From positions 1 through 35,855 of IMG/VR virus record IMGVR_UViG_3300043446_003431: a stretch of DNA of 35,855 nt; one strand, written 5' to 3'. Source of the stretch: a virus. Below, one piece after another: positions 1 to 35,855 of the stretch; position 1 is the first letter of the stretch, and every line of letters begins with the position of its first letter. The position numbers were made by a program, and so were the translations under genes. The notes under the pieces are model-generated. The model made no database searches and was not told where the DNA came from. It worked only from the letters and a program-made list of their open reading frames with translations.

Positions 1-2
1 AA

Positions 3-287
3 CGTGAACATGAACTACGTGTGGTGATGTCAGGCAAGACTACAAATCATACAAAAGTTGATGTAGATGGAAATATTGTAAAAGACGTACTTATATCGAT
101 TACCAATGTTAATCTTGATGACATTGATATAAATCAGATATTTGAAGACAAAACAGTTTACACACATGATTTCAACAGCACACAACCCGAACTTCGAGAT
201 ACATTCCATGGTTACATGGGCTGTAATGGTACACTGAGTTTTCAATTCTCCACACCCATTTATCTCTGGTTGCTGGAAAACATGTAA
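3..287 (+). CDS. Phage hypothetical protein, 5' end cut off by window
   Basis: The reading frame is open back to the window edge (codons run from base 3), so the GTG/ATG codons at 21-29 need not be the true start and the gene probably begins upstream. About 94 residues are visible. They are rich in Asp, Asn and Ile, and the C-terminus reads NGTLSFQFSTPIYLWLLENM, a type of ending I associate with small conserved proteins of T4-like marine phages. No catalytic motif, signal peptide or membrane segment is visible. It is separated by 15 bases, carrying a TAAATA motif, from the downstream nucleotidyltransferase gene. Function unknown. Confidence 0.7.
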   Translation, partial: REHELRVVMSGKTTNHTKVDVDGNIVKDVLISITNVNLDDIDINQIFEDKTVYTHDFNSTQPELRDTFHGYMGCNGTLSFQFSTPIYLWLLENM

Positions 288-290
288 CCA

Positions 291-296
291 TAAATA
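291..296 (+). promoter_or_regulatory. TAAATA late-promoter-like motif
   Basis: The sequence CATAAATAC sits just after the stop of the first gene and matches the core of the T4 late promoter TATAAATA. The ATG at 303 is six bases downstream with no purine-rich ribosome site between, so a transcript starting at the usual distance would be nearly leaderless. Promoter function is inferred. Confidence 0.45.
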
Positions 297-302
297 CAGT
301 TT

Positions 303-1262
303 ATGACAACTGTAGTAATCATGCCCGGGGGTTTTCACCCTTTTCATCCAGGACATCTAGCACTGTATCAATCAGCACAGCGAACATTTCCCGATGCTGA
401 AGTGTATGTGGCTGCTACCAATGACAAAAGCGACAGACCTTTTGATATATCTGACAAACAACGAATTGCCTATGCTGCAGGGGTAGAACTGGGGCACTTT
501 GTACAAGTCAAATCACCTTTTCAGGCCATGGAAATTGCCAGTCAGTACGATCCTGACAAGGATGTATTAATCTTTGTTCGCAGTGAAAAAGACGCCAACT
601 CTCCGCCCCGGCCGGGTGGTGTAAAAAAAGATGGATCGCCCAGTTATCTACAGCCACTGTTGGGTGCCAAACAATTGGAACCATTTAAAAAGCATGCCTA
701 TATGGCTTACTTGCCCACAATAGAATTTGGCCCAGGCGCATTTACGTCAGCCTCTGAAATACGTGCGGCGTGGCCTAGATTGAATGCCAAACGCAAATTG
801 GCCTTGGTCATGAGCCTGTATCCTAGCACTCAAAAAGATCCCATGGCAGCAAAAGACATAGTAAACATATTTGATCAAACCATTGGTGGTGTGGCTGAAA
901 ACCAAGGTTGGGCTGCCACATACGAAGCAGATGGCCTCACAGCAGGGTTTGGCAGCACCGGTGGCATGCATGCCACTTACCAAGATCGTTACAATCAACC
1001 TGTAGACGAAGCTCGTATTCATTTTACCGACCCCAAGACTCCAGTGAACCTGTACTACATTCCACCCAAACTACAAGCATCAGGACAGGTACAGAACGTA
1101 GCACACAACATTCCCTACAGCACGGTGATGCCTTTGATTCAACGCATCAAACAAAAATACCCCTCAATGAATCCTGAATACATGGTTTGGTATCCCATGG
1201 GCCAAGACCGATTTGGTCAACGACTCAAAGAAGATTACATTGACGAGCGATCAAACTGCTAA
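303..1262 (+). CDS. Cytidylyltransferase-like nucleotidyltransferase with C-terminal extension
   Basis: The N-terminal half (about residues 1-175) is a HxGH-family nucleotidyltransferase. It has an N-terminal beta strand followed by H15-P-G-H18, the nucleotide-binding signature, and TSASEIR near residues 148-154, which matches the usual (S/T)SxxIR second motif. Such enzymes transfer a nucleotidyl group to a phosphorylated sugar, cofactor or lipid head group; the substrate cannot be told here. Residues 176-319 form an extension without recognised catalytic motifs; it begins near a GGVAEN sequence (V197-A198-E199) like the Val-Ala-Glu junctions in the modular genes downstream. The ATG follows a TAAATA motif and has no ribosome site. 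The 3' end overlaps the next gene. The domain call is firm; the biological role is open. Confidence 0.8.
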   Translation: MTTVVIMPGGFHPFHPGHLALYQSAQRTFPDAEVYVAATNDKSDRPFDISDKQRIAYAAGVELGHFVQVKSPFQAMEIASQYDPDKDVLIFVRSEKDANSPPRPGGVKKDGSPSYLQPLLGAKQLEPFKKHAYMAYLPTIEFGPGAFTSASEIRAAWPRLNAKRKLALVMSLYPSTQKDPMAAKDIVNIFDQTIGGVAENQGWAATYEADGLTAGFGSTGGMHATYQDRYNQPVDEARIHFTDPKTPVNLYYIPPKLQASGQVQNVAHNIPYSTVMPLIQRIKQKYPSMNPEYMVWYPMGQDRFGQRLKEDYIDERSNC

Positions 1263-2379
1263 TCCTTACTACTGTCCGTTAATTTTTAACGGTATGTATG
1301 TAGAAAAAATCAATCAAGACAAAGTAAAAATATCTGCATGCTGTGTCAATACTCCTGGACCAGAAACAGATACAATTGACTTTGACAATGACCTATACCT
1401 GCAATCACAGCGAAAGTTAGTGAAACAACACAAACCAGTACCAGGCTGCCATGCCTGCAACAACAACTACACCACATTCAGTCTCAAAGACAATGCCATC
1501 AGCCATTTCCAAAATACCTCAGTGGATGTCAATAGACCCAGACTTACCAAACTTGACTGGAACGTGGATCCTACTTGCAACGCTCGTTGTATACAATGCA
1601 GTTCGCACTATAGCAGTGCCTGGGCTGCAGAAGATGCAGCACATGGTAAAATTATCCATGTGCGAGCTACCAATTACACTAGACATAACTTGGCGGCAAA
1701 ATCAATTGATGTTTCTGAGTTGACCAGTCTCTATTTCAACGGCGGTGAGCCTATGTTGAGCAAAGAGCCCCTGGAGTTTTTGAGACGCATAGAAAAAAAT
1801 GGCAATATTAAAAAATTAAATCTTTCATTTAACACCAATGGTAGCATTAGACCTTGTTGTGAGTTTATGGAATTAGCAGCCATGTGTAAATCTGTGGTAG
1901 TAAATTTCAGTCTTGACGGAATTGGACCAGCGTTTGAATACATTAGAAATCCTTTGAGTTGGCAAACTGTTGAACAAAATATCAGTTGGTGGAATGACCA
2001 AAAGATACCTACTATAAAATTCAACATAACTTTTGTATTGGGTGTACACAACATTGACATTGCGGAAGACACCTACAATTGGTATAAAGATATGTGCCAT
2101 ACTCACAAACAAATGGTAGGATTTGTGATTAACCAATGCTATGGTATTTTAGCGTTAGATTACACTTCTGCAAAACTAAAACAAGTGTGGGCAGAAAAAT
2201 ATATTGGAGATGATTACATCCATTCTACAATTCGCAGTATATTAGAAAAATCTGCCGATGCCCAAGAGGACAAAACTTGGCAAAGACATCTTGAAATGAT
2301 TGATTCTAGACGAAAATTAGATTGGACCATGCACTTGCCTAAGTTGCATGAGGCCTGGAAAAATTCACAGTCATTATAA
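1240..2379 (+). CDS. Twitch-type radical SAM protein
   Basis: The protein carries a radical SAM iron-sulfur motif CX3CX2C (CNARCIQC, residues 113-120 from this start) followed by YFNGGEPML, the SAM-binding GGEP motif. Further Cys pairs lie upstream (CC, then GCHAC) and could bind an auxiliary cluster, as in twitch/SPASM relatives. These enzymes make a 5'-deoxyadenosyl radical and modify peptides or small molecules; the substrate is unknown. The start is uncertain: no ATG precedes the conserved N-terminus. I prefer TTG at 1240 because AAGAAG lies seven bases upstream; TTG at 1213 would add nine residues. The gene overlaps the preceding nucleotidyltransferase. Between this gene and the next lie a TAAATA motif and a clear ribosome site. 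Confidence 0.8.
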   Translation: MTSDQTANPYYCPLIFNGMYVEKINQDKVKISACCVNTPGPETDTIDFDNDLYLQSQRKLVKQHKPVPGCHACNNNYTTFSLKDNAISHFQNTSVDVNRPRLTKLDWNVDPTCNARCIQCSSHYSSAWAAEDAAHGKIIHVRATNYTRHNLAAKSIDVSELTSLYFNGGEPMLSKEPLEFLRRIEKNGNIKKLNLSFNTNGSIRPCCEFMELAAMCKSVVVNFSLDGIGPAFEYIRNPLSWQTVEQNISWWNDQKIPTIKFNITFVLGVHNIDIAEDTYNWYKDMCHTHKQMVGFVINQCYGILALDYTSAKLKQVWAEKYIGDDYIHSTIRSILEKSADAQEDKTWQRHLEMIDSRRKLDWTMHLPKLHEAWKNSQSL

Positions 2380-2385
2380 CCCTAG

Positions 2386-2412
2386 TAAATACCTACACAT
2401 TTTTAACGGAGA
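2386..2412 (+). promoter_or_regulatory. TAAATA late-promoter-like motif plus GGAGA ribosome site
   Basis: TAAATA at 2386-2391 is followed by GGAGA at 2408-2412, four bases before the ATG at 2417. Unlike most other TAAATA sites here, the spacing leaves room for a short leader with a ribosome site. The ribosome site fixes the start of the following glycosyltransferase gene. Confidence 0.5.
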
Positions 2413-2416
2413 ACCC

Positions 2417-3352
2417 ATGTCAGATCAAGCACCGGTGACCACAACACCACCCACAAACCCTGCCACCACTAACCAGCAAAACATTCAAGTCAACATTGAT
2501 TATTTGCGTACCACACGAGTGCATATCTGTATGCCTTGCTATGGTGGACAGTTGACCGAACAGTGTTTCATGAGTTATATCAAATGGTCCAATATCTGCA
2601 GGCAACTGGGCATTGACTGGACTGTGGAAACCATGACCAATGAGAGTTTGATTTCACGTGCAAGAAACACACTCACTGCCAAGTTCTTACACACCAAAGA
2701 GTCAACACACCTGATGTTTATTGACGCTGACATTGGCTGGGAACCCTGGCACTTGCTGGTGATGTTGGATGCACAAAAAGACGTCATCGGCGGTTTGTAT
2801 CCCATGAAATCCCTGCCGGTGAAATGGTGTGTAAACGGCATCCCTGGCCTGGTAGAAGATCCCAATTCCAATCTTGTGGAAGTCACCAAGACTGGCACTG
2901 GTTTTTTGTTGATCAAGCGTGATGTATTTGACAAGCTCAATGCACACCCTGCCACCAAGCCGTTCAACAATGACATTGGTTTGCCTGAAGAACTCAACCC
3001 CTACATGAAAACCTACTTTGACACAGCGGTACGTGAAAACCGCTACTACTCAGAAGACTGGACCTTCTGTGAAAACTGGCGTGATCTCGGTGGACAGGTC
3101 TGGGTAGACAAACGTGTGTTGTTGCGACACGTGGGCACATACACATTTGACTACGCCACACACGAACAACTGTACAAGGACCTCAAGGTCATGTTTGAGC
3201 CCAATGTCAACATTGTCACAGCTCCGGCTGGAGCATTGCCCACCAATGCAGTGCCTGCAGGACACGAATTGGCCAAGGAGCCAGCACCTGAACCTGAGCC
3301 AAAGTTCATGGCTTCTAGCAAAAAGAACAAGAAAGCAACGGCCGCGGCCTAA
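2417..3352 (+). CDS. GT-A-like glycosyltransferase
   Basis: About 311 residues. After a low-complexity Thr/Pro/Asn-rich N-terminus, the protein has strands typical of nucleotide-diphospho-sugar transferases: VHICMPCYGG, then TNESLISRARNTL, then LMFIDADIGW with the DxD-type metal-binding triad DAD. A later YYSEDWTFCENWRDLGG segment resembles the acceptor-side acidic region. These enzymes add sugars to DNA bases, proteins or surface glycans; which applies here is unknown. The C-terminus is Ala/Pro/Glu-rich and ends in a Lys-rich tail. GGAGA at 2408-2412 supports this ATG rather than an in-frame start about 70 bases upstream that overlaps the radical SAM gene. Confidence 0.75.
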   Translation: MSDQAPVTTTPPTNPATTNQQNIQVNIDYLRTTRVHICMPCYGGQLTEQCFMSYIKWSNICRQLGIDWTVETMTNESLISRARNTLTAKFLHTKESTHLMFIDADIGWEPWHLLVMLDAQKDVIGGLYPMKSLPVKWCVNGIPGLVEDPNSNLVEVTKTGTGFLLIKRDVFDKLNAHPATKPFNNDIGLPEELNPYMKTYFDTAVRENRYYSEDWTFCENWRDLGGQVWVDKRVLLRHVGTYTFDYATHEQLYKDLKVMFEPNVNIVTAPAGALPTNAVPAGHELAKEPAPEPEPKFMASSKKNKKATAAA

Positions 3353-3355
3353 CGG

Positions 3356-3361
3356 TAAATA
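3356..3361 (+). promoter_or_regulatory. TAAATA late-promoter-like motif
   Basis: GGTAAATACAG lies just after the glycosyltransferase stop. The ATG at 3368 is six bases beyond the motif with no ribosome site, the same geometry as at 291-303 and nearly the same flanks (TAAATACAG followed by YTTATG). Confidence 0.5.
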
Positions 3362-3367
3362 CAGCTT

Positions 3368-6300
3368 ATGAACATTCATGAGCTGACTACCTTTAATCTT
3401 GCCGATGCAGTGCGATTTCATCGCCGTCTCAATCCCAGAATCTGGGGGCGAGACGAGCATTTACTGCCTGCGGTGCGTGAAAAACTCTTGGCCATAGCAG
3501 AGGACTTTCAAGAATTCTTGGGAGTGGAAGACCTTGATGTCCAAGATATCACTGTGTCAGGCAGCAACGCAGCCTACTCCTACACAAAAAACTCTGACAT
3601 TGATCTACACCTAGTGGTCAACATGCCAACAGATCCAGTGTACCAAGAATTGTTCACTGCAAAAAAATACCAATACAACGACGAGCATAACATAAAAATT
3701 GGCGGCGCTGACGTAGAATTGTACGTACAGCCTGCGGACCAGGCCCATCACAGCCAAGGCATTTATTCTATTCAAAACAACAAATGGATCAGTGTGCCCA
3801 AGCGTAAACGTGCGCAGATAGATGATGTGTGTGTGCGTGACAAAGTGGCATCCTTGGACGCTAGAATTCATTCCGCAGTGAAAAGTAAAAATCTTGAAGC
3901 CATTGTTCGACTATGGGACAAGATCAAAGCCATGCGGCAGATAGGGCTGGAACAGCACGGCGAGTTTGGCTGCGAAAACATTGCTTTTAAAATGTTGCGC
4001 AACTCAGGTTGTATCAAATTGTTGAAAGACACCAAGACTGAGTTGGAAGATCAGGCACTGAGTCTGCGTGAAGCAGACCGTCCACCAAAACGTTTCCGTT
4101 ATGGTTTTAGCGAAGACATCATGGATCCCACCCAGCAATCTTACAGTTCGGCTGACGGTGTGGCACCAACCACCAAATCTTTTTTGGAACACTCAGACTC
4201 TAACAGCAGTGATGTACAAGACTTTATTCAGCATGTCACAGCAGAATTGGGTATTGATCCATTACCAAAAATCCGGCTGCATACAGATCCTGACTGGAGC
4301 ACACATAATCACAGTTTTGGTCGTTATGATCCTGACACGCACACACTCAACGTCAGCATGCCCAATCGTCACATACTAGATGTACTGCGTACTGTGGCAC
4401 ATGAACTGGTGCATTGCAGTCAACATCAACAACATGGTGACATACCAGATGACGCAGGCGAAACCGGTAGTCGTTGGGAAAATGATGCCAATGCCCGAGC
4501 CGGCATCATCATGCGTGACTGGGCCAACACACATCCCGAACACTTTGCCCATGAGCCCTTGGAAGAAAATGCATCAGGCTATATTCCCAAAAACAAAAAG
4601 GAAGCAGCCATGCCGCAGTATGCCATGGCTCTTTCAGTGGACATCAAACCTGGTGAAGTGGGCAGACAGGCCAACAAATTAGCACTCAAAACTGGACGCA
4701 ATGGCGAGCCAGGCTTGTTACAGCCTGATGCACAAAATCTATTGCGTGAGTTCTCTGAGTTTGTGACAGAACAAGAAAACCTGTTTGAAATCTCCATGAG
4801 TCCCACAAGCCTGAAAAAACTCAGCGCACAAACTGGTGCCCTGGCCGGCATGGAGTTTGAAATGATTGTGCCTGGTGTTCGGGACGAAGATCAAGATCGA
4901 GAGCCCGACTATGACTACGATGAACGCACCAGGAGCATTGATGAAATCTGTGACTTCTTCAATGACGGAGATTTCAACGGTCGCAGACAGATTGATGATC
5001 TAAGACGCAGATTGACAAATTCTTATGAAGAGTGGGCCGAAGATCAAATTCAAGCAGAATGGGACAATCAAGGCCTGGCCCATGTGTATCAGTATGTAAA
5101 AAACAATGTAGACGATGACACCATCATTGAAGCCCTGGGCCTGGAACCTGATGAAGCGGGCGACCCTCCTGTGATAGGTCGTACAGATTACACACAATAT
5201 GCAGAACTCTGCATGGAAGAACAAAACGATGTCTATGACGAGGCTCTGCAGGAATTTCGCGACGAGTGGTTCAATGACTACAATCACGAAGACGACTGGC
5301 TGCAGAGTGAAGGCCTTGACTACATGAGCAATGTAGAACAGGAATACAGTGGCCTAGTGACATGGCCGCACTGGAATGATCCTGATGCTGGCGAAACAGA
5401 TGTGGAACAAGTGGCCGACAACTTCAGTGCTGCCATTGGTCGCAAGGTCAACTGGAGTCGTAACTATCACGGTGGTCGGCGAGAACCCAATGCCTATGTG
5501 GTGGAACCTGACAGCAGCCTGGACCCAGATGATCCCAATGATTCTGGCCTGGAGTTTGTGAGCCCGCCCCTGCCCATTGAAGAACTGTTGAGTGATTTGA
5601 ACACTGTGAAAGCATGGGCTGATAAGACAGGTTGCTATACCAACGACTCAACTGGCCTGCACATCAATGTATCAGTGCCGGGTTGGTCAGGAGACAACAA
5701 TCAGTTGGACTATGTCAAATTGGCTGTGTTGCTGGGTGATGAGTATGTGCTGGATGTGTTTGGTCGTGCAGGCAATACCTATGCCAAGTCAGCCATGGGC
5801 AAGATTCGCAGTATCATAAAACAAAACCCTGCCAAGGCAGAAGAACTGCTGACCAAAATGAAGTCAGGCATGGATCAACTGGCCAGCAAGGCCATACACT
5901 CGGGTTCAACAGAAAAATACACTTCAATCAACAACAAAACAGGCTACATTGAGTTCCGCTCACCAGGTGGCGACTGGTTAGATGCCAACTTTGACCAGAT
6001 TGAAAACACCTTGCGTAGATTCACAGTGGCCCTGAGTGCAGCCGTGGATCCTGAAGCCTACAGAAAAGAATACCTAAAGAAACTGTACAAGTTGTTGGAT
6101 GTTTCTAGCGAAAAAGATCCCTTGAGTTATTTTGCCAAATATGCCGCAGGTGAACTGCCCCGGGCTGCACTGAAGAGTTTTGTGCGTCAAGCTAGACTGG
6201 AACGTGAAGTCAAACGTGGCAAGGAAACAGGCCCAATGTGGTGGAAGGTTTCAAATCCACCACAAAGTTTTGCCAGTATCGAAGTGGTGGCAAGTTCACA

Positions 6301-7747
6301 GGAAGAAGCCATACAAAAAGCCCTGGGACCAGATGGCTATCCAAATTGGGCCAACACTATCAATTCAGTTGTGGCCGAACCTGTGCGTCCCTACAAACAA
6401 GAACCTGTTACCGCACCTGCTGCATCTACCGCAGTGCCAGCGGCTGGAGCGTCCACCACTGTGTCACATCCTGAAGGTCGCGGCAGACCACACGATCCCA
6501 CAGGACGTTATGCCATTGTGGCACGAAGTGATCGGGCAGCATATGGTCGCCGTGGCGGGCCTGCACCCTACTACTATTTTAGATTCAACATGGGTAATCT
6601 CGAAGATCAAGGTCATGGACGCGGTGTTCTACAGGCCTGGGCTGCAAGAAACAACGTCAATGCTGCTGATTACATGGTAGTGGATACCGAAGAATACGCT
6701 GACAGTGGTACTGCACAGGATCTCCCCAACCTCTTCCCAGACATACCAGCTGCCAACCCCACAGGTGAGTTCAATGGGCAATGGAAAGTTGTTGATGGTT
6801 TGGGTAGAGAAGTATATAGATTTGGCGGTGTGGGCAACAGTCAAGCAGATGCTAATAGAGTAGCCGCAACCTGGGCAAGAACCACAGGCTTTGATGGCAA
6901 CATTGAAGTATATCCGGTGATGGCGGAAAGCCTGCGTGAATATCGAATGCAACAGCCCAGTCATGGTCCAGGCGCAATAAAGGATTTGAACGAACCCTTG
7001 GGTCCAGAGTCACCACCCCAAATGCCCGACGGCACCATCAAAGTAGATGTGTCAGACATGTACGACTGGTACAAACTTGGCCAAAAGATATCAGATCTAG
7101 ACAGCATCCAACCAGGCGAACTGGGTTCTGGTCCCCCATCAACTGTATTTGCATTTGGTAGTGAAGACTTGGAAAACATGTACAGTCACCAACTCACAAG
7201 ACTGGGTTTGAAAACACATGACTTGGATGAACCAGGTGAAGAAGACATAGATGAGAACTTTGCTGATGGCAAGAATCCTGGACGCAAGGGTTTAGCCAAA
7301 CGTGTAGGGGTCAACACCAAAGCGTCAGTCAGCAGTTTGAGAAAAACTGCCAAGCACAGCTCGGGTGAAAAGCAACGCATGGCACATTGGTTGGCCAACA
7401 TGAAGGCCGGCAGAGCCAAGGCCAACAAAAGCAAAACCAACGAAGCAATCATAGGCTACTTGCACTTTCCCAACATCACTGTGGGAGTGGACGAACATGC
7501 AATTGAACGTGCTCAGACTCATGGCATTGATCCCAATCAAATTGACGCTTGTTTGAAAAAATTACAAAAAGTTGTGACTCAGTTATTGTCTATGGAACTA
7601 AACAATACAGTGTGGGTATATGATGCCAACACCAATGTCGCTCTAGGACTGCGTAGAATCAGCAGCACTGATCCTAAATTCAAACTAAAAACTGTGGTCA
7701 ATAACAGACCCTATGATGGTCAAACTCCTATAATAGACATACCATGA
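3368..7747 (+). CDS. Giant modular protein: nucleotidyltransferase, zincin, amidoligase-like and small C-terminal modules
   Basis: 1459 residues. Residues 1-235 look like a Pol-beta-type nucleotidyltransferase, with G65-S66 and S76-DIDLH. Residues 285-395 carry the zinc-protease motif HELVH (345-349) followed by GETGSRWENDANA, which could supply a third ligand. Residues 398-455 form a small module starting NASGYIPK. Residues 490-890 resemble an amidoligase (carboxylate-amine ligase): GMEFEMIVPG, SGLEFVSPPL, STGLHINVSVPG and GYIEFRSPGG. Residues 965-1185 hold three short alpha/beta modules; 1296-1350 a basic FADGKNPG...KAGRAK module; and 1360-1459 a compact domain with HAIERAQ. Hydrophobic-x-Glu triplets precede several modules (400/401, 474/475, 1187/1188, 1296/1297). 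Domain calls are by motif and memory, and the overall role is unknown; a packaged virion protein is my inference. Confidence 0.8.
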   Translation: MNIHELTTFNLADAVRFHRRLNPRIWGRDEHLLPAVREKLLAIAEDFQEFLGVEDLDVQDITVSGSNAAYSYTKNSDIDLHLVVNMPTDPVYQELFTAKKYQYNDEHNIKIGGADVELYVQPADQAHHSQGIYSIQNNKWISVPKRKRAQIDDVCVRDKVASLDARIHSAVKSKNLEAIVRLWDKIKAMRQIGLEQHGEFGCENIAFKMLRNSGCIKLLKDTKTELEDQALSLREADRPPKRFRYGFSEDIMDPTQQSYSSADGVAPTTKSFLEHSDSNSSDVQDFIQHVTAELGIDPLPKIRLHTDPDWSTHNHSFGRYDPDTHTLNVSMPNRHILDVLRTVAHELVHCSQHQQHGDIPDDAGETGSRWENDANARAGIIMRDWANTHPEHFAHEPLEENASGYIPKNKKEAAMPQYAMALSVDIKPGEVGRQANKLALKTGRNGEPGLLQPDAQNLLREFSEFVTEQENLFEISMSPTSLKKLSAQTGALAGMEFEMIVPGVRDEDQDREPDYDYDERTRSIDEICDFFNDGDFNGRRQIDDLRRRLTNSYEEWAEDQIQAEWDNQGLAHVYQYVKNNVDDDTIIEALGLEPDEAGDPPVIGRTDYTQYAELCMEEQNDVYDEALQEFRDEWFNDYNHEDDWLQSEGLDYMSNVEQEYSGLVTWPHWNDPDAGETDVEQVADNFSAAIGRKVNWSRNYHGGRREPNAYVVEPDSSLDPDDPNDSGLEFVSPPLPIEELLSDLNTVKAWADKTGCYTNDSTGLHINVSVPGWSGDNNQLDYVKLAVLLGDEYVLDVFGRAGNTYAKSAMGKIRSIIKQNPAKAEELLTKMKSGMDQLASKAIHSGSTEKYTSINNKTGYIEFRSPGGDWLDANFDQIENTLRRFTVALSAAVDPEAYRKEYLKKLYKLLDVSSEKDPLSYFAKYAAGELPRAALKSFVRQARLEREVKRGKETGPMWWKVSNPPQSFASIEVVASSQEEAIQKALGPDGYPNWANTINSVVAEPVRPYKQEPVTAPAASTAVPAAGASTTVSHPEGRGRPHDPTGRYAIVARSDRAAYGRRGGPAPYYYFRFNMGNLEDQGHGRGVLQAWAARNNVNAADYMVVDTEEYADSGTAQDLPNLFPDIPAANPTGEFNGQWKVVDGLGREVYRFGGVGNSQADANRVAATWARTTGFDGNIEVYPVMAESLREYRMQQPSHGPGAIKDLNEPLGPESPPQMPDGTIKVDVSDMYDWYKLGQKISDLDSIQPGELGSGPPSTVFAFGSEDLENMYSHQLTRLGLKTHDLDEPGEEDIDENFADGKNPGRKGLAKRVGVNTKASVSSLRKTAKHSSGEKQRMAHWLANMKAGRAKANKSKTNEAIIGYLHFPNITVGVDEHAIERAQTHGIDPNQIDACLKKLQKVVTQLLSMELNNTVWVYDANTNVALGLRRISSTDPKFKLKTVVNNRPYDGQTPIIDIP

Positions 7748-8172
7748 GAAACCTAATCAACCTTATTGAAGCCAAACAGCGTGGTTGTCCCTTGGCCACA
7801 CATGACATTGACGAGAATCTAAAGAATCGTCAACGAGCCATTGACGACTATCACTATGGCCCGGCCAATCCTGACCGCCCTGAAGACTACTGGCGCAAAA
7901 GTGCCAAGATATTCAAGGTCAGTGAAGCCACTGCCCGCACCATGCAGTGTGCCAACTGCGGTGCGTTTGATGTCAGTGACAGCATGCGTGAGTGTATCAG
8001 TGCAGGCATACGTGGTGATGAGACCGCGGTGGATGCCAATGCCAGCATCAACCTAGCAGACTTAGGCTACTGCAATTTTTTACACTTCAAGTGTGCAGGT
8101 GCTAGATCCTGCAAGGCCTGGATCACCGGCGGACCCATCACTGAAAAAGACAAGAATAAGTCAGCGGACTAA
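7744..8172 (+). CDS. Small Cys-rich phage protein, possible zinc ribbon
   Basis: 142 residues, starting inside the stop of the giant gene (ATGA overlap). The N-terminus MRNLINLIEAK places a hydrophobic-x-Glu triplet at residues 7-9, and DIDEN repeats the pattern at 22-25. The central part has CANCGAFD followed by further Cys residues (RECIS, GYCNF, FKCAG, RSCKAW), which could bind one or two zinc ions. I associate this family with T4-like marine phages but know no function. Its position in the modular run and its N-terminus fit the proposed capsid-targeted set. Confidence 0.75.
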   Translation: MRNLINLIEAKQRGCPLATHDIDENLKNRQRAIDDYHYGPANPDRPEDYWRKSAKIFKVSEATARTMQCANCGAFDVSDSMRECISAGIRGDETAVDANASINLADLGYCNFLHFKCAGARSCKAWITGGPITEKDKNKSAD

Positions 8173-8175
8173 ACT

Positions 8176-8751
8176 GTGCAACAACATGAATTCACTGCGG
8201 AAGCATCGCCCAACACCCTGGGTGGCAGTTTTACTCCTGATCTTGTAAACAGCAAGACATGGCTGTGCAATCAACTGCGAAAAGAACTGGGCGGCAGATC
8301 TGCCGGAGACATCTACATCCTGGGTTCATGGTACGGCAACCTGGGCATATTTTTGCAAGAAGCCAACATTGAATTTGATCGGCTGATCATGGTGGAAACT
8401 CGGCAACAACTGCTGGCCACTGCACGACGTCTGCTGGCACCCTTGTATCAACAGGGCAGACTGAAGTTGGTGCTGGGACTGGCTGAACGCATTGAATATC
8501 CACGCAAGAATTTCACAGTGATCAATACCAGTGTGAACGACATGCGTCGTACATGGTTGCAGCGTGTGCCTGATGACACACTGACAGTGATACAAGGGCG
8601 TAACAACCTAGACAATCCCCGAGTGGCCACTGATGGTGCGGCTCAATTCTACATGAAATTTCCTTTGGATCGCACTACATATTGGGGCGAACGACGACTG
8701 CGTGATCCTGAAACCCGCTACCGACGTTGGATGAAGATTGGCTATAAATAA
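8176..8751 (+). CDS. Class I methyltransferase-like phage protein
   Basis: 191 residues from a GTG codon; no better start is near. YILGSWYGNLGIFL resembles the glycine-containing SAM-binding loop of class I methyltransferases, and DRLIMVET fits the following acidic strand. The catalytic half is weak: no NPPY-type or Pro-Cys motif is present, and the C-terminus (RDPETRYRRWMKIGYK) is basic. A methyltransferase-like fold is inferred; enzymatic activity is not established. It lies between two genes of the modular run and ends just upstream of an exact TATAAATA. Confidence 0.6.
   Translation: MQQHEFTAEASPNTLGGSFTPDLVNSKTWLCNQLRKELGGRSAGDIYILGSWYGNLGIFLQEANIEFDRLIMVETRQQLLATARRLLAPLYQQGRLKLVLGLAERIEYPRKNFTVINTSVNDMRRTWLQRVPDDTLTVIQGRNNLDNPRVATDGAAQFYMKFPLDRTTYWGERRLRDPETRYRRWMKIGYK
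8743..8750 (+). promoter_or_regulatory. TATAAATA late-promoter-like motif
   Basis: An exact match to the T4 late promoter core overlaps the stop of the preceding gene. The ATG at 8758 lies seven bases downstream without a ribosome site. Confidence 0.55.
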
Positions 8752-8757
8752 ACAATC

Positions 8758-9105
8758 ATGACTTACAGGGAAATTCTTGAAGCCTGCTGGACTGGCTATC
8801 GCCGCAAACCTGGCACAACTGAGTACAGCAAAGGCAGTTGTGAAAAGATCCACGAGCGCGAACTGGAAGAAAATCTCCGTGACTGGTTTAAAGAAAAATG
8901 GGTTCGTTTTGGTCCCGACGGCAAGATCCGTGGTGACTGTGCTAGAGGATCGGAAAAGGAAGGCAAGCCTAAGTGTTTGCCCCAGGCCAAGGCGCACGCA
9001 CTGGGCCGAAAAGGGCGTGCATCAGCAGCGGCTAGAAAACGTAGACAAGATCCCAACCCCAACCGTACAGGAAAGGCCATCAACGTGGCCACTAAAAAGA
9101 AATGA
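8758..9105 (+). CDS. Small basic phage protein with capsid-targeting-like N-terminus
   Basis: 115 residues, strongly basic in the C-terminal half (RKGRASAAARKRRQDPN). The N-terminus MTYREILEAC resembles the T4 internal-protein capsid-targeting peptide as I remember it (MKTYQEFIAE), with the possible cut after E8. A second hydrophobic-x-Glu triplet (L36-E-E38) precedes NLRDWFKEKWVRFGPDGK, a module of a type I recall from T4-like phage proteins (xxKWVxxxxxGKxxG). No enzyme motif is visible. It overlaps the next gene by ATGA. A DNA-binding or packaged role is inference from charge and context. Confidence 0.7.
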   Translation: MTYREILEACWTGYRRKPGTTEYSKGSCEKIHERELEENLRDWFKEKWVRFGPDGKIRGDCARGSEKEGKPKCLPQAKAHALGRKGRASAAARKRRQDPNPNRTGKAINVATKKK

Positions 9106-10859
9106 TCATAGACGAACTATTTGAAGGCCCCCAACTGTGTCCCGAATGCGGTGGCATCAGTTTCTCAGACCTGATCCTGGCCGAGAAAAAAGACGCCTGC
9201 TACTACAAGGTAAAAGCGAGTGCCAAGGTATGGCCGTCGGCCTATGCATCTGGACGACTGGTTCAGTGCCGCAAAAAAGGTGCTGCCAACTATGGCAAGA
9301 GCAAGACGGAGAGTATTCGCGACCCCAACGAAATGAGTGGTGTAAACTCCATGCGTAAAAAATTAGGAAACATCATTAAACAAGCCGCACAGGATGATGA
9401 AGTTGCCTATAACGCATCAAAACTTTATCGAGAATTATGGAATATCTATGGTGGCGATATTGATGCAATCATTGCCGAAAGATCTATTTTTGAATTAGAA
9501 AAATTAGCAAGAGAATTAGTAGCAGTCAGCAAGCAAGGCATGGCGGAAGGCAAGGTCAAGCTCTACACCGATCCCAGTTATTTTGGTGCCGAAGTGGACG
9601 ACACAGGATTTGACAGTTTACCTGTTGTAAACATTCCCACAAATCGACTGGTAGGATTTGAACCTGACAGCAAAATGCAACAACCAAAAGCCATGGCCAA
9701 TGTTAAAAACATATTGGCAGGGCTAGAACAGGGTGACAACATTCCTCCTATTCTGGTACGCAAGTATAAAACTGGATATCAGGTATTAGATGGACATCAT
9801 AGATTCTGGGCCTACAAAGTGGCCAAGAAAGATAGTATACCCGCAAGAGTAGTCGATCCCAAAGACATTGAAGAAGTTGGTCAGCAAGGCATGGCGGAAC
9901 AGCAAGAACTGGACGAAAAGTGGAGCCAGAAGTATAAGAAGAGTATCAACTGTGCCAACCCTCGAGGCTTCAGCCAACGGGCACACTGTGCTGGTCGTAA
10001 GAAAAATGAAGACGTAGCAGAAGCTGGGCCTTCAAGAAGAGATCCATTAGACTATCCGCCGCTGGAAGGTCCTGGTGGCAGTGGTGCCGGCGGCTACACA
10101 GGTGGTCCTTCACCATTTCGTGGTATATTTGGCCGATCCAAAGAAGCACCTGTTACTGAACCCCAGTGGAACACTACAAAAATACCCGGAGTTGATATTC
10201 ATACTGGTCCTCCGCCCACAATAACAAAACCTCCAAACATCAATAAAAAAATAGATCCGGCGTCAGACGTACCTGCTTACGTAAGGCAAGGCGTACCTGA
10301 TCCTGTGACCTTACCCGTGGGCAAACCACGTATCACAGTTCGGCCTGGAGAAACTCAATCTCAAGCCATACAACGCACCCAGACCGAAAAAGAATTTGGT
10401 CAGTTTCTGCAAGGACAAAGCGGTCAAACTTTTGGTGCCGGTGCCGGCCGTGGTAACGTAAATCCAGAACCAGCAAAGACGCAAAAGTTTCCTGAACTTA
10501 AGACTGATACACAAGTCAAGTGGGATGAATTTAAACGCAAGCATGGTGTCGAACACCCTGACAAAATAGAATACGATACTAACAAAGCAGTGCAGGCAAT
10601 GTCTGACCGAGTAAAACAAAAAGGTCCGCCGCCAATTCCGGCAAAAAAACCATCATGGAAAACCCCTGACACTGATATTGAACTAGAAGGAGAGTCGCGT
10701 AAAAAACGTTCACAGCCCGAAGTTGATTACGATGACGAGTACGATGCCATGGTGGCCAGAGTGAAAAAGTTAGCAGGACTTGGTCCCTTGAAAACTGTGT
10801 ACGATCCCACCAAGCGTCAGTATCGCAACATGCCCACAGCCCAACAACCTAAAAAATGA
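9102..10859 (+). CDS. Modular phage protein with ParB-like domain
   Basis: 585 residues in modules: (a) N-terminal MIIDELFEG with a Phi-x-Glu site at 6-8, then a possible zinc knuckle (CPECGG); (b) residues 29-66, KKDACYYKVKASAKVWPSA, a module I recall from several phage proteins; (c) an AT-richer helical module, about 80-145; (d) a ParB/sulfiredoxin-like domain, about 151-258, with VLDGHHRFWAY as the GxxR-type box; (e) residues 273-301, KWSQKYKKSINCANPRGFSQ followed by a Cys-containing basic end; (f) a Pro/Gly-rich, probably disordered C-terminus. Phi-x-Glu triplets precede or separate modules at E28, E149, E266, E272 and E307. The ParB-like fold can bind nucleotides or DNA; the actual role is unknown. 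Confidence 0.75.
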   Translation: MIIDELFEGPQLCPECGGISFSDLILAEKKDACYYKVKASAKVWPSAYASGRLVQCRKKGAANYGKSKTESIRDPNEMSGVNSMRKKLGNIIKQAAQDDEVAYNASKLYRELWNIYGGDIDAIIAERSIFELEKLARELVAVSKQGMAEGKVKLYTDPSYFGAEVDDTGFDSLPVVNIPTNRLVGFEPDSKMQQPKAMANVKNILAGLEQGDNIPPILVRKYKTGYQVLDGHHRFWAYKVAKKDSIPARVVDPKDIEEVGQQGMAEQQELDEKWSQKYKKSINCANPRGFSQRAHCAGRKKNEDVAEAGPSRRDPLDYPPLEGPGGSGAGGYTGGPSPFRGIFGRSKEAPVTEPQWNTTKIPGVDIHTGPPPTITKPPNINKKIDPASDVPAYVRQGVPDPVTLPVGKPRITVRPGETQSQAIQRTQTEKEFGQFLQGQSGQTFGAGAGRGNVNPEPAKTQKFPELKTDTQVKWDEFKRKHGVEHPDKIEYDTNKAVQAMSDRVKQKGPPPIPAKKPSWKTPDTDIELEGESRKKRSQPEVDYDDEYDAMVARVKKLAGLGPLKTVYDPTKRQYRNMPTAQQPKK

Positions 10860-11248
10860 GAGCCCAAGAGTTTGTCACAGAAGGCCAAGACAAAGCACAG
10901 GCTGTGCGCAGAATACAGAAAATGCTCAATGACCGTTTTGACGCCAACTTGGATGTGGACGGTGTGTTGGGACCACTCACACAAAAAAGCATCAATCGCT
11001 TCATGCCCAGTGCCAGGCCTGCCCCAGCCGATGATCCCAGCCGACCCACTGCTGTACAAGGTCGACAATCCAAACAGTCTGACGATGAACAACTGGACGA
11101 GTTGAGTTTCCTGGGATCGGAATGCACCAAAGACTGTTCAGGTCACAGAGCCGGATATGAGTGGTCAAAACGCAAAGGCCTACGTCAGGCCAATTCATGG
11201 AGCCCCAGTTTCAACAAAGGTGCTGGCCTGGCAGTGGCTGGCAAATAA
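10856..11248 (+). CDS. Peptidoglycan-binding-like domain plus small phage module
   Basis: 130 residues. Residues 13-50 (AVRRIQKMLN, then DGVLGPLTQKSINRFM) fit the PG_binding_1 fold that holds cell-wall peptides. After a Pro/Gln-rich linker and the triplet L80-D-E82 comes LSFLGSECTKDCSGHRAGYE, a Cys-containing module I have seen repeatedly in T4-like phage proteins. The first residues, MRAQEFVTEG, again resemble a capsid-targeting peptide with a possible cut after E9. It overlaps the previous gene by ATGA. A wall-binding, virion-associated function is plausible but not proven. Confidence 0.7.
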   Translation: MRAQEFVTEGQDKAQAVRRIQKMLNDRFDANLDVDGVLGPLTQKSINRFMPSARPAPADDPSRPTAVQGRQSKQSDDEQLDELSFLGSECTKDCSGHRAGYEWSKRKGLRQANSWSPSFNKGAGLAVAGK

Positions 11249-11277
11249 TCCCAAAAAGTTACCCACGTAGATTTTGC

Positions 11278-11283
11278 TAAATA
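11278..11283 (+). promoter_or_regulatory. TAAATA late-promoter-like motif
   Basis: CTAAATATTCT lies in the 39-base gap before the gene at 11288. Only four bases separate the motif from the ATG and no ribosome site is present. Confidence 0.45.
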
Positions 11284-11287
11284 TTCT

Positions 11288-11593
11288 ATGCAAACTTATT
11301 TTGTTAGTGTGGAGTGTGATGTTACTGCCAAGGTACAGGCAGAACCTTTTCGTTATCGTGCCTACATCAACAATGAACTTTTTACTGAACGTACATGGAT
11401 TTGGACTGATTCATACCTACAAGAAAATTTTCAAATACAGGCATCCCCAGGCGTTTATACCATACGATTTGAACCTGTGGACAGTGACCATGGACGCATT
11501 AAAGTACGCAACCACAGAGTGATGGTTGGTCCAGGAAAAATTATCGATTATCAAGGTCAAACTGCTGTGGAGATATTAGATGCGGGCGTGTGA
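11288..11593 (+). CDS. Small all-beta phage hypothetical protein
   Basis: 101 residues with alternating hydrophobic strands (QTYFVSVECDVTAKVQ, FRYRAYINNELF, VYTIRFEPVDSD), suggesting a small beta-sandwich. No catalytic motif, signal peptide or membrane segment is visible. The ATG is four bases after a TAAATA motif. Its end overlaps the following gene by 14 bases. I recall similar small proteins in T4-like phages but no function. Confidence 0.65.
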   Translation: MQTYFVSVECDVTAKVQAEPFRYRAYINNELFTERTWIWTDSYLQENFQIQASPGVYTIRFEPVDSDHGRIKVRNHRVMVGPGKIIDYQGQTAVEILDAGV

Positions 11594-11798
11594 AATTGTA
11601 GAATCAGCGTCAGCTGGCGCCACTGCCGCCGGTGGTATAGCACCAGTAAGCATGCCCATGGGCGTGATATCAAGATCTGGAGGTTCTATGCTGTCAGGTA
11701 AATATACAACAGGTTCGGATCCTACGCCCAACACGCCCAAAGAATACAAGAGGAACAAAAATGCTCGCGGACAGTTTAAAAACTCTATTAGCAACTGA
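11580..11798 (+). CDS. Small phage protein with capsid-targeting-like N-terminus
   Basis: 72 residues: MRACEIVESA, then a Gly/Ala/Ser-rich segment (SAGATAAGGIAPVSMPMG) and a basic end. The triplet I6-V-E8 at the N-terminus matches the T4 prohead-protease consensus (L/I)xE. GGAG at 11569-11572 lies seven bases before the ATG and supports the start. The gene overlaps both neighbours, which argues for a real translated frame in this operon. Function unknown; small internal head proteins have this kind of layout. Confidence 0.6.
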   Translation: MRACEIVESASAGATAAGGIAPVSMPMGVISRSGGSMLSGKYTTGSDPTPNTPKEYKRNKNARGQFKNSISN

Positions 11799-12204
11799 AT
11801 ATGCGTTCAGTATCAAGGCCCAGTTATTTCACTGGAACGTGGAAGGACCGGACTTTGCACAACTGCATGAGTTTTTTGGCAATCTATATGAAGAAGTCTA
11901 CAACGGTAGCATAGACAAAACCGCAGAGTACATACGTGCCATGGGTGACTACTCACCAGGCAGTTTTGAACGATTTGCTGAACTCAGCATCATACAGGGA
12001 CAAACCAAAATTCCACGAGCCCGACTCATGATTGAAGAACTCTTGGCCAACAATGGTCAACTCTTAGAATTACTCAATGACACTTTTGCTGTGGCTGAAC
12101 AAGAAAATCAACAGGGCATTGCCAACTTCATTGCCGAACGCATTGATGCACATCAGAAACATGCATGGATGCTGAGAAGTTTCTTGAAAGACCAGCGAGC
12201 ATGA
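11761..12204 (+). CDS. dps: Dps-like ferritin family protein
   Basis: 147 residues, mostly helical, close to the usual Dps length (150-200). The ferroxidase ligands expected for Dps are all present: H24 in LFHWNVEGP, H36 in QLHEF, and D52 and E56 in SIDKTAE. The C-terminal helix IAERIDAHQKHAWMLRSFL also fits. Dps forms 12-subunit shells that bind DNA, oxidise iron and blunt peroxide damage. Its N-terminal tail is short, so direct DNA binding is uncertain. AGAGG about seven bases before the ATG supports the start, which overlaps the previous gene by 38 bases. A TAAATA at 11699-11704, inside the upstream gene, might serve it. Confidence 0.85.
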   Translation: MLADSLKTLLATEYAFSIKAQLFHWNVEGPDFAQLHEFFGNLYEEVYNGSIDKTAEYIRAMGDYSPGSFERFAELSIIQGQTKIPRARLMIEELLANNGQLLELLNDTFAVAEQENQQGIANFIAERIDAHQKHAWMLRSFLKDQRA

Positions 12205-13457
12205 GCAACGACATCAGATCAATCTTGGACCGATTGGCCACAGTGGAAGGCCGATTAACACCTGGACAACAACGGGTGCCACAACTGCCTGCACTGTTCA
12301 AACCACGCCATGTTCGTGCCCTGGGCTCAAAAACAGATCCTGCCCATCCCATGGACGGATACATGGTGGGCGACAGTGTAGAGCCTAAAAAAACTGCACT
12401 AGAAGAAGCCATGGCAGAAATTGAAGAGGACATGCTGAGCAAGGTCAAAAAAGATCTCACACAATACCTGGATCGCTTGGAAAAGAAAGTGCGTGTAGAT
12501 CGCGACTTGAAAGACAAAGCTAGAGATGCTGTGGGGCGGGGCGAGGCCGAAGAAGAGATCGAAGAGTTTGCACCACCTGGTGATGATGACAGCGGACCTG
12601 GCGAAGAAGAAATACTGCGTCGTCTGGCTGCACAGTGGTGGCACGGCGACGAAGATCCCCGAGCCGAACGTGCGCTGGCAGCCATGGGTTGGGAAATTGG
12701 TCAAGATGAAAGCGGCGATGACGATGCCGGAGTATTCCTTGTACGTGCTGGAGATATCAATGGCAACAGTTACATGGCGTTTAACCAGAGTGATTTAAAT
12801 GTATTAGATGAACTTGATTACTCTGCCGGATCAAATGCCACAGCACAGCCAAGTGTCAACCAGCAGGCACAAACTGCCGGCAATGCCATTAAGACATATA
12901 TGCCTGCTGCGACCAAATTTGCTGCCGGCACCGTAAGACAAATGAAGGGTCAAGACCCAACCAAAGATCCTGCATACGCTAAATTGTCCCCAGCACAGCA
13001 ACAACAATATGTTCAAGCACAAAAAACCATTGATTCTACTGATGCTGATGAATTAGAAAAATTTGATGCCAATCAAGCAGCAGCAAATATTCAAGGAGTT
13101 GCCAAAACATTACCTAATCCGGCCAACATGCCTGATGTCAACTTGAAATCCAATGTTGTTGATCGTAAGACGGCCGCTGACTATGCTCCGGCCACTGTCA
13201 GCGGTAAACCAGCCACATCACCAGAGTCTGCAACAAAGCCTGATGCACCTGCTGCCACGTTTGAAATGGCGGATGGCAAATCCTTAAGTTGTTATGGCAA
13301 TGATAACGAAGGTTATGAACTGCGTCACGGTGACCGTCGGCTGCCAAGTCGTTTCAAAAATCTCGACGATGCTGGCATGGCTGTCAAACTGTATCAGGCA
13401 CGGCGGCGTCAACAGAGCCAGCAAGACCTTGGCCAAGATTACATAGAAGAACGATAA
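12201..13457 (+). CDS. Conserved T4-like phage protein, acidic
   Basis: About 418 residues, taking the ATG that overlaps the Dps stop (ATGA); a longer frame starting at 12165 would lie inside dps. The N-terminus MSNDIRSILDRLATVEGR, then VPQLPALFKPRHVRALGSKT and DPAHPMDGYMVG, matches a family I recall in T4-like cyanophages. A coiled-coil-like acidic stretch (ALEEAMAEIEEDMLSKVKK) is followed by an acidic DDDSGPGEE linker and a second globular part (RRLAAQWWHGDEDPR). The last third is Ala/Gln/Thr-rich and partly AT-richer in codon use, ending in a small compact module (LSCYGNDNEGYELRHGDRRL). Function unknown; a virion or prohead role is inferred from context. Confidence 0.75.
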   Translation: MSNDIRSILDRLATVEGRLTPGQQRVPQLPALFKPRHVRALGSKTDPAHPMDGYMVGDSVEPKKTALEEAMAEIEEDMLSKVKKDLTQYLDRLEKKVRVDRDLKDKARDAVGRGEAEEEIEEFAPPGDDDSGPGEEEILRRLAAQWWHGDEDPRAERALAAMGWEIGQDESGDDDAGVFLVRAGDINGNSYMAFNQSDLNVLDELDYSAGSNATAQPSVNQQAQTAGNAIKTYMPAATKFAAGTVRQMKGQDPTKDPAYAKLSPAQQQQYVQAQKTIDSTDADELEKFDANQAAANIQGVAKTLPNPANMPDVNLKSNVVDRKTAADYAPATVSGKPATSPESATKPDAPAATFEMADGKSLSCYGNDNEGYELRHGDRRLPSRFKNLDDAGMAVKLYQARRRQQSQQDLGQDYIEER

Positions 13458-13459
13458 TC

Positions 13460-14695
13460 ATGATCATCAACGATTTATTCATAAACAAAAAACTGAACAT
13501 GGCAGAAGCACTGACTGATTATCAACGTCGTCGCCAACGTGAGCGTGATGTGGATGCCGGCAAACCTGTAAAGCCTGAACCAAAGAATCCACAGAATGAC
13601 TATTTTGCTCGACGCAAAAAAGAAAAAGAGCAAGGTGTGGCGGAAGATGATGGGTTCAATGTGGTCAGTAACTATCAAACTCAACAAAGTACTGATACAG
13701 GAAATAAAGTAGCAAAGACTTACACCGGTACCACTGTTCAGAAAAACCCTGCAACTGGACAACAAAAATCATTGGCCAAATGGGATCACACTGATCCTGC
13801 CACTGGAAAAAATTATTCAGGCTCCAATTACATTGATGCCGAAGGCAACGTGGAAACACAAAAGAATTACGAAGAAAGCAAAAACAAAGTCAATGAAGTC
13901 AGCCTGGGTGACTATCGTAAAAAAGCCGCAGTGAGTCAAGCAGGTGCCAAGATAGACCGATTCTTTGGCCGTGATGATCCTGCAGCGGTTGCGGCTGCTG
14001 ATAAGACCATTGCCAAAAGACAGCAAGGCCTGGCACGTGCTGATGCAAGGATAAAGCCATATACACCTCCCAAACTTGACGCTGAAAAATATCAGCGTGA
14101 TTTGACAGCCAAATATCCCAACATTGATGAATTGGTGGCCGACGCTGAGCGCAATCGTGATCCCTATTACGATCGTGCCGAAGGTGAAGCATACTATCGT
14201 GGCCGCGACGCCGAACATAACTATCACAGACTCAAACAAATACAACGCATGATCCGTGGTGCAGAGTTAGACGAAATGAATTTTGGCGGCGTAGATCAGA
14301 CCACAGATTCTAACACTGGCGATATAACCACAAGGTTTAATCAAGGTCCAATGTCTGTGTCTCAGACCAAAACACCAGGTGGATACACAAAACAAACTGA
14401 TCAAAAATTTGATCTAGGCACAGCAACACTGGGCAACCGAACCGTTGGTCCCAATGTGGCAGCTGGACAGTTAGCCGGTACCACAACTAAAACTGCCACA
14501 AACAACATTACCGGGAAAACACAACAACAAGTCAAAGGAGTGGGTTTTGGTGGTGCCACAGGCGCCACAGTAGGCAAAAACTATGTTGGCGCCAGTGATG
14601 ACGACCTGGCACGATTGGCAGCCGACAGTTTTACTGGAATCAATGAAAGTGTAAACCATTTAAGACATCTAGCCGGAATCAAACCTGTTAGATAA
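13460..14695 (+). CDS. Modular, low-complexity phage protein with repeated Phi-x-Glu sites
   Basis: 411 residues, largely polar and probably disordered. The N-terminus carries NMAEAL (M14-A-E16), then GVAEDD (60-63), NKVNEVSLGDY (144-151), ELDEMNFGG (269-277) and INESVNHLRHLAGI (394-407), each a hydrophobic-x-Glu followed by a distinct segment. VSLGDYRKKAAVSQAGAKID is a module I recall from other phage proteins. Residues 280-380 are Gly/Thr-rich repeats reminiscent of fibre-like or linker sequence. No enzyme motif. It ends the modular run, just before the promoter-bearing gap at 14696-14831. Confidence 0.7.
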   Translation: MIINDLFINKKLNMAEALTDYQRRRQRERDVDAGKPVKPEPKNPQNDYFARRKKEKEQGVAEDDGFNVVSNYQTQQSTDTGNKVAKTYTGTTVQKNPATGQQKSLAKWDHTDPATGKNYSGSNYIDAEGNVETQKNYEESKNKVNEVSLGDYRKKAAVSQAGAKIDRFFGRDDPAAVAAADKTIAKRQQGLARADARIKPYTPPKLDAEKYQRDLTAKYPNIDELVADAERNRDPYYDRAEGEAYYRGRDAEHNYHRLKQIQRMIRGAELDEMNFGGVDQTTDSNTGDITTRFNQGPMSVSQTKTPGGYTKQTDQKFDLGTATLGNRTVGPNVAAGQLAGTTTKTATNNITGKTQQQVKGVGFGGATGATVGKNYVGASDDDLARLAADSFTGINESVNHLRHLAGIKPVR

Positions 14696-14722
14696 CCGAT
14701 CACACCTACCTTAGGACCGTGT

Positions 14723-14739
14723 GGCCCGGCTGCTGGGCT
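14723..14739 (+). terminator. Possible hairpin at end of modular gene run
   Basis: GGCCC and GGGCT can pair around a seven-base loop in the gap after 14695. The stem is short and GC-rich but no T-run follows, so factor-independent termination is doubtful. It separates the modular block from the sigma70-type promoter of dsbA. Confidence 0.25.
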
Positions 14740-14785
14740 GGCAAATCAATTCGCTACTGACAAGCCAAAAGTGAGCAATTTCAAC

Positions 14786-14813
14786 TTGACAATATTTAAA
14801 TTGCTGTTATACT
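14786..14813 (+). promoter_or_regulatory. Sigma70-type promoter of the dsbA-like gene
   Basis: A perfect TTGACA (14786-14791), a 16-base spacer and TATACT (14808-14813) precede TAGGAGTA (14821-14828) and the ATG at 14832. This is the strongest promoter-like sequence in the window and lies in the longest gene-free gap, as expected for an early or middle transcript read by unmodified host polymerase. Confidence 0.8.
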
Positions 14814-14831
14814 TGTGTTTTAGGAGTATAC

Positions 14832-15092
14832 ATGGATAACAAATCATTCAACGGCGAACAAAAGATCAAACTCACCCAAATCATCAACGAAGGCATGGCT
14901 GTGATGCATGAAATCGAAACCTTGCAGGGCGGTCTCACAGACACCATCAAGGCCATTGCAGAAGAGTTGGAAATCAAGCCTGCTGTGTTGAAAAAGGCCA
15001 TCAAGGTAGCACACAAAGCCGAATTTGGCAAGGCCAAACAAGATCACGAGCTGTTGGAAACAATTTTAGAGACCGTGGGCAAGACATTATAA
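14832..15092 (+). CDS. dsbA: DsbA-like double-stranded DNA-binding protein
   Basis: 86 residues, predicted all-helical and charged, with INEGMAVMHEIETLQGGLTD and AEELEIKPAVLKKAIKVAHK. The size (T4 DsbA is 89) and the DELG/EELxIKPxxLxKxIKxxHK-type helix-turn-helix fit T4 DsbA, a DNA-binding protein that stimulates late transcription. The gene has its own consensus sigma70 promoter and a TAGGAGTA ribosome site, and lies directly upstream of the DNA polymerase. Identification is from memory of the family, not from a search. Confidence 0.75.
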   Translation: MDNKSFNGEQKIKLTQIINEGMAVMHEIETLQGGLTDTIKAIAEELEIKPAVLKKAIKVAHKAEFGKAKQDHELLETILETVGKTL

Positions 15093-15095
15093 ATA
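15088..15095 (+). promoter_or_regulatory. TATAAATA motif upstream of the polymerase
   Basis: An exact TATAAATA overlaps the dsbA stop codon, 73 bases before the polymerase ATG. It could give a 60-base leader; whether it is used is unknown, and a late-type promoter in front of a replication gene would be unusual. Confidence 0.4.
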
Positions 15096-15167
15096 TTGAT
15101 TTCAACAGCAACGAGTCGTTCACGTTACGAACATGTATCATGGCTAACCGGCCATAAACGGAGAACA

Positions 15168-17828
15168 ATGAGTTACGTAGATGCACTATTTGATCGTGAA
15201 CACGATCGCATTCATGTTGTAGAACGCCGAGACGGTGTTCGACGCTATCAAGAATATCCAGCCAACTACATCTTTTACTATGATGATCCTCGGGGCAAGT
15301 TCCAGAGCATCTATGGCACACCAGTGTCGCGCTTTTCCACACGCAACAACAAAGAGTTTCGCAAAGAAGTTCGTGTGCAGTCGGGCAAGCAGTTATATGA
15401 ATCTGACATCAATCCCATATTTCGTTGTCTGGAGGAAAACTACAAAGACATTGATGCTCCAGAATTGCAAACTGCATTTTTTGACATTGAAGTAGACTTT
15501 GATCAAACACGTGGATACTCTCCGGTGGAGGATCCATTCAATGGCATCACTGCGGTGTCGGTGTATTTGAACTGGTTGGACCAATTGGTCACGCTGGCCC
15601 TACCACCCCGACACATGAGCATGGCCACAGCCAAAGAACTAGTGGCTAAGTTTGACAATACCTTGCTGTTTGACAACGAAGCCGACATGCTGAAAACATT
15701 CCTGGATCTCATTGACGATGCAGATGTACTGTCAGGTTGGAACTCGGAAGGCTATGACATTCCCTACATGATCAATCGCATCACTCGAGTGCTCAGCAAA
15801 GATGACACCAGACGTTTTTGTTTGTGGGGTCAGTTTCCCAAGAAGCGCATGTTCGAACGCTTTGGTGCTGAAAAAGAAACCTATGACCTTGTGGGTCGAG
15901 TGCACATGGACTATATGCAACTGTACCGCAAGTACACCTATGAAGAACGTCACTCATACAGCTTAGATGCCATTGCCGAACACGAACTGGGCGAGCGCAA
16001 AACTCCTTATGAAGGCACCCTGGATCAACTGTACAACAACGACTTCAACCGGTTCATTGAGTACAACCGGCAGGACACTGAACTGCTGAACAAACTGGAT
16101 CGCAAACTGAGATTCTTGGACTTGGCCAATGAACTGGCACATGCCAACACAGTGTTGTTACAGACCACCATGGGTGCTGTGGCGGTGACCGAACAGGCCA
16201 TCATCAATGAAGCACACGAACGTGGCATGGTCGTGCCCAATCGTCAACAACGCACAGATTCCGCAGACAACCAAGCCGCCGGTGCCTATGTGGCCTATCC
16301 CAAAAAAGGCCTGCATGAGTGGGTGGGATCAGTGGACATCAACAGCTTGTATCCGTCGGCCATTAGAGCCATGAACATGGGTCCAGAAACCATTGTGGGT
16401 CAACTGCGTCCAGTGATGACTGATCGATACATTCGCGACAAACAGGCCGCAGGTTCGAGTTTTGCTGACGCCTGGGAAAATGTATTTGCTGCCTTGGAAT
16501 ATACTGCTGTGATGAACATGGAAAAAGGCACTGAAATCACCATTGACTGGGAGAACGGTGAGGAAACTGTGCACTCGGCTGCCGAAGTTTGGCGACTGAT
16601 CTTTGACTCAAATCACCCTTGGATACTCACTGCCAATGGCACCATACTCACCTACGAGAAGAAAGGCATCATTCCTGGCCTGCTGGAACGTTGGTACAGT
16701 GAACGCAAGGAACTGCAGGCCAAGAAAAAATCAGCCACAGATGCCAAGGAAATTGCTTTCTGGGACAAGCGTCAGTTGGTGAAAAAAATTAATCTCAACA
16801 GTTTGTACGGTGCCATTCTCAATCCTGGCTGCAGATTCTTTGACAAACGCATTGGTCAATCAACCACTTTGACCGGACGCAGTATTGCCCGGCACATGGA
16901 TGCCTACATCAATGAGTGTATCACTGGTGTGTATGATCATGTGGGCGAGTCAGTGATCTACGGTGACACAGACTCATGTTATTTCTCAGCATGGCCTGTG
17001 CTGAAAAAAGAAGTAGAGCAAGGTCGCATGGAGTGGTCAAAAGAAATCTGCATTCAACTGTATGATAGCATTGCTGATCAAGTCAATGACTCATTTCCTG
17101 GCTTCATGGAACGTGCTTTCCACTGCCCCCGAGACATGGGCGAGTTGATACGTGCAGGCCGTGAAACAGTGGCAGACCGTGGATTGTTTATCACCAAGAA
17201 ACGCTATGCTGTGAACGCTATTGACATTGAAAATGTGCGCCTGGATGTCAATGGTCGTATTGGCAAAACCAAGGCCACTGGCCTGGATTTAAAGCGTTCA
17301 GACACACCCAAGGTTATTCAAGACTTCCTGCTGGAAATTCTAAATAAAGTGCTGGCCGGTGCTGATCGTGACAGCGTGATTGAACACGTTCGCAGGTTCA
17401 AGTACGAATTTGCTGACAGACCTGGCTGGGAGAAAGGATCGCCCAAGCGTGTGAACAACTTGACCAACTATGCTGCCGAAGAAGCCAGACTGGGCAAAGC
17501 CAACATGCCTGGCCATGTACGTGCGGCACTAAACTGGAACAACCTGCGCAGAATGAATGCCGACAACTATTCAATGCAAATTGTAGATGGCATGAAGACC
17601 ATTGTGTGCAAACTCAAAAGCAACGCCTTGGGATGGACTTCCATAGGTTATCCCACTGATGAAAGCCGGTTGCCCACGTGGTTCACAGAACTGCCGTTTG
17701 ACAACGAAGCCATGCAGGCCACTGTGGTAGACAAAAAGATTGACAACTTGTTGGGTGTGTTGGACTGGGACTTGGCCGCGGCCACCAACACCGAAAACAC
17801 ATTTACATCATTATTTTCTTTTGAATGA
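15168..17828 (+). CDS. 43: Family B DNA polymerase, T4 gp43 type
   Basis: 886 residues from this ATG, close to T4 gp43 (898). Exonuclease motifs are present: FFDIEVDF (D106, E108), SGWNSEGYDIPYM and YNRQDTELL. Polymerase motifs are DINSLYPSAIRAMNMG (A), KKINLNSLYGAI (B) and YGDTDS (C), so both proofreading and synthesis should be active. The C-terminus TFTSLFSFE looks like a sliding-clamp-binding peptide, and the clamp gene lies nearby. GGAGA at 15160-15164 supports this ATG; a frame opening 72 bases upstream at 15096 has no ribosome site. The gene overlaps the next by ATGA. It replicates the phage genome, which here may carry modified guanines. Confidence 0.97.
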   Translation: MSYVDALFDREHDRIHVVERRDGVRRYQEYPANYIFYYDDPRGKFQSIYGTPVSRFSTRNNKEFRKEVRVQSGKQLYESDINPIFRCLEENYKDIDAPELQTAFFDIEVDFDQTRGYSPVEDPFNGITAVSVYLNWLDQLVTLALPPRHMSMATAKELVAKFDNTLLFDNEADMLKTFLDLIDDADVLSGWNSEGYDIPYMINRITRVLSKDDTRRFCLWGQFPKKRMFERFGAEKETYDLVGRVHMDYMQLYRKYTYEERHSYSLDAIAEHELGERKTPYEGTLDQLYNNDFNRFIEYNRQDTELLNKLDRKLRFLDLANELAHANTVLLQTTMGAVAVTEQAIINEAHERGMVVPNRQQRTDSADNQAAGAYVAYPKKGLHEWVGSVDINSLYPSAIRAMNMGPETIVGQLRPVMTDRYIRDKQAAGSSFADAWENVFAALEYTAVMNMEKGTEITIDWENGEETVHSAAEVWRLIFDSNHPWILTANGTILTYEKKGIIPGLLERWYSERKELQAKKKSATDAKEIAFWDKRQLVKKINLNSLYGAILNPGCRFFDKRIGQSTTLTGRSIARHMDAYINECITGVYDHVGESVIYGDTDSCYFSAWPVLKKEVEQGRMEWSKEICIQLYDSIADQVNDSFPGFMERAFHCPRDMGELIRAGRETVADRGLFITKKRYAVNAIDIENVRLDVNGRIGKTKATGLDLKRSDTPKVIQDFLLEILNKVLAGADRDSVIEHVRRFKYEFADRPGWEKGSPKRVNNLTNYAAEEARLGKANMPGHVRAALNWNNLRRMNADNYSMQIVDGMKTIVCKLKSNALGWTSIGYPTDESRLPTWFTELPFDNEAMQATVVDKKIDNLLGVLDWDLAAATNTENTFTSLFSFE

Positions 17829-18766
17829 GACTGAGCGAAATAGTTGGCTATTTGAATTTGTTAGACAGCAATGAACTTGCTCCTGATTATCATGCAGCCG
17901 TAAAAAAATTCCAAGAGATAGGTCATGTAGTTGACAATCATTCAGTGCAGATTCCTAATTATGGAGCTGCATTTACTGATAAAATCAATGATATTGCCCA
18001 AGAGTTTCAACAGGCACAGTCGGCCTTGGACGATCTAAAAGCCGTTGTACGTAGACAAATTGCCGAATTAGAACCTGCACAATATCAAGCCAGTCAACAA
18101 TTGTATGAACAAGAAATGTGTTATGAACCAAACGAGTACATTTTGAAACGTAGACTCAGCATTGATTCAGATAGTCGATTGTTGCTCATGGGACGACTGT
18201 TACAATACACAGATTGGCGACTGCCCGGATTGATTATTCGTCCCGGACGTGAGAAATTTGTTGAACATTTGGTACCACTGGATCCATTATATCTTGTGGA
18301 TCAACATCAAGACCTCTTAAATCCTGCAATACAACAGTTTACACCAGTGTATCAACGCCGATTGCGACCGTATGTAATTAATGATTACGAAAATAATGAT
18401 GCATTGTGGCAACTGCCTACCAACCAGTTTGGATTGATTTTTGCCTACAACTATTTTAATTACAAACCCATGAAAGTTCTACGGCAGTATCTTGACAGCA
18501 TGTTTGCCAGACTCAGACCCGGCGGTGTTGCTATATTCACCTACAATGACTGCGATTGGGCACATGGTGTAGCCTTGGCAGAAAAAAGTTTTATGTGCTA
18601 CACACCCGGAAGAGAAATACAAGCCTATTGCAACCAAATTGGTTTTGAAATTCTTTCAATAAATCGCGGGCAAGGTGACGTGGCCTGGATGGAGATTCGG
18701 CGACCTGGAGAAATTGAAAGTATCAGAGGCGGTCAGACCTTGGCCAAAATAATTGCTATTCAGTAA
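17825..18766 (+). CDS. Methyltransferase-like phage protein
   Basis: 313 residues. The N-terminal third is helical and coiled-coil-like (INDIAQEFQQAQSALDDLKA). The C-terminal two-thirds resembles the later half of a class I SAM-dependent methyltransferase: LYLVDQHQDLL, then FGLIFAYNYFNYKP, then MFARLRPGGVAIFTYNDCDW, the last matching the LxPGGxxxF strand-turn common in such enzymes. A clear glycine-rich SAM loop is harder to see, so activity is uncertain. The ATG overlaps the polymerase stop, indicating co-translation. Codon use is AT-richer than in the polymerase. No target can be named. Confidence 0.6.
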   Translation: MRLSEIVGYLNLLDSNELAPDYHAAVKKFQEIGHVVDNHSVQIPNYGAAFTDKINDIAQEFQQAQSALDDLKAVVRRQIAELEPAQYQASQQLYEQEMCYEPNEYILKRRLSIDSDSRLLLMGRLLQYTDWRLPGLIIRPGREKFVEHLVPLDPLYLVDQHQDLLNPAIQQFTPVYQRRLRPYVINDYENNDALWQLPTNQFGLIFAYNYFNYKPMKVLRQYLDSMFARLRPGGVAIFTYNDCDWAHGVALAEKSFMCYTPGREIQAYCNQIGFEILSINRGQGDVAWMEIRRPGEIESIRGGQTLAKIIAIQ

Positions 18767-18781
18767 AAAAATCTATATAAT
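18753..18781 (+). promoter_or_regulatory. Sigma70-type promoter of the sliding clamp
   Basis: TTGCTA (18753-18758), a 17-base spacer and TATAAT (18776-18781) precede TAGGAGTA (18791-18798) and the ATG at 18802. The -10 is a perfect consensus and the -35 has its TTG. Confidence 0.65.
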
Positions 18782-18801
18782 CATACAACATAGGAGTAAG
18801 C

Positions 18802-19524
18802 ATGAGAGATTATCTTAAAGACTTGGTAGAACACACACATGATCTTGGCTGTATTGACTTGGTCAAGATCACTGGAGATGACAAAAACACAGCCATTGTG
18901 GGCGTAGCAGAAGATTTGTCAGTGGTGCTGGAAGGCACATTCAAACAGCCTGTGGCAGAGTTTGCAGGCACATTTGGCATGCCTAACTTGGCCAAACTCA
19001 AAATTTTATTGAACTTGCAGGAATATCGCGAAGATGCCAAACTGACCTTGAGCAAAAAAGCCACTGGTGCACCTGATGGTATAGAATTTGAAAATGCTCA
19101 TGGTGATTTCCGCAACAATTACAGATTCATGGCAGCAGAGATTGTGAACGACAAACTCAAGACGCCCAAGTTCAAAGGTGTGCCATGGCACATAGAATTT
19201 GAACCAACTGTGGCTGCCATTCAGCGACTGCGCATGCAGGCACAGGCCAATGCCGAACAGCCCAACTTTCAGGCTAGAACCGAAAATGGCGACTTGAAGT
19301 TTTTCTTTGGCGATCACAGCACACACGCAGGCAACTTTGTATTCCATCCTGGAGTCACAGGTCAACTCAAACGCACATGGTCATGGCCGGTTGTACAGGT
19401 CATAAACATTCTAGCACTCACAGGCGACAAAACCATTCGCATCTCAGATGATGGTGCTGCACAAATCACTGTAGATTCTGGCATTGCTGTCTACAACTAT
19501 ATCTTGCCAGCACAGAGCAAATGA
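18802..19524 (+). CDS. 45: DNA polymerase sliding clamp, T4 gp45 type
   Basis: 240 residues, near the T4 gp45 length (228). The pattern of alternating strands and helices fits a two-domain clamp: MRDYLKDLVEHTHDL, GTFGMPNLAKLKILLN and, at the end, DGAAQITVDSGIAVYNYILP. GTFGMPNLAKL corresponds to the loop-helix I associate with gp45. The trimeric ring holds the polymerase on DNA and, in T4, also activates late transcription, which fits the late-type TAAATA motifs here. It has its own sigma70-like promoter and TAGGAGTA site. Its stop overlaps the start of the next gene. Confidence 0.9.
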   Translation: MRDYLKDLVEHTHDLGCIDLVKITGDDKNTAIVGVAEDLSVVLEGTFKQPVAEFAGTFGMPNLAKLKILLNLQEYREDAKLTLSKKATGAPDGIEFENAHGDFRNNYRFMAAEIVNDKLKTPKFKGVPWHIEFEPTVAAIQRLRMQAQANAEQPNFQARTENGDLKFFFGDHSTHAGNFVFHPGVTGQLKRTWSWPVVQVINILALTGDKTIRISDDGAAQITVDSGIAVYNYILPAQSK

Positions 19525-19730
19525 TGGAAACCAAACAACGAACCATTGCAAGAATGATCACTTATAGAATCACTGCTTGGTTGTTTACCATTGGTTGGAC
19601 TTATATGTTCACTGGTAATCTTTCAAATGCCACAGGCTTTGCCACTGCATTACATATTTTATTGAGCATCGACTACTACATCCATGAACGCATATGGTTA
19701 AAAATCAAGTGGGGCCAAATTGCAGGATAA
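19521..19730 (+). CDS. DUF2061-type small membrane protein
   Basis: 69 residues. RTIARMITYRITAWLFTIGW, then TGNLSNATGFATALHILLSI and YYIHERIWLKIKWG, follow the DUF2061 pattern: a basic N-terminus, two hydrophobic segments that probably cross the membrane, and a YYxHERxW end. The family's function is unknown. Tandem ATGs at 19521 and 19524 overlap the clamp stop, and either may be used. It sits between the clamp and the DNA-modification genes, whose start it overlaps. Confidence 0.8.
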   Translation: MMETKQRTIARMITYRITAWLFTIGWTYMFTGNLSNATGFATALHILLSIDYYIHERIWLKIKWGQIAG

Positions 19731-21246
19731 TTTAACCGCCAAACAGAATGATTACGCTGTGTTTTTACCAGCCATATCAGGTTTCTATGCCACGTTTGTG
19801 GGCAGGCAACGCAACGAACAGTATGTAGATCCTGCACGTATGCCTGTGGGTCTCACAGACATGGAACAGATGAACTGGCTCAACAGCCAGAAAGCCTTGT
19901 TCCCATATCGTTGGAGCCTGTATTCAGCAGGGCATGCCAACTTGGATCTCAACAAACAGGATTGGTCAGAAGACATGGTTCGATCACGTGAACCCGGCAC
20001 GTTCTTGTTGGGCGATTCTGGTGGATTCCAAATCGCCAAGGGTCTGTGGGAAGGTGACTGGAAAGCCAACTCAGGTTGTCCCAAGGCACAGAAAAAGCGT
20101 GATGCTGTACTAAAATGGTTGGACAATCTTGCTGATTATGGCATGATACTTGACATCCCTACCTGGGTCATACATGACAAAAAAGCCGGCAAAGCCTGTG
20201 GTATCACCACCTTGGAGCAGGCTGTTGCTGCCACCAAGTTCAACAATGAATATTTCATGCAGCATCGCAAAGGTAAAAACAATGGCGGTGCGAAATTTTT
20301 AAACGTGCTTCAAGGCGCCAATCATACCGACGCTGATCGTTGGTATGACTTGATGAAGGAATACTGCGATCCACAAAAGTACCCAGACCGACACTTTGAC
20401 GGTTGGGCCATGGGCGGACAGAACATGTGTGATGTGCACTTGATCCTGCGCAGATTGATTGCACTCAAATACGATGGCTTGTTGCAGGAAGGTGTACATG
20501 ACTGGATGCACTTCTTGGGCACATCAAAGTTGGAATGGGCTGTGCTACTCACCGTGATTCAAAGGGCTGTAAGAAAGTATGTTAACCCTGCTTTCACTAT
20601 CTCTTTTGATTGTGCCAGTCCATTCCTCGCCACTGCCAATGGTCAGGTGTACTATCAAATTGACACCACACACAATCAAAAGTGGAGTTACAGAATGTCG
20701 CCAATTGTGGATGACAAAAAGTATGCTGCCGATACTAGACCCTATGGCCAGGCCGCTGTGGCGGAAGGTTGGGTACCTTGTTTTGATGAGTCTCCCATAA
20801 GTTCCATGTTGACCTTGAAAGATATTTGTATCTACAAGCCAGGCGATCTAAATAAAAATGGCAAGGAAGGCAAAACATCATGGGACAGTTTCTCATATGC
20901 CTTGCTCATGGGTCACAACGTTTGGACACACATTGAAGCTGTGCAACGTGCCAATAGAGACTTTGATTCAGGCACATGGCCCTACATGATGTGGTATGAA
21001 AATGGTGACCATGCCAAGTTTGCAGACCTTGTGGAGGCTATATTTGCTGCACCCACAAGAGAAGCCAGTGAAGCCATTATTGAAAAATATGACCTGTACT
21101 GGATGGACATTGTGGGCACCCGAGGAGACAAAGGCAAAAAAGCCAAAAATGCCAAGACTCAGTTCAATGTGCTGTTTGAGTACGAACAGACTGAGCAAGA
21201 AGATTTTGATGCCAGCAAACTTGATAACTTGGAGAAGTCAGTATGA
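19720..21246 (+). CDS. dpdA: DpdA-like DNA guanine transglycosylase
   Basis: 508 residues, TGT superfamily. Matches to the TGT fold are GDSGGFQ (98-104, with D99 as the base-recognising Asp), LQGAN (197-201), GWAMGGQ (228-234), HFLGT (264-268) and SFDCASPF (295-302), where D297 would be the nucleophile. The CxCxxC zinc site near the end of tRNA TGTs is absent, and the sequence as a whole resembles phage DpdA, which swaps guanine in DNA for a 7-deazaguanine. The best start is TTG, since no ATG occurs before residue 41; it overlaps the DUF2061 gene. folE, queD-like and queE genes downstream supply the expected precursor. A tRNA substrate is the alternative, but context argues for DNA. Confidence 0.85.
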   Translation: MQDNLTAKQNDYAVFLPAISGFYATFVGRQRNEQYVDPARMPVGLTDMEQMNWLNSQKALFPYRWSLYSAGHANLDLNKQDWSEDMVRSREPGTFLLGDSGGFQIAKGLWEGDWKANSGCPKAQKKRDAVLKWLDNLADYGMILDIPTWVIHDKKAGKACGITTLEQAVAATKFNNEYFMQHRKGKNNGGAKFLNVLQGANHTDADRWYDLMKEYCDPQKYPDRHFDGWAMGGQNMCDVHLILRRLIALKYDGLLQEGVHDWMHFLGTSKLEWAVLLTVIQRAVRKYVNPAFTISFDCASPFLATANGQVYYQIDTTHNQKWSYRMSPIVDDKKYAADTRPYGQAAVAEGWVPCFDESPISSMLTLKDICIYKPGDLNKNGKEGKTSWDSFSYALLMGHNVWTHIEAVQRANRDFDSGTWPYMMWYENGDHAKFADLVEAIFAAPTREASEAIIEKYDLYWMDIVGTRGDKGKKAKNAKTQFNVLFEYEQTEQEDFDASKLDNLEKSV

Positions 21247-21740
21247 ACCGAGCAGGACATGAAAACGTTGATTTCTTTACAGGAATCGAAGTAGAACGCA
21301 CACCGGCCTTTGGCAAGAAGACATTGTTTGTGGTTGGTCTTCAACCCATTGCTGACATTGCTGCCAACTTGCCGGGTTGTGAGCATATATTCTTTGGTGC
21401 CAATCACAGTTTCGATCCGCAGAGATCTGAAGAATGGGCACAGTGGGAACGCATGATCACGCACTTTTTGGCCTTGGATTATTGGTGTACCTTGGACATT
21501 CCTATTTCAGCAGTGGAACAGTTCAATGATGGATCACTTTGTGAATTCCGTAATTTTATTCCACAGATTCGAGTAAGTGTGCCGTATACACGACTGTGGA
21601 ATTATAATACAATGTTAAAAATAGATGACAAGGACTTTGACGCTACCAATCCCGGCGTCTGGTGCCACAGTCTGCACAGCCTCATGAGCCGTGAGACATT
21701 TACTTCGTGGGATGATTACAAAGGTGATAGCAAAGTATGA
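21243..21740 (+). CDS. Conserved DpdA-adjacent phage protein
   Basis: 165 residues, starting inside the dpdA stop (ATGA) and ending in ATGA with the next gene. The sequence has alternating strands (KKTLFVVGLQPIADI, CEHIFFGANHSF, DYWCTLDIPISA) and a striking end, NTMLKIDDKDFDATNPGVWC, with acidic residues and HSLH after it. I recall this family from T4-like cyanophages but know no function. Its coupling to dpdA suggests a role in making, installing or recognising the modified base. The FGANHSFDP segment and acidic cluster could bind metal or nucleotide; this is inference. Confidence 0.75.
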   Translation: MNRAGHENVDFFTGIEVERTPAFGKKTLFVVGLQPIADIAANLPGCEHIFFGANHSFDPQRSEEWAQWERMITHFLALDYWCTLDIPISAVEQFNDGSLCEFRNFIPQIRVSVPYTRLWNYNTMLKIDDKDFDATNPGVWCHSLHSLMSRETFTSWDDYKGDSKV

Positions 21741-22048
21741 AATGGCTTGATAACTGGATATTGAAACGTGCCAAACGAATCAGACAACGCAATGAAACAA
21801 TCTCATCAGTAAATCGTATAGAAGCTTCTTTGAGCAGCGGTAGAGACGACGATCGATTCAGCATTGGCAGCAATAAGCACCGAATGAACTTAACTGTGTA
21901 TCGTGCCAATGGTGGCATGATGGTAGAGTACAACAGATATGATGACCGCAAGGATCAACACCACTGTGAACTACACATTATACACCCAGATCAAGATCTT
22001 GGTGAGGCCATGGGCAAAATCATAACCTTTGAAAGTTTGAAATCATGA
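21737..22048 (+). CDS. Small phage hypothetical protein, related to the gene at 27240
   Basis: 103 residues with a basic N-terminus (KRAKRIRQRNETISSVNR). The segment LTVYRANGGMMVEYNRYDDR resembles SVNRYDNGWMVEVSGRDDD of the 64-residue protein at 27240-27434, and both carry NETIS, so the two look like paralogues of a small strand-rich domain. It overlaps its neighbours by ATGA at both ends, in the dpdA operon. No catalytic motif; function unknown. Confidence 0.7.
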   Translation: MKWLDNWILKRAKRIRQRNETISSVNRIEASLSSGRDDDRFSIGSNKHRMNLTVYRANGGMMVEYNRYDDRKDQHHCELHIIHPDQDLGEAMGKIITFESLKS

Positions 22049-22494
22049 ATCATGAACAGCGTGAAGTGGCAGACCGTGTGATGGCTCGGGCACAGCGGCA
22101 GATTTGGGTCACATGGCAAAAAGAAGGCATCCATAAATACCCAGCGGCCTTAACAGATCCAGCCTTGGCCACTGGCGACGAATATGATGTATCGTTCCTT
22201 GGCTATCCTCATCGTCATGTGTTTCACTTCCGGGTGTGGATTGATGTGTTCCACAATGACCGGGACATCGAATTCATCCAATTCAAACGCTGGTGCCAGT
22301 CGCTGTATCAAGGTGACAATTCCGTTCTAAGTCTCGACTACAAAAGTTGCGAGATGATTGCAGATGACCTATATACACAGATAGCCGCACGTTATCCCGG
22401 TCGTGTGGTGCATATTGAAGTCGCGGAAGACGGCGAAAATGGTGCACTGATCAAATACGAATTAACTACCCCTTCACAAAACATTGTCATCTAA
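22045..22494 (+). CDS. Phage protein, possible divergent T-fold (QueD-like) enzyme
   Basis: 149 residues. YPHRHVFHFRVWIDVFHNDR (54-73) resembles the His-containing strand pair of T-fold pterin enzymes, and LDYKSCEMIADDLYTQIAAR (97-116) followed by VVHIEVAEDGENGALIKYE resembles their ENxA helix and ExxxxxxxY closing strand. The usual CxxxHGHN zinc motif is not recognisable; H56, H58 and H61 could be ligands. A T-fold assignment would make sense in a 7-deazaguanine operon but is a low-confidence inference; the plain alternative is an unknown conserved phage protein. It is translationally coupled to the gene before it. Confidence 0.65.
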   Translation: MNHEQREVADRVMARAQRQIWVTWQKEGIHKYPAALTDPALATGDEYDVSFLGYPHRHVFHFRVWIDVFHNDRDIEFIQFKRWCQSLYQGDNSVLSLDYKSCEMIADDLYTQIAARYPGRVVHIEVAEDGENGALIKYELTTPSQNIVI

Positions 22495-22505
22495 GGAGAA
22501 CAGAC

Positions 22506-22730
22506 ATGGCAAGACCTACTTTTAAACCCAACCCCAAAGTCACAGAGATCTTTGAAGACTTGGAAGTATTCCAAGAATTCTGTCAGAACTATGGATACCG
22601 CTACAACGAAGCGGATCTCTACAACTTCAAAACCTATGCCTGGCAGCAGTTCAGCAAGTGGCATGCTGGCAAGTATGCCAAGAACATGTGGGATGAGGAT
22701 ACTAGACGATTTGCAGGACATCGCGTGTGA
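22506..22730 (+). CDS. Small conserved phage protein
   Basis: 74 residues, rich in aromatic and charged residues: VTEIFEDLEVFQEFCQNYGY, then YNFKTYAWQQFSKW and AKNMWDED. It is predicted helical. I recall close relatives among small proteins of T4-like cyanophages, of unknown function. AAGGAGAAC precedes the ATG and supports the start. It is the last gene of the block that begins with dpdA. Confidence 0.75.
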   Translation: MARPTFKPNPKVTEIFEDLEVFQEFCQNYGYRYNEADLYNFKTYAWQQFSKWHAGKYAKNMWDEDTRRFAGHRV

Positions 22731-22743
22731 CACAATTACTGCA

Positions 22744-23625
22744 ATGATCCATGTGTTTTTTGTGCCCGGTATGTTTGGCAGCACAATAGAATATGTATTG
22801 AGATCATATACTGAAGAGTATAATGGTATTGAAACTGCAATCTTAGATGATGGATCCATGCATTCTTACGATCACACTGGTTTTTCAGATTTAACAGCTA
22901 TTGACGAGTTCTTTCAAAAAAATGCTCAACTACCAGACTCAATAACATCACCGGCATATCCACTCCACCACTCACACTTGCCAGAAATACTAGCAAGATA
23001 TCAGTTATATACATCGTCAAAAGATCGATCAATTTTGCTGTATGCTCCTGACAGAAATTCTGCAGAGTTGAATATCTTGTTTCAATACTACAAAATAGCC
23101 AAAGGAATGCGTAGTAAAGGTTTAGACATTTTTTCTAGGAACAATTTACATAATATTGTAAATTGGAACAAAAACTACACACACTGGAATCAAATGCAAT
23201 CATGGGAATGGAGAGAATGGTTTAGTTTATTTTATAGCTCATGGGTACAAGAATGGATAGACTCTAAAAATCAAGTGCAAAATAATTTTTTTGTTGTTAC
23301 CAACACTGATATGCTGTATAACACTGAACATTGCCTTAAAGATATAATTTCATTTTGTAGCCTTACAGCTAAATCTGGGTTATCAGAGTTTGTGCGCAAA
23401 TGGCAATCTAAACAACAATATATTATTGATGAATTCAAACTACTAGATAAAATAGTGGTATCTACTACCAACAACCAACTATTAACATGGTTACCAATCA
23501 GTATTGTATCCGAAGCAATAATTCAACAACGACTTCGAGAAATTGGTTATGAAATACGTTGTGACGGATTAAACAACTTTCCTAGTGATTCAGAAAGTCT
23601 TTACAATCTACTAGAAAAATGTTAA
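22744..23625 (+). CDS. AT-rich phage hypothetical protein
   Basis: 293 residues from the ATG giving MIHVFFVPGMFGSTIEYVL. A longer frame starts at 22552 but would lie inside the previous gene, and its extra residues look like an out-of-frame shadow. The VPGMFGSTIE start recalls a nucleotide-loop or sulfotransferase-like first strand, but no PAPS or Walker motif is convincing. Later parts are aromatic-rich (NYTHWNQMQSWEWREWFSLF) and helical. Codon use is clearly AT-richer than the genes on either side, suggesting recent acquisition. No strong ribosome site is visible. Function unknown; its position next to glycan genes may be relevant. Confidence 0.7.
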   Translation: MIHVFFVPGMFGSTIEYVLRSYTEEYNGIETAILDDGSMHSYDHTGFSDLTAIDEFFQKNAQLPDSITSPAYPLHHSHLPEILARYQLYTSSKDRSILLYAPDRNSAELNILFQYYKIAKGMRSKGLDIFSRNNLHNIVNWNKNYTHWNQMQSWEWREWFSLFYSSWVQEWIDSKNQVQNNFFVVTNTDMLYNTEHCLKDIISFCSLTAKSGLSEFVRKWQSKQQYIIDEFKLLDKIVVSTTNNQLLTWLPISIVSEAIIQQRLREIGYEIRCDGLNNFPSDSESLYNLLEKC

Positions 23626-23647
23626 AGTTATCAACAAAAGGAATACA

Positions 23648-24850
23648 ATGAGAAAACTATTTTACATGGGCTTGGAAAGTTATGAGGCCCGCTACACACT
23701 GCAACTAACAGAATGGAATCGACGTGTATTTGAACGTCGTGGACTGGATGTAGTCTACGTACCTGGCTTGACCTTAAACAACAGTCAAAAGATTGTTGTG
23801 GGTCAAGTACTAGATGCACATGGTCGCAGTTATTTTTCAATGAGCCAAATGATGAACTTGGTCAGACTCATGCAACAAGGAGAAGTCACCAATGAAGATG
23901 TTATCTACTTTGAAGACATGTTTCAACCAGGCATTGAAAGTCTCCCTTACATCATGGATCAAATTGATCCTAGCCAGCGTCCCCGTGTTTATGTTCGTTG
24001 TCTTGCTCAGGCCATTGACCCTGATGACTTTGTACATGTGTGGGGCATGGCGGGCTGGATGTCAACGTATGAAAAGATGGTGAACCACTTTGTCACAGGT
24101 GTGCTGGCCACAAACGAAGAAATGGTTGCGCACATGCGCATAGCCGGTTGGACTGCTCCAATCTACAACATCTCTGGCCTGGCATTTGGCAAAGACGAAG
24201 TGTTAGAACGCATTGGTGGCACTGTGAACATAAAGCCATTTGCAGATCGACCCAGACGTGTGGGCTTTGCCGCACGTTGGGATCAGGAAAAGCAACCAGG
24301 CTTCTTCATGGACCTGATTGACATGTATCATGAACTTACCAGTGAGCCCTGTGAGTTTGTGATCTATTCTGGTGGCTCATTGCGTAGCAACAATCCAGAG
24401 TATGTGCAACGTGCTAGGGCCATGGAAGCGGCTGGCCGACTAAAGATCTACGACAACATCTCCAAGAATCAATACTATGATCATCTCAACAATACTCGTG
24501 TTCTGTTTAATTGCGCTCTACAGGACTGGGTCTCAAACACAGTTTCGGAGGCTGACACTCTTGGTTGTAATGTACTATATCCTGCTTATCGTAGTTTCCC
24601 AGAGACTTTTGCCAATGATCCCAACAGGCTCTATGTTCCTTGGTCAATAGACGATGCCTATCACAAAATGCAAAACCTGCTACGAGAACCACATCACAAC
24701 ATGGGATTGATTTCAGATTGGAACAACGGCACCATTGATCGTGTGGTAGACATCATCACAGGCCAAGGTGAGTCATGGAATCGTGCAGGCAATCGCTATC
24801 GTGATCATGTGGCGCAAGACAAATATCATGTCAGAAAGATAGAACAATGA
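23648..24850 (+). CDS. GT-B-type glycosyltransferase
   Basis: 400 residues. The C-terminal half has RRVGFAARWDQEKQPGFFMD, typical of the start of a GT-B nucleotide-binding domain, then EFVIYSGGSLRSNNPEYV, LKIYDNISKNQYYDHLNNTR and LFNCALQDWVSNTVSEADTL, where a glutamate-containing helix (SEADTLG) follows as in the GT4 EX7E region. The N-terminal half carries the acceptor-side domain. It probably transfers a sugar to a phage or host surface polymer, or to DNA. AAAGGAAT six bases before the ATG supports the start. It overlaps the epimerase gene by ATGA, and the two may supply and use the same nucleotide sugar. Confidence 0.8.
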   Translation: MRKLFYMGLESYEARYTLQLTEWNRRVFERRGLDVVYVPGLTLNNSQKIVVGQVLDAHGRSYFSMSQMMNLVRLMQQGEVTNEDVIYFEDMFQPGIESLPYIMDQIDPSQRPRVYVRCLAQAIDPDDFVHVWGMAGWMSTYEKMVNHFVTGVLATNEEMVAHMRIAGWTAPIYNISGLAFGKDEVLERIGGTVNIKPFADRPRRVGFAARWDQEKQPGFFMDLIDMYHELTSEPCEFVIYSGGSLRSNNPEYVQRARAMEAAGRLKIYDNISKNQYYDHLNNTRVLFNCALQDWVSNTVSEADTLGCNVLYPAYRSFPETFANDPNRLYVPWSIDDAYHKMQNLLREPHHNMGLISDWNNGTIDRVVDIITGQGESWNRAGNRYRDHVAQDKYHVRKIEQ

Positions 24851-25797
24851 GCACAGTGGTAGTCACAGGTGTGTCAGGTTACATTGGTGGCCAAACTGCA
24901 CTGTTGTTGAAAGACGCAGGCGAACGTGTGGTTGGCATTGATCGCCAACCCTTGCCCCCACATCTTCGAGGTGTGTGTGATAGATTTGTACAGGAAGACT
25001 TCTCCAGCCGTCATGCACTCAGTGTGATTGTGCAAGAACGCCCTGATGCCATTGTACACTGTGCAGGAACCAGCCTGGTTGCACCCAGTGTTCGGGATCC
25101 TGCCCTGTATTATGAAAACAATGTGGTGAACACTTTTGCACTGTTGGAAATTGTTCGCAAGGCCATGCCCAGATGCAAGTTTGTATATTCCAGCAGTGCA
25201 GCCACGTACGGTGAACCTGTGATGTTGCCCATACACGAAGTTGATCCTGCTGATCCTGTGTCACCATATGGAGAAAGCAAACTCATGGTGGATATGATGT
25301 TAGAATCTTATCATCGCGCATATGGTATCAATTACGTAAGTTTTAGATACTTTAATGCTTGTGGTGCTGATCCCAAGAGACGACATGGGCAGGCACCAGG
25401 TGCTACACACATCATTGCTAGAGTGTTAGAAGCCACAAGAGATAATCAAGATTTTACTTTGTATGGTGACGATTATCCCACTGACGATGGCACTTGTGTT
25501 AGAGATTATGTGCATGTGGATGACATAGCCAGAGCACACAGCCTGGCCATTTATCATGACATTCCCCCAGGCATTTACAATTTGGGGTCAACCCAAGGTA
25601 CCAGCAATCAAGAAATCATTGCCGCAGCTGAACGCATCACTGGTAAAAAGTTGACTGTGGTCATTGGCGATCAACGTGCAGGTGATCCACCACAGTTAAC
25701 TGCCAGTTCGGCCAAGTTTGATCAGGTGGCCAGTGGCTGGCGCCACTATACCTTGAATGACATGATTCAACATGCCTGGAATTGGTATGTTCGATAA
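24847..25797 (+). CDS. NAD-dependent nucleotide-sugar epimerase, GalE-like
   Basis: 316 residues, the normal length for the extended short-chain dehydrogenase family. The N-terminal TGVSGYIGGQ gives the NAD-binding GxxGxxG (G8, G11, G14). The catalytic set is a Ser/Thr in VYSSSAATYGEP (114-124) and Y141-x3-K145 in PYGESK. The C-terminal part (RDYVHVDDIARAH, YNLGS) matches UDP-glucose 4-epimerase types, which interconvert UDP-sugars; the exact sugar is not fixed by sequence alone. It is coupled to the glycosyltransferase upstream and overlaps the aminotransferase-like gene downstream. Confidence 0.92.
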   Translation: MSTVVVTGVSGYIGGQTALLLKDAGERVVGIDRQPLPPHLRGVCDRFVQEDFSSRHALSVIVQERPDAIVHCAGTSLVAPSVRDPALYYENNVVNTFALLEIVRKAMPRCKFVYSSSAATYGEPVMLPIHEVDPADPVSPYGESKLMVDMMLESYHRAYGINYVSFRYFNACGADPKRRHGQAPGATHIIARVLEATRDNQDFTLYGDDYPTDDGTCVRDYVHVDDIARAHSLAIYHDIPPGIYNLGSTQGTSNQEIIAAAERITGKKLTVVIGDQRAGDPPQLTASSAKFDQVASGWRHYTLNDMIQHAWNWYVR

Positions 25798-26377
25798 GAT
25801 ATTGGCATTTGAAACTGAGTTAGCCCGGTTCACAGGTGCACCACGTGCTGTCATGACTGATTGTTGCACACATGCCATTGAACTGTGCTTGCGATACGAT
25901 CGTGTGGAGTTTTGTGCATTTACACCATACACATATTTGAGTATACCCATGCTCATGCACAAACTTAGAATTCAATATGTATATGAAGTTGGTAATCCCG
26001 AGCAATGGGTTGGAGAATACAGATTTAGAAAAACTAGAATCTGGGATAGTGCACGTAGATTAGAAAAAGACATGTACAGGCCTGGGCAAATGCAGTGTTT
26101 AAGTTTTGGTCATGACAAACCCTTGTCTATAGGTCGAGGCGGTGCCATATTGCTGGATGATGAGTCTGCATACCAAGCCTTGTTGCGCATGAGGTACGAT
26201 GGTCGCGATTTGTCCATATCACCTTGGATTGAGCAAACAGAGTTTCGGGTGGGTTACCACTATCGTCCCACCATTGAAGAGGCCCAACGCGGCCTAGAAC
26301 TGCTGGCCAATTACCGCAGTCAACCTCCTAAACCAAAAGCCTATCCAGATTGTAGAAAAATTTCCATACTGGATTGA
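25787..26377 (+). CDS. Short DegT/DnrJ-type aminotransferase-like protein
   Basis: 196 residues, about half the usual 370. The large PLP domain is recognisable: FTGAPRAVMTDCCTHAIELC at the cofactor phosphate end, D87 in IWDSARRL (normally the pyridine-nitrogen Asp) and K111 in CLSFGHDKPLSIGRGGAILL, the expected PLP lysine. The C-terminal small domain is largely missing, with only a short helical tail (RPTIEEAQRGLELLANY). It could be a trimmed but active sugar aminotransferase or a binding relic. The ATG at 25787 lies inside the end of the epimerase gene; a start 15 bases upstream is less likely. Its stop overlaps the -35 of the folE promoter. Confidence 0.75.
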   Translation: MFDKILAFETELARFTGAPRAVMTDCCTHAIELCLRYDRVEFCAFTPYTYLSIPMLMHKLRIQYVYEVGNPEQWVGEYRFRKTRIWDSARRLEKDMYRPGQMQCLSFGHDKPLSIGRGGAILLDDESAYQALLRMRYDGRDLSISPWIEQTEFRVGYHYRPTIEEAQRGLELLANYRSQPPKPKAYPDCRKISILD

Positions 26378-26402
26378 CACTGCAATCTAAATAGTGTACA
26401 AT
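26374..26402 (+). promoter_or_regulatory. Sigma70-type promoter of folE
   Basis: TTGACA (26374-26379), a 17-base spacer and TACAAT (26397-26402) precede GGAGA (26411-26415) and the ATG at 26420. A TAAATA (26388-26393) lies inside the spacer, so an early-type and a late-type promoter may overlap here. Confidence 0.75.
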
Positions 26403-26419
26403 TGCACATTGGAGAACAC

Positions 26420-27115
26420 ATGCAAGAAAAAAACTTATCACAGGTCATACGTGAGCAGATGCAACGCACTGGCAAAAGATTTTGGGCTGGTGACAACATC
26501 AGTGAATACATTCATTCCGCTGACAAAGAACGCTTGATTGACGAAGCCACTGCGGCATTTGAATCAGTGCTGGATGCCTTGTTGATTGACCGCGAAACTG
26601 ATCCCAACAGCAAGGGCACAGCACGGCGTTTGGCCAAGATGTACTACAACGAAATAATGGCAGGAAGATATGAAGCACCCCCAGATTGCACCGCTTTTCC
26701 CAATGACTCAGCAGACCGCTACGAAGGCATGTTGGTGGTGCGTAGTGAGTTACGTAGTATGTGCAGTCATCATCATCAGCCTGTTAGTGGTGTTGCCTAC
26801 ATCGGAATTATCGCTGCACAAAAACTTATTGGTTTGTCTAAGTATACTCGTATTGCTCAGTGGTGCGCTCGGCGCGGTACTTTGCAGGAAGAACTGTGCA
26901 TAGACATTGCCAATGCCATAGAAAAGGCCACTGACAGTCATGATGTTGGTGTATACATACAGGCCACACATGGCTGTTGTGAGAATCGTGGCATCATGGC
27001 ACACTCCAGTCTCACACAGACCACAGTGTTGCGTGGTGCGTTCAAAGACGATGCCAGTGTGAAAAAAGAGTTCATGGACAATATCAAACTGCAACAAGAA
27101 TTTGCACCACGATAA
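26420..27115 (+). CDS. folE: GTP cyclohydrolase I
   Basis: 231 residues, close to E. coli FolE (222). The zinc site is C115 in MCSHHHQP with H118, plus C186 or C187 in THGCCENRG. IGLSKYTRIAQWCARRGTLQ is the substrate-binding core and ATHGCCENRGI the closing motif. The enzyme turns GTP into dihydroneopterin triphosphate, the first step of 7-deazaguanine and of folate synthesis. With queD-like and queE genes downstream and dpdA upstream, the DNA-modification pathway is the likely use. GGAGA at 26411-26415 fixes this ATG rather than a TTG 18 bases earlier. It has its own consensus-like promoter. The next small gene starts at the stop (TAATG). Confidence 0.93.
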   Translation: MQEKNLSQVIREQMQRTGKRFWAGDNISEYIHSADKERLIDEATAAFESVLDALLIDRETDPNSKGTARRLAKMYYNEIMAGRYEAPPDCTAFPNDSADRYEGMLVVRSELRSMCSHHHQPVSGVAYIGIIAAQKLIGLSKYTRIAQWCARRGTLQEELCIDIANAIEKATDSHDVGVYIQATHGCCENRGIMAHSSLTQTTVLRGAFKDDASVKKEFMDNIKLQQEFAPR

Positions 27116-27228
27116 TGTATATAACAAATGCCACAGGTGAAATCAATCTGCCCTGGGAACCAGGGCTGTTGGAGTGGTTGCAGGAACACTATCCTGCCAG
27201 CCAGTATAGAGTTGTAGAACTAACTTAA
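27115..27228 (+). CDS. 37-residue micro-gene after folE
   Basis: An ATG overlaps the folE stop (TAATG) and opens a 37-codon frame: it starts MYITNATGEINLPWEPG and continues LLEWLQEHYPASQYRVVELT. The balanced composition and exact coupling argue that it is translated; the 125-base interval otherwise has no gene. I believe small proteins with a LPWxPGxxxWLxxxYP pattern occur in related phages, but this is memory only. Function unknown. Confidence 0.6.
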   Translation: MYITNATGEINLPWEPGLLEWLQEHYPASQYRVVELT

Positions 27229-27239
27229 AGGAGAAGAGT

Positions 27240-27434
27240 ATGTCAAGCAAATTATCAAAATTAGCACGAGTAAATGAAACCATCTCAGTAAACCGTTACG
27301 ACAATGGATGGATGGTAGAAGTAAGCGGCAGAGATGACGACAGTGATTGGAAAACTGCCAAGATTCTCTGTAACACCGAAGCCGAAATGATTGCAGTGAT
27401 ACAAGAATGGAACACCATGGATTTGGACAGTTAA
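27240..27434 (+). CDS. Small phage hypothetical protein, related to the gene at 21737
   Basis: 64 residues. NETISVNRYDNGWMVEVSGR followed by DDDSDWKTAKILC forms a small strand-rich domain with a C-terminal helix (EAEMIAVIQEWNTM). It resembles part of the 103-residue protein at 21737-22048. AAAGGAGAAGAG precedes the ATG and supports the start. Function unknown; its twin lies in the dpdA operon, so both may serve the same process. Confidence 0.7.
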   Translation: MSSKLSKLARVNETISVNRYDNGWMVEVSGRDDDSDWKTAKILCNTEAEMIAVIQEWNTMDLDS

Positions 27435-27438
27435 GGAG
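27433..27438 (+). promoter_or_regulatory. AAGGAG ribosome site deciding a TTG start
   Basis: AAGGAG overlaps the stop of the preceding gene and lies eight bases before the TTG at 27447, supporting that non-ATG codon as the start of the next gene. Confidence 0.6.
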
Positions 27439-27446
27439 CACAAATA

Positions 27447-27872
27447 TTGATTAAAGAATTTATAGACATAGTTGAAAGCGTCACGTTGGCAGAAAATGCT
27501 GTGCATAAATTTGCCAGTATGGCACATGAACAGTGGCGTCGTAATTTTGATCCTACTGGAACTAAATCTCGCATTAAAAAGAACAGCGATGGTACCGAAG
27601 GCGATATCAATGTTCCTTTTGATAAACTTCACCCTGACTGGCAACGAGAAAATCTTGCCGCAGGACAGGCAGCTGAACAGGCAGTAAAAAAATTTCCAGA
27701 TGATATTGAAAAGGCTGCCGAGTACATTCATATCGAATGGATGAAACGCAATCCCAAGGCAGATTATAATGCGGCACAACATGTACCCTACGATCAATTG
27801 CCGGAAGATGAAAAGGAAAAAGATCGAGTACATGTACGTACTATGATGTCTCTTTTAGGACTTAAGAAATAA
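27447..27872 (+). CDS. RyR-like repeat protein with capsid-targeting-like N-terminus
   Basis: 141 residues from TTG, backed by an AAGGAG site. The N-terminus MIKEFIDIVESVTLAENAVH has Phi-x-Glu at I8-V-E10 and again at L14-A-E16, like the modular proteins at 7744-14695. Two similar halves follow: AHEQWRRNF ... VPFDKLHPDWQREN and IHIEWMKRN ... VPYDQLPEDEKEKDRVHV, both resembling the RyR repeat (HxxW ... yxxLxexeKexDr), a ligand-binding fold also found in phage proteins. Its ligand is unknown. Codon use is AT-richer than in folE. It lies two bases before the next gene. Confidence 0.7.
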   Translation: MIKEFIDIVESVTLAENAVHKFASMAHEQWRRNFDPTGTKSRIKKNSDGTEGDINVPFDKLHPDWQRENLAAGQAAEQAVKKFPDDIEKAAEYIHIEWMKRNPKADYNAAQHVPYDQLPEDEKEKDRVHVRTMMSLLGLKK

Positions 27873-27873
27873 T

Positions 27874-28287
27874 ATGGCCACTTGGAAACTCAGCAACCAA
27901 CACAAAAAAAGCGCAATAGAACGTCAATTCTGGCGTAAAGACGACAAGGTCATCATCCGCGAAGAAGGCTTTCGTTGGGGCACTTGGTACTGTGAAAGTG
28001 ATGAAAAACCCGACATTGATTTAAAAAATCTTGATGGCTACGAAATCGGCGGCGACTATGACTGGGAACTGGACAGCATGGATGACGGTTGCTGGGGCGA
28101 CACCGAAGCAGGAAGAAACTGTACTGAAGAAGACCTAGAAGCATTCAACGAGGCCTGGGAAGAAAATTATTACGAAGGTGTTGAAGAATTAGGTTGGACC
28201 AATGACGATACAGAATTTCATATCATTGGTCCGTTGCAGTTGGAAAATGCCGACACTGGTGAAGTGTTTCAAGGTGAGCCTGACTAA
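27874..28287 (+). CDS. Acidic conserved phage protein
   Basis: 137 residues, very rich in Asp and Glu in the second half (YDWELDSMDDGCWGD, then CTEEDLEAFNEAWEENYYEG and LGWTNDDTEFHIIGPLQLEN). The N-terminus is basic and aromatic (ERQFWRKDDKVIIREEGFRW). Strong negative charge suggests a DNA mimic or protein-binding role, but no family motif proves this. I recall related sequences in T4-like cyanophages. The stop overlaps the amidinotransferase start (TAATG). Confidence 0.7.
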   Translation: MATWKLSNQHKKSAIERQFWRKDDKVIIREEGFRWGTWYCESDEKPDIDLKNLDGYEIGGDYDWELDSMDDGCWGDTEAGRNCTEEDLEAFNEAWEENYYEGVEELGWTNDDTEFHIIGPLQLENADTGEVFQGEPD

Positions 28288-29348
28288 TGAGTGTATGGAC
28301 TGAATGGGATCCGCTTGAAGAGATCATCGTTGGTGATTGTTACAGCCCAGGTGATCTAGATTGGTGCATACCCCTAGATCAAAGATCAGCATTTAATACT
28401 ATGCTAACTGAAACCAAATCAGATTTGGATCATTTGGCACAAACTTTGCAAAATTTGGGGGTAAAGGTGCATCGCCCCAAAGTTTTCAAATACAAAAATG
28501 AAATTCAATTTGATACTTTTTCTATAAAAGAGCCCTTTAGTCCCATGGTGCCTCGGGATCAATATCTGGTGTATGGCGACACAATTTATCAGACCTATAC
28601 TAGCATGCCGGATCGATATTTGGACAGCTTGGCGTACTATAACATTTTTCAAACAATGTTTGCTGCGGGTGCTAATTGGATCAGCCAACCACCTCCCATG
28701 CTGAGAGACATGCGCAAAACTTTTGATTATCAAATCTTGGATCCAGCATTCAATCGCGGTTTTATAGTTTATGAAAAACTGTACCAAAATCTATTGCTGA
28801 CTCACACAGCAACTATGTTCAAGTGCGGCGATAAGTTGATAACCAATACCAAAGGACCGGGCACACAGCTGGGCTTTGATTGGATGCGTAGAAATTTACC
28901 AGCTGAAACTATCGTGCCTGCAGACAATGCATTGCTGAACTGGGGGCATATTGATCATGGGTTTTTTATGACCGACGATGACACTGTGTTTTGTGTAGGC
29001 GCCAAATTTGTGCCAAAGTGTTTGCAAAATAAAACAATCTATGATATCTCACCTTACATTGATGCCAGCCATTTGAGTTTAGCACCACACAGTTTGGATG
29101 GTTTACTTGAAGACAGTAAAGGTTATACGCAAATGGTAGTTTTTTATGCCAATGTGATTGTAGTTGATAGTCAAAACATAGTGATGCATCATGCTACGCC
29201 GGCACTAGAAGATTTTTTCTTGACCAAAAACATCAAAGTTCATGTGTCGCCATTTAGGCATATAAGTTTTTGGTTTGGCAATTTGCATTGTTTGACTTTG
29301 GACATTAGACGTAGAGGCAATCGAAGAAAGATAATAAATGAAATATGA
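28287..29348 (+). CDS. Amidinotransferase family protein (glycine/inosamine amidinotransferase-like)
   Basis: 353 residues, near the usual 350-420. The fold is indicated by WDPLEEIIVGDCYSP at the start, PMVPRDQYLVYGDTI (87-100), NWGHIDHGF with H221 as the catalytic His, and FWFGNLHCLTLDIRRRG with C335 as the nucleophile. These enzymes move an amidino group from arginine to an amine through a Cys intermediate. By eye, the usual FDAAD segment reads HTAT, so the third triad residue may be altered. The acceptor is unknown. It lies between folE and queD, which raises the idea that it acts on a 7-deazaguanine or another phage modification. AT-richer than its neighbours, suggesting separate acquisition. 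Confidence 0.85.
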   Translation: MSVWTEWDPLEEIIVGDCYSPGDLDWCIPLDQRSAFNTMLTETKSDLDHLAQTLQNLGVKVHRPKVFKYKNEIQFDTFSIKEPFSPMVPRDQYLVYGDTIYQTYTSMPDRYLDSLAYYNIFQTMFAAGANWISQPPPMLRDMRKTFDYQILDPAFNRGFIVYEKLYQNLLLTHTATMFKCGDKLITNTKGPGTQLGFDWMRRNLPAETIVPADNALLNWGHIDHGFFMTDDDTVFCVGAKFVPKCLQNKTIYDISPYIDASHLSLAPHSLDGLLEDSKGYTQMVVFYANVIVVDSQNIVMHHATPALEDFFLTKNIKVHVSPFRHISFWFGNLHCLTLDIRRRGNRRKIINEI

Positions 29349-29739
29349 AACTCTAAAAGAAGCGCAGGCAGCAGGTGTAGCACCATGGGATCAGGAATAT
29401 CAACCACTCACAGACTTTCATGTGGCAGTGTTTGAAGACCGTTATCCTGTCACTCGCGGACACTTGTTGTTTGTACCACAGTACAACACTGATGCTGTGA
29501 TATATGACTGTTTTGAGTCGGCCATGCGTGAAGGTCGACGCATGGTCCGAGATGGTGACTGTGATGCATTCAACATAGGCATCAACTGTGGTGAGGCTGC
29601 AGGTCAAACTGTAATGTATCCGCATGTACATCTCATTCCCCGACGTCATGGCGACTGTGCCGATCCGGTGGGAGGAGTGCGTGGTGTGATATTTGGTCAG
29701 GCCAACTACCGAGCCGCAGGCTATCAACAGCCCGAATAA
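29338..29739 (+). CDS. HIT family nucleotide hydrolase/transferase
   Basis: 133 residues. FHVAVFEDRYPVTRGHLLFV, then FNIGINCGEAAGQTVMYPHV and HLIPRRHGD followed by GGVRGVI, are the standard layout of HIT proteins, which hydrolyse or transfer nucleotide phosphates. The triad normally reads HxHxH; here it is YPHVH, with Tyr in place of the first His but the catalytic middle His kept. A nucleotide clean-up or salvage role is likely. It overlaps the amidinotransferase gene by 11 bases and is followed by the queD promoter region. Confidence 0.88.
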   Translation: MKYETLKEAQAAGVAPWDQEYQPLTDFHVAVFEDRYPVTRGHLLFVPQYNTDAVIYDCFESAMREGRRMVRDGDCDAFNIGINCGEAAGQTVMYPHVHLIPRRHGDCADPVGGVRGVIFGQANYRAAGYQQPE

Positions 29740-29774
29740 ATATCTCTTTAAGCGGTCTTTGAGCATCACCCCGC

Positions 29775-29816
29775 TATACAAATTCTGCTGCCTATGCTAA
29801 AATTAACATAGGAGTA
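29775..29816 (+). promoter_or_regulatory. Probable promoter and TAGGAGTA ribosome site of the queD-like gene
   Basis: TATACA (29775-29780), 17 bases and TAAAAT (29798-29803) form a weaker sigma70-like promoter. AACATAGGAGTAA follows and is shared with the clamp leader; TAGGAGTA is at 29809-29816 and the ATG at 29823. A TAAATA at 29737-29742 lies at the HIT stop codon upstream. Confidence 0.5.
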
Positions 29817-29822
29817 AAAAGC

Positions 29823-30359
29823 ATGTCAGACGATTTTAATTTTGATACAACACGCACATGGCGTTCAACAAAGCAATACAAATACACATCAACCAAAGAA
29901 TATCATGATGCATTTCCCTGTGCGTATCGCCAATGGCGTGCAGACAGCCACTGCAATCTGATACATGGTTACAGTTTTTCAATGAAGTTTTACTTTGGCA
30001 CAGACAACCTGGATGTACGCAACTGGGCTGCCGATTATGGAGGTCTCAAAGAACTCAAGTCTGTGTTGGAAGATCAGTTTGATCACACCTTGCTGGTCAG
30101 TCAAGATGATCCTGAATTTGAAACTTTCTTGTTGCTACAAGAAAAGAAGTTGGCCAAACTAACCATACTGCCTAGAGTGGGCTGTGAAGGCCTGGCAGAC
30201 ATGCTGTACAAGTATGTCAACGGTGTGTACATACCTGACTACTGGGGACCAGGCGAAGCCGAACGTCTTTGGTGTTATCGTGTGGAAGTGCGTGAAACAC
30301 AATCAAACATGGCCTTCCGTGAGGGTCATAGAGAATGGAATGAGGATTTATTTGCATGA
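29823..30359 (+). CDS. queD: 6-carboxytetrahydropterin synthase-like protein (QueD variant)
   Basis: 178 residues, longer than E. coli QueD (about 120). FPCAYRQWRADSHCNLIHGY (31-50) aligns with the active-site region FxAAHxL...CxxLHGHN, with C44 as the catalytic Cys, and FDHTLLV matches the FDHxxL motif. Two positions that are normally zinc-binding His read Tyr (Y35, Y50), a pattern I recall from a FPCAxRQ...HGY subfamily annotated as QueD; H43 and H48 could contribute. The family turns dihydroneopterin triphosphate into 6-carboxytetrahydropterin, the substrate of QueE. It has a possible promoter of its own and overlaps the next gene by ATGA. Confidence 0.85.
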   Translation: MSDDFNFDTTRTWRSTKQYKYTSTKEYHDAFPCAYRQWRADSHCNLIHGYSFSMKFYFGTDNLDVRNWAADYGGLKELKSVLEDQFDHTLLVSQDDPEFETFLLLQEKKLAKLTILPRVGCEGLADMLYKYVNGVYIPDYWGPGEAERLWCYRVEVRETQSNMAFREGHREWNEDLFA

Positions 30360-31189
30360 CACCAGAATATGATATTGCCATGTTGCTGGCCACACGCGGC
30401 CGCACAGACAGTCTTGGCCGCAGTGTGCGCAGTCTAGTTGAACTTGCTGATCATCCTGAACGCCTGCAGTTGATGTTTGCGTTTGACGATGATGATGACA
30501 TTGGCGCTGAATACTTTCATGCTGAATTGCAGCCTTGGTTGGAAGAACGAGAGATATCATTTTTTGCCGTGCAGTTTCCGCGTCAAGGCTATCACAGACT
30601 GCATGTGTACAACAACAAGATGGCTCAGTACACCAATTGCCATTGGCTCATGATCTGGAACGATGATGCTGTGATGCAGACCCAGGGCTGGGACACAGAG
30701 ATCATGCGATATCAAGGGCAGTTCAAATTGTTGGCGTTCCACACACACCTGGATCATCCCTACAGCATATTCCCAATCTTGCCTCGTAAATGGTATGAGT
30801 TGTTGGGCTATATCTCACCACACTCGGTACAGGATGGTTGGCTCAGTCAGCAGGCCTATATGTTGGATATCTGGGAACGCATACCTGTGTGGGTGTTGCA
30901 TGACCGTGCTGACATCACTGGCAACAACAATGATGCCACGTTTAAGGAACGTGCTGCCTTGGAAGGCAATCCATTTGACGAAGCTGATTTTCACAGTAAG
31001 ACACAGATTGATCTACGTCACACTGACTGTATAAAACTGGCACAGTACATGTACAGTCAGGGCATGAGTTTGGAATTTTGGAACAATATATGGGCCGGTA
31101 AACAAGATCCCTGGGAAAAACTAGCCCAGAATGATGTCAATAAACAAATGGTACAGTTTGACAATCCGCACAGACATTTTGCCAAGTAG
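30356..31189 (+). CDS. GT-A-like glycosyltransferase
   Basis: 277 residues. The N-terminus YDIAMLLATRGRTDSLGRSV is a typical family-2 glycosyltransferase opening. FAFDDDDDIGAEYF supplies the first acidic motif, and WLMIWNDDAVMQTQGWD the metal-binding DxD-like pair. Acceptor and donor are unknown. It is coupled to the queD-like gene by ATGA, so a role in adding a sugar to a modified base is possible, though a surface-glycan role is as likely. Confidence 0.75.
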   Translation: MTPEYDIAMLLATRGRTDSLGRSVRSLVELADHPERLQLMFAFDDDDDIGAEYFHAELQPWLEEREISFFAVQFPRQGYHRLHVYNNKMAQYTNCHWLMIWNDDAVMQTQGWDTEIMRYQGQFKLLAFHTHLDHPYSIFPILPRKWYELLGYISPHSVQDGWLSQQAYMLDIWERIPVWVLHDRADITGNNNDATFKERAALEGNPFDEADFHSKTQIDLRHTDCIKLAQYMYSQGMSLEFWNNIWAGKQDPWEKLAQNDVNKQMVQFDNPHRHFAK

Positions 31190-31190
31190 T

Positions 31191-31196
31191 TAAATA
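31191..31196 (+). promoter_or_regulatory. TAAATA late-promoter-like motif
   Basis: TTAAATAAGAC directly follows the glycosyltransferase stop, and the ATG at 31201 is four bases beyond the motif with no ribosome site. Confidence 0.4.
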
Positions 31197-31200
31197 AGAC

Positions 31201-33207
31201 ATGACATACAAAATTGCCTTTGTTCAGCCCAATTTCCAACAAGGGCCAAAAGAATTCAACGCCTATTACTTGCCGTATTCAGCCGGGGTGGTATGGAGTT
31301 ACAGTCTTGCAGATTCCAATATACGTAAACAATTTGAAGTGACAGATTGGATTTGGAGACGAGATGCAGTAGAGCCACTGGCACAACGCTTGGCCAAGAA
31401 CGAAATTGTGACTTTCAGTACCTATGTGTGGAATCACAGATACAATTATGCCCTGGCACGACGCATCAAAGAAATCAATCCTGCAGTGCTGACCATCTTT
31501 GGTGGTCCTGAACCTGCTATTACAGATACTGATTTGTTTCGCAAAGAACCATTCATGGACCTTGTGATCTGCTATGAAGGTGAGATCACATTCAAACGAG
31601 TCTTGGAACATTTTGAAACTAAAGACTGGGAAAACATACCTGGCTTGTTGATCAACCGGCATGGTGAAGCAGTAAAAACACCCGATGCTGAACGTATCGA
31701 AAGCCTGGAACAAGTACCCAGTCCGTATCTGTCAGGTATCTTTGACAAGATGATTGCCGATCATCCTGATGTGACCTGGCAGGGCACCTTGGAAACCAAT
31801 CGTGGTTGCCCGTATGCCTGCACATTTTGTGACTGGGGCAGCCTAACATACAACAAAGTTAAAAAGTTTGAACTGCAACGTGTGTTCGATGAACTGGAAT
31901 GGATGGCCCGGCGAAATTTTGACTGGATCAGTATAACTGATGCCAACTTTGGCATGTATCCCGAACGTGACGGTATGATCGCAGACAAGATCATTGAGAT
32001 GCAGGAACGCTATGGATCACCCAGAACATTTTCAGTGGCCTGGGCCAAGAATCAAAAGAAAGAAGTCATTGACATTGTGAAGAAACTGCTGGATGCACGT
32101 GGCTTCAATCAAGGCTTGACCTTGAGTGTGCAGAGTTTAGACTTGGATGTGCTGGAAAACATTCGTCGCAAGAACATGGAAATGAACAAACTCAATGAAG
32201 TTTTTGAACTGTGTGACCAACGCAACATACCTGCTTACACAGAATTGATCCTGGGCTTGCCTGGCGAAACCTTGGATTCATGGAAGCGTAATTTTTATGC
32301 CTTGTACAACTTGAATCAACACACAGGCATCACTGTGTTCCAAGCACAGTTATTAGAAAATGCTGAGATGAATTTGTTGCAGAAGAAACTGTTCAAGATA
32401 ACCAGCCAACCTGTCACAGACTACTTTGCTGGCAGTTATAGTGTGGAGCATATTGAAGAAAGCATTGATGTAATCACAGGCACCAAGGACATGCCCACTC
32501 CTGTGATGTTGGATGCGCAGATTTTTGCATGGTTTCAAACTACATTTCACATCAATGGCTTTGCCACCATTGTGGCCAGATTCATCAACAAGTACCTAGG
32601 TATCAGTTACAATGACTACTATGAAGAGCTGTTTTCCTACGCAATGAGCAATGAGTGGTTGATAAAAGAAGAAGCGGACACCAGACAATACTTTGCTAAT
32701 TGGATGAACACTGGCAAGATCAATCATCCCAAGATTGGTGTAGAAATACACGGCTGGAACATCATCCATAGAACGTCAATGAATATGCACCAAGAGGACC
32801 GTGTAGATGAACTGTATGACGTATTGGAAAAATTTTTAGAACGCTACAACTTGCCTCCAGCCCTGTTGGCCAGTTTGATGAAATTACAAAGAAATTATTA
32901 TATCAAGTACAACGATAGAAATCAATATCCCATGAATATAGACGTAGATTATAATATTTGGGATTATTTGAGTTTTAATCAGCCTCTGCAACAACAAAAA
33001 ACAACGTATAGATTGGACTTTCCTGAAGATAAAACAATGAGTTTGAATCGTTTTCTTGAATTGTTTTATTTTGCCCGCCGTAGAAATTTTGGCAAAGCCA
33101 CTGTGGAACGTGTTGGGCAGCAAGATGAAAAAACAGCACGTAGAGGTGTTGGCGCTGCCAAAGCACAAGGTAGCTTTTCAATAAAGAAAAAACAACTAGT
33201 GACTTGA
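31201..33207 (+). CDS. B12-binding-type radical SAM protein
   Basis: 668 residues. Residues 1-160 look like a cobalamin-binding Rossmann domain (VTFSTYVWNHRYNYALARRI, TIFGGPEP, LVICYEGEITFKRVLEHF), but without the DxHxxG cobalamin-ligand motif. The radical SAM core begins at RGCPYACTFCDWGS (C203, C207, C210) and continues with ISITDANFGMYPERD, LTLSVQSLDLDVLENIRRKN and AYTELILGLPGETLDSW. A C-terminal region of about 250 residues follows with no known motif. Such enzymes methylate or rearrange unactivated carbons. Here the substrate could be a nucleobase, glycan or protein. It lies between glycosyltransferase and queE genes. The identification as radical SAM is firm. Confidence 0.88.
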   Translation: MTYKIAFVQPNFQQGPKEFNAYYLPYSAGVVWSYSLADSNIRKQFEVTDWIWRRDAVEPLAQRLAKNEIVTFSTYVWNHRYNYALARRIKEINPAVLTIFGGPEPAITDTDLFRKEPFMDLVICYEGEITFKRVLEHFETKDWENIPGLLINRHGEAVKTPDAERIESLEQVPSPYLSGIFDKMIADHPDVTWQGTLETNRGCPYACTFCDWGSLTYNKVKKFELQRVFDELEWMARRNFDWISITDANFGMYPERDGMIADKIIEMQERYGSPRTFSVAWAKNQKKEVIDIVKKLLDARGFNQGLTLSVQSLDLDVLENIRRKNMEMNKLNEVFELCDQRNIPAYTELILGLPGETLDSWKRNFYALYNLNQHTGITVFQAQLLENAEMNLLQKKLFKITSQPVTDYFAGSYSVEHIEESIDVITGTKDMPTPVMLDAQIFAWFQTTFHINGFATIVARFINKYLGISYNDYYEELFSYAMSNEWLIKEEADTRQYFANWMNTGKINHPKIGVEIHGWNIIHRTSMNMHQEDRVDELYDVLEKFLERYNLPPALLASLMKLQRNYYIKYNDRNQYPMNIDVDYNIWDYLSFNQPLQQQKTTYRLDFPEDKTMSLNRFLELFYFARRRNFGKATVERVGQQDEKTARRGVGAAKAQGSFSIKKKQLVT

Positions 33208-33941
33208 TGTCAAGACTGTTTACTTTTGGCTGTAGTTTTACCAATTATCGATGGAGCACCTGGGCCGATATTCTGGGCGCACAGTATCAAGAGTACCAAA
33301 ATTGGGCGCAAGCGGGAGCTGGCAATCACTTTATCTTCAATTCAGTGATGGAGGCAGATCAGCGTCAAAGTTTTGGTCCAGGTGATACAGTGATGGTATG
33401 TTGGACCAATGTGATGCGTGAGGATCGTTACATTACTAACAGCTGGGTCACATTAGGTAACATAATGACCACGCCTATTTTTACCAAAGAATTTATAACT
33501 GATGCAGTGAGTGTGCGTGGCAATCTTATTAGAGATCTAGCATTTATTAAAAGTGTGCATGATTTATTGAAATCTCGGAAAGGTGTAGTATGGCGTTTTA
33601 TAAGCATGTGTCCCATGTTGCAATTGGACCCATGGGAAACCACATGCTATCAAGATCAAGATGTTGTTGCTGTGTACCAAAACATACTTGATTCAATATT
33701 GCCCAGTTTCACTGAGGTTTTAGGCCACGAATACTGGCATCGTAATAAAGAAAAAAGATTCAGCTATGCTGAAGGCAAAGTAGACTATCATCCTACTCCT
33801 GAAGAGCATTTGGCCTATTTAGATACAGTGTTACCAGGTTGGGTGACAAATCAAGAAATTCGTGTTAAAATACTGGAAGAAAGTGTTAATCTAAGTAAAG
33901 ATCCTCGTCGATCGGGAATGTCAAAGGTAACAAGATTATGA
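33207..33941 (+). CDS. SGNH/GDSL-type hydrolase-like phage protein
   Basis: 244 residues, starting at the ATG that overlaps the radical SAM stop. LFTFGCSFTN holds the block I Ser (S10), QAGAGNHF a possible oxyanion Asn (N40), VCWTNVMRED a block III-like Asn (N68), and VDYHPTPEEHLAYL the DxH catalytic pair (D193, H195). The family removes acyl groups from sugars or lipids; phages often use it on surface polysaccharide. Substrate unknown. It overlaps queE by ATGA and is AT-richer than queE. Confidence 0.75.
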   Translation: MSRLFTFGCSFTNYRWSTWADILGAQYQEYQNWAQAGAGNHFIFNSVMEADQRQSFGPGDTVMVCWTNVMREDRYITNSWVTLGNIMTTPIFTKEFITDAVSVRGNLIRDLAFIKSVHDLLKSRKGVVWRFISMCPMLQLDPWETTCYQDQDVVAVYQNILDSILPSFTEVLGHEYWHRNKEKRFSYAEGKVDYHPTPEEHLAYLDTVLPGWVTNQEIRVKILEESVNLSKDPRRSGMSKVTRL

Positions 33942-34783
33942 AATTAAAAGTATCAGAATTATTTTATTCAGCTCAGGGTGAAGGTCGTTATGTTGGCGTA
34001 CCCAGTGTGTTTTTGCGCATGTTTGGTTGTAACTTTACCTGTTCAGGATTTGGTATGCCATCAGGCATGGCCAGCCGCGAAGCAGATGAAGTTGTAAAAA
34101 GTATTGGGTTGTACAAGTCATTTGAAGAACTGCCTTTGGTGAACACCGGTTGTGACAGCTATGCATCATGGCATCCCGATTTCAAACACCTCAGTCCCAC
34201 TTACACAGCACAAGAACTAGCAGACCGAATGACTGAACTGTTGCCCAATGGAGAATGGCTACAGCCCAATGGCAACATTGTGCACTTGGTAATCACAGGT
34301 GGTGAGCCGTTGTTGGGATGGCAACGTGCATATCCTGAATTGTTGGACATACTAGCCGAACGTGGCCTGCGACACATCACATTTGAAACAAATGGTACTC
34401 AAGAACTCAGCACAGAGTTCAAACAGTATCTTAACAACTGGTTTGGTGAAATTACATTTTCAGTCAGTCCAAAACTTTCAGTATCAGGTGAATCATGGTC
34501 GGACGCCATCAAACCTGACGTGGTTTGGGATTATGAAACACATGGTGTGACCTATCTAAAGTTTGTGGTGGAAAAGGTTGCGGACTTTGACGAACTGGAT
34601 CGCGCTGTGGCCGAATACAGATCACGTGAGTTTGGTGGTCCTGTGTTTGTGATGCCCGTGGGTGGTGTGGTGTCGGTGTATGATGGCAACAGGATCAATG
34701 TGGCCGACGAAGCACTGCGACGTGGCTACTGGTACAGTCCCAGACTGCACGTTGACCTTTGGGGCAACGGCTGGGGCAAATGA
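33938..34783 (+). CDS. queE: 7-carboxy-7-deazaguanine synthase
   Basis: 281 residues, longer than E. coli QueE (223). The start VSELFYSAQGEGRYVGVPSV followed by FLRMFGCNFTC is diagnostic, and VITGGEPLLGW is the SAM-binding GGEP. KFVVEKVADFDEL and VFVMPVGG follow as in QueE. The enzyme makes 7-carboxy-7-deazaguanine, the committed precursor of queuosine and of 7-deazaguanine DNA bases. Oddly, the cluster motif is C31-x3-C35-x36-C72: about 34 residues are inserted before the last Cys, after which GCDSYASW resembles the normal CDxxxxW. The insert may hold the substrate pocket or a partner site. Coupled by ATGA on the upstream side. Confidence 0.92.
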   Translation: MKLKVSELFYSAQGEGRYVGVPSVFLRMFGCNFTCSGFGMPSGMASREADEVVKSIGLYKSFEELPLVNTGCDSYASWHPDFKHLSPTYTAQELADRMTELLPNGEWLQPNGNIVHLVITGGEPLLGWQRAYPELLDILAERGLRHITFETNGTQELSTEFKQYLNNWFGEITFSVSPKLSVSGESWSDAIKPDVVWDYETHGVTYLKFVVEKVADFDELDRAVAEYRSREFGGPVFVMPVGGVVSVYDGNRINVADEALRRGYWYSPRLHVDLWGNGWGK

Positions 34784-34803
34784 TACTAGATGGAGCATTT
34801 GAA

Positions 34804-35202
34804 ATGTTTGATTGGTTAAAGAAGAAAGTCTCACCGCCACCTCCAGTGCGCACAGAAAAAACACCACGTGTGGTTCGGGCACCAGAAAAGACTGCCAAAG
34901 AACTGGCCACTGAGCGGGGCGAGCCCTACGTGGCCATTACCAGCATGGACATTGACCCAAATAATTTGCATCAAGGTGCGTTTGAACTAGACTGGAATGA
35001 CATATTCATTGCCCGTCTGGTCAAGGCCGGATACATGATGAAACCCACAGACGCAGACTCAGACATTGTGGACCGTTGGTTCCAAAATGTGTGCAGACAC
35101 GTTGTAATGGAAACATGGGAACAGGATCAAGCCATGCGTAAATCAGTCAGTGGTTATGTACACACCCGAGACATTGGTGATGGACGCAGTGAGATAGGAT
35201 AA
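34804..35202 (+). CDS. Conserved T4-like phage hypothetical protein
   Basis: 132 residues from the ATG giving MFDWLKKKVSPPPP; GGAG at 34792-34795 lies eight bases upstream. An alternative ATG at 34780 overlaps the queE stop and adds eight residues. After a Pro/Lys linker comes TAKELATERGEPYVAITSMD, then AFELDWNDIFIARLVKAGYM and DIVDRWFQNVCRHVVMETWE. I recall this family clearly from T4-like cyanophages, with unknown function. TAATG coupling links it to the next gene. Confidence 0.8.
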   Translation: MFDWLKKKVSPPPPVRTEKTPRVVRAPEKTAKELATERGEPYVAITSMDIDPNNLHQGAFELDWNDIFIARLVKAGYMMKPTDADSDIVDRWFQNVCRHVVMETWEQDQAMRKSVSGYVHTRDIGDGRSEIG

Positions 35203-35438
35203 TGGAACCCATACAACCGCCTCGAACAGTCAAAGTGTACCAACTGATCAAACAGAATGGCAACTATTTGATGAATACTGGAGTATCTGGTCCATTGAGT
35301 TGGGGCATAGGGTTTTATGCCTCACTACAAGAAGCCGAACACAATCGCACCATGGAACTCTTGAAAAACACCGACACACCAAAACCACAGTATCACATAT
35401 TTGAATTAGACATACCCAACCCTGCGTACCAAGAATGA
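35202..35438 (+). CDS. Small conserved phage hypothetical protein
   Basis: 78 residues. VKVYQLIKQNGNYLMNTGVS, then SWGIGFYASLQEAEHN and YHIFELDIPNPAYQE, form a small alpha/beta domain. The ending FELDIPNPAYQE is of a type I recall in T4-like phages. It starts at the stop of the preceding gene and overlaps the next one by four bases, so the three are probably co-translated. Function unknown. Confidence 0.7.
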   Translation: MEPIQPPRTVKVYQLIKQNGNYLMNTGVSGPLSWGIGFYASLQEAEHNRTMELLKNTDTPKPQYHIFELDIPNPAYQE

Positions 35439-35855
35439 TATTCAATCACATCAAAGAACTCAAGGCCCAAGGCAAAAAGATTGGCATCACATTTTCAACC
35501 TTTGACATGTTGCATGCAGGCCACATTGCCATGTTGTCAGAAGCCAAAAACTACTGTGACTATTTGATTTGCGGATTGCAAACTGATCCAACTATTGACA
35601 GGCCTGATACCAAGAACCGGCCTGTGCAGAGCATAGTAGAACGACAGATTCAATTGGCTGCTTGCCGTTATGTAGACGAAGTTGTGGTGTACCAAACTGA
35701 ACAAGACTTGGTGGACTTGTTGTTGATCCTGCCATTGAATGTGCGTATATTGGGTGTGGAGTATGAAGGCCAACGATTCTCCGGCGACGAAGCCTGTTAT
35801 GATCGCGGCATTGCAATAGTGTTCAATGGTCGTGACCACTCGTTCTCCAGTTCAA
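35435..35855 (+). CDS. Cytidylyltransferase (TagD/RfaE-like), 3' end cut off by window
   Basis: The ATG overlaps the previous stop (ATGA) and the frame stays open to the window end, giving 140 residues. FSTFDMLHAGHIAMLSEAKN carries the HxGH signature at 27-30, and TKNRPVQSIVERQIQLAACR then YVDEVVVY are typical of glycerol-3-phosphate cytidylyltransferase and the ADP-heptose nucleotidyl domain. The visible DHSFSSS is probably the start of the second SSxxIR motif. It would make a CDP- or ADP-activated precursor, likely for a surface glycan or for host cell-wall change. The C-terminus lies outside the window. Confidence 0.85.
   Translation, partial: MIFNHIKELKAQGKKIGITFSTFDMLHAGHIAMLSEAKNYCDYLICGLQTDPTIDRPDTKNRPVQSIVERQIQLAACRYVDEVVVYQTEQDLVDLLLILPLNVRILGVEYEGQRFSGDEACYDRGIAIVFNGRDHSFSSS

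Follow-up and report, generated by a model that had tools for sequence, protein, structure and literature searches.

A multi-enzyme phage polyprotein as a probable precursor of head-packaged cargo

A chain of nucleotidyltransferase, zincin and amidoligase-like modules

What role could be played by a single phage protein in which nucleotidyltransferase (NTase), zincin and amidoligase-like modules follow one another? The 1459-aa ORF lies in a 35.9-kb fragment (the window) whose source appears to be a large T4-related freshwater phage. The reading frame has an ATG start and no internal stop, and the motifs named in an earlier note on this DNA are in place: GS..SDIDLH (aa 65-81), HELVH (345-349), GMEFEMIV (494), and GLEFVSPPL, TGLHINVSV and EFRSPGG between 727 and 868. 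The modules and neighbouring genes are listed in Table 1.

Table 1. Features of the polyprotein locus (↓, predicted or candidate cleavage position)
Feature	Position	Strand	Basis or remarks
Cytidylyltransferase-like gene, C-terminal candidate site DYIDE↓RSNC	303..1262	+	PF01467, E 1e-4
Polyprotein precursor (putative), 1459 aa	3368..7747	+	43 homologous viral loci; 30 distinct full-length starts
NTase module, aa 11-235, Pol-beta superfamily, predicted cut LSLRE↓A after aa 235	3398..4072	+	PHROG, model, Foldseek
Linker, predicted disordered, predicted cut FLE↓H after aa 274	4073..4189	+	alignment, model
Zincin module, aa 275-400, predicted cut PLEE↓N after aa 400	4190..4567	+	HELVH 345-349, E371; VIA-align
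ASGYIP small module, aa 401-474	4568..4789	+	module comparison
Amidoligase_2 / glutamine-synthetase-like module, aa 475-900	4790..6067	+	Pfam PF12224, model, Foldseek
Three small modules, fold unassigned, aa 901-1187	6068..6928	+	candidate sites VVAE↓P (1004), VMAE↓S (1187)
MPQPS/YDWYKLG module, aa 1188-1296, predicted cut DIDE↓N	6929..7255	+	module comparison among relatives
FADG module, aa 1297-1357, about 60 aa	7256..7438	+	42 unrelated upstream contexts; leader-tagged stand-alone copy
C-terminal module, aa 1358-1459, joint TNE↓AIIG	7439..7744	+	stand-alone leader-tagged copy in L014
Leader-type ORF MRNLINLIE↓AKQ	7744..8172	+	leader comparison
Leader-type ORF VQQHEFTAE↓AS	8176..8751	+	leader comparison
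Leader-type ORF MTYREILE↓A, PHROG 727 module	8758..9105	+	PHROG, leader comparison
Second polyprotein-like ORF MIIDELFE↓G	9102..10859	+	KKDACY and WSQKYK modules, ParB-like domain, two QGMAE linkers
Leader ORF MRAQEFVTE↓G with peptidoglycan-binding-like domain	10856..11248	+	profile match, leader

Residues 10-233 match PHROG 36119 (E 1.5e-42) and, weakly, the Pfam family NTP_transf_2 (E 0.0099). The structure model of this region is ordered over aa 11-234; Foldseek placed CdnE (6wt9, E 4.5e-4) first, followed by AAD(9) and AadA, and fold comparison with VIA-align gave Z 6-7. Residues G65, S66, D77, D79 and E117 are invariant in 27 sequences, i.e. the GS and DxD motifs and the third acidic residue are present. 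Fold and motif together support the prediction of a Pol-beta-type nucleotidyltransferase.

In the zincin region, H345, E346, H349 and E371 are invariant in an alignment of 27 sequences, and E371, downstream of HExxH, is a putative zinc ligand. The model aligned best with SPRTN (Z 9.1 over 99 residues, 3.0 A) and Wss1 (Z 8.9), and with selecase, IrrE and lethal-factor folds at Z 7.7-7.9, which supports a zincin of the gluzincin type by fold, with predicted peptidase activity. The Amidoligase_2 profile was matched with E 1.2e-6 and 29 bits (curated cut-off 22), and in 12 of the 28 members examined. E729, H765, E862 and R864 are invariant in 25 sequences, and E496 and E498 nearly so. The model of this module (pLDDT 83) retrieved almost exclusively glutamine synthetases as top Foldseek matches (best E 5e-3, TM-scores low), a resemblance at the level of fold that, with the profile match, supports its assignment as a glutamine-synthetase-like Amidoligase_2 module. 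The three folds had been proposed in the earlier note and are supported; the loss of motif residues that it had named as counting against the proposal was not seen in the close relatives aligned (27 NTase/zincin and 25 amidoligase sequences), which keep the catalytic residues throughout or nearly so. The chain contains at least two unrelated effector domains (Pfam, Foldseek, VIA-align), as do polyvalent proteins.

The small modules gave no firm match in Pfam or PHROG, and the three at aa 901-1187 gave none at all in these collections. A tblastn search of phage records with the 60-aa FADG module also returned no match, possibly because of low-complexity filtering. Assignment of the C-terminal module as a PBECR nuclease was unsupported, a weak DUF4258 match being the only one in Pfam. 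Across relatives, the linker behind the NTase keeps DGVxPxTxMFLxE, the MPQPS/YDWYKLG module sits behind other modules, and the FADG module is frequently C-terminal. Several candidate sites (LRE, FSE, VTE, LFE) are clustered at the end of the ASGYIP module.

Modules are exchanged at hydrophobic-x-Glu joints

The earlier note had the modules separated by Phi-x-Glu triplets. The position of these triplets is non-random and coincides with module borders; their number is about that expected by chance (25 in 1459 aa versus about 22, at a background of 0.0153 per residue taken from one relative's genome). By itself, the count is no evidence of cleavage.

In relatives, modules are exchanged among polyproteins and separate genes, with joints at hydrophobic-x-Glu↓. 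An aligned hydrophobic-x-Glu was present in 38.7% of 936 module-edge pairs, compared to 0.4-16.5% at six interior offsets. Upstream of FADG, P1 is Glu in 41 of the 42 contexts and P3 is hydrophobic in 38 of these 41; for the SGYIP module the figures are 16/16 and 14/16, the contexts counted not being fully independent of one another. The DUF6321 module, tried as a second joint test, had only 3 unrelated contexts. The joints around aa 237-277 and 395-456 are predicted to be disordered in the structure model.

A search of related phages for the modules as stand-alone genes, as the earlier note had suggested, returned leader-tagged copies of the FADG and C-terminal modules, as well as NTase and zincin copies. 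In the stand-alone FADG gene (L019), the leader MRAREFITE↓NFADG is equal in position to the joint DIDE↓NFADG, and in that of the C-terminal module (L014), MRAHEIINE↓VFVG corresponds to KTNE↓AIIG. Stand-alone cyanophage homologues of the NTase terminate at LSL(R/K)-stop, which is the predicted cut position.

Leader peptides in the neighbourhood and in relatives

The leader in neighbouring genes comprises 9 residues, MRAxEF(I/L/V)xE↓. In total, 190 leader ORFs were found with 55 unrelated first-module groups and the consensus M(R/K)AxEF(I/L/V)xE↓(A/S/G). The capsid-targeting peptide of T4 IPIII, MKTYQEFIAE↓A, is nearly identical; its first 10 residues are enough for targeting, and gp21 cleaves at L/I-x-E (PMC9026906). 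In one 349 kb genome, the strict leader occurs at 4 of 356 ORF starts and at 0 of 1698 internal Met residues, and [LIVMF]xE showed no general enrichment near the N-termini of all ORFs there. The polyprotein lacks an N-terminal CTS ending in L/I-x-E, since its start, MNIHELxxxNL, resembles the first half of the leader only; it is therefore described here as working like CTS cargo and not filed as a CTS protein.

Relatives and virion proteins of S-CREM2

The relatives are T4-superfamily jumbo phages; ribosomal S21 is encoded in 9/9 large ones. A gp21-type prohead protease together with gp23 was identified in five large relatives and gp23 alone in a sixth, and gp23 has YLKE↓NA where the prohead cut is expected. 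The gp21 search gave no match in several others, e.g. G004 (343 kb), G006, G007 and G010, possibly because of divergence or missing sequence. Neither gp21 nor gp23 is present in the window.

In the T4-like cyanophage S-CREM2, virions contain a cytidylyltransferase and a stand-alone NTase homologue, as well as small modules common to both phages (PMC10665884). The NTase homologue, gp156, was detected there by mass spectrometry, and the virions also contain the non-structural proteins gp6, 12, 13, 14 and 154 (PMC10665884), which bear the leader according to our scan of S-CREM2 ORFs (nine ORFs tested, with the motif picked after inspection). The authors caution about carry-over in CsCl preparations. 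S-CREM2 differs in that these are separate genes, and leaders are not highlighted in the available sections of that paper (PMC10665884).

Internal export signals

Canonical internal Tat signals were found in relatives in 10 contexts (7 clusters), all directly behind hydrophobic-x-Glu. Orthologues of the cytidylyltransferase-like gene have an internal Tat motif or additional modules. Cuts at these positions would bare signals of the Tat, Sec or lipoprotein type, by which some cargo in relatives may reach the envelope. In such a two-stage delivery, to which we give slightly less than an even chance, prohead cuts would make the signals N-terminal and, once the phage enzymes had been ejected into the cytoplasm, host machinery would export them to the envelope, the cargo including LysM/GH19 and M48-peptidase modules. 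A literature search gave no relevant report of injected phage proteins with export signals. If true, capsid maturation would acquire a new use, the uncovering of export signals hidden in a precursor. The pattern of module shuffling, a common leader peptide and internal export signals goes beyond what the earlier note had described.

Proposed explanation and its alternatives

The ORF probably encodes a precursor of head-packaged cargo in a T4-superfamily jumbo phage, which the prohead protease would cleave and which would enter the host together with the DNA. According to this proposal, (i) the precursor would enter the prohead core beside other cargo, much of it with an IPIII-like 9-residue capsid-targeting leader, (ii) a gp21-type protease would cleave after hydrophobic-x-Glu at module borders, releasing the NTase, zincin, amidoligase and small modules, (iii) the pieces would leave with the DNA and act immediately on host proteins or metabolites, and (iv) in relatives, the cuts would also uncover the signals described above. 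Packaging, cutting, ejection, enzyme activity and export are all inferred, from features visible in the sequences: folds, catalytic residues, exchange at predicted cuts, leaders, internal signals and the relatives' gp21 and gp23. Packaging and release by cleavage, raised in the earlier note, thereby gain strong indirect support from the relatives' joints and leaders and from the virion proteomics of the S-CREM2 homologue.

A classical polyvalent protein would instead be packaged whole, and any processing, in the head or after injection, would be performed by its own zincin. Zincin domains occur in polyvalent proteins more often than any other domain, and a role in self-processing has been proposed for them (PMC5512222); moreover, the zincin is kept in nearly all relatives, one of which has an ART-PolyVal match, below cut-off. 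However, the same joints occur in zincin-less cargo ORFs and in the 190 leader ORFs, they fit gp21 specificity and the phages' own gp23 site, and stand-alone zincin genes themselves carry the leader. We regard this explanation as unlikely.

It is very improbable that the ORF is an ordinary intracellular enzyme fusion, never packaged, whose leaders and acidic joints are compositional or serve another purpose. The near-chance triplet count would suit such a fusion, as would the fact that the virion data come from S-CREM2, but the NTase homologue was found in those virions together with five non-structural proteins that bear the leader, and internal Tat and Sec signals could serve no purpose if the chain stayed uncut. 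Similarly, we very much doubt that the modules have degenerated into head fillers, structural or DNA-condensing, whose enzyme-like folds have lost catalysis. KKDACY, WSQKYK and FADG are indeed small, basic, Cys/Lys-rich and without a known enzyme fold, and the first two are shared with cyanophage proteins encoded near terminase genes; against this, the NTase, the zincin and the amidoligase keep their catalytic residues with little or no variation, compared to 36-82% overall module identity.

Relation to known systems

On the best reading, the cargo precursor approaches two known kinds, the T4 internal proteins and the polyvalent proteins. The cargo as a whole resembles T4 IPI-III and Alt (CTS, gp21-cut) in the nearly identical form of the leader (MKTYQEFIAE↓ versus MRAQEFITE↓), in the predicted hydrophobic-x-Glu cut, in the gp21/gp23 background of relatives and in having unrelated bodies behind one leader. 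The T4 cargo has one protein per gene and N-terminal cuts (in Alt also C-terminal), whereas here many enzymes stand in a chain with predicted cuts between them, modules are shuffled and export signals lie inside the chains of relatives. Polyvalent proteins (Iyer et al. 2017, PMC5512222) likewise have several unrelated enzymatic domains per chain (NTase, zincin, GNAT, ART-like) and are thought to be packaged and injected. For these, metallopeptidases within the chain or assemblin-like domains at its C-terminus are held responsible for processing, while a separate prohead protease and stereotyped joints are proposed here; the term amidoligase is absent from that paper. The phage module has the signature residues and predicted fold of Amidoligase_2 (COOH-NH2 ligases), from which it differs by its position inside a predicted cleavable head-cargo precursor. 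In phiKZ and SPN3US, a protease related to gp21 cleaves many head proteins behind Glu before they are ejected; these cuts strip propeptides at S/A-x-E or A-x-E, and the available sections of the sources describe no shuffled multi-enzyme chain.

If the proposal is true, an entire environmental jumbo-phage lineage keeps the weapons that it injects in the form of exchangeable cassettes with capsid-protease sites at their joints, and such joints would explain the shuffling of injected cargo. Leader and joint motif would then constitute a simple rule for predicting early-injected products among thousands of unknown phage genes. A scan of bacterial genomes gave one distant match, a fusion in which a zincin follows a cytidylyltransferase, on a contig labelled Pelagibacterales.

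Domains and folds of the polyprotein

The frame encoding the polyprotein (3368..7747) was open throughout its 1459 codons, and the nucleotidyltransferase (NTase), zincin and amidoligase motifs named in an earlier note were all located where it had placed them. The structure prediction proposed there recovered NTase, zincin and glutamine-synthetase-like folds, with the catalytic or signature residues kept in relatives. In an alignment of 27 relatives, NTase residues G65, S66, D77, D79 and E117 and zincin residues H345, E346, H349 and E371 were invariant; in 25 amidoligase sequences, the signature residues of that domain were invariant or nearly so. The AlphaFold model contained two ordered bodies with predicted disorder between them: residues 11-234, with PDB matches to CdnE, AAD(9) and AadA, and residues 277-390, matching SPRTN, Wss1, selecase, IrrE and lethal-factor-type zincins. 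Residues 10-233 also matched PHROG 36119 (E 1.5e-42). Amidoligase_2 scored above the cut-off in a Pfam search; the model of this region (pLDDT 83) gave weak but consistent PDB matches, nearly all of them glutamine synthetases.

Module exchange at hydrophobic-x-Glu joints

The earlier note described the modules as separated by Phi-x-Glu triplets. Their number in the polyprotein, 25, is ordinary (~22 expected from the background of one related genome), but hydrophobic-x-Glu is enriched at module edges. Module order varies among relatives, and the final modules are often separate ORFs. At context-changing alignment edges, aligned hydrophobic-x-Glu was found in 38.7% of 936 pairs, compared to 0.4-16.5% at six interior offsets. 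In the enlarged set, the small FADG module followed 42 unrelated upstream contexts, with the joint Glu in 41/42 and a hydrophobic P3 in 38/41, while joints of the SGYIP module had Glu in 16/16 and a hydrophobic P3 in 14/16. It should be noted that P-values of these joint tests are nominal only, because phages have common ancestry.

One contig with the label Pelagibacterales carries a cytidylyltransferase joined via KLNE↓NF (↓, known or predicted cut) to a homologue of the window zincin (L181, 7227-8706). A portable linker, QG(V/M)AE(G), was also observed between modules. Across 34 ORFs the peptide motif was counted 66 times, with 8 copies in a single ORF; the near-identical 18-mer coding for it, CAAGGTGTGGCGGAAGGC, might promote the recombination of cassettes. 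In cytidylyltransferase orthologues and a second family, (E/D)DY(I/V/L/M)xE is followed by just 1-6 final residues, as if the C-terminus were also cut. In T4, the prohead protease gp21 processes the C-terminus of Alt (PMC9026906).

Leader peptides

Genes adjoining the polyprotein start with MRAxEF(I/L/V)xE. This leader was present in 190 distinct ORFs of 55 first-module groups, the next residue often being Ala, Ser or Gly. In the added loci, 129/129 leader ORFs lay on the same strand as the cargo match, and the strict form occurred at 0/1698 internal methionines of one genome. The T4 internal protein IPIII starts with MKTYQEFIAE↓A, according to its record; its ten N-terminal residues are enough for packaging, and gp21 cleaves at L/I-x-E (PMC9026906). 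In two related loci, FADG (L019) and the C-terminal module of the polyprotein (L014) directly follow a leader whose terminal Glu aligns with the window joint. Two stand-alone zincins (L166, L114) have leader-like starts. The search for modules as separate genes, also proposed earlier, thus yielded the zincin, FADG and the C-terminal module, as well as cyanophage NTases. The polyprotein itself starts with MNIHEL, without the full leader, and is therefore not classed as a capsid targeting sequence (CTS) protein.

The cyanophage stand-alone NTases end in LSL, LSLR or LSLK, 1-2 residues short of the predicted cut LSLRE↓A. One such homologue, S-CREM2 gp156 (34.8% identical), appears in the published virion proteome, whose authors consider contamination possible (PMC10665884). 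In these virions, MKNFSSFLTE-type leaders were found in a SAM hydrolase, a Cas9-like nuclease, a kinase, a cytidylyltransferase and a small protein. F(I/L/V/M)xE near the N-terminus occurs in 9/219 S-CREM2 ORFs, with 6/9 detected in the virion (Fisher p 0.0065), and the comparison of detected non-structural with undetected proteins gave p 0.0018, the motif being post hoc in both cases.

Candidate export signals within the cargo of relatives

Tat motifs of canonical form (RRGFL, then an Ala-rich stretch) were found mid-ORF in the cargo of relatives or after leaders, all of them 2-3 residues past hydrophobic-x-Glu (10 contexts, 7 clusters). Sec- and lipoprotein-like segments begin 4-5 residues past it (LEE↓GIKSALATAALAG.., LDE↓GRVANIAAAAAMAASLVGC). 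Hydrophobic segments lay 3-12 residues past the site in 9/12 cases, compared to 14% at random positions, and LysM/GH19 or M48-peptidase modules follow some export-signal segments. Tat, Sec and lipoprotein signals function at the N-terminus only; the internal ones, judged by sequence, therefore argue for cleavage of the chain in relatives. The polyprotein of the window contains no internal export signals.

Proposed processing and known systems

The best reading of the computed folds, conservation, module exchange and leaders is that the polyprotein is a CTS-like cargo precursor, which would be packaged in the head and cut by the prohead protease, its pieces being ejected into the host, where they may act as enzymes; some modules of relatives might be exported. 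Packaging is already known from T4 internal proteins and Alt (PMC9026906), multi-domain effectors from polyvalent proteins (PMC5512222) and Glu-specific maturation from phiKZ/SPN3US ejection proteins (PMC10052503), but separately. In the open-access literature searched, we found no description of a chain of several enzymes, shuffled among phages, that a prohead protease cuts at the module borders, or of export signals uncovered by such a protease.

Relatives and capsid genes

Homologues were identified in 43 viral loci (43-70% identical), on contigs of up to 364 kb. Five large contigs encode both a gp21-type protease (PF03420) and the major capsid protein gp23 (PF07068), ~3 kb or less apart; a sixth has gp23 without a gp21-type protease match. 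The gp23 of relatives carries YLKE↓NA(S/T) at the T4-type cut position, the predicted cleavage site.

Ribosomal protein bS21 is encoded in 9/9 large relatives (G001, G002, G004-G010; L179, L180), and has been reported in further jumbo phages from freshwater that have a prohead-protease region (PMC9723584). Genes for DnaJ-like and ClpA/B-like chaperones, assigned from N-terminal sequences, lie a few kb upstream of the polyprotein in L002, L018, L021, L041 and L044.

Features of the window and related loci
Feature	Position	Remarks
Radical SAM protein (PF04055)	window 1213-2379	just upstream of polyprotein
PHROG 1574 protein, weak glycosyltransferase similarity	window 2348-3352	just upstream of polyprotein
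Dps-like DNA-binding protein	window 11761-12204	PHROG 3636, E 3.9e-28; within cargo island
QG(V/M)AE(G) linker	window 9534, 9885, 13631; L034 13921-14958	
(E/D)DY(I/V/L/M)xE C-terminal ends	window 1240-1262, ~13440-13457	also seen in 17 ORFs of related loci

Follow-up and report, generated by a model that had tools for sequence, protein, structure and literature searches.

The internal proteins of phage T4 (IPI, IPII, IPIII and Alt) resemble the proteins described here in carrying a short N-terminal peptide that ends in hydrophobic-x-Glu (phi-x-E) and, on our side by prediction, in maturing as small, basic proteins. The two sets also share a gp21-type protease and a gp23 cut at a similar site, both known on our side from relatives only and, for gp23, by prediction. 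However, each T4 internal protein is a single protein with one terminal cut (two in Alt), whereas our proteins line up many unrelated modules in series, every seam having its own site, and the modules are shuffled between genes; their capsid targeting sequences (CTS) are also often one or two residues shorter than that of T4. The inner-head proteins of phiKZ and SPN3US, cut by gp175/gp245, are similar in that many head proteins are processed after x-x-Glu and propeptides are cut several times. Their site, however, is A-x-E or S/A/G-x-E, the mapped cuts remove N-terminal propeptides, and no shuffled, site-bounded modules are described (PMC5694885, PMC10052503), whereas P3 at our seams is usually one of V, L, I, M and F.

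Polyvalent proteins are likewise multidomain, are thought to enter with the DNA, and combine metallopeptidase, NTase and ParB-like domains, and their processing has been proposed (PMC5512222). In the parts of that source available to us, processing is ascribed mainly to built-in metallopeptidases, with no mention of prohead-protease sites at domain borders or of a CTS; our seams suggest gp21 rather than an internal metallopeptidase, the one HELVH motif having been seen by eye only. The cyanophage structural protein T4-GC0119/gp114 (phrog_727), located between gp16 and gp17, has KKDACY, NLRDWF and KWSQK modules in common with our set; it is annotated only as structural or hypothetical, and no polyprotein interpretation of it was found. 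Nor did we find a paper on cargo polyproteins of this kind, in a literature search with thin coverage of subscription journals and preprints.

The window, that is, the entire 35,855-nucleotide stretch that was analyzed, is a fragment of a T4-superfamily jumbo phage genome; Rfam and tRNA scans of it were empty. Our overall reading, to which we assign a probability of roughly 0.7, is that it encodes gp21-processed, capsid-targeted, mosaic cargo polyproteins. On this reading, it would be a variant of the T4 internal-protein system.

All genes listed here lie on the + strand; a slash marks a predicted cut, followed by its coordinate. The 1459-aa polyprotein at 3368-7747, without a clear CTS in the window copy, brings several distinct effector-type domains together in one polypeptide (an NTase-like domain, phrog_36119; an amidoligase-2 domain; HELVH, by eye), and its seams precede the LEE/NASGYIP module (4568) and the basic IDE/NFADGK module (7256). 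The 142-aa protein at 7744-8172 begins with the CTS MRNLINLIE/A (7771; PSSM 13.9), while the 191-aa protein at 8176-8751, SAM-methyltransferase-like by eye, has a possible CTS after a GTG start, QQHEFTAE/A (8203), that is lost in some orthologues. The gene at 8758-9105 encodes the CTS-led module MTYREILE/ACWTG (8782) and a second, basic module of net charge +16, LEE/NLRDWF (8872), both of which recur in the S-CREM2 virion protein ORF160. The 585-aa polyprotein at 9102-10859 combines the CTS MIIDELFE/G (9126) with seams at LAE/KKDACYY (9186), MAE/GKVKLY (9549; ParB-like), MAE/QQE (9900) and LDE/KWSQKYKK (9918), and has an LAG tail, DAMVARVKKLAGLG, close to its C-terminus.

Downstream, the protein at 10856-11248 joins the CTS MRAQEFVTE/G (10883) to a weak peptidoglycan-binding-like domain and an LDE/LSFLGSEC module (11102), and the 72-aa protein at 11580-11798 follows its CTS, MRACEIVE/S (11604), with a stretch resembling the N-arm of mature gp23 (SASAGATAAGGIAPVS). 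The 411-aa polyprotein at 13460-14695 has a degenerate N-terminus (MIINDLFINKK) and seams at MAE/ALTDYQ (13508; the NMAE/A site at residue 16), VNE/VSLGDY (13898), LDE/MNFGG (14276) and INE/SVNHLRHLAGIKPVR, a scaffold-like tail (14648). At 27447-27872, a 141-aa protein with a TTG start carries the CTS-like MIKEFIDIVE/S (27477), with a weaker PSSM score (7.1). The original prediction assigned such proteins to a run at 7744-14695 and quoted N-termini for the genes starting at 7744, 8758, 9102, 10856, 11580, 13460 and 27447, all of which are found in the translations; QQHEFTAE/A was absent from its list. The internal phi-x-E peptides it quoted also all exist, but LEE/NASGYIP and IDE/NFADGK lie in the 3368-7747 protein, outside that interval.

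These N-terminal peptides, about 10 residues long and ending in phi-x-E, are conserved across orthologues, for instance at 7744, and resemble the start of T4 ipII/ipIII, which is indeed MKTYQEFIAE/A. If phi-x-E is loosely required to end anywhere from residue 7 to 11, 11 of the 41 genes of the whole window qualify (p = 9e-4), as do 6 of the 10 genes in 7744-14695 (p = 9e-5), a region picked post hoc; one of these six, the 12165 gene, is doubtful. A CTS profile built from separate loci, with the held-out set split by shared 8-mers, matched 20/167 held-out N-termini and 0/594 internal Met windows, with 0.8 expected from shuffles. This jumbo-lineage profile is lineage-specific, since CTS peptides from cyanophages score low with it; for those phages a pattern derived from T4 was used. 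The protein at 18802-19524, sliding-clamp-like by appearance, fits the N-terminal motif by chance, so a CTS-like motif alone is not proof.

The internal seams are marked by position rather than by abundance. Counting phi-x-E against shuffled controls, as the original prediction proposed, gave totals barely above the shuffles (25 versus 24.2, 12 versus 8.1 and 6 versus 3.4), which makes the literal count a weak test, but positions at module borders are far above background. Against a background of 1-2.5% per position, phi-x-E directly precedes NFADGK in 31/35, KWSQKYKK in 29/32 and LSFLGSEC in 13/13 non-redundant contexts; the residue before these three modules is E in 82/82 non-redundant contexts and D in none. 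Unbiased BLAST HSP boundaries fell at phi-x-E in 458 of 2842 cases (73.2 expected) and at phi-x-D in 93. Within the window, HSP starts lay in phi-x-E zones in 54% of cases for the 3368 protein, 78% for 8758 and 63% for 9102, versus 11-18% expected; the neighboring 12165 protein gave 0/88, and for 10856 (2/22) and 13460 (7/16) the test is weak or small.

When a module such as NFADGK is preceded by unrelated sequence in other phages, homology begins immediately after the motif. That homology begins at phi-x-E in every context could also mean that the motif is a conserved first turn of each folded module, with no tie to proteolysis. We consider this very improbable: at least four unrelated modules would each need phi-x-E independently, unrelated N-terminal peptides end in the same motif, and the NFADGK structure model is poorly ordered over its first ten residues, with helices only from residue 22 on. 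KKDACY, moreover, occurs both with and without phi-x-E, which is missing before it in 10/23 contexts and before NLRDWF in 12/28; some of these contexts come from records without a detected gp21, too short to judge. P3 at the seams differs between contexts in residue (V, L, I, M and F among them) and in codon, yet is mostly hydrophobic, and this points to selection on the protein; a DNA-level recombination motif is not favored, given the varying P3 codons.

The same modules also follow a CTS directly, as in MRINELLE/NFADGK, MRAKEFITE/NFADGK, MRAEEFVSE/KWSRKYKR and MRITDVITE/KCWKGY. This double occurrence of identical modules would also fit internal sites that are fossils of fusions between formerly separate CTS genes, with only the N-terminal site cut today, and in SPN3US all but one of the mapped cuts are N-terminal propeptide removals (PMC10052503). 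Yet neutral decay would not keep P1 and P3 near 100% while the hydrophobic P4 and P6 of the CTS are lost, with a polar linker and A, D or N at P2; nor does it fit E, never D, in 82 contexts. Unprocessed fossils thus remain conceivable but unlikely. The split between N-terminal sites, with hydrophobic P4 and P6, and internal seams without them (P4 hydrophobic 0.41 versus 0.08) parallels the T4 CTS, where separate positions serve targeting and processing (PMC9026906).

The gp21-like protease on which processing would depend was not found in the window, a fragment, but it is encoded by close relatives (G002 and G003, E about 1e-24), where it aligns with T4 gp21 (5jbl, E 3e-14). In relatives only, alignment predicts the mature start of gp23 after YLKE/N (G003) and PLME/N (Atu_ph07).

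Evidence from virions comes from related phages. In published mass spectrometry of the cyanophage S-CREM2 (PMC10665884), a strict T4-type CTS occurs in 5/28 detected non-core proteins versus 1/167 undetected ones (p = 2.4e-4); this value is optimistic because the pattern, its positions taken from T4, was written after part of S-CREM2 had been seen. Among the detected proteins, ORF160 holds three window modules (NLRDWF, CWTG and KKDACY), and ORF156 is homologous to the NTase domain of the 3368 protein (35% over 227 aa). Atu_ph07 has nine paralogues (17-38% identity; M1, W3, Q5, L6 and E8 invariant), which sit within its virion cluster CDS 31-76 (PMC6102473); there the loose CTS test over virion clusters was borderline (p = 0.05), with the signal mostly from one tandem array. 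Statistics across phages, together with the S-CREM2 data of another group, support the proposed capsid targeting, the processing sites at phi-x-E and the coincidence of module borders with them. Packaging of CTS proteins and homologous modules is supported in related phages by the mass spectrometry; there are no virion data for the window phage itself.

An LxxLAG tail, overlooked in the first reading, is common to the polyproteins and to the C-termini of the scaffold gp22, and several fragments are cut from T4 core proteins (PMC9026906). Our proteins might thus belong to the scaffold or core and be cut by gp21 so that the head is cleared of them, as it is of T4 gp22 and gp67. This seems improbable to us, as the homologues ORF156 and ORF160 persist in mature S-CREM2 virions, many CTS proteins contain enzyme domains, and the modules are basic. 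Also unnoticed in the first reading were modules in which phi-x-E is followed by a copy of the N-arm of the phage's own major capsid protein. Given such copies and net charges of +5 to +16, a structural or DNA-binding role is more likely for some modules than that of an enzymatic effector. For the NFADGK and LSFLGSEC modules, neither profile searches nor a comparison of their structure models (pLDDT 77 and 88) with the PDB gave a convincing match.

Under the cargo-polyprotein reading, each precursor would dock on the prohead core through its short N-terminal peptide, which would work like the capsid targeting sequence of T4. Cuts behind phi-x-E by a gp21-type prohead protease would then take off this peptide and part the internal modules from one another. 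The modules, which are often small and basic, would remain in the head together with the DNA, and some of them may pass into the cell alongside it. Since any module preceded by phi-x-E could be released, modules could recombine freely in evolution, and the outcome would be mosaic polyproteins whose seams coincide with protease sites. Cutting at internal seams, release, injection and individual functions are inferences, as no cleavage product has been observed. More speculatively, and at somewhat less than even odds, the head-maturation protease may act as a general polyprotein processor for a mobile repertoire of small cargo modules shared by phage lineages, each bounded by a protease site and loaded by means of an N-terminal tag; some would expose a capsid N-arm copy after cleavage as an inner-shell docking signal, and in others the scaffold LxxLAG tail would provide a further signal for loading.

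If this is correct, parts joined at head-maturation protease sites, where cutting is not yet shown, could allow a single gene to supply the inside of the particle with several small proteins. The role of the prohead protease would widen from capsid maturation to polyprotein processing, the mosaic phrog_727/3477 proteins would be explained, and natural cargo tags other than the T4 CTS would become available. A sequence rule would help to spot head-borne proteins among the uncharacterized ones of T4-superfamily, jumbo and cyanophages, and, with the cut position predictable for each protein, module functions would be testable one by one.

Each N-terminal peptide listed in the original prediction, which took these as resembling capsid-targeting sequences (CTS) ending in hydrophobic-x-Glu (phi-x-E), was found in the window, and the comparison across related phages supported the idea, with the peptide kept in orthologues while the remainder of the protein drifts. 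These peptides resemble the MKTYQEFIAE/A of T4 ipII/ipIII (slash, predicted cut); for instance, the close relative G003 has MRAQEFIAE/D. Among 322 non-redundant related-locus proteins (modB set), phi-x-E ended at residue 8 in 34 and at residue 9 in 48, versus 5.8 for other positions. A CTS profile built from two locus sets, then run on unseen proteins from a third, matched 20/167 N-termini and 0/594 internal Met windows. The motif alone is not proof, because a sliding-clamp-like protein (18802-19524) begins with MRDYLKDLVE/H, likely a false positive.

Seams are the internal phi-x-E sites at module borders. The NFADGK module (named, like the others, by its first residues) has about 70 distinct upstream contexts, with homology starting after E in all. 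Counting only contexts whose upstream sequence is unrelated, phi-x-E stands at -1 in 31/35 for NFADGK; the corresponding values are 29/32 for KWSQKYKK, 13/13 for LSFLGSEC and 13/23 for KKDACY, and NLRDWF has the motif in 16/28 with a one-residue shift. In the first three modules together, E rather than D precedes the module in 82/82; in T4, processing is inhibited where Asp occupies the cut position (PMC9026906). An unbiased test of BLAST boundaries placed 458/2842 at phi-x-E versus 73.2 expected, and 93 at phi-x-D; the neighboring 12165 protein, an internal control whose orthologues lack a CTS, had 0/88. Seams differ from N-terminal sites in P4 hydrophobic fraction (0.08 vs 0.41) and have a P2 rich in A/D/N, as expected if internal sites need processing only and not targeting. 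Five loci (L106, L111, L115, L120, L158) carry KKDACY without phi-x-E; in these, gp21, the prohead protease, was not detected or the record was too short, and they possibly represent another phage type.

The family B DNA polymerase of this 35,855-bp IMG/VR virus fragment is 43-50% identical to those of jumbo myoviruses (Sinorhizobium phage Phosso, Agrobacterium phage Atu_ph07, the PBECO4 group) and 75-88% identical to those of at least 80 uncultivated contigs. One of these, G003 (364 kb), has a T4-type head cassette of portal, gp21, gp22 (scaffold) and gp23 (major capsid protein); its gp21 aligns to T4 gp21 (PDB 5jbl, E 3e-14) and retains GEVDHP and GVSSRG (GELNHP and GVSSRG in T4). No gp21 was found within the window, a fragment, which leaves its absence from the phage undecided.

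For cyanophage S-CREM2 (OR473000), we set the proteins detected in virions (PMC10665884, Table 3) against those not detected. Among non-core proteins, a pattern built on the four functional T4 CTS positions matched 5/28 of those detected (SAM hydrolase, APH kinase, cytidylyltransferase, ORF13, ORF136) versus 1/167 undetected (p = 2.4e-4); a looser N-terminal rule gave 8/28 versus 15/167 (p = 0.007). Also detected are ORF156, homologous to the window 3368 protein in its NTase domain (E 4e-42; 35% across 227 aa), and ORF160 (L275:24843-25736), a mosaic in which NLRDWF, CWTG and KKDACY modules follow one another and which also copies the N-arm of S-CREM2 gp23. In Atu_ph07, the virion cluster identified by mass spectrometry (CDS 31-76; PMC6102473) includes proteins that begin with M[RK]W-QL[TN]E and lie in a tandem array (L267:39484-49507), the evidence of detection being for the cluster as a whole. 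Nine array paralogues share 17-38% identity with the first and have M1, W3, Q5, L6 and E8 invariant; on motifs only, they look ADP-ribosyltransferase-like. Array member AUZ94865 (L267:39484-41820) combines a CTS with a zeta-toxin-like kinase (Pfam) after VTE/ and ends in ITE/TSSAGSTGAGNVATTNG.

Some cargo proteins also appear to copy the N-arm of their own phage's mature major capsid protein, immediately or soon after phi-x-E: window 11580-11798, L250, L003:5686-6114, ORF160 and AUZ94865. Evidence for such copies is strong in cyanophages, where S-SM2 has FLKE/TPTNSVGNGGYTSAGGQTVAGYD against gp23 IAE/QPTNAVGNGGYTSSGGQTVAGFD (score 110, next best 39-41) and ORF160 scores 95 vs 41. It is suggestive in the jumbo lineage: AUZ94865 scores 44 vs 35, window 11580 is the best window match to the Atu_ph07 arm (40) and second with the G003 arm (38 vs 40), and in G003 itself, searched with its own arm, a low-complexity match (49) ranks above the copy (41).

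An LxxLAG tail is common to gp22 C-termini (L085, L270; LKRLAGL in G003, LKRLAGIKK in Atu_ph07, unlike T4 gp22, which lacks it) and window polyproteins 9102-10859 (KKLAGLG) and 13460-14695 (LRHLAGIKPVR), in each near the end. The motif occurs in 18/1693 non-redundant proteins versus 1.4 in shuffles, a set including gp22 itself and small unrelated proteins; a second loading signal is possible.

Adjoining the cargo block is a conserved Ferritin/Dps-like gene (11761-12204; PF00210, E 3e-23) without a CTS; the fetched loci contain 73 proteins related to it. By inspection only, Tgt/DpdA-like (19720-21246), GTP cyclohydrolase-like (26402-27115), QueD-like (29823-30359) and QueE-like (33938-34783) genes point to probable 7-deazaguanine DNA modification.

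Pfam domains found among 108 CTS-led proteins (cytidylyltransferase-like, GNAT, superoxide dismutase, deaminase, lysozyme/chitinase, sigma region 4, NUDIX, nuclease) represent a mixture of enzymes. The small modules carry a net charge of +5 to +16 and are thus basic, and a PDB search found no recognizable relative for them. Capsid targeting and the placement of seams at phi-x-E are well supported, and the case for a gp21-type protease is strong on the grounds of analogy and of relatives; cutting at internal seams and injection are inferred.
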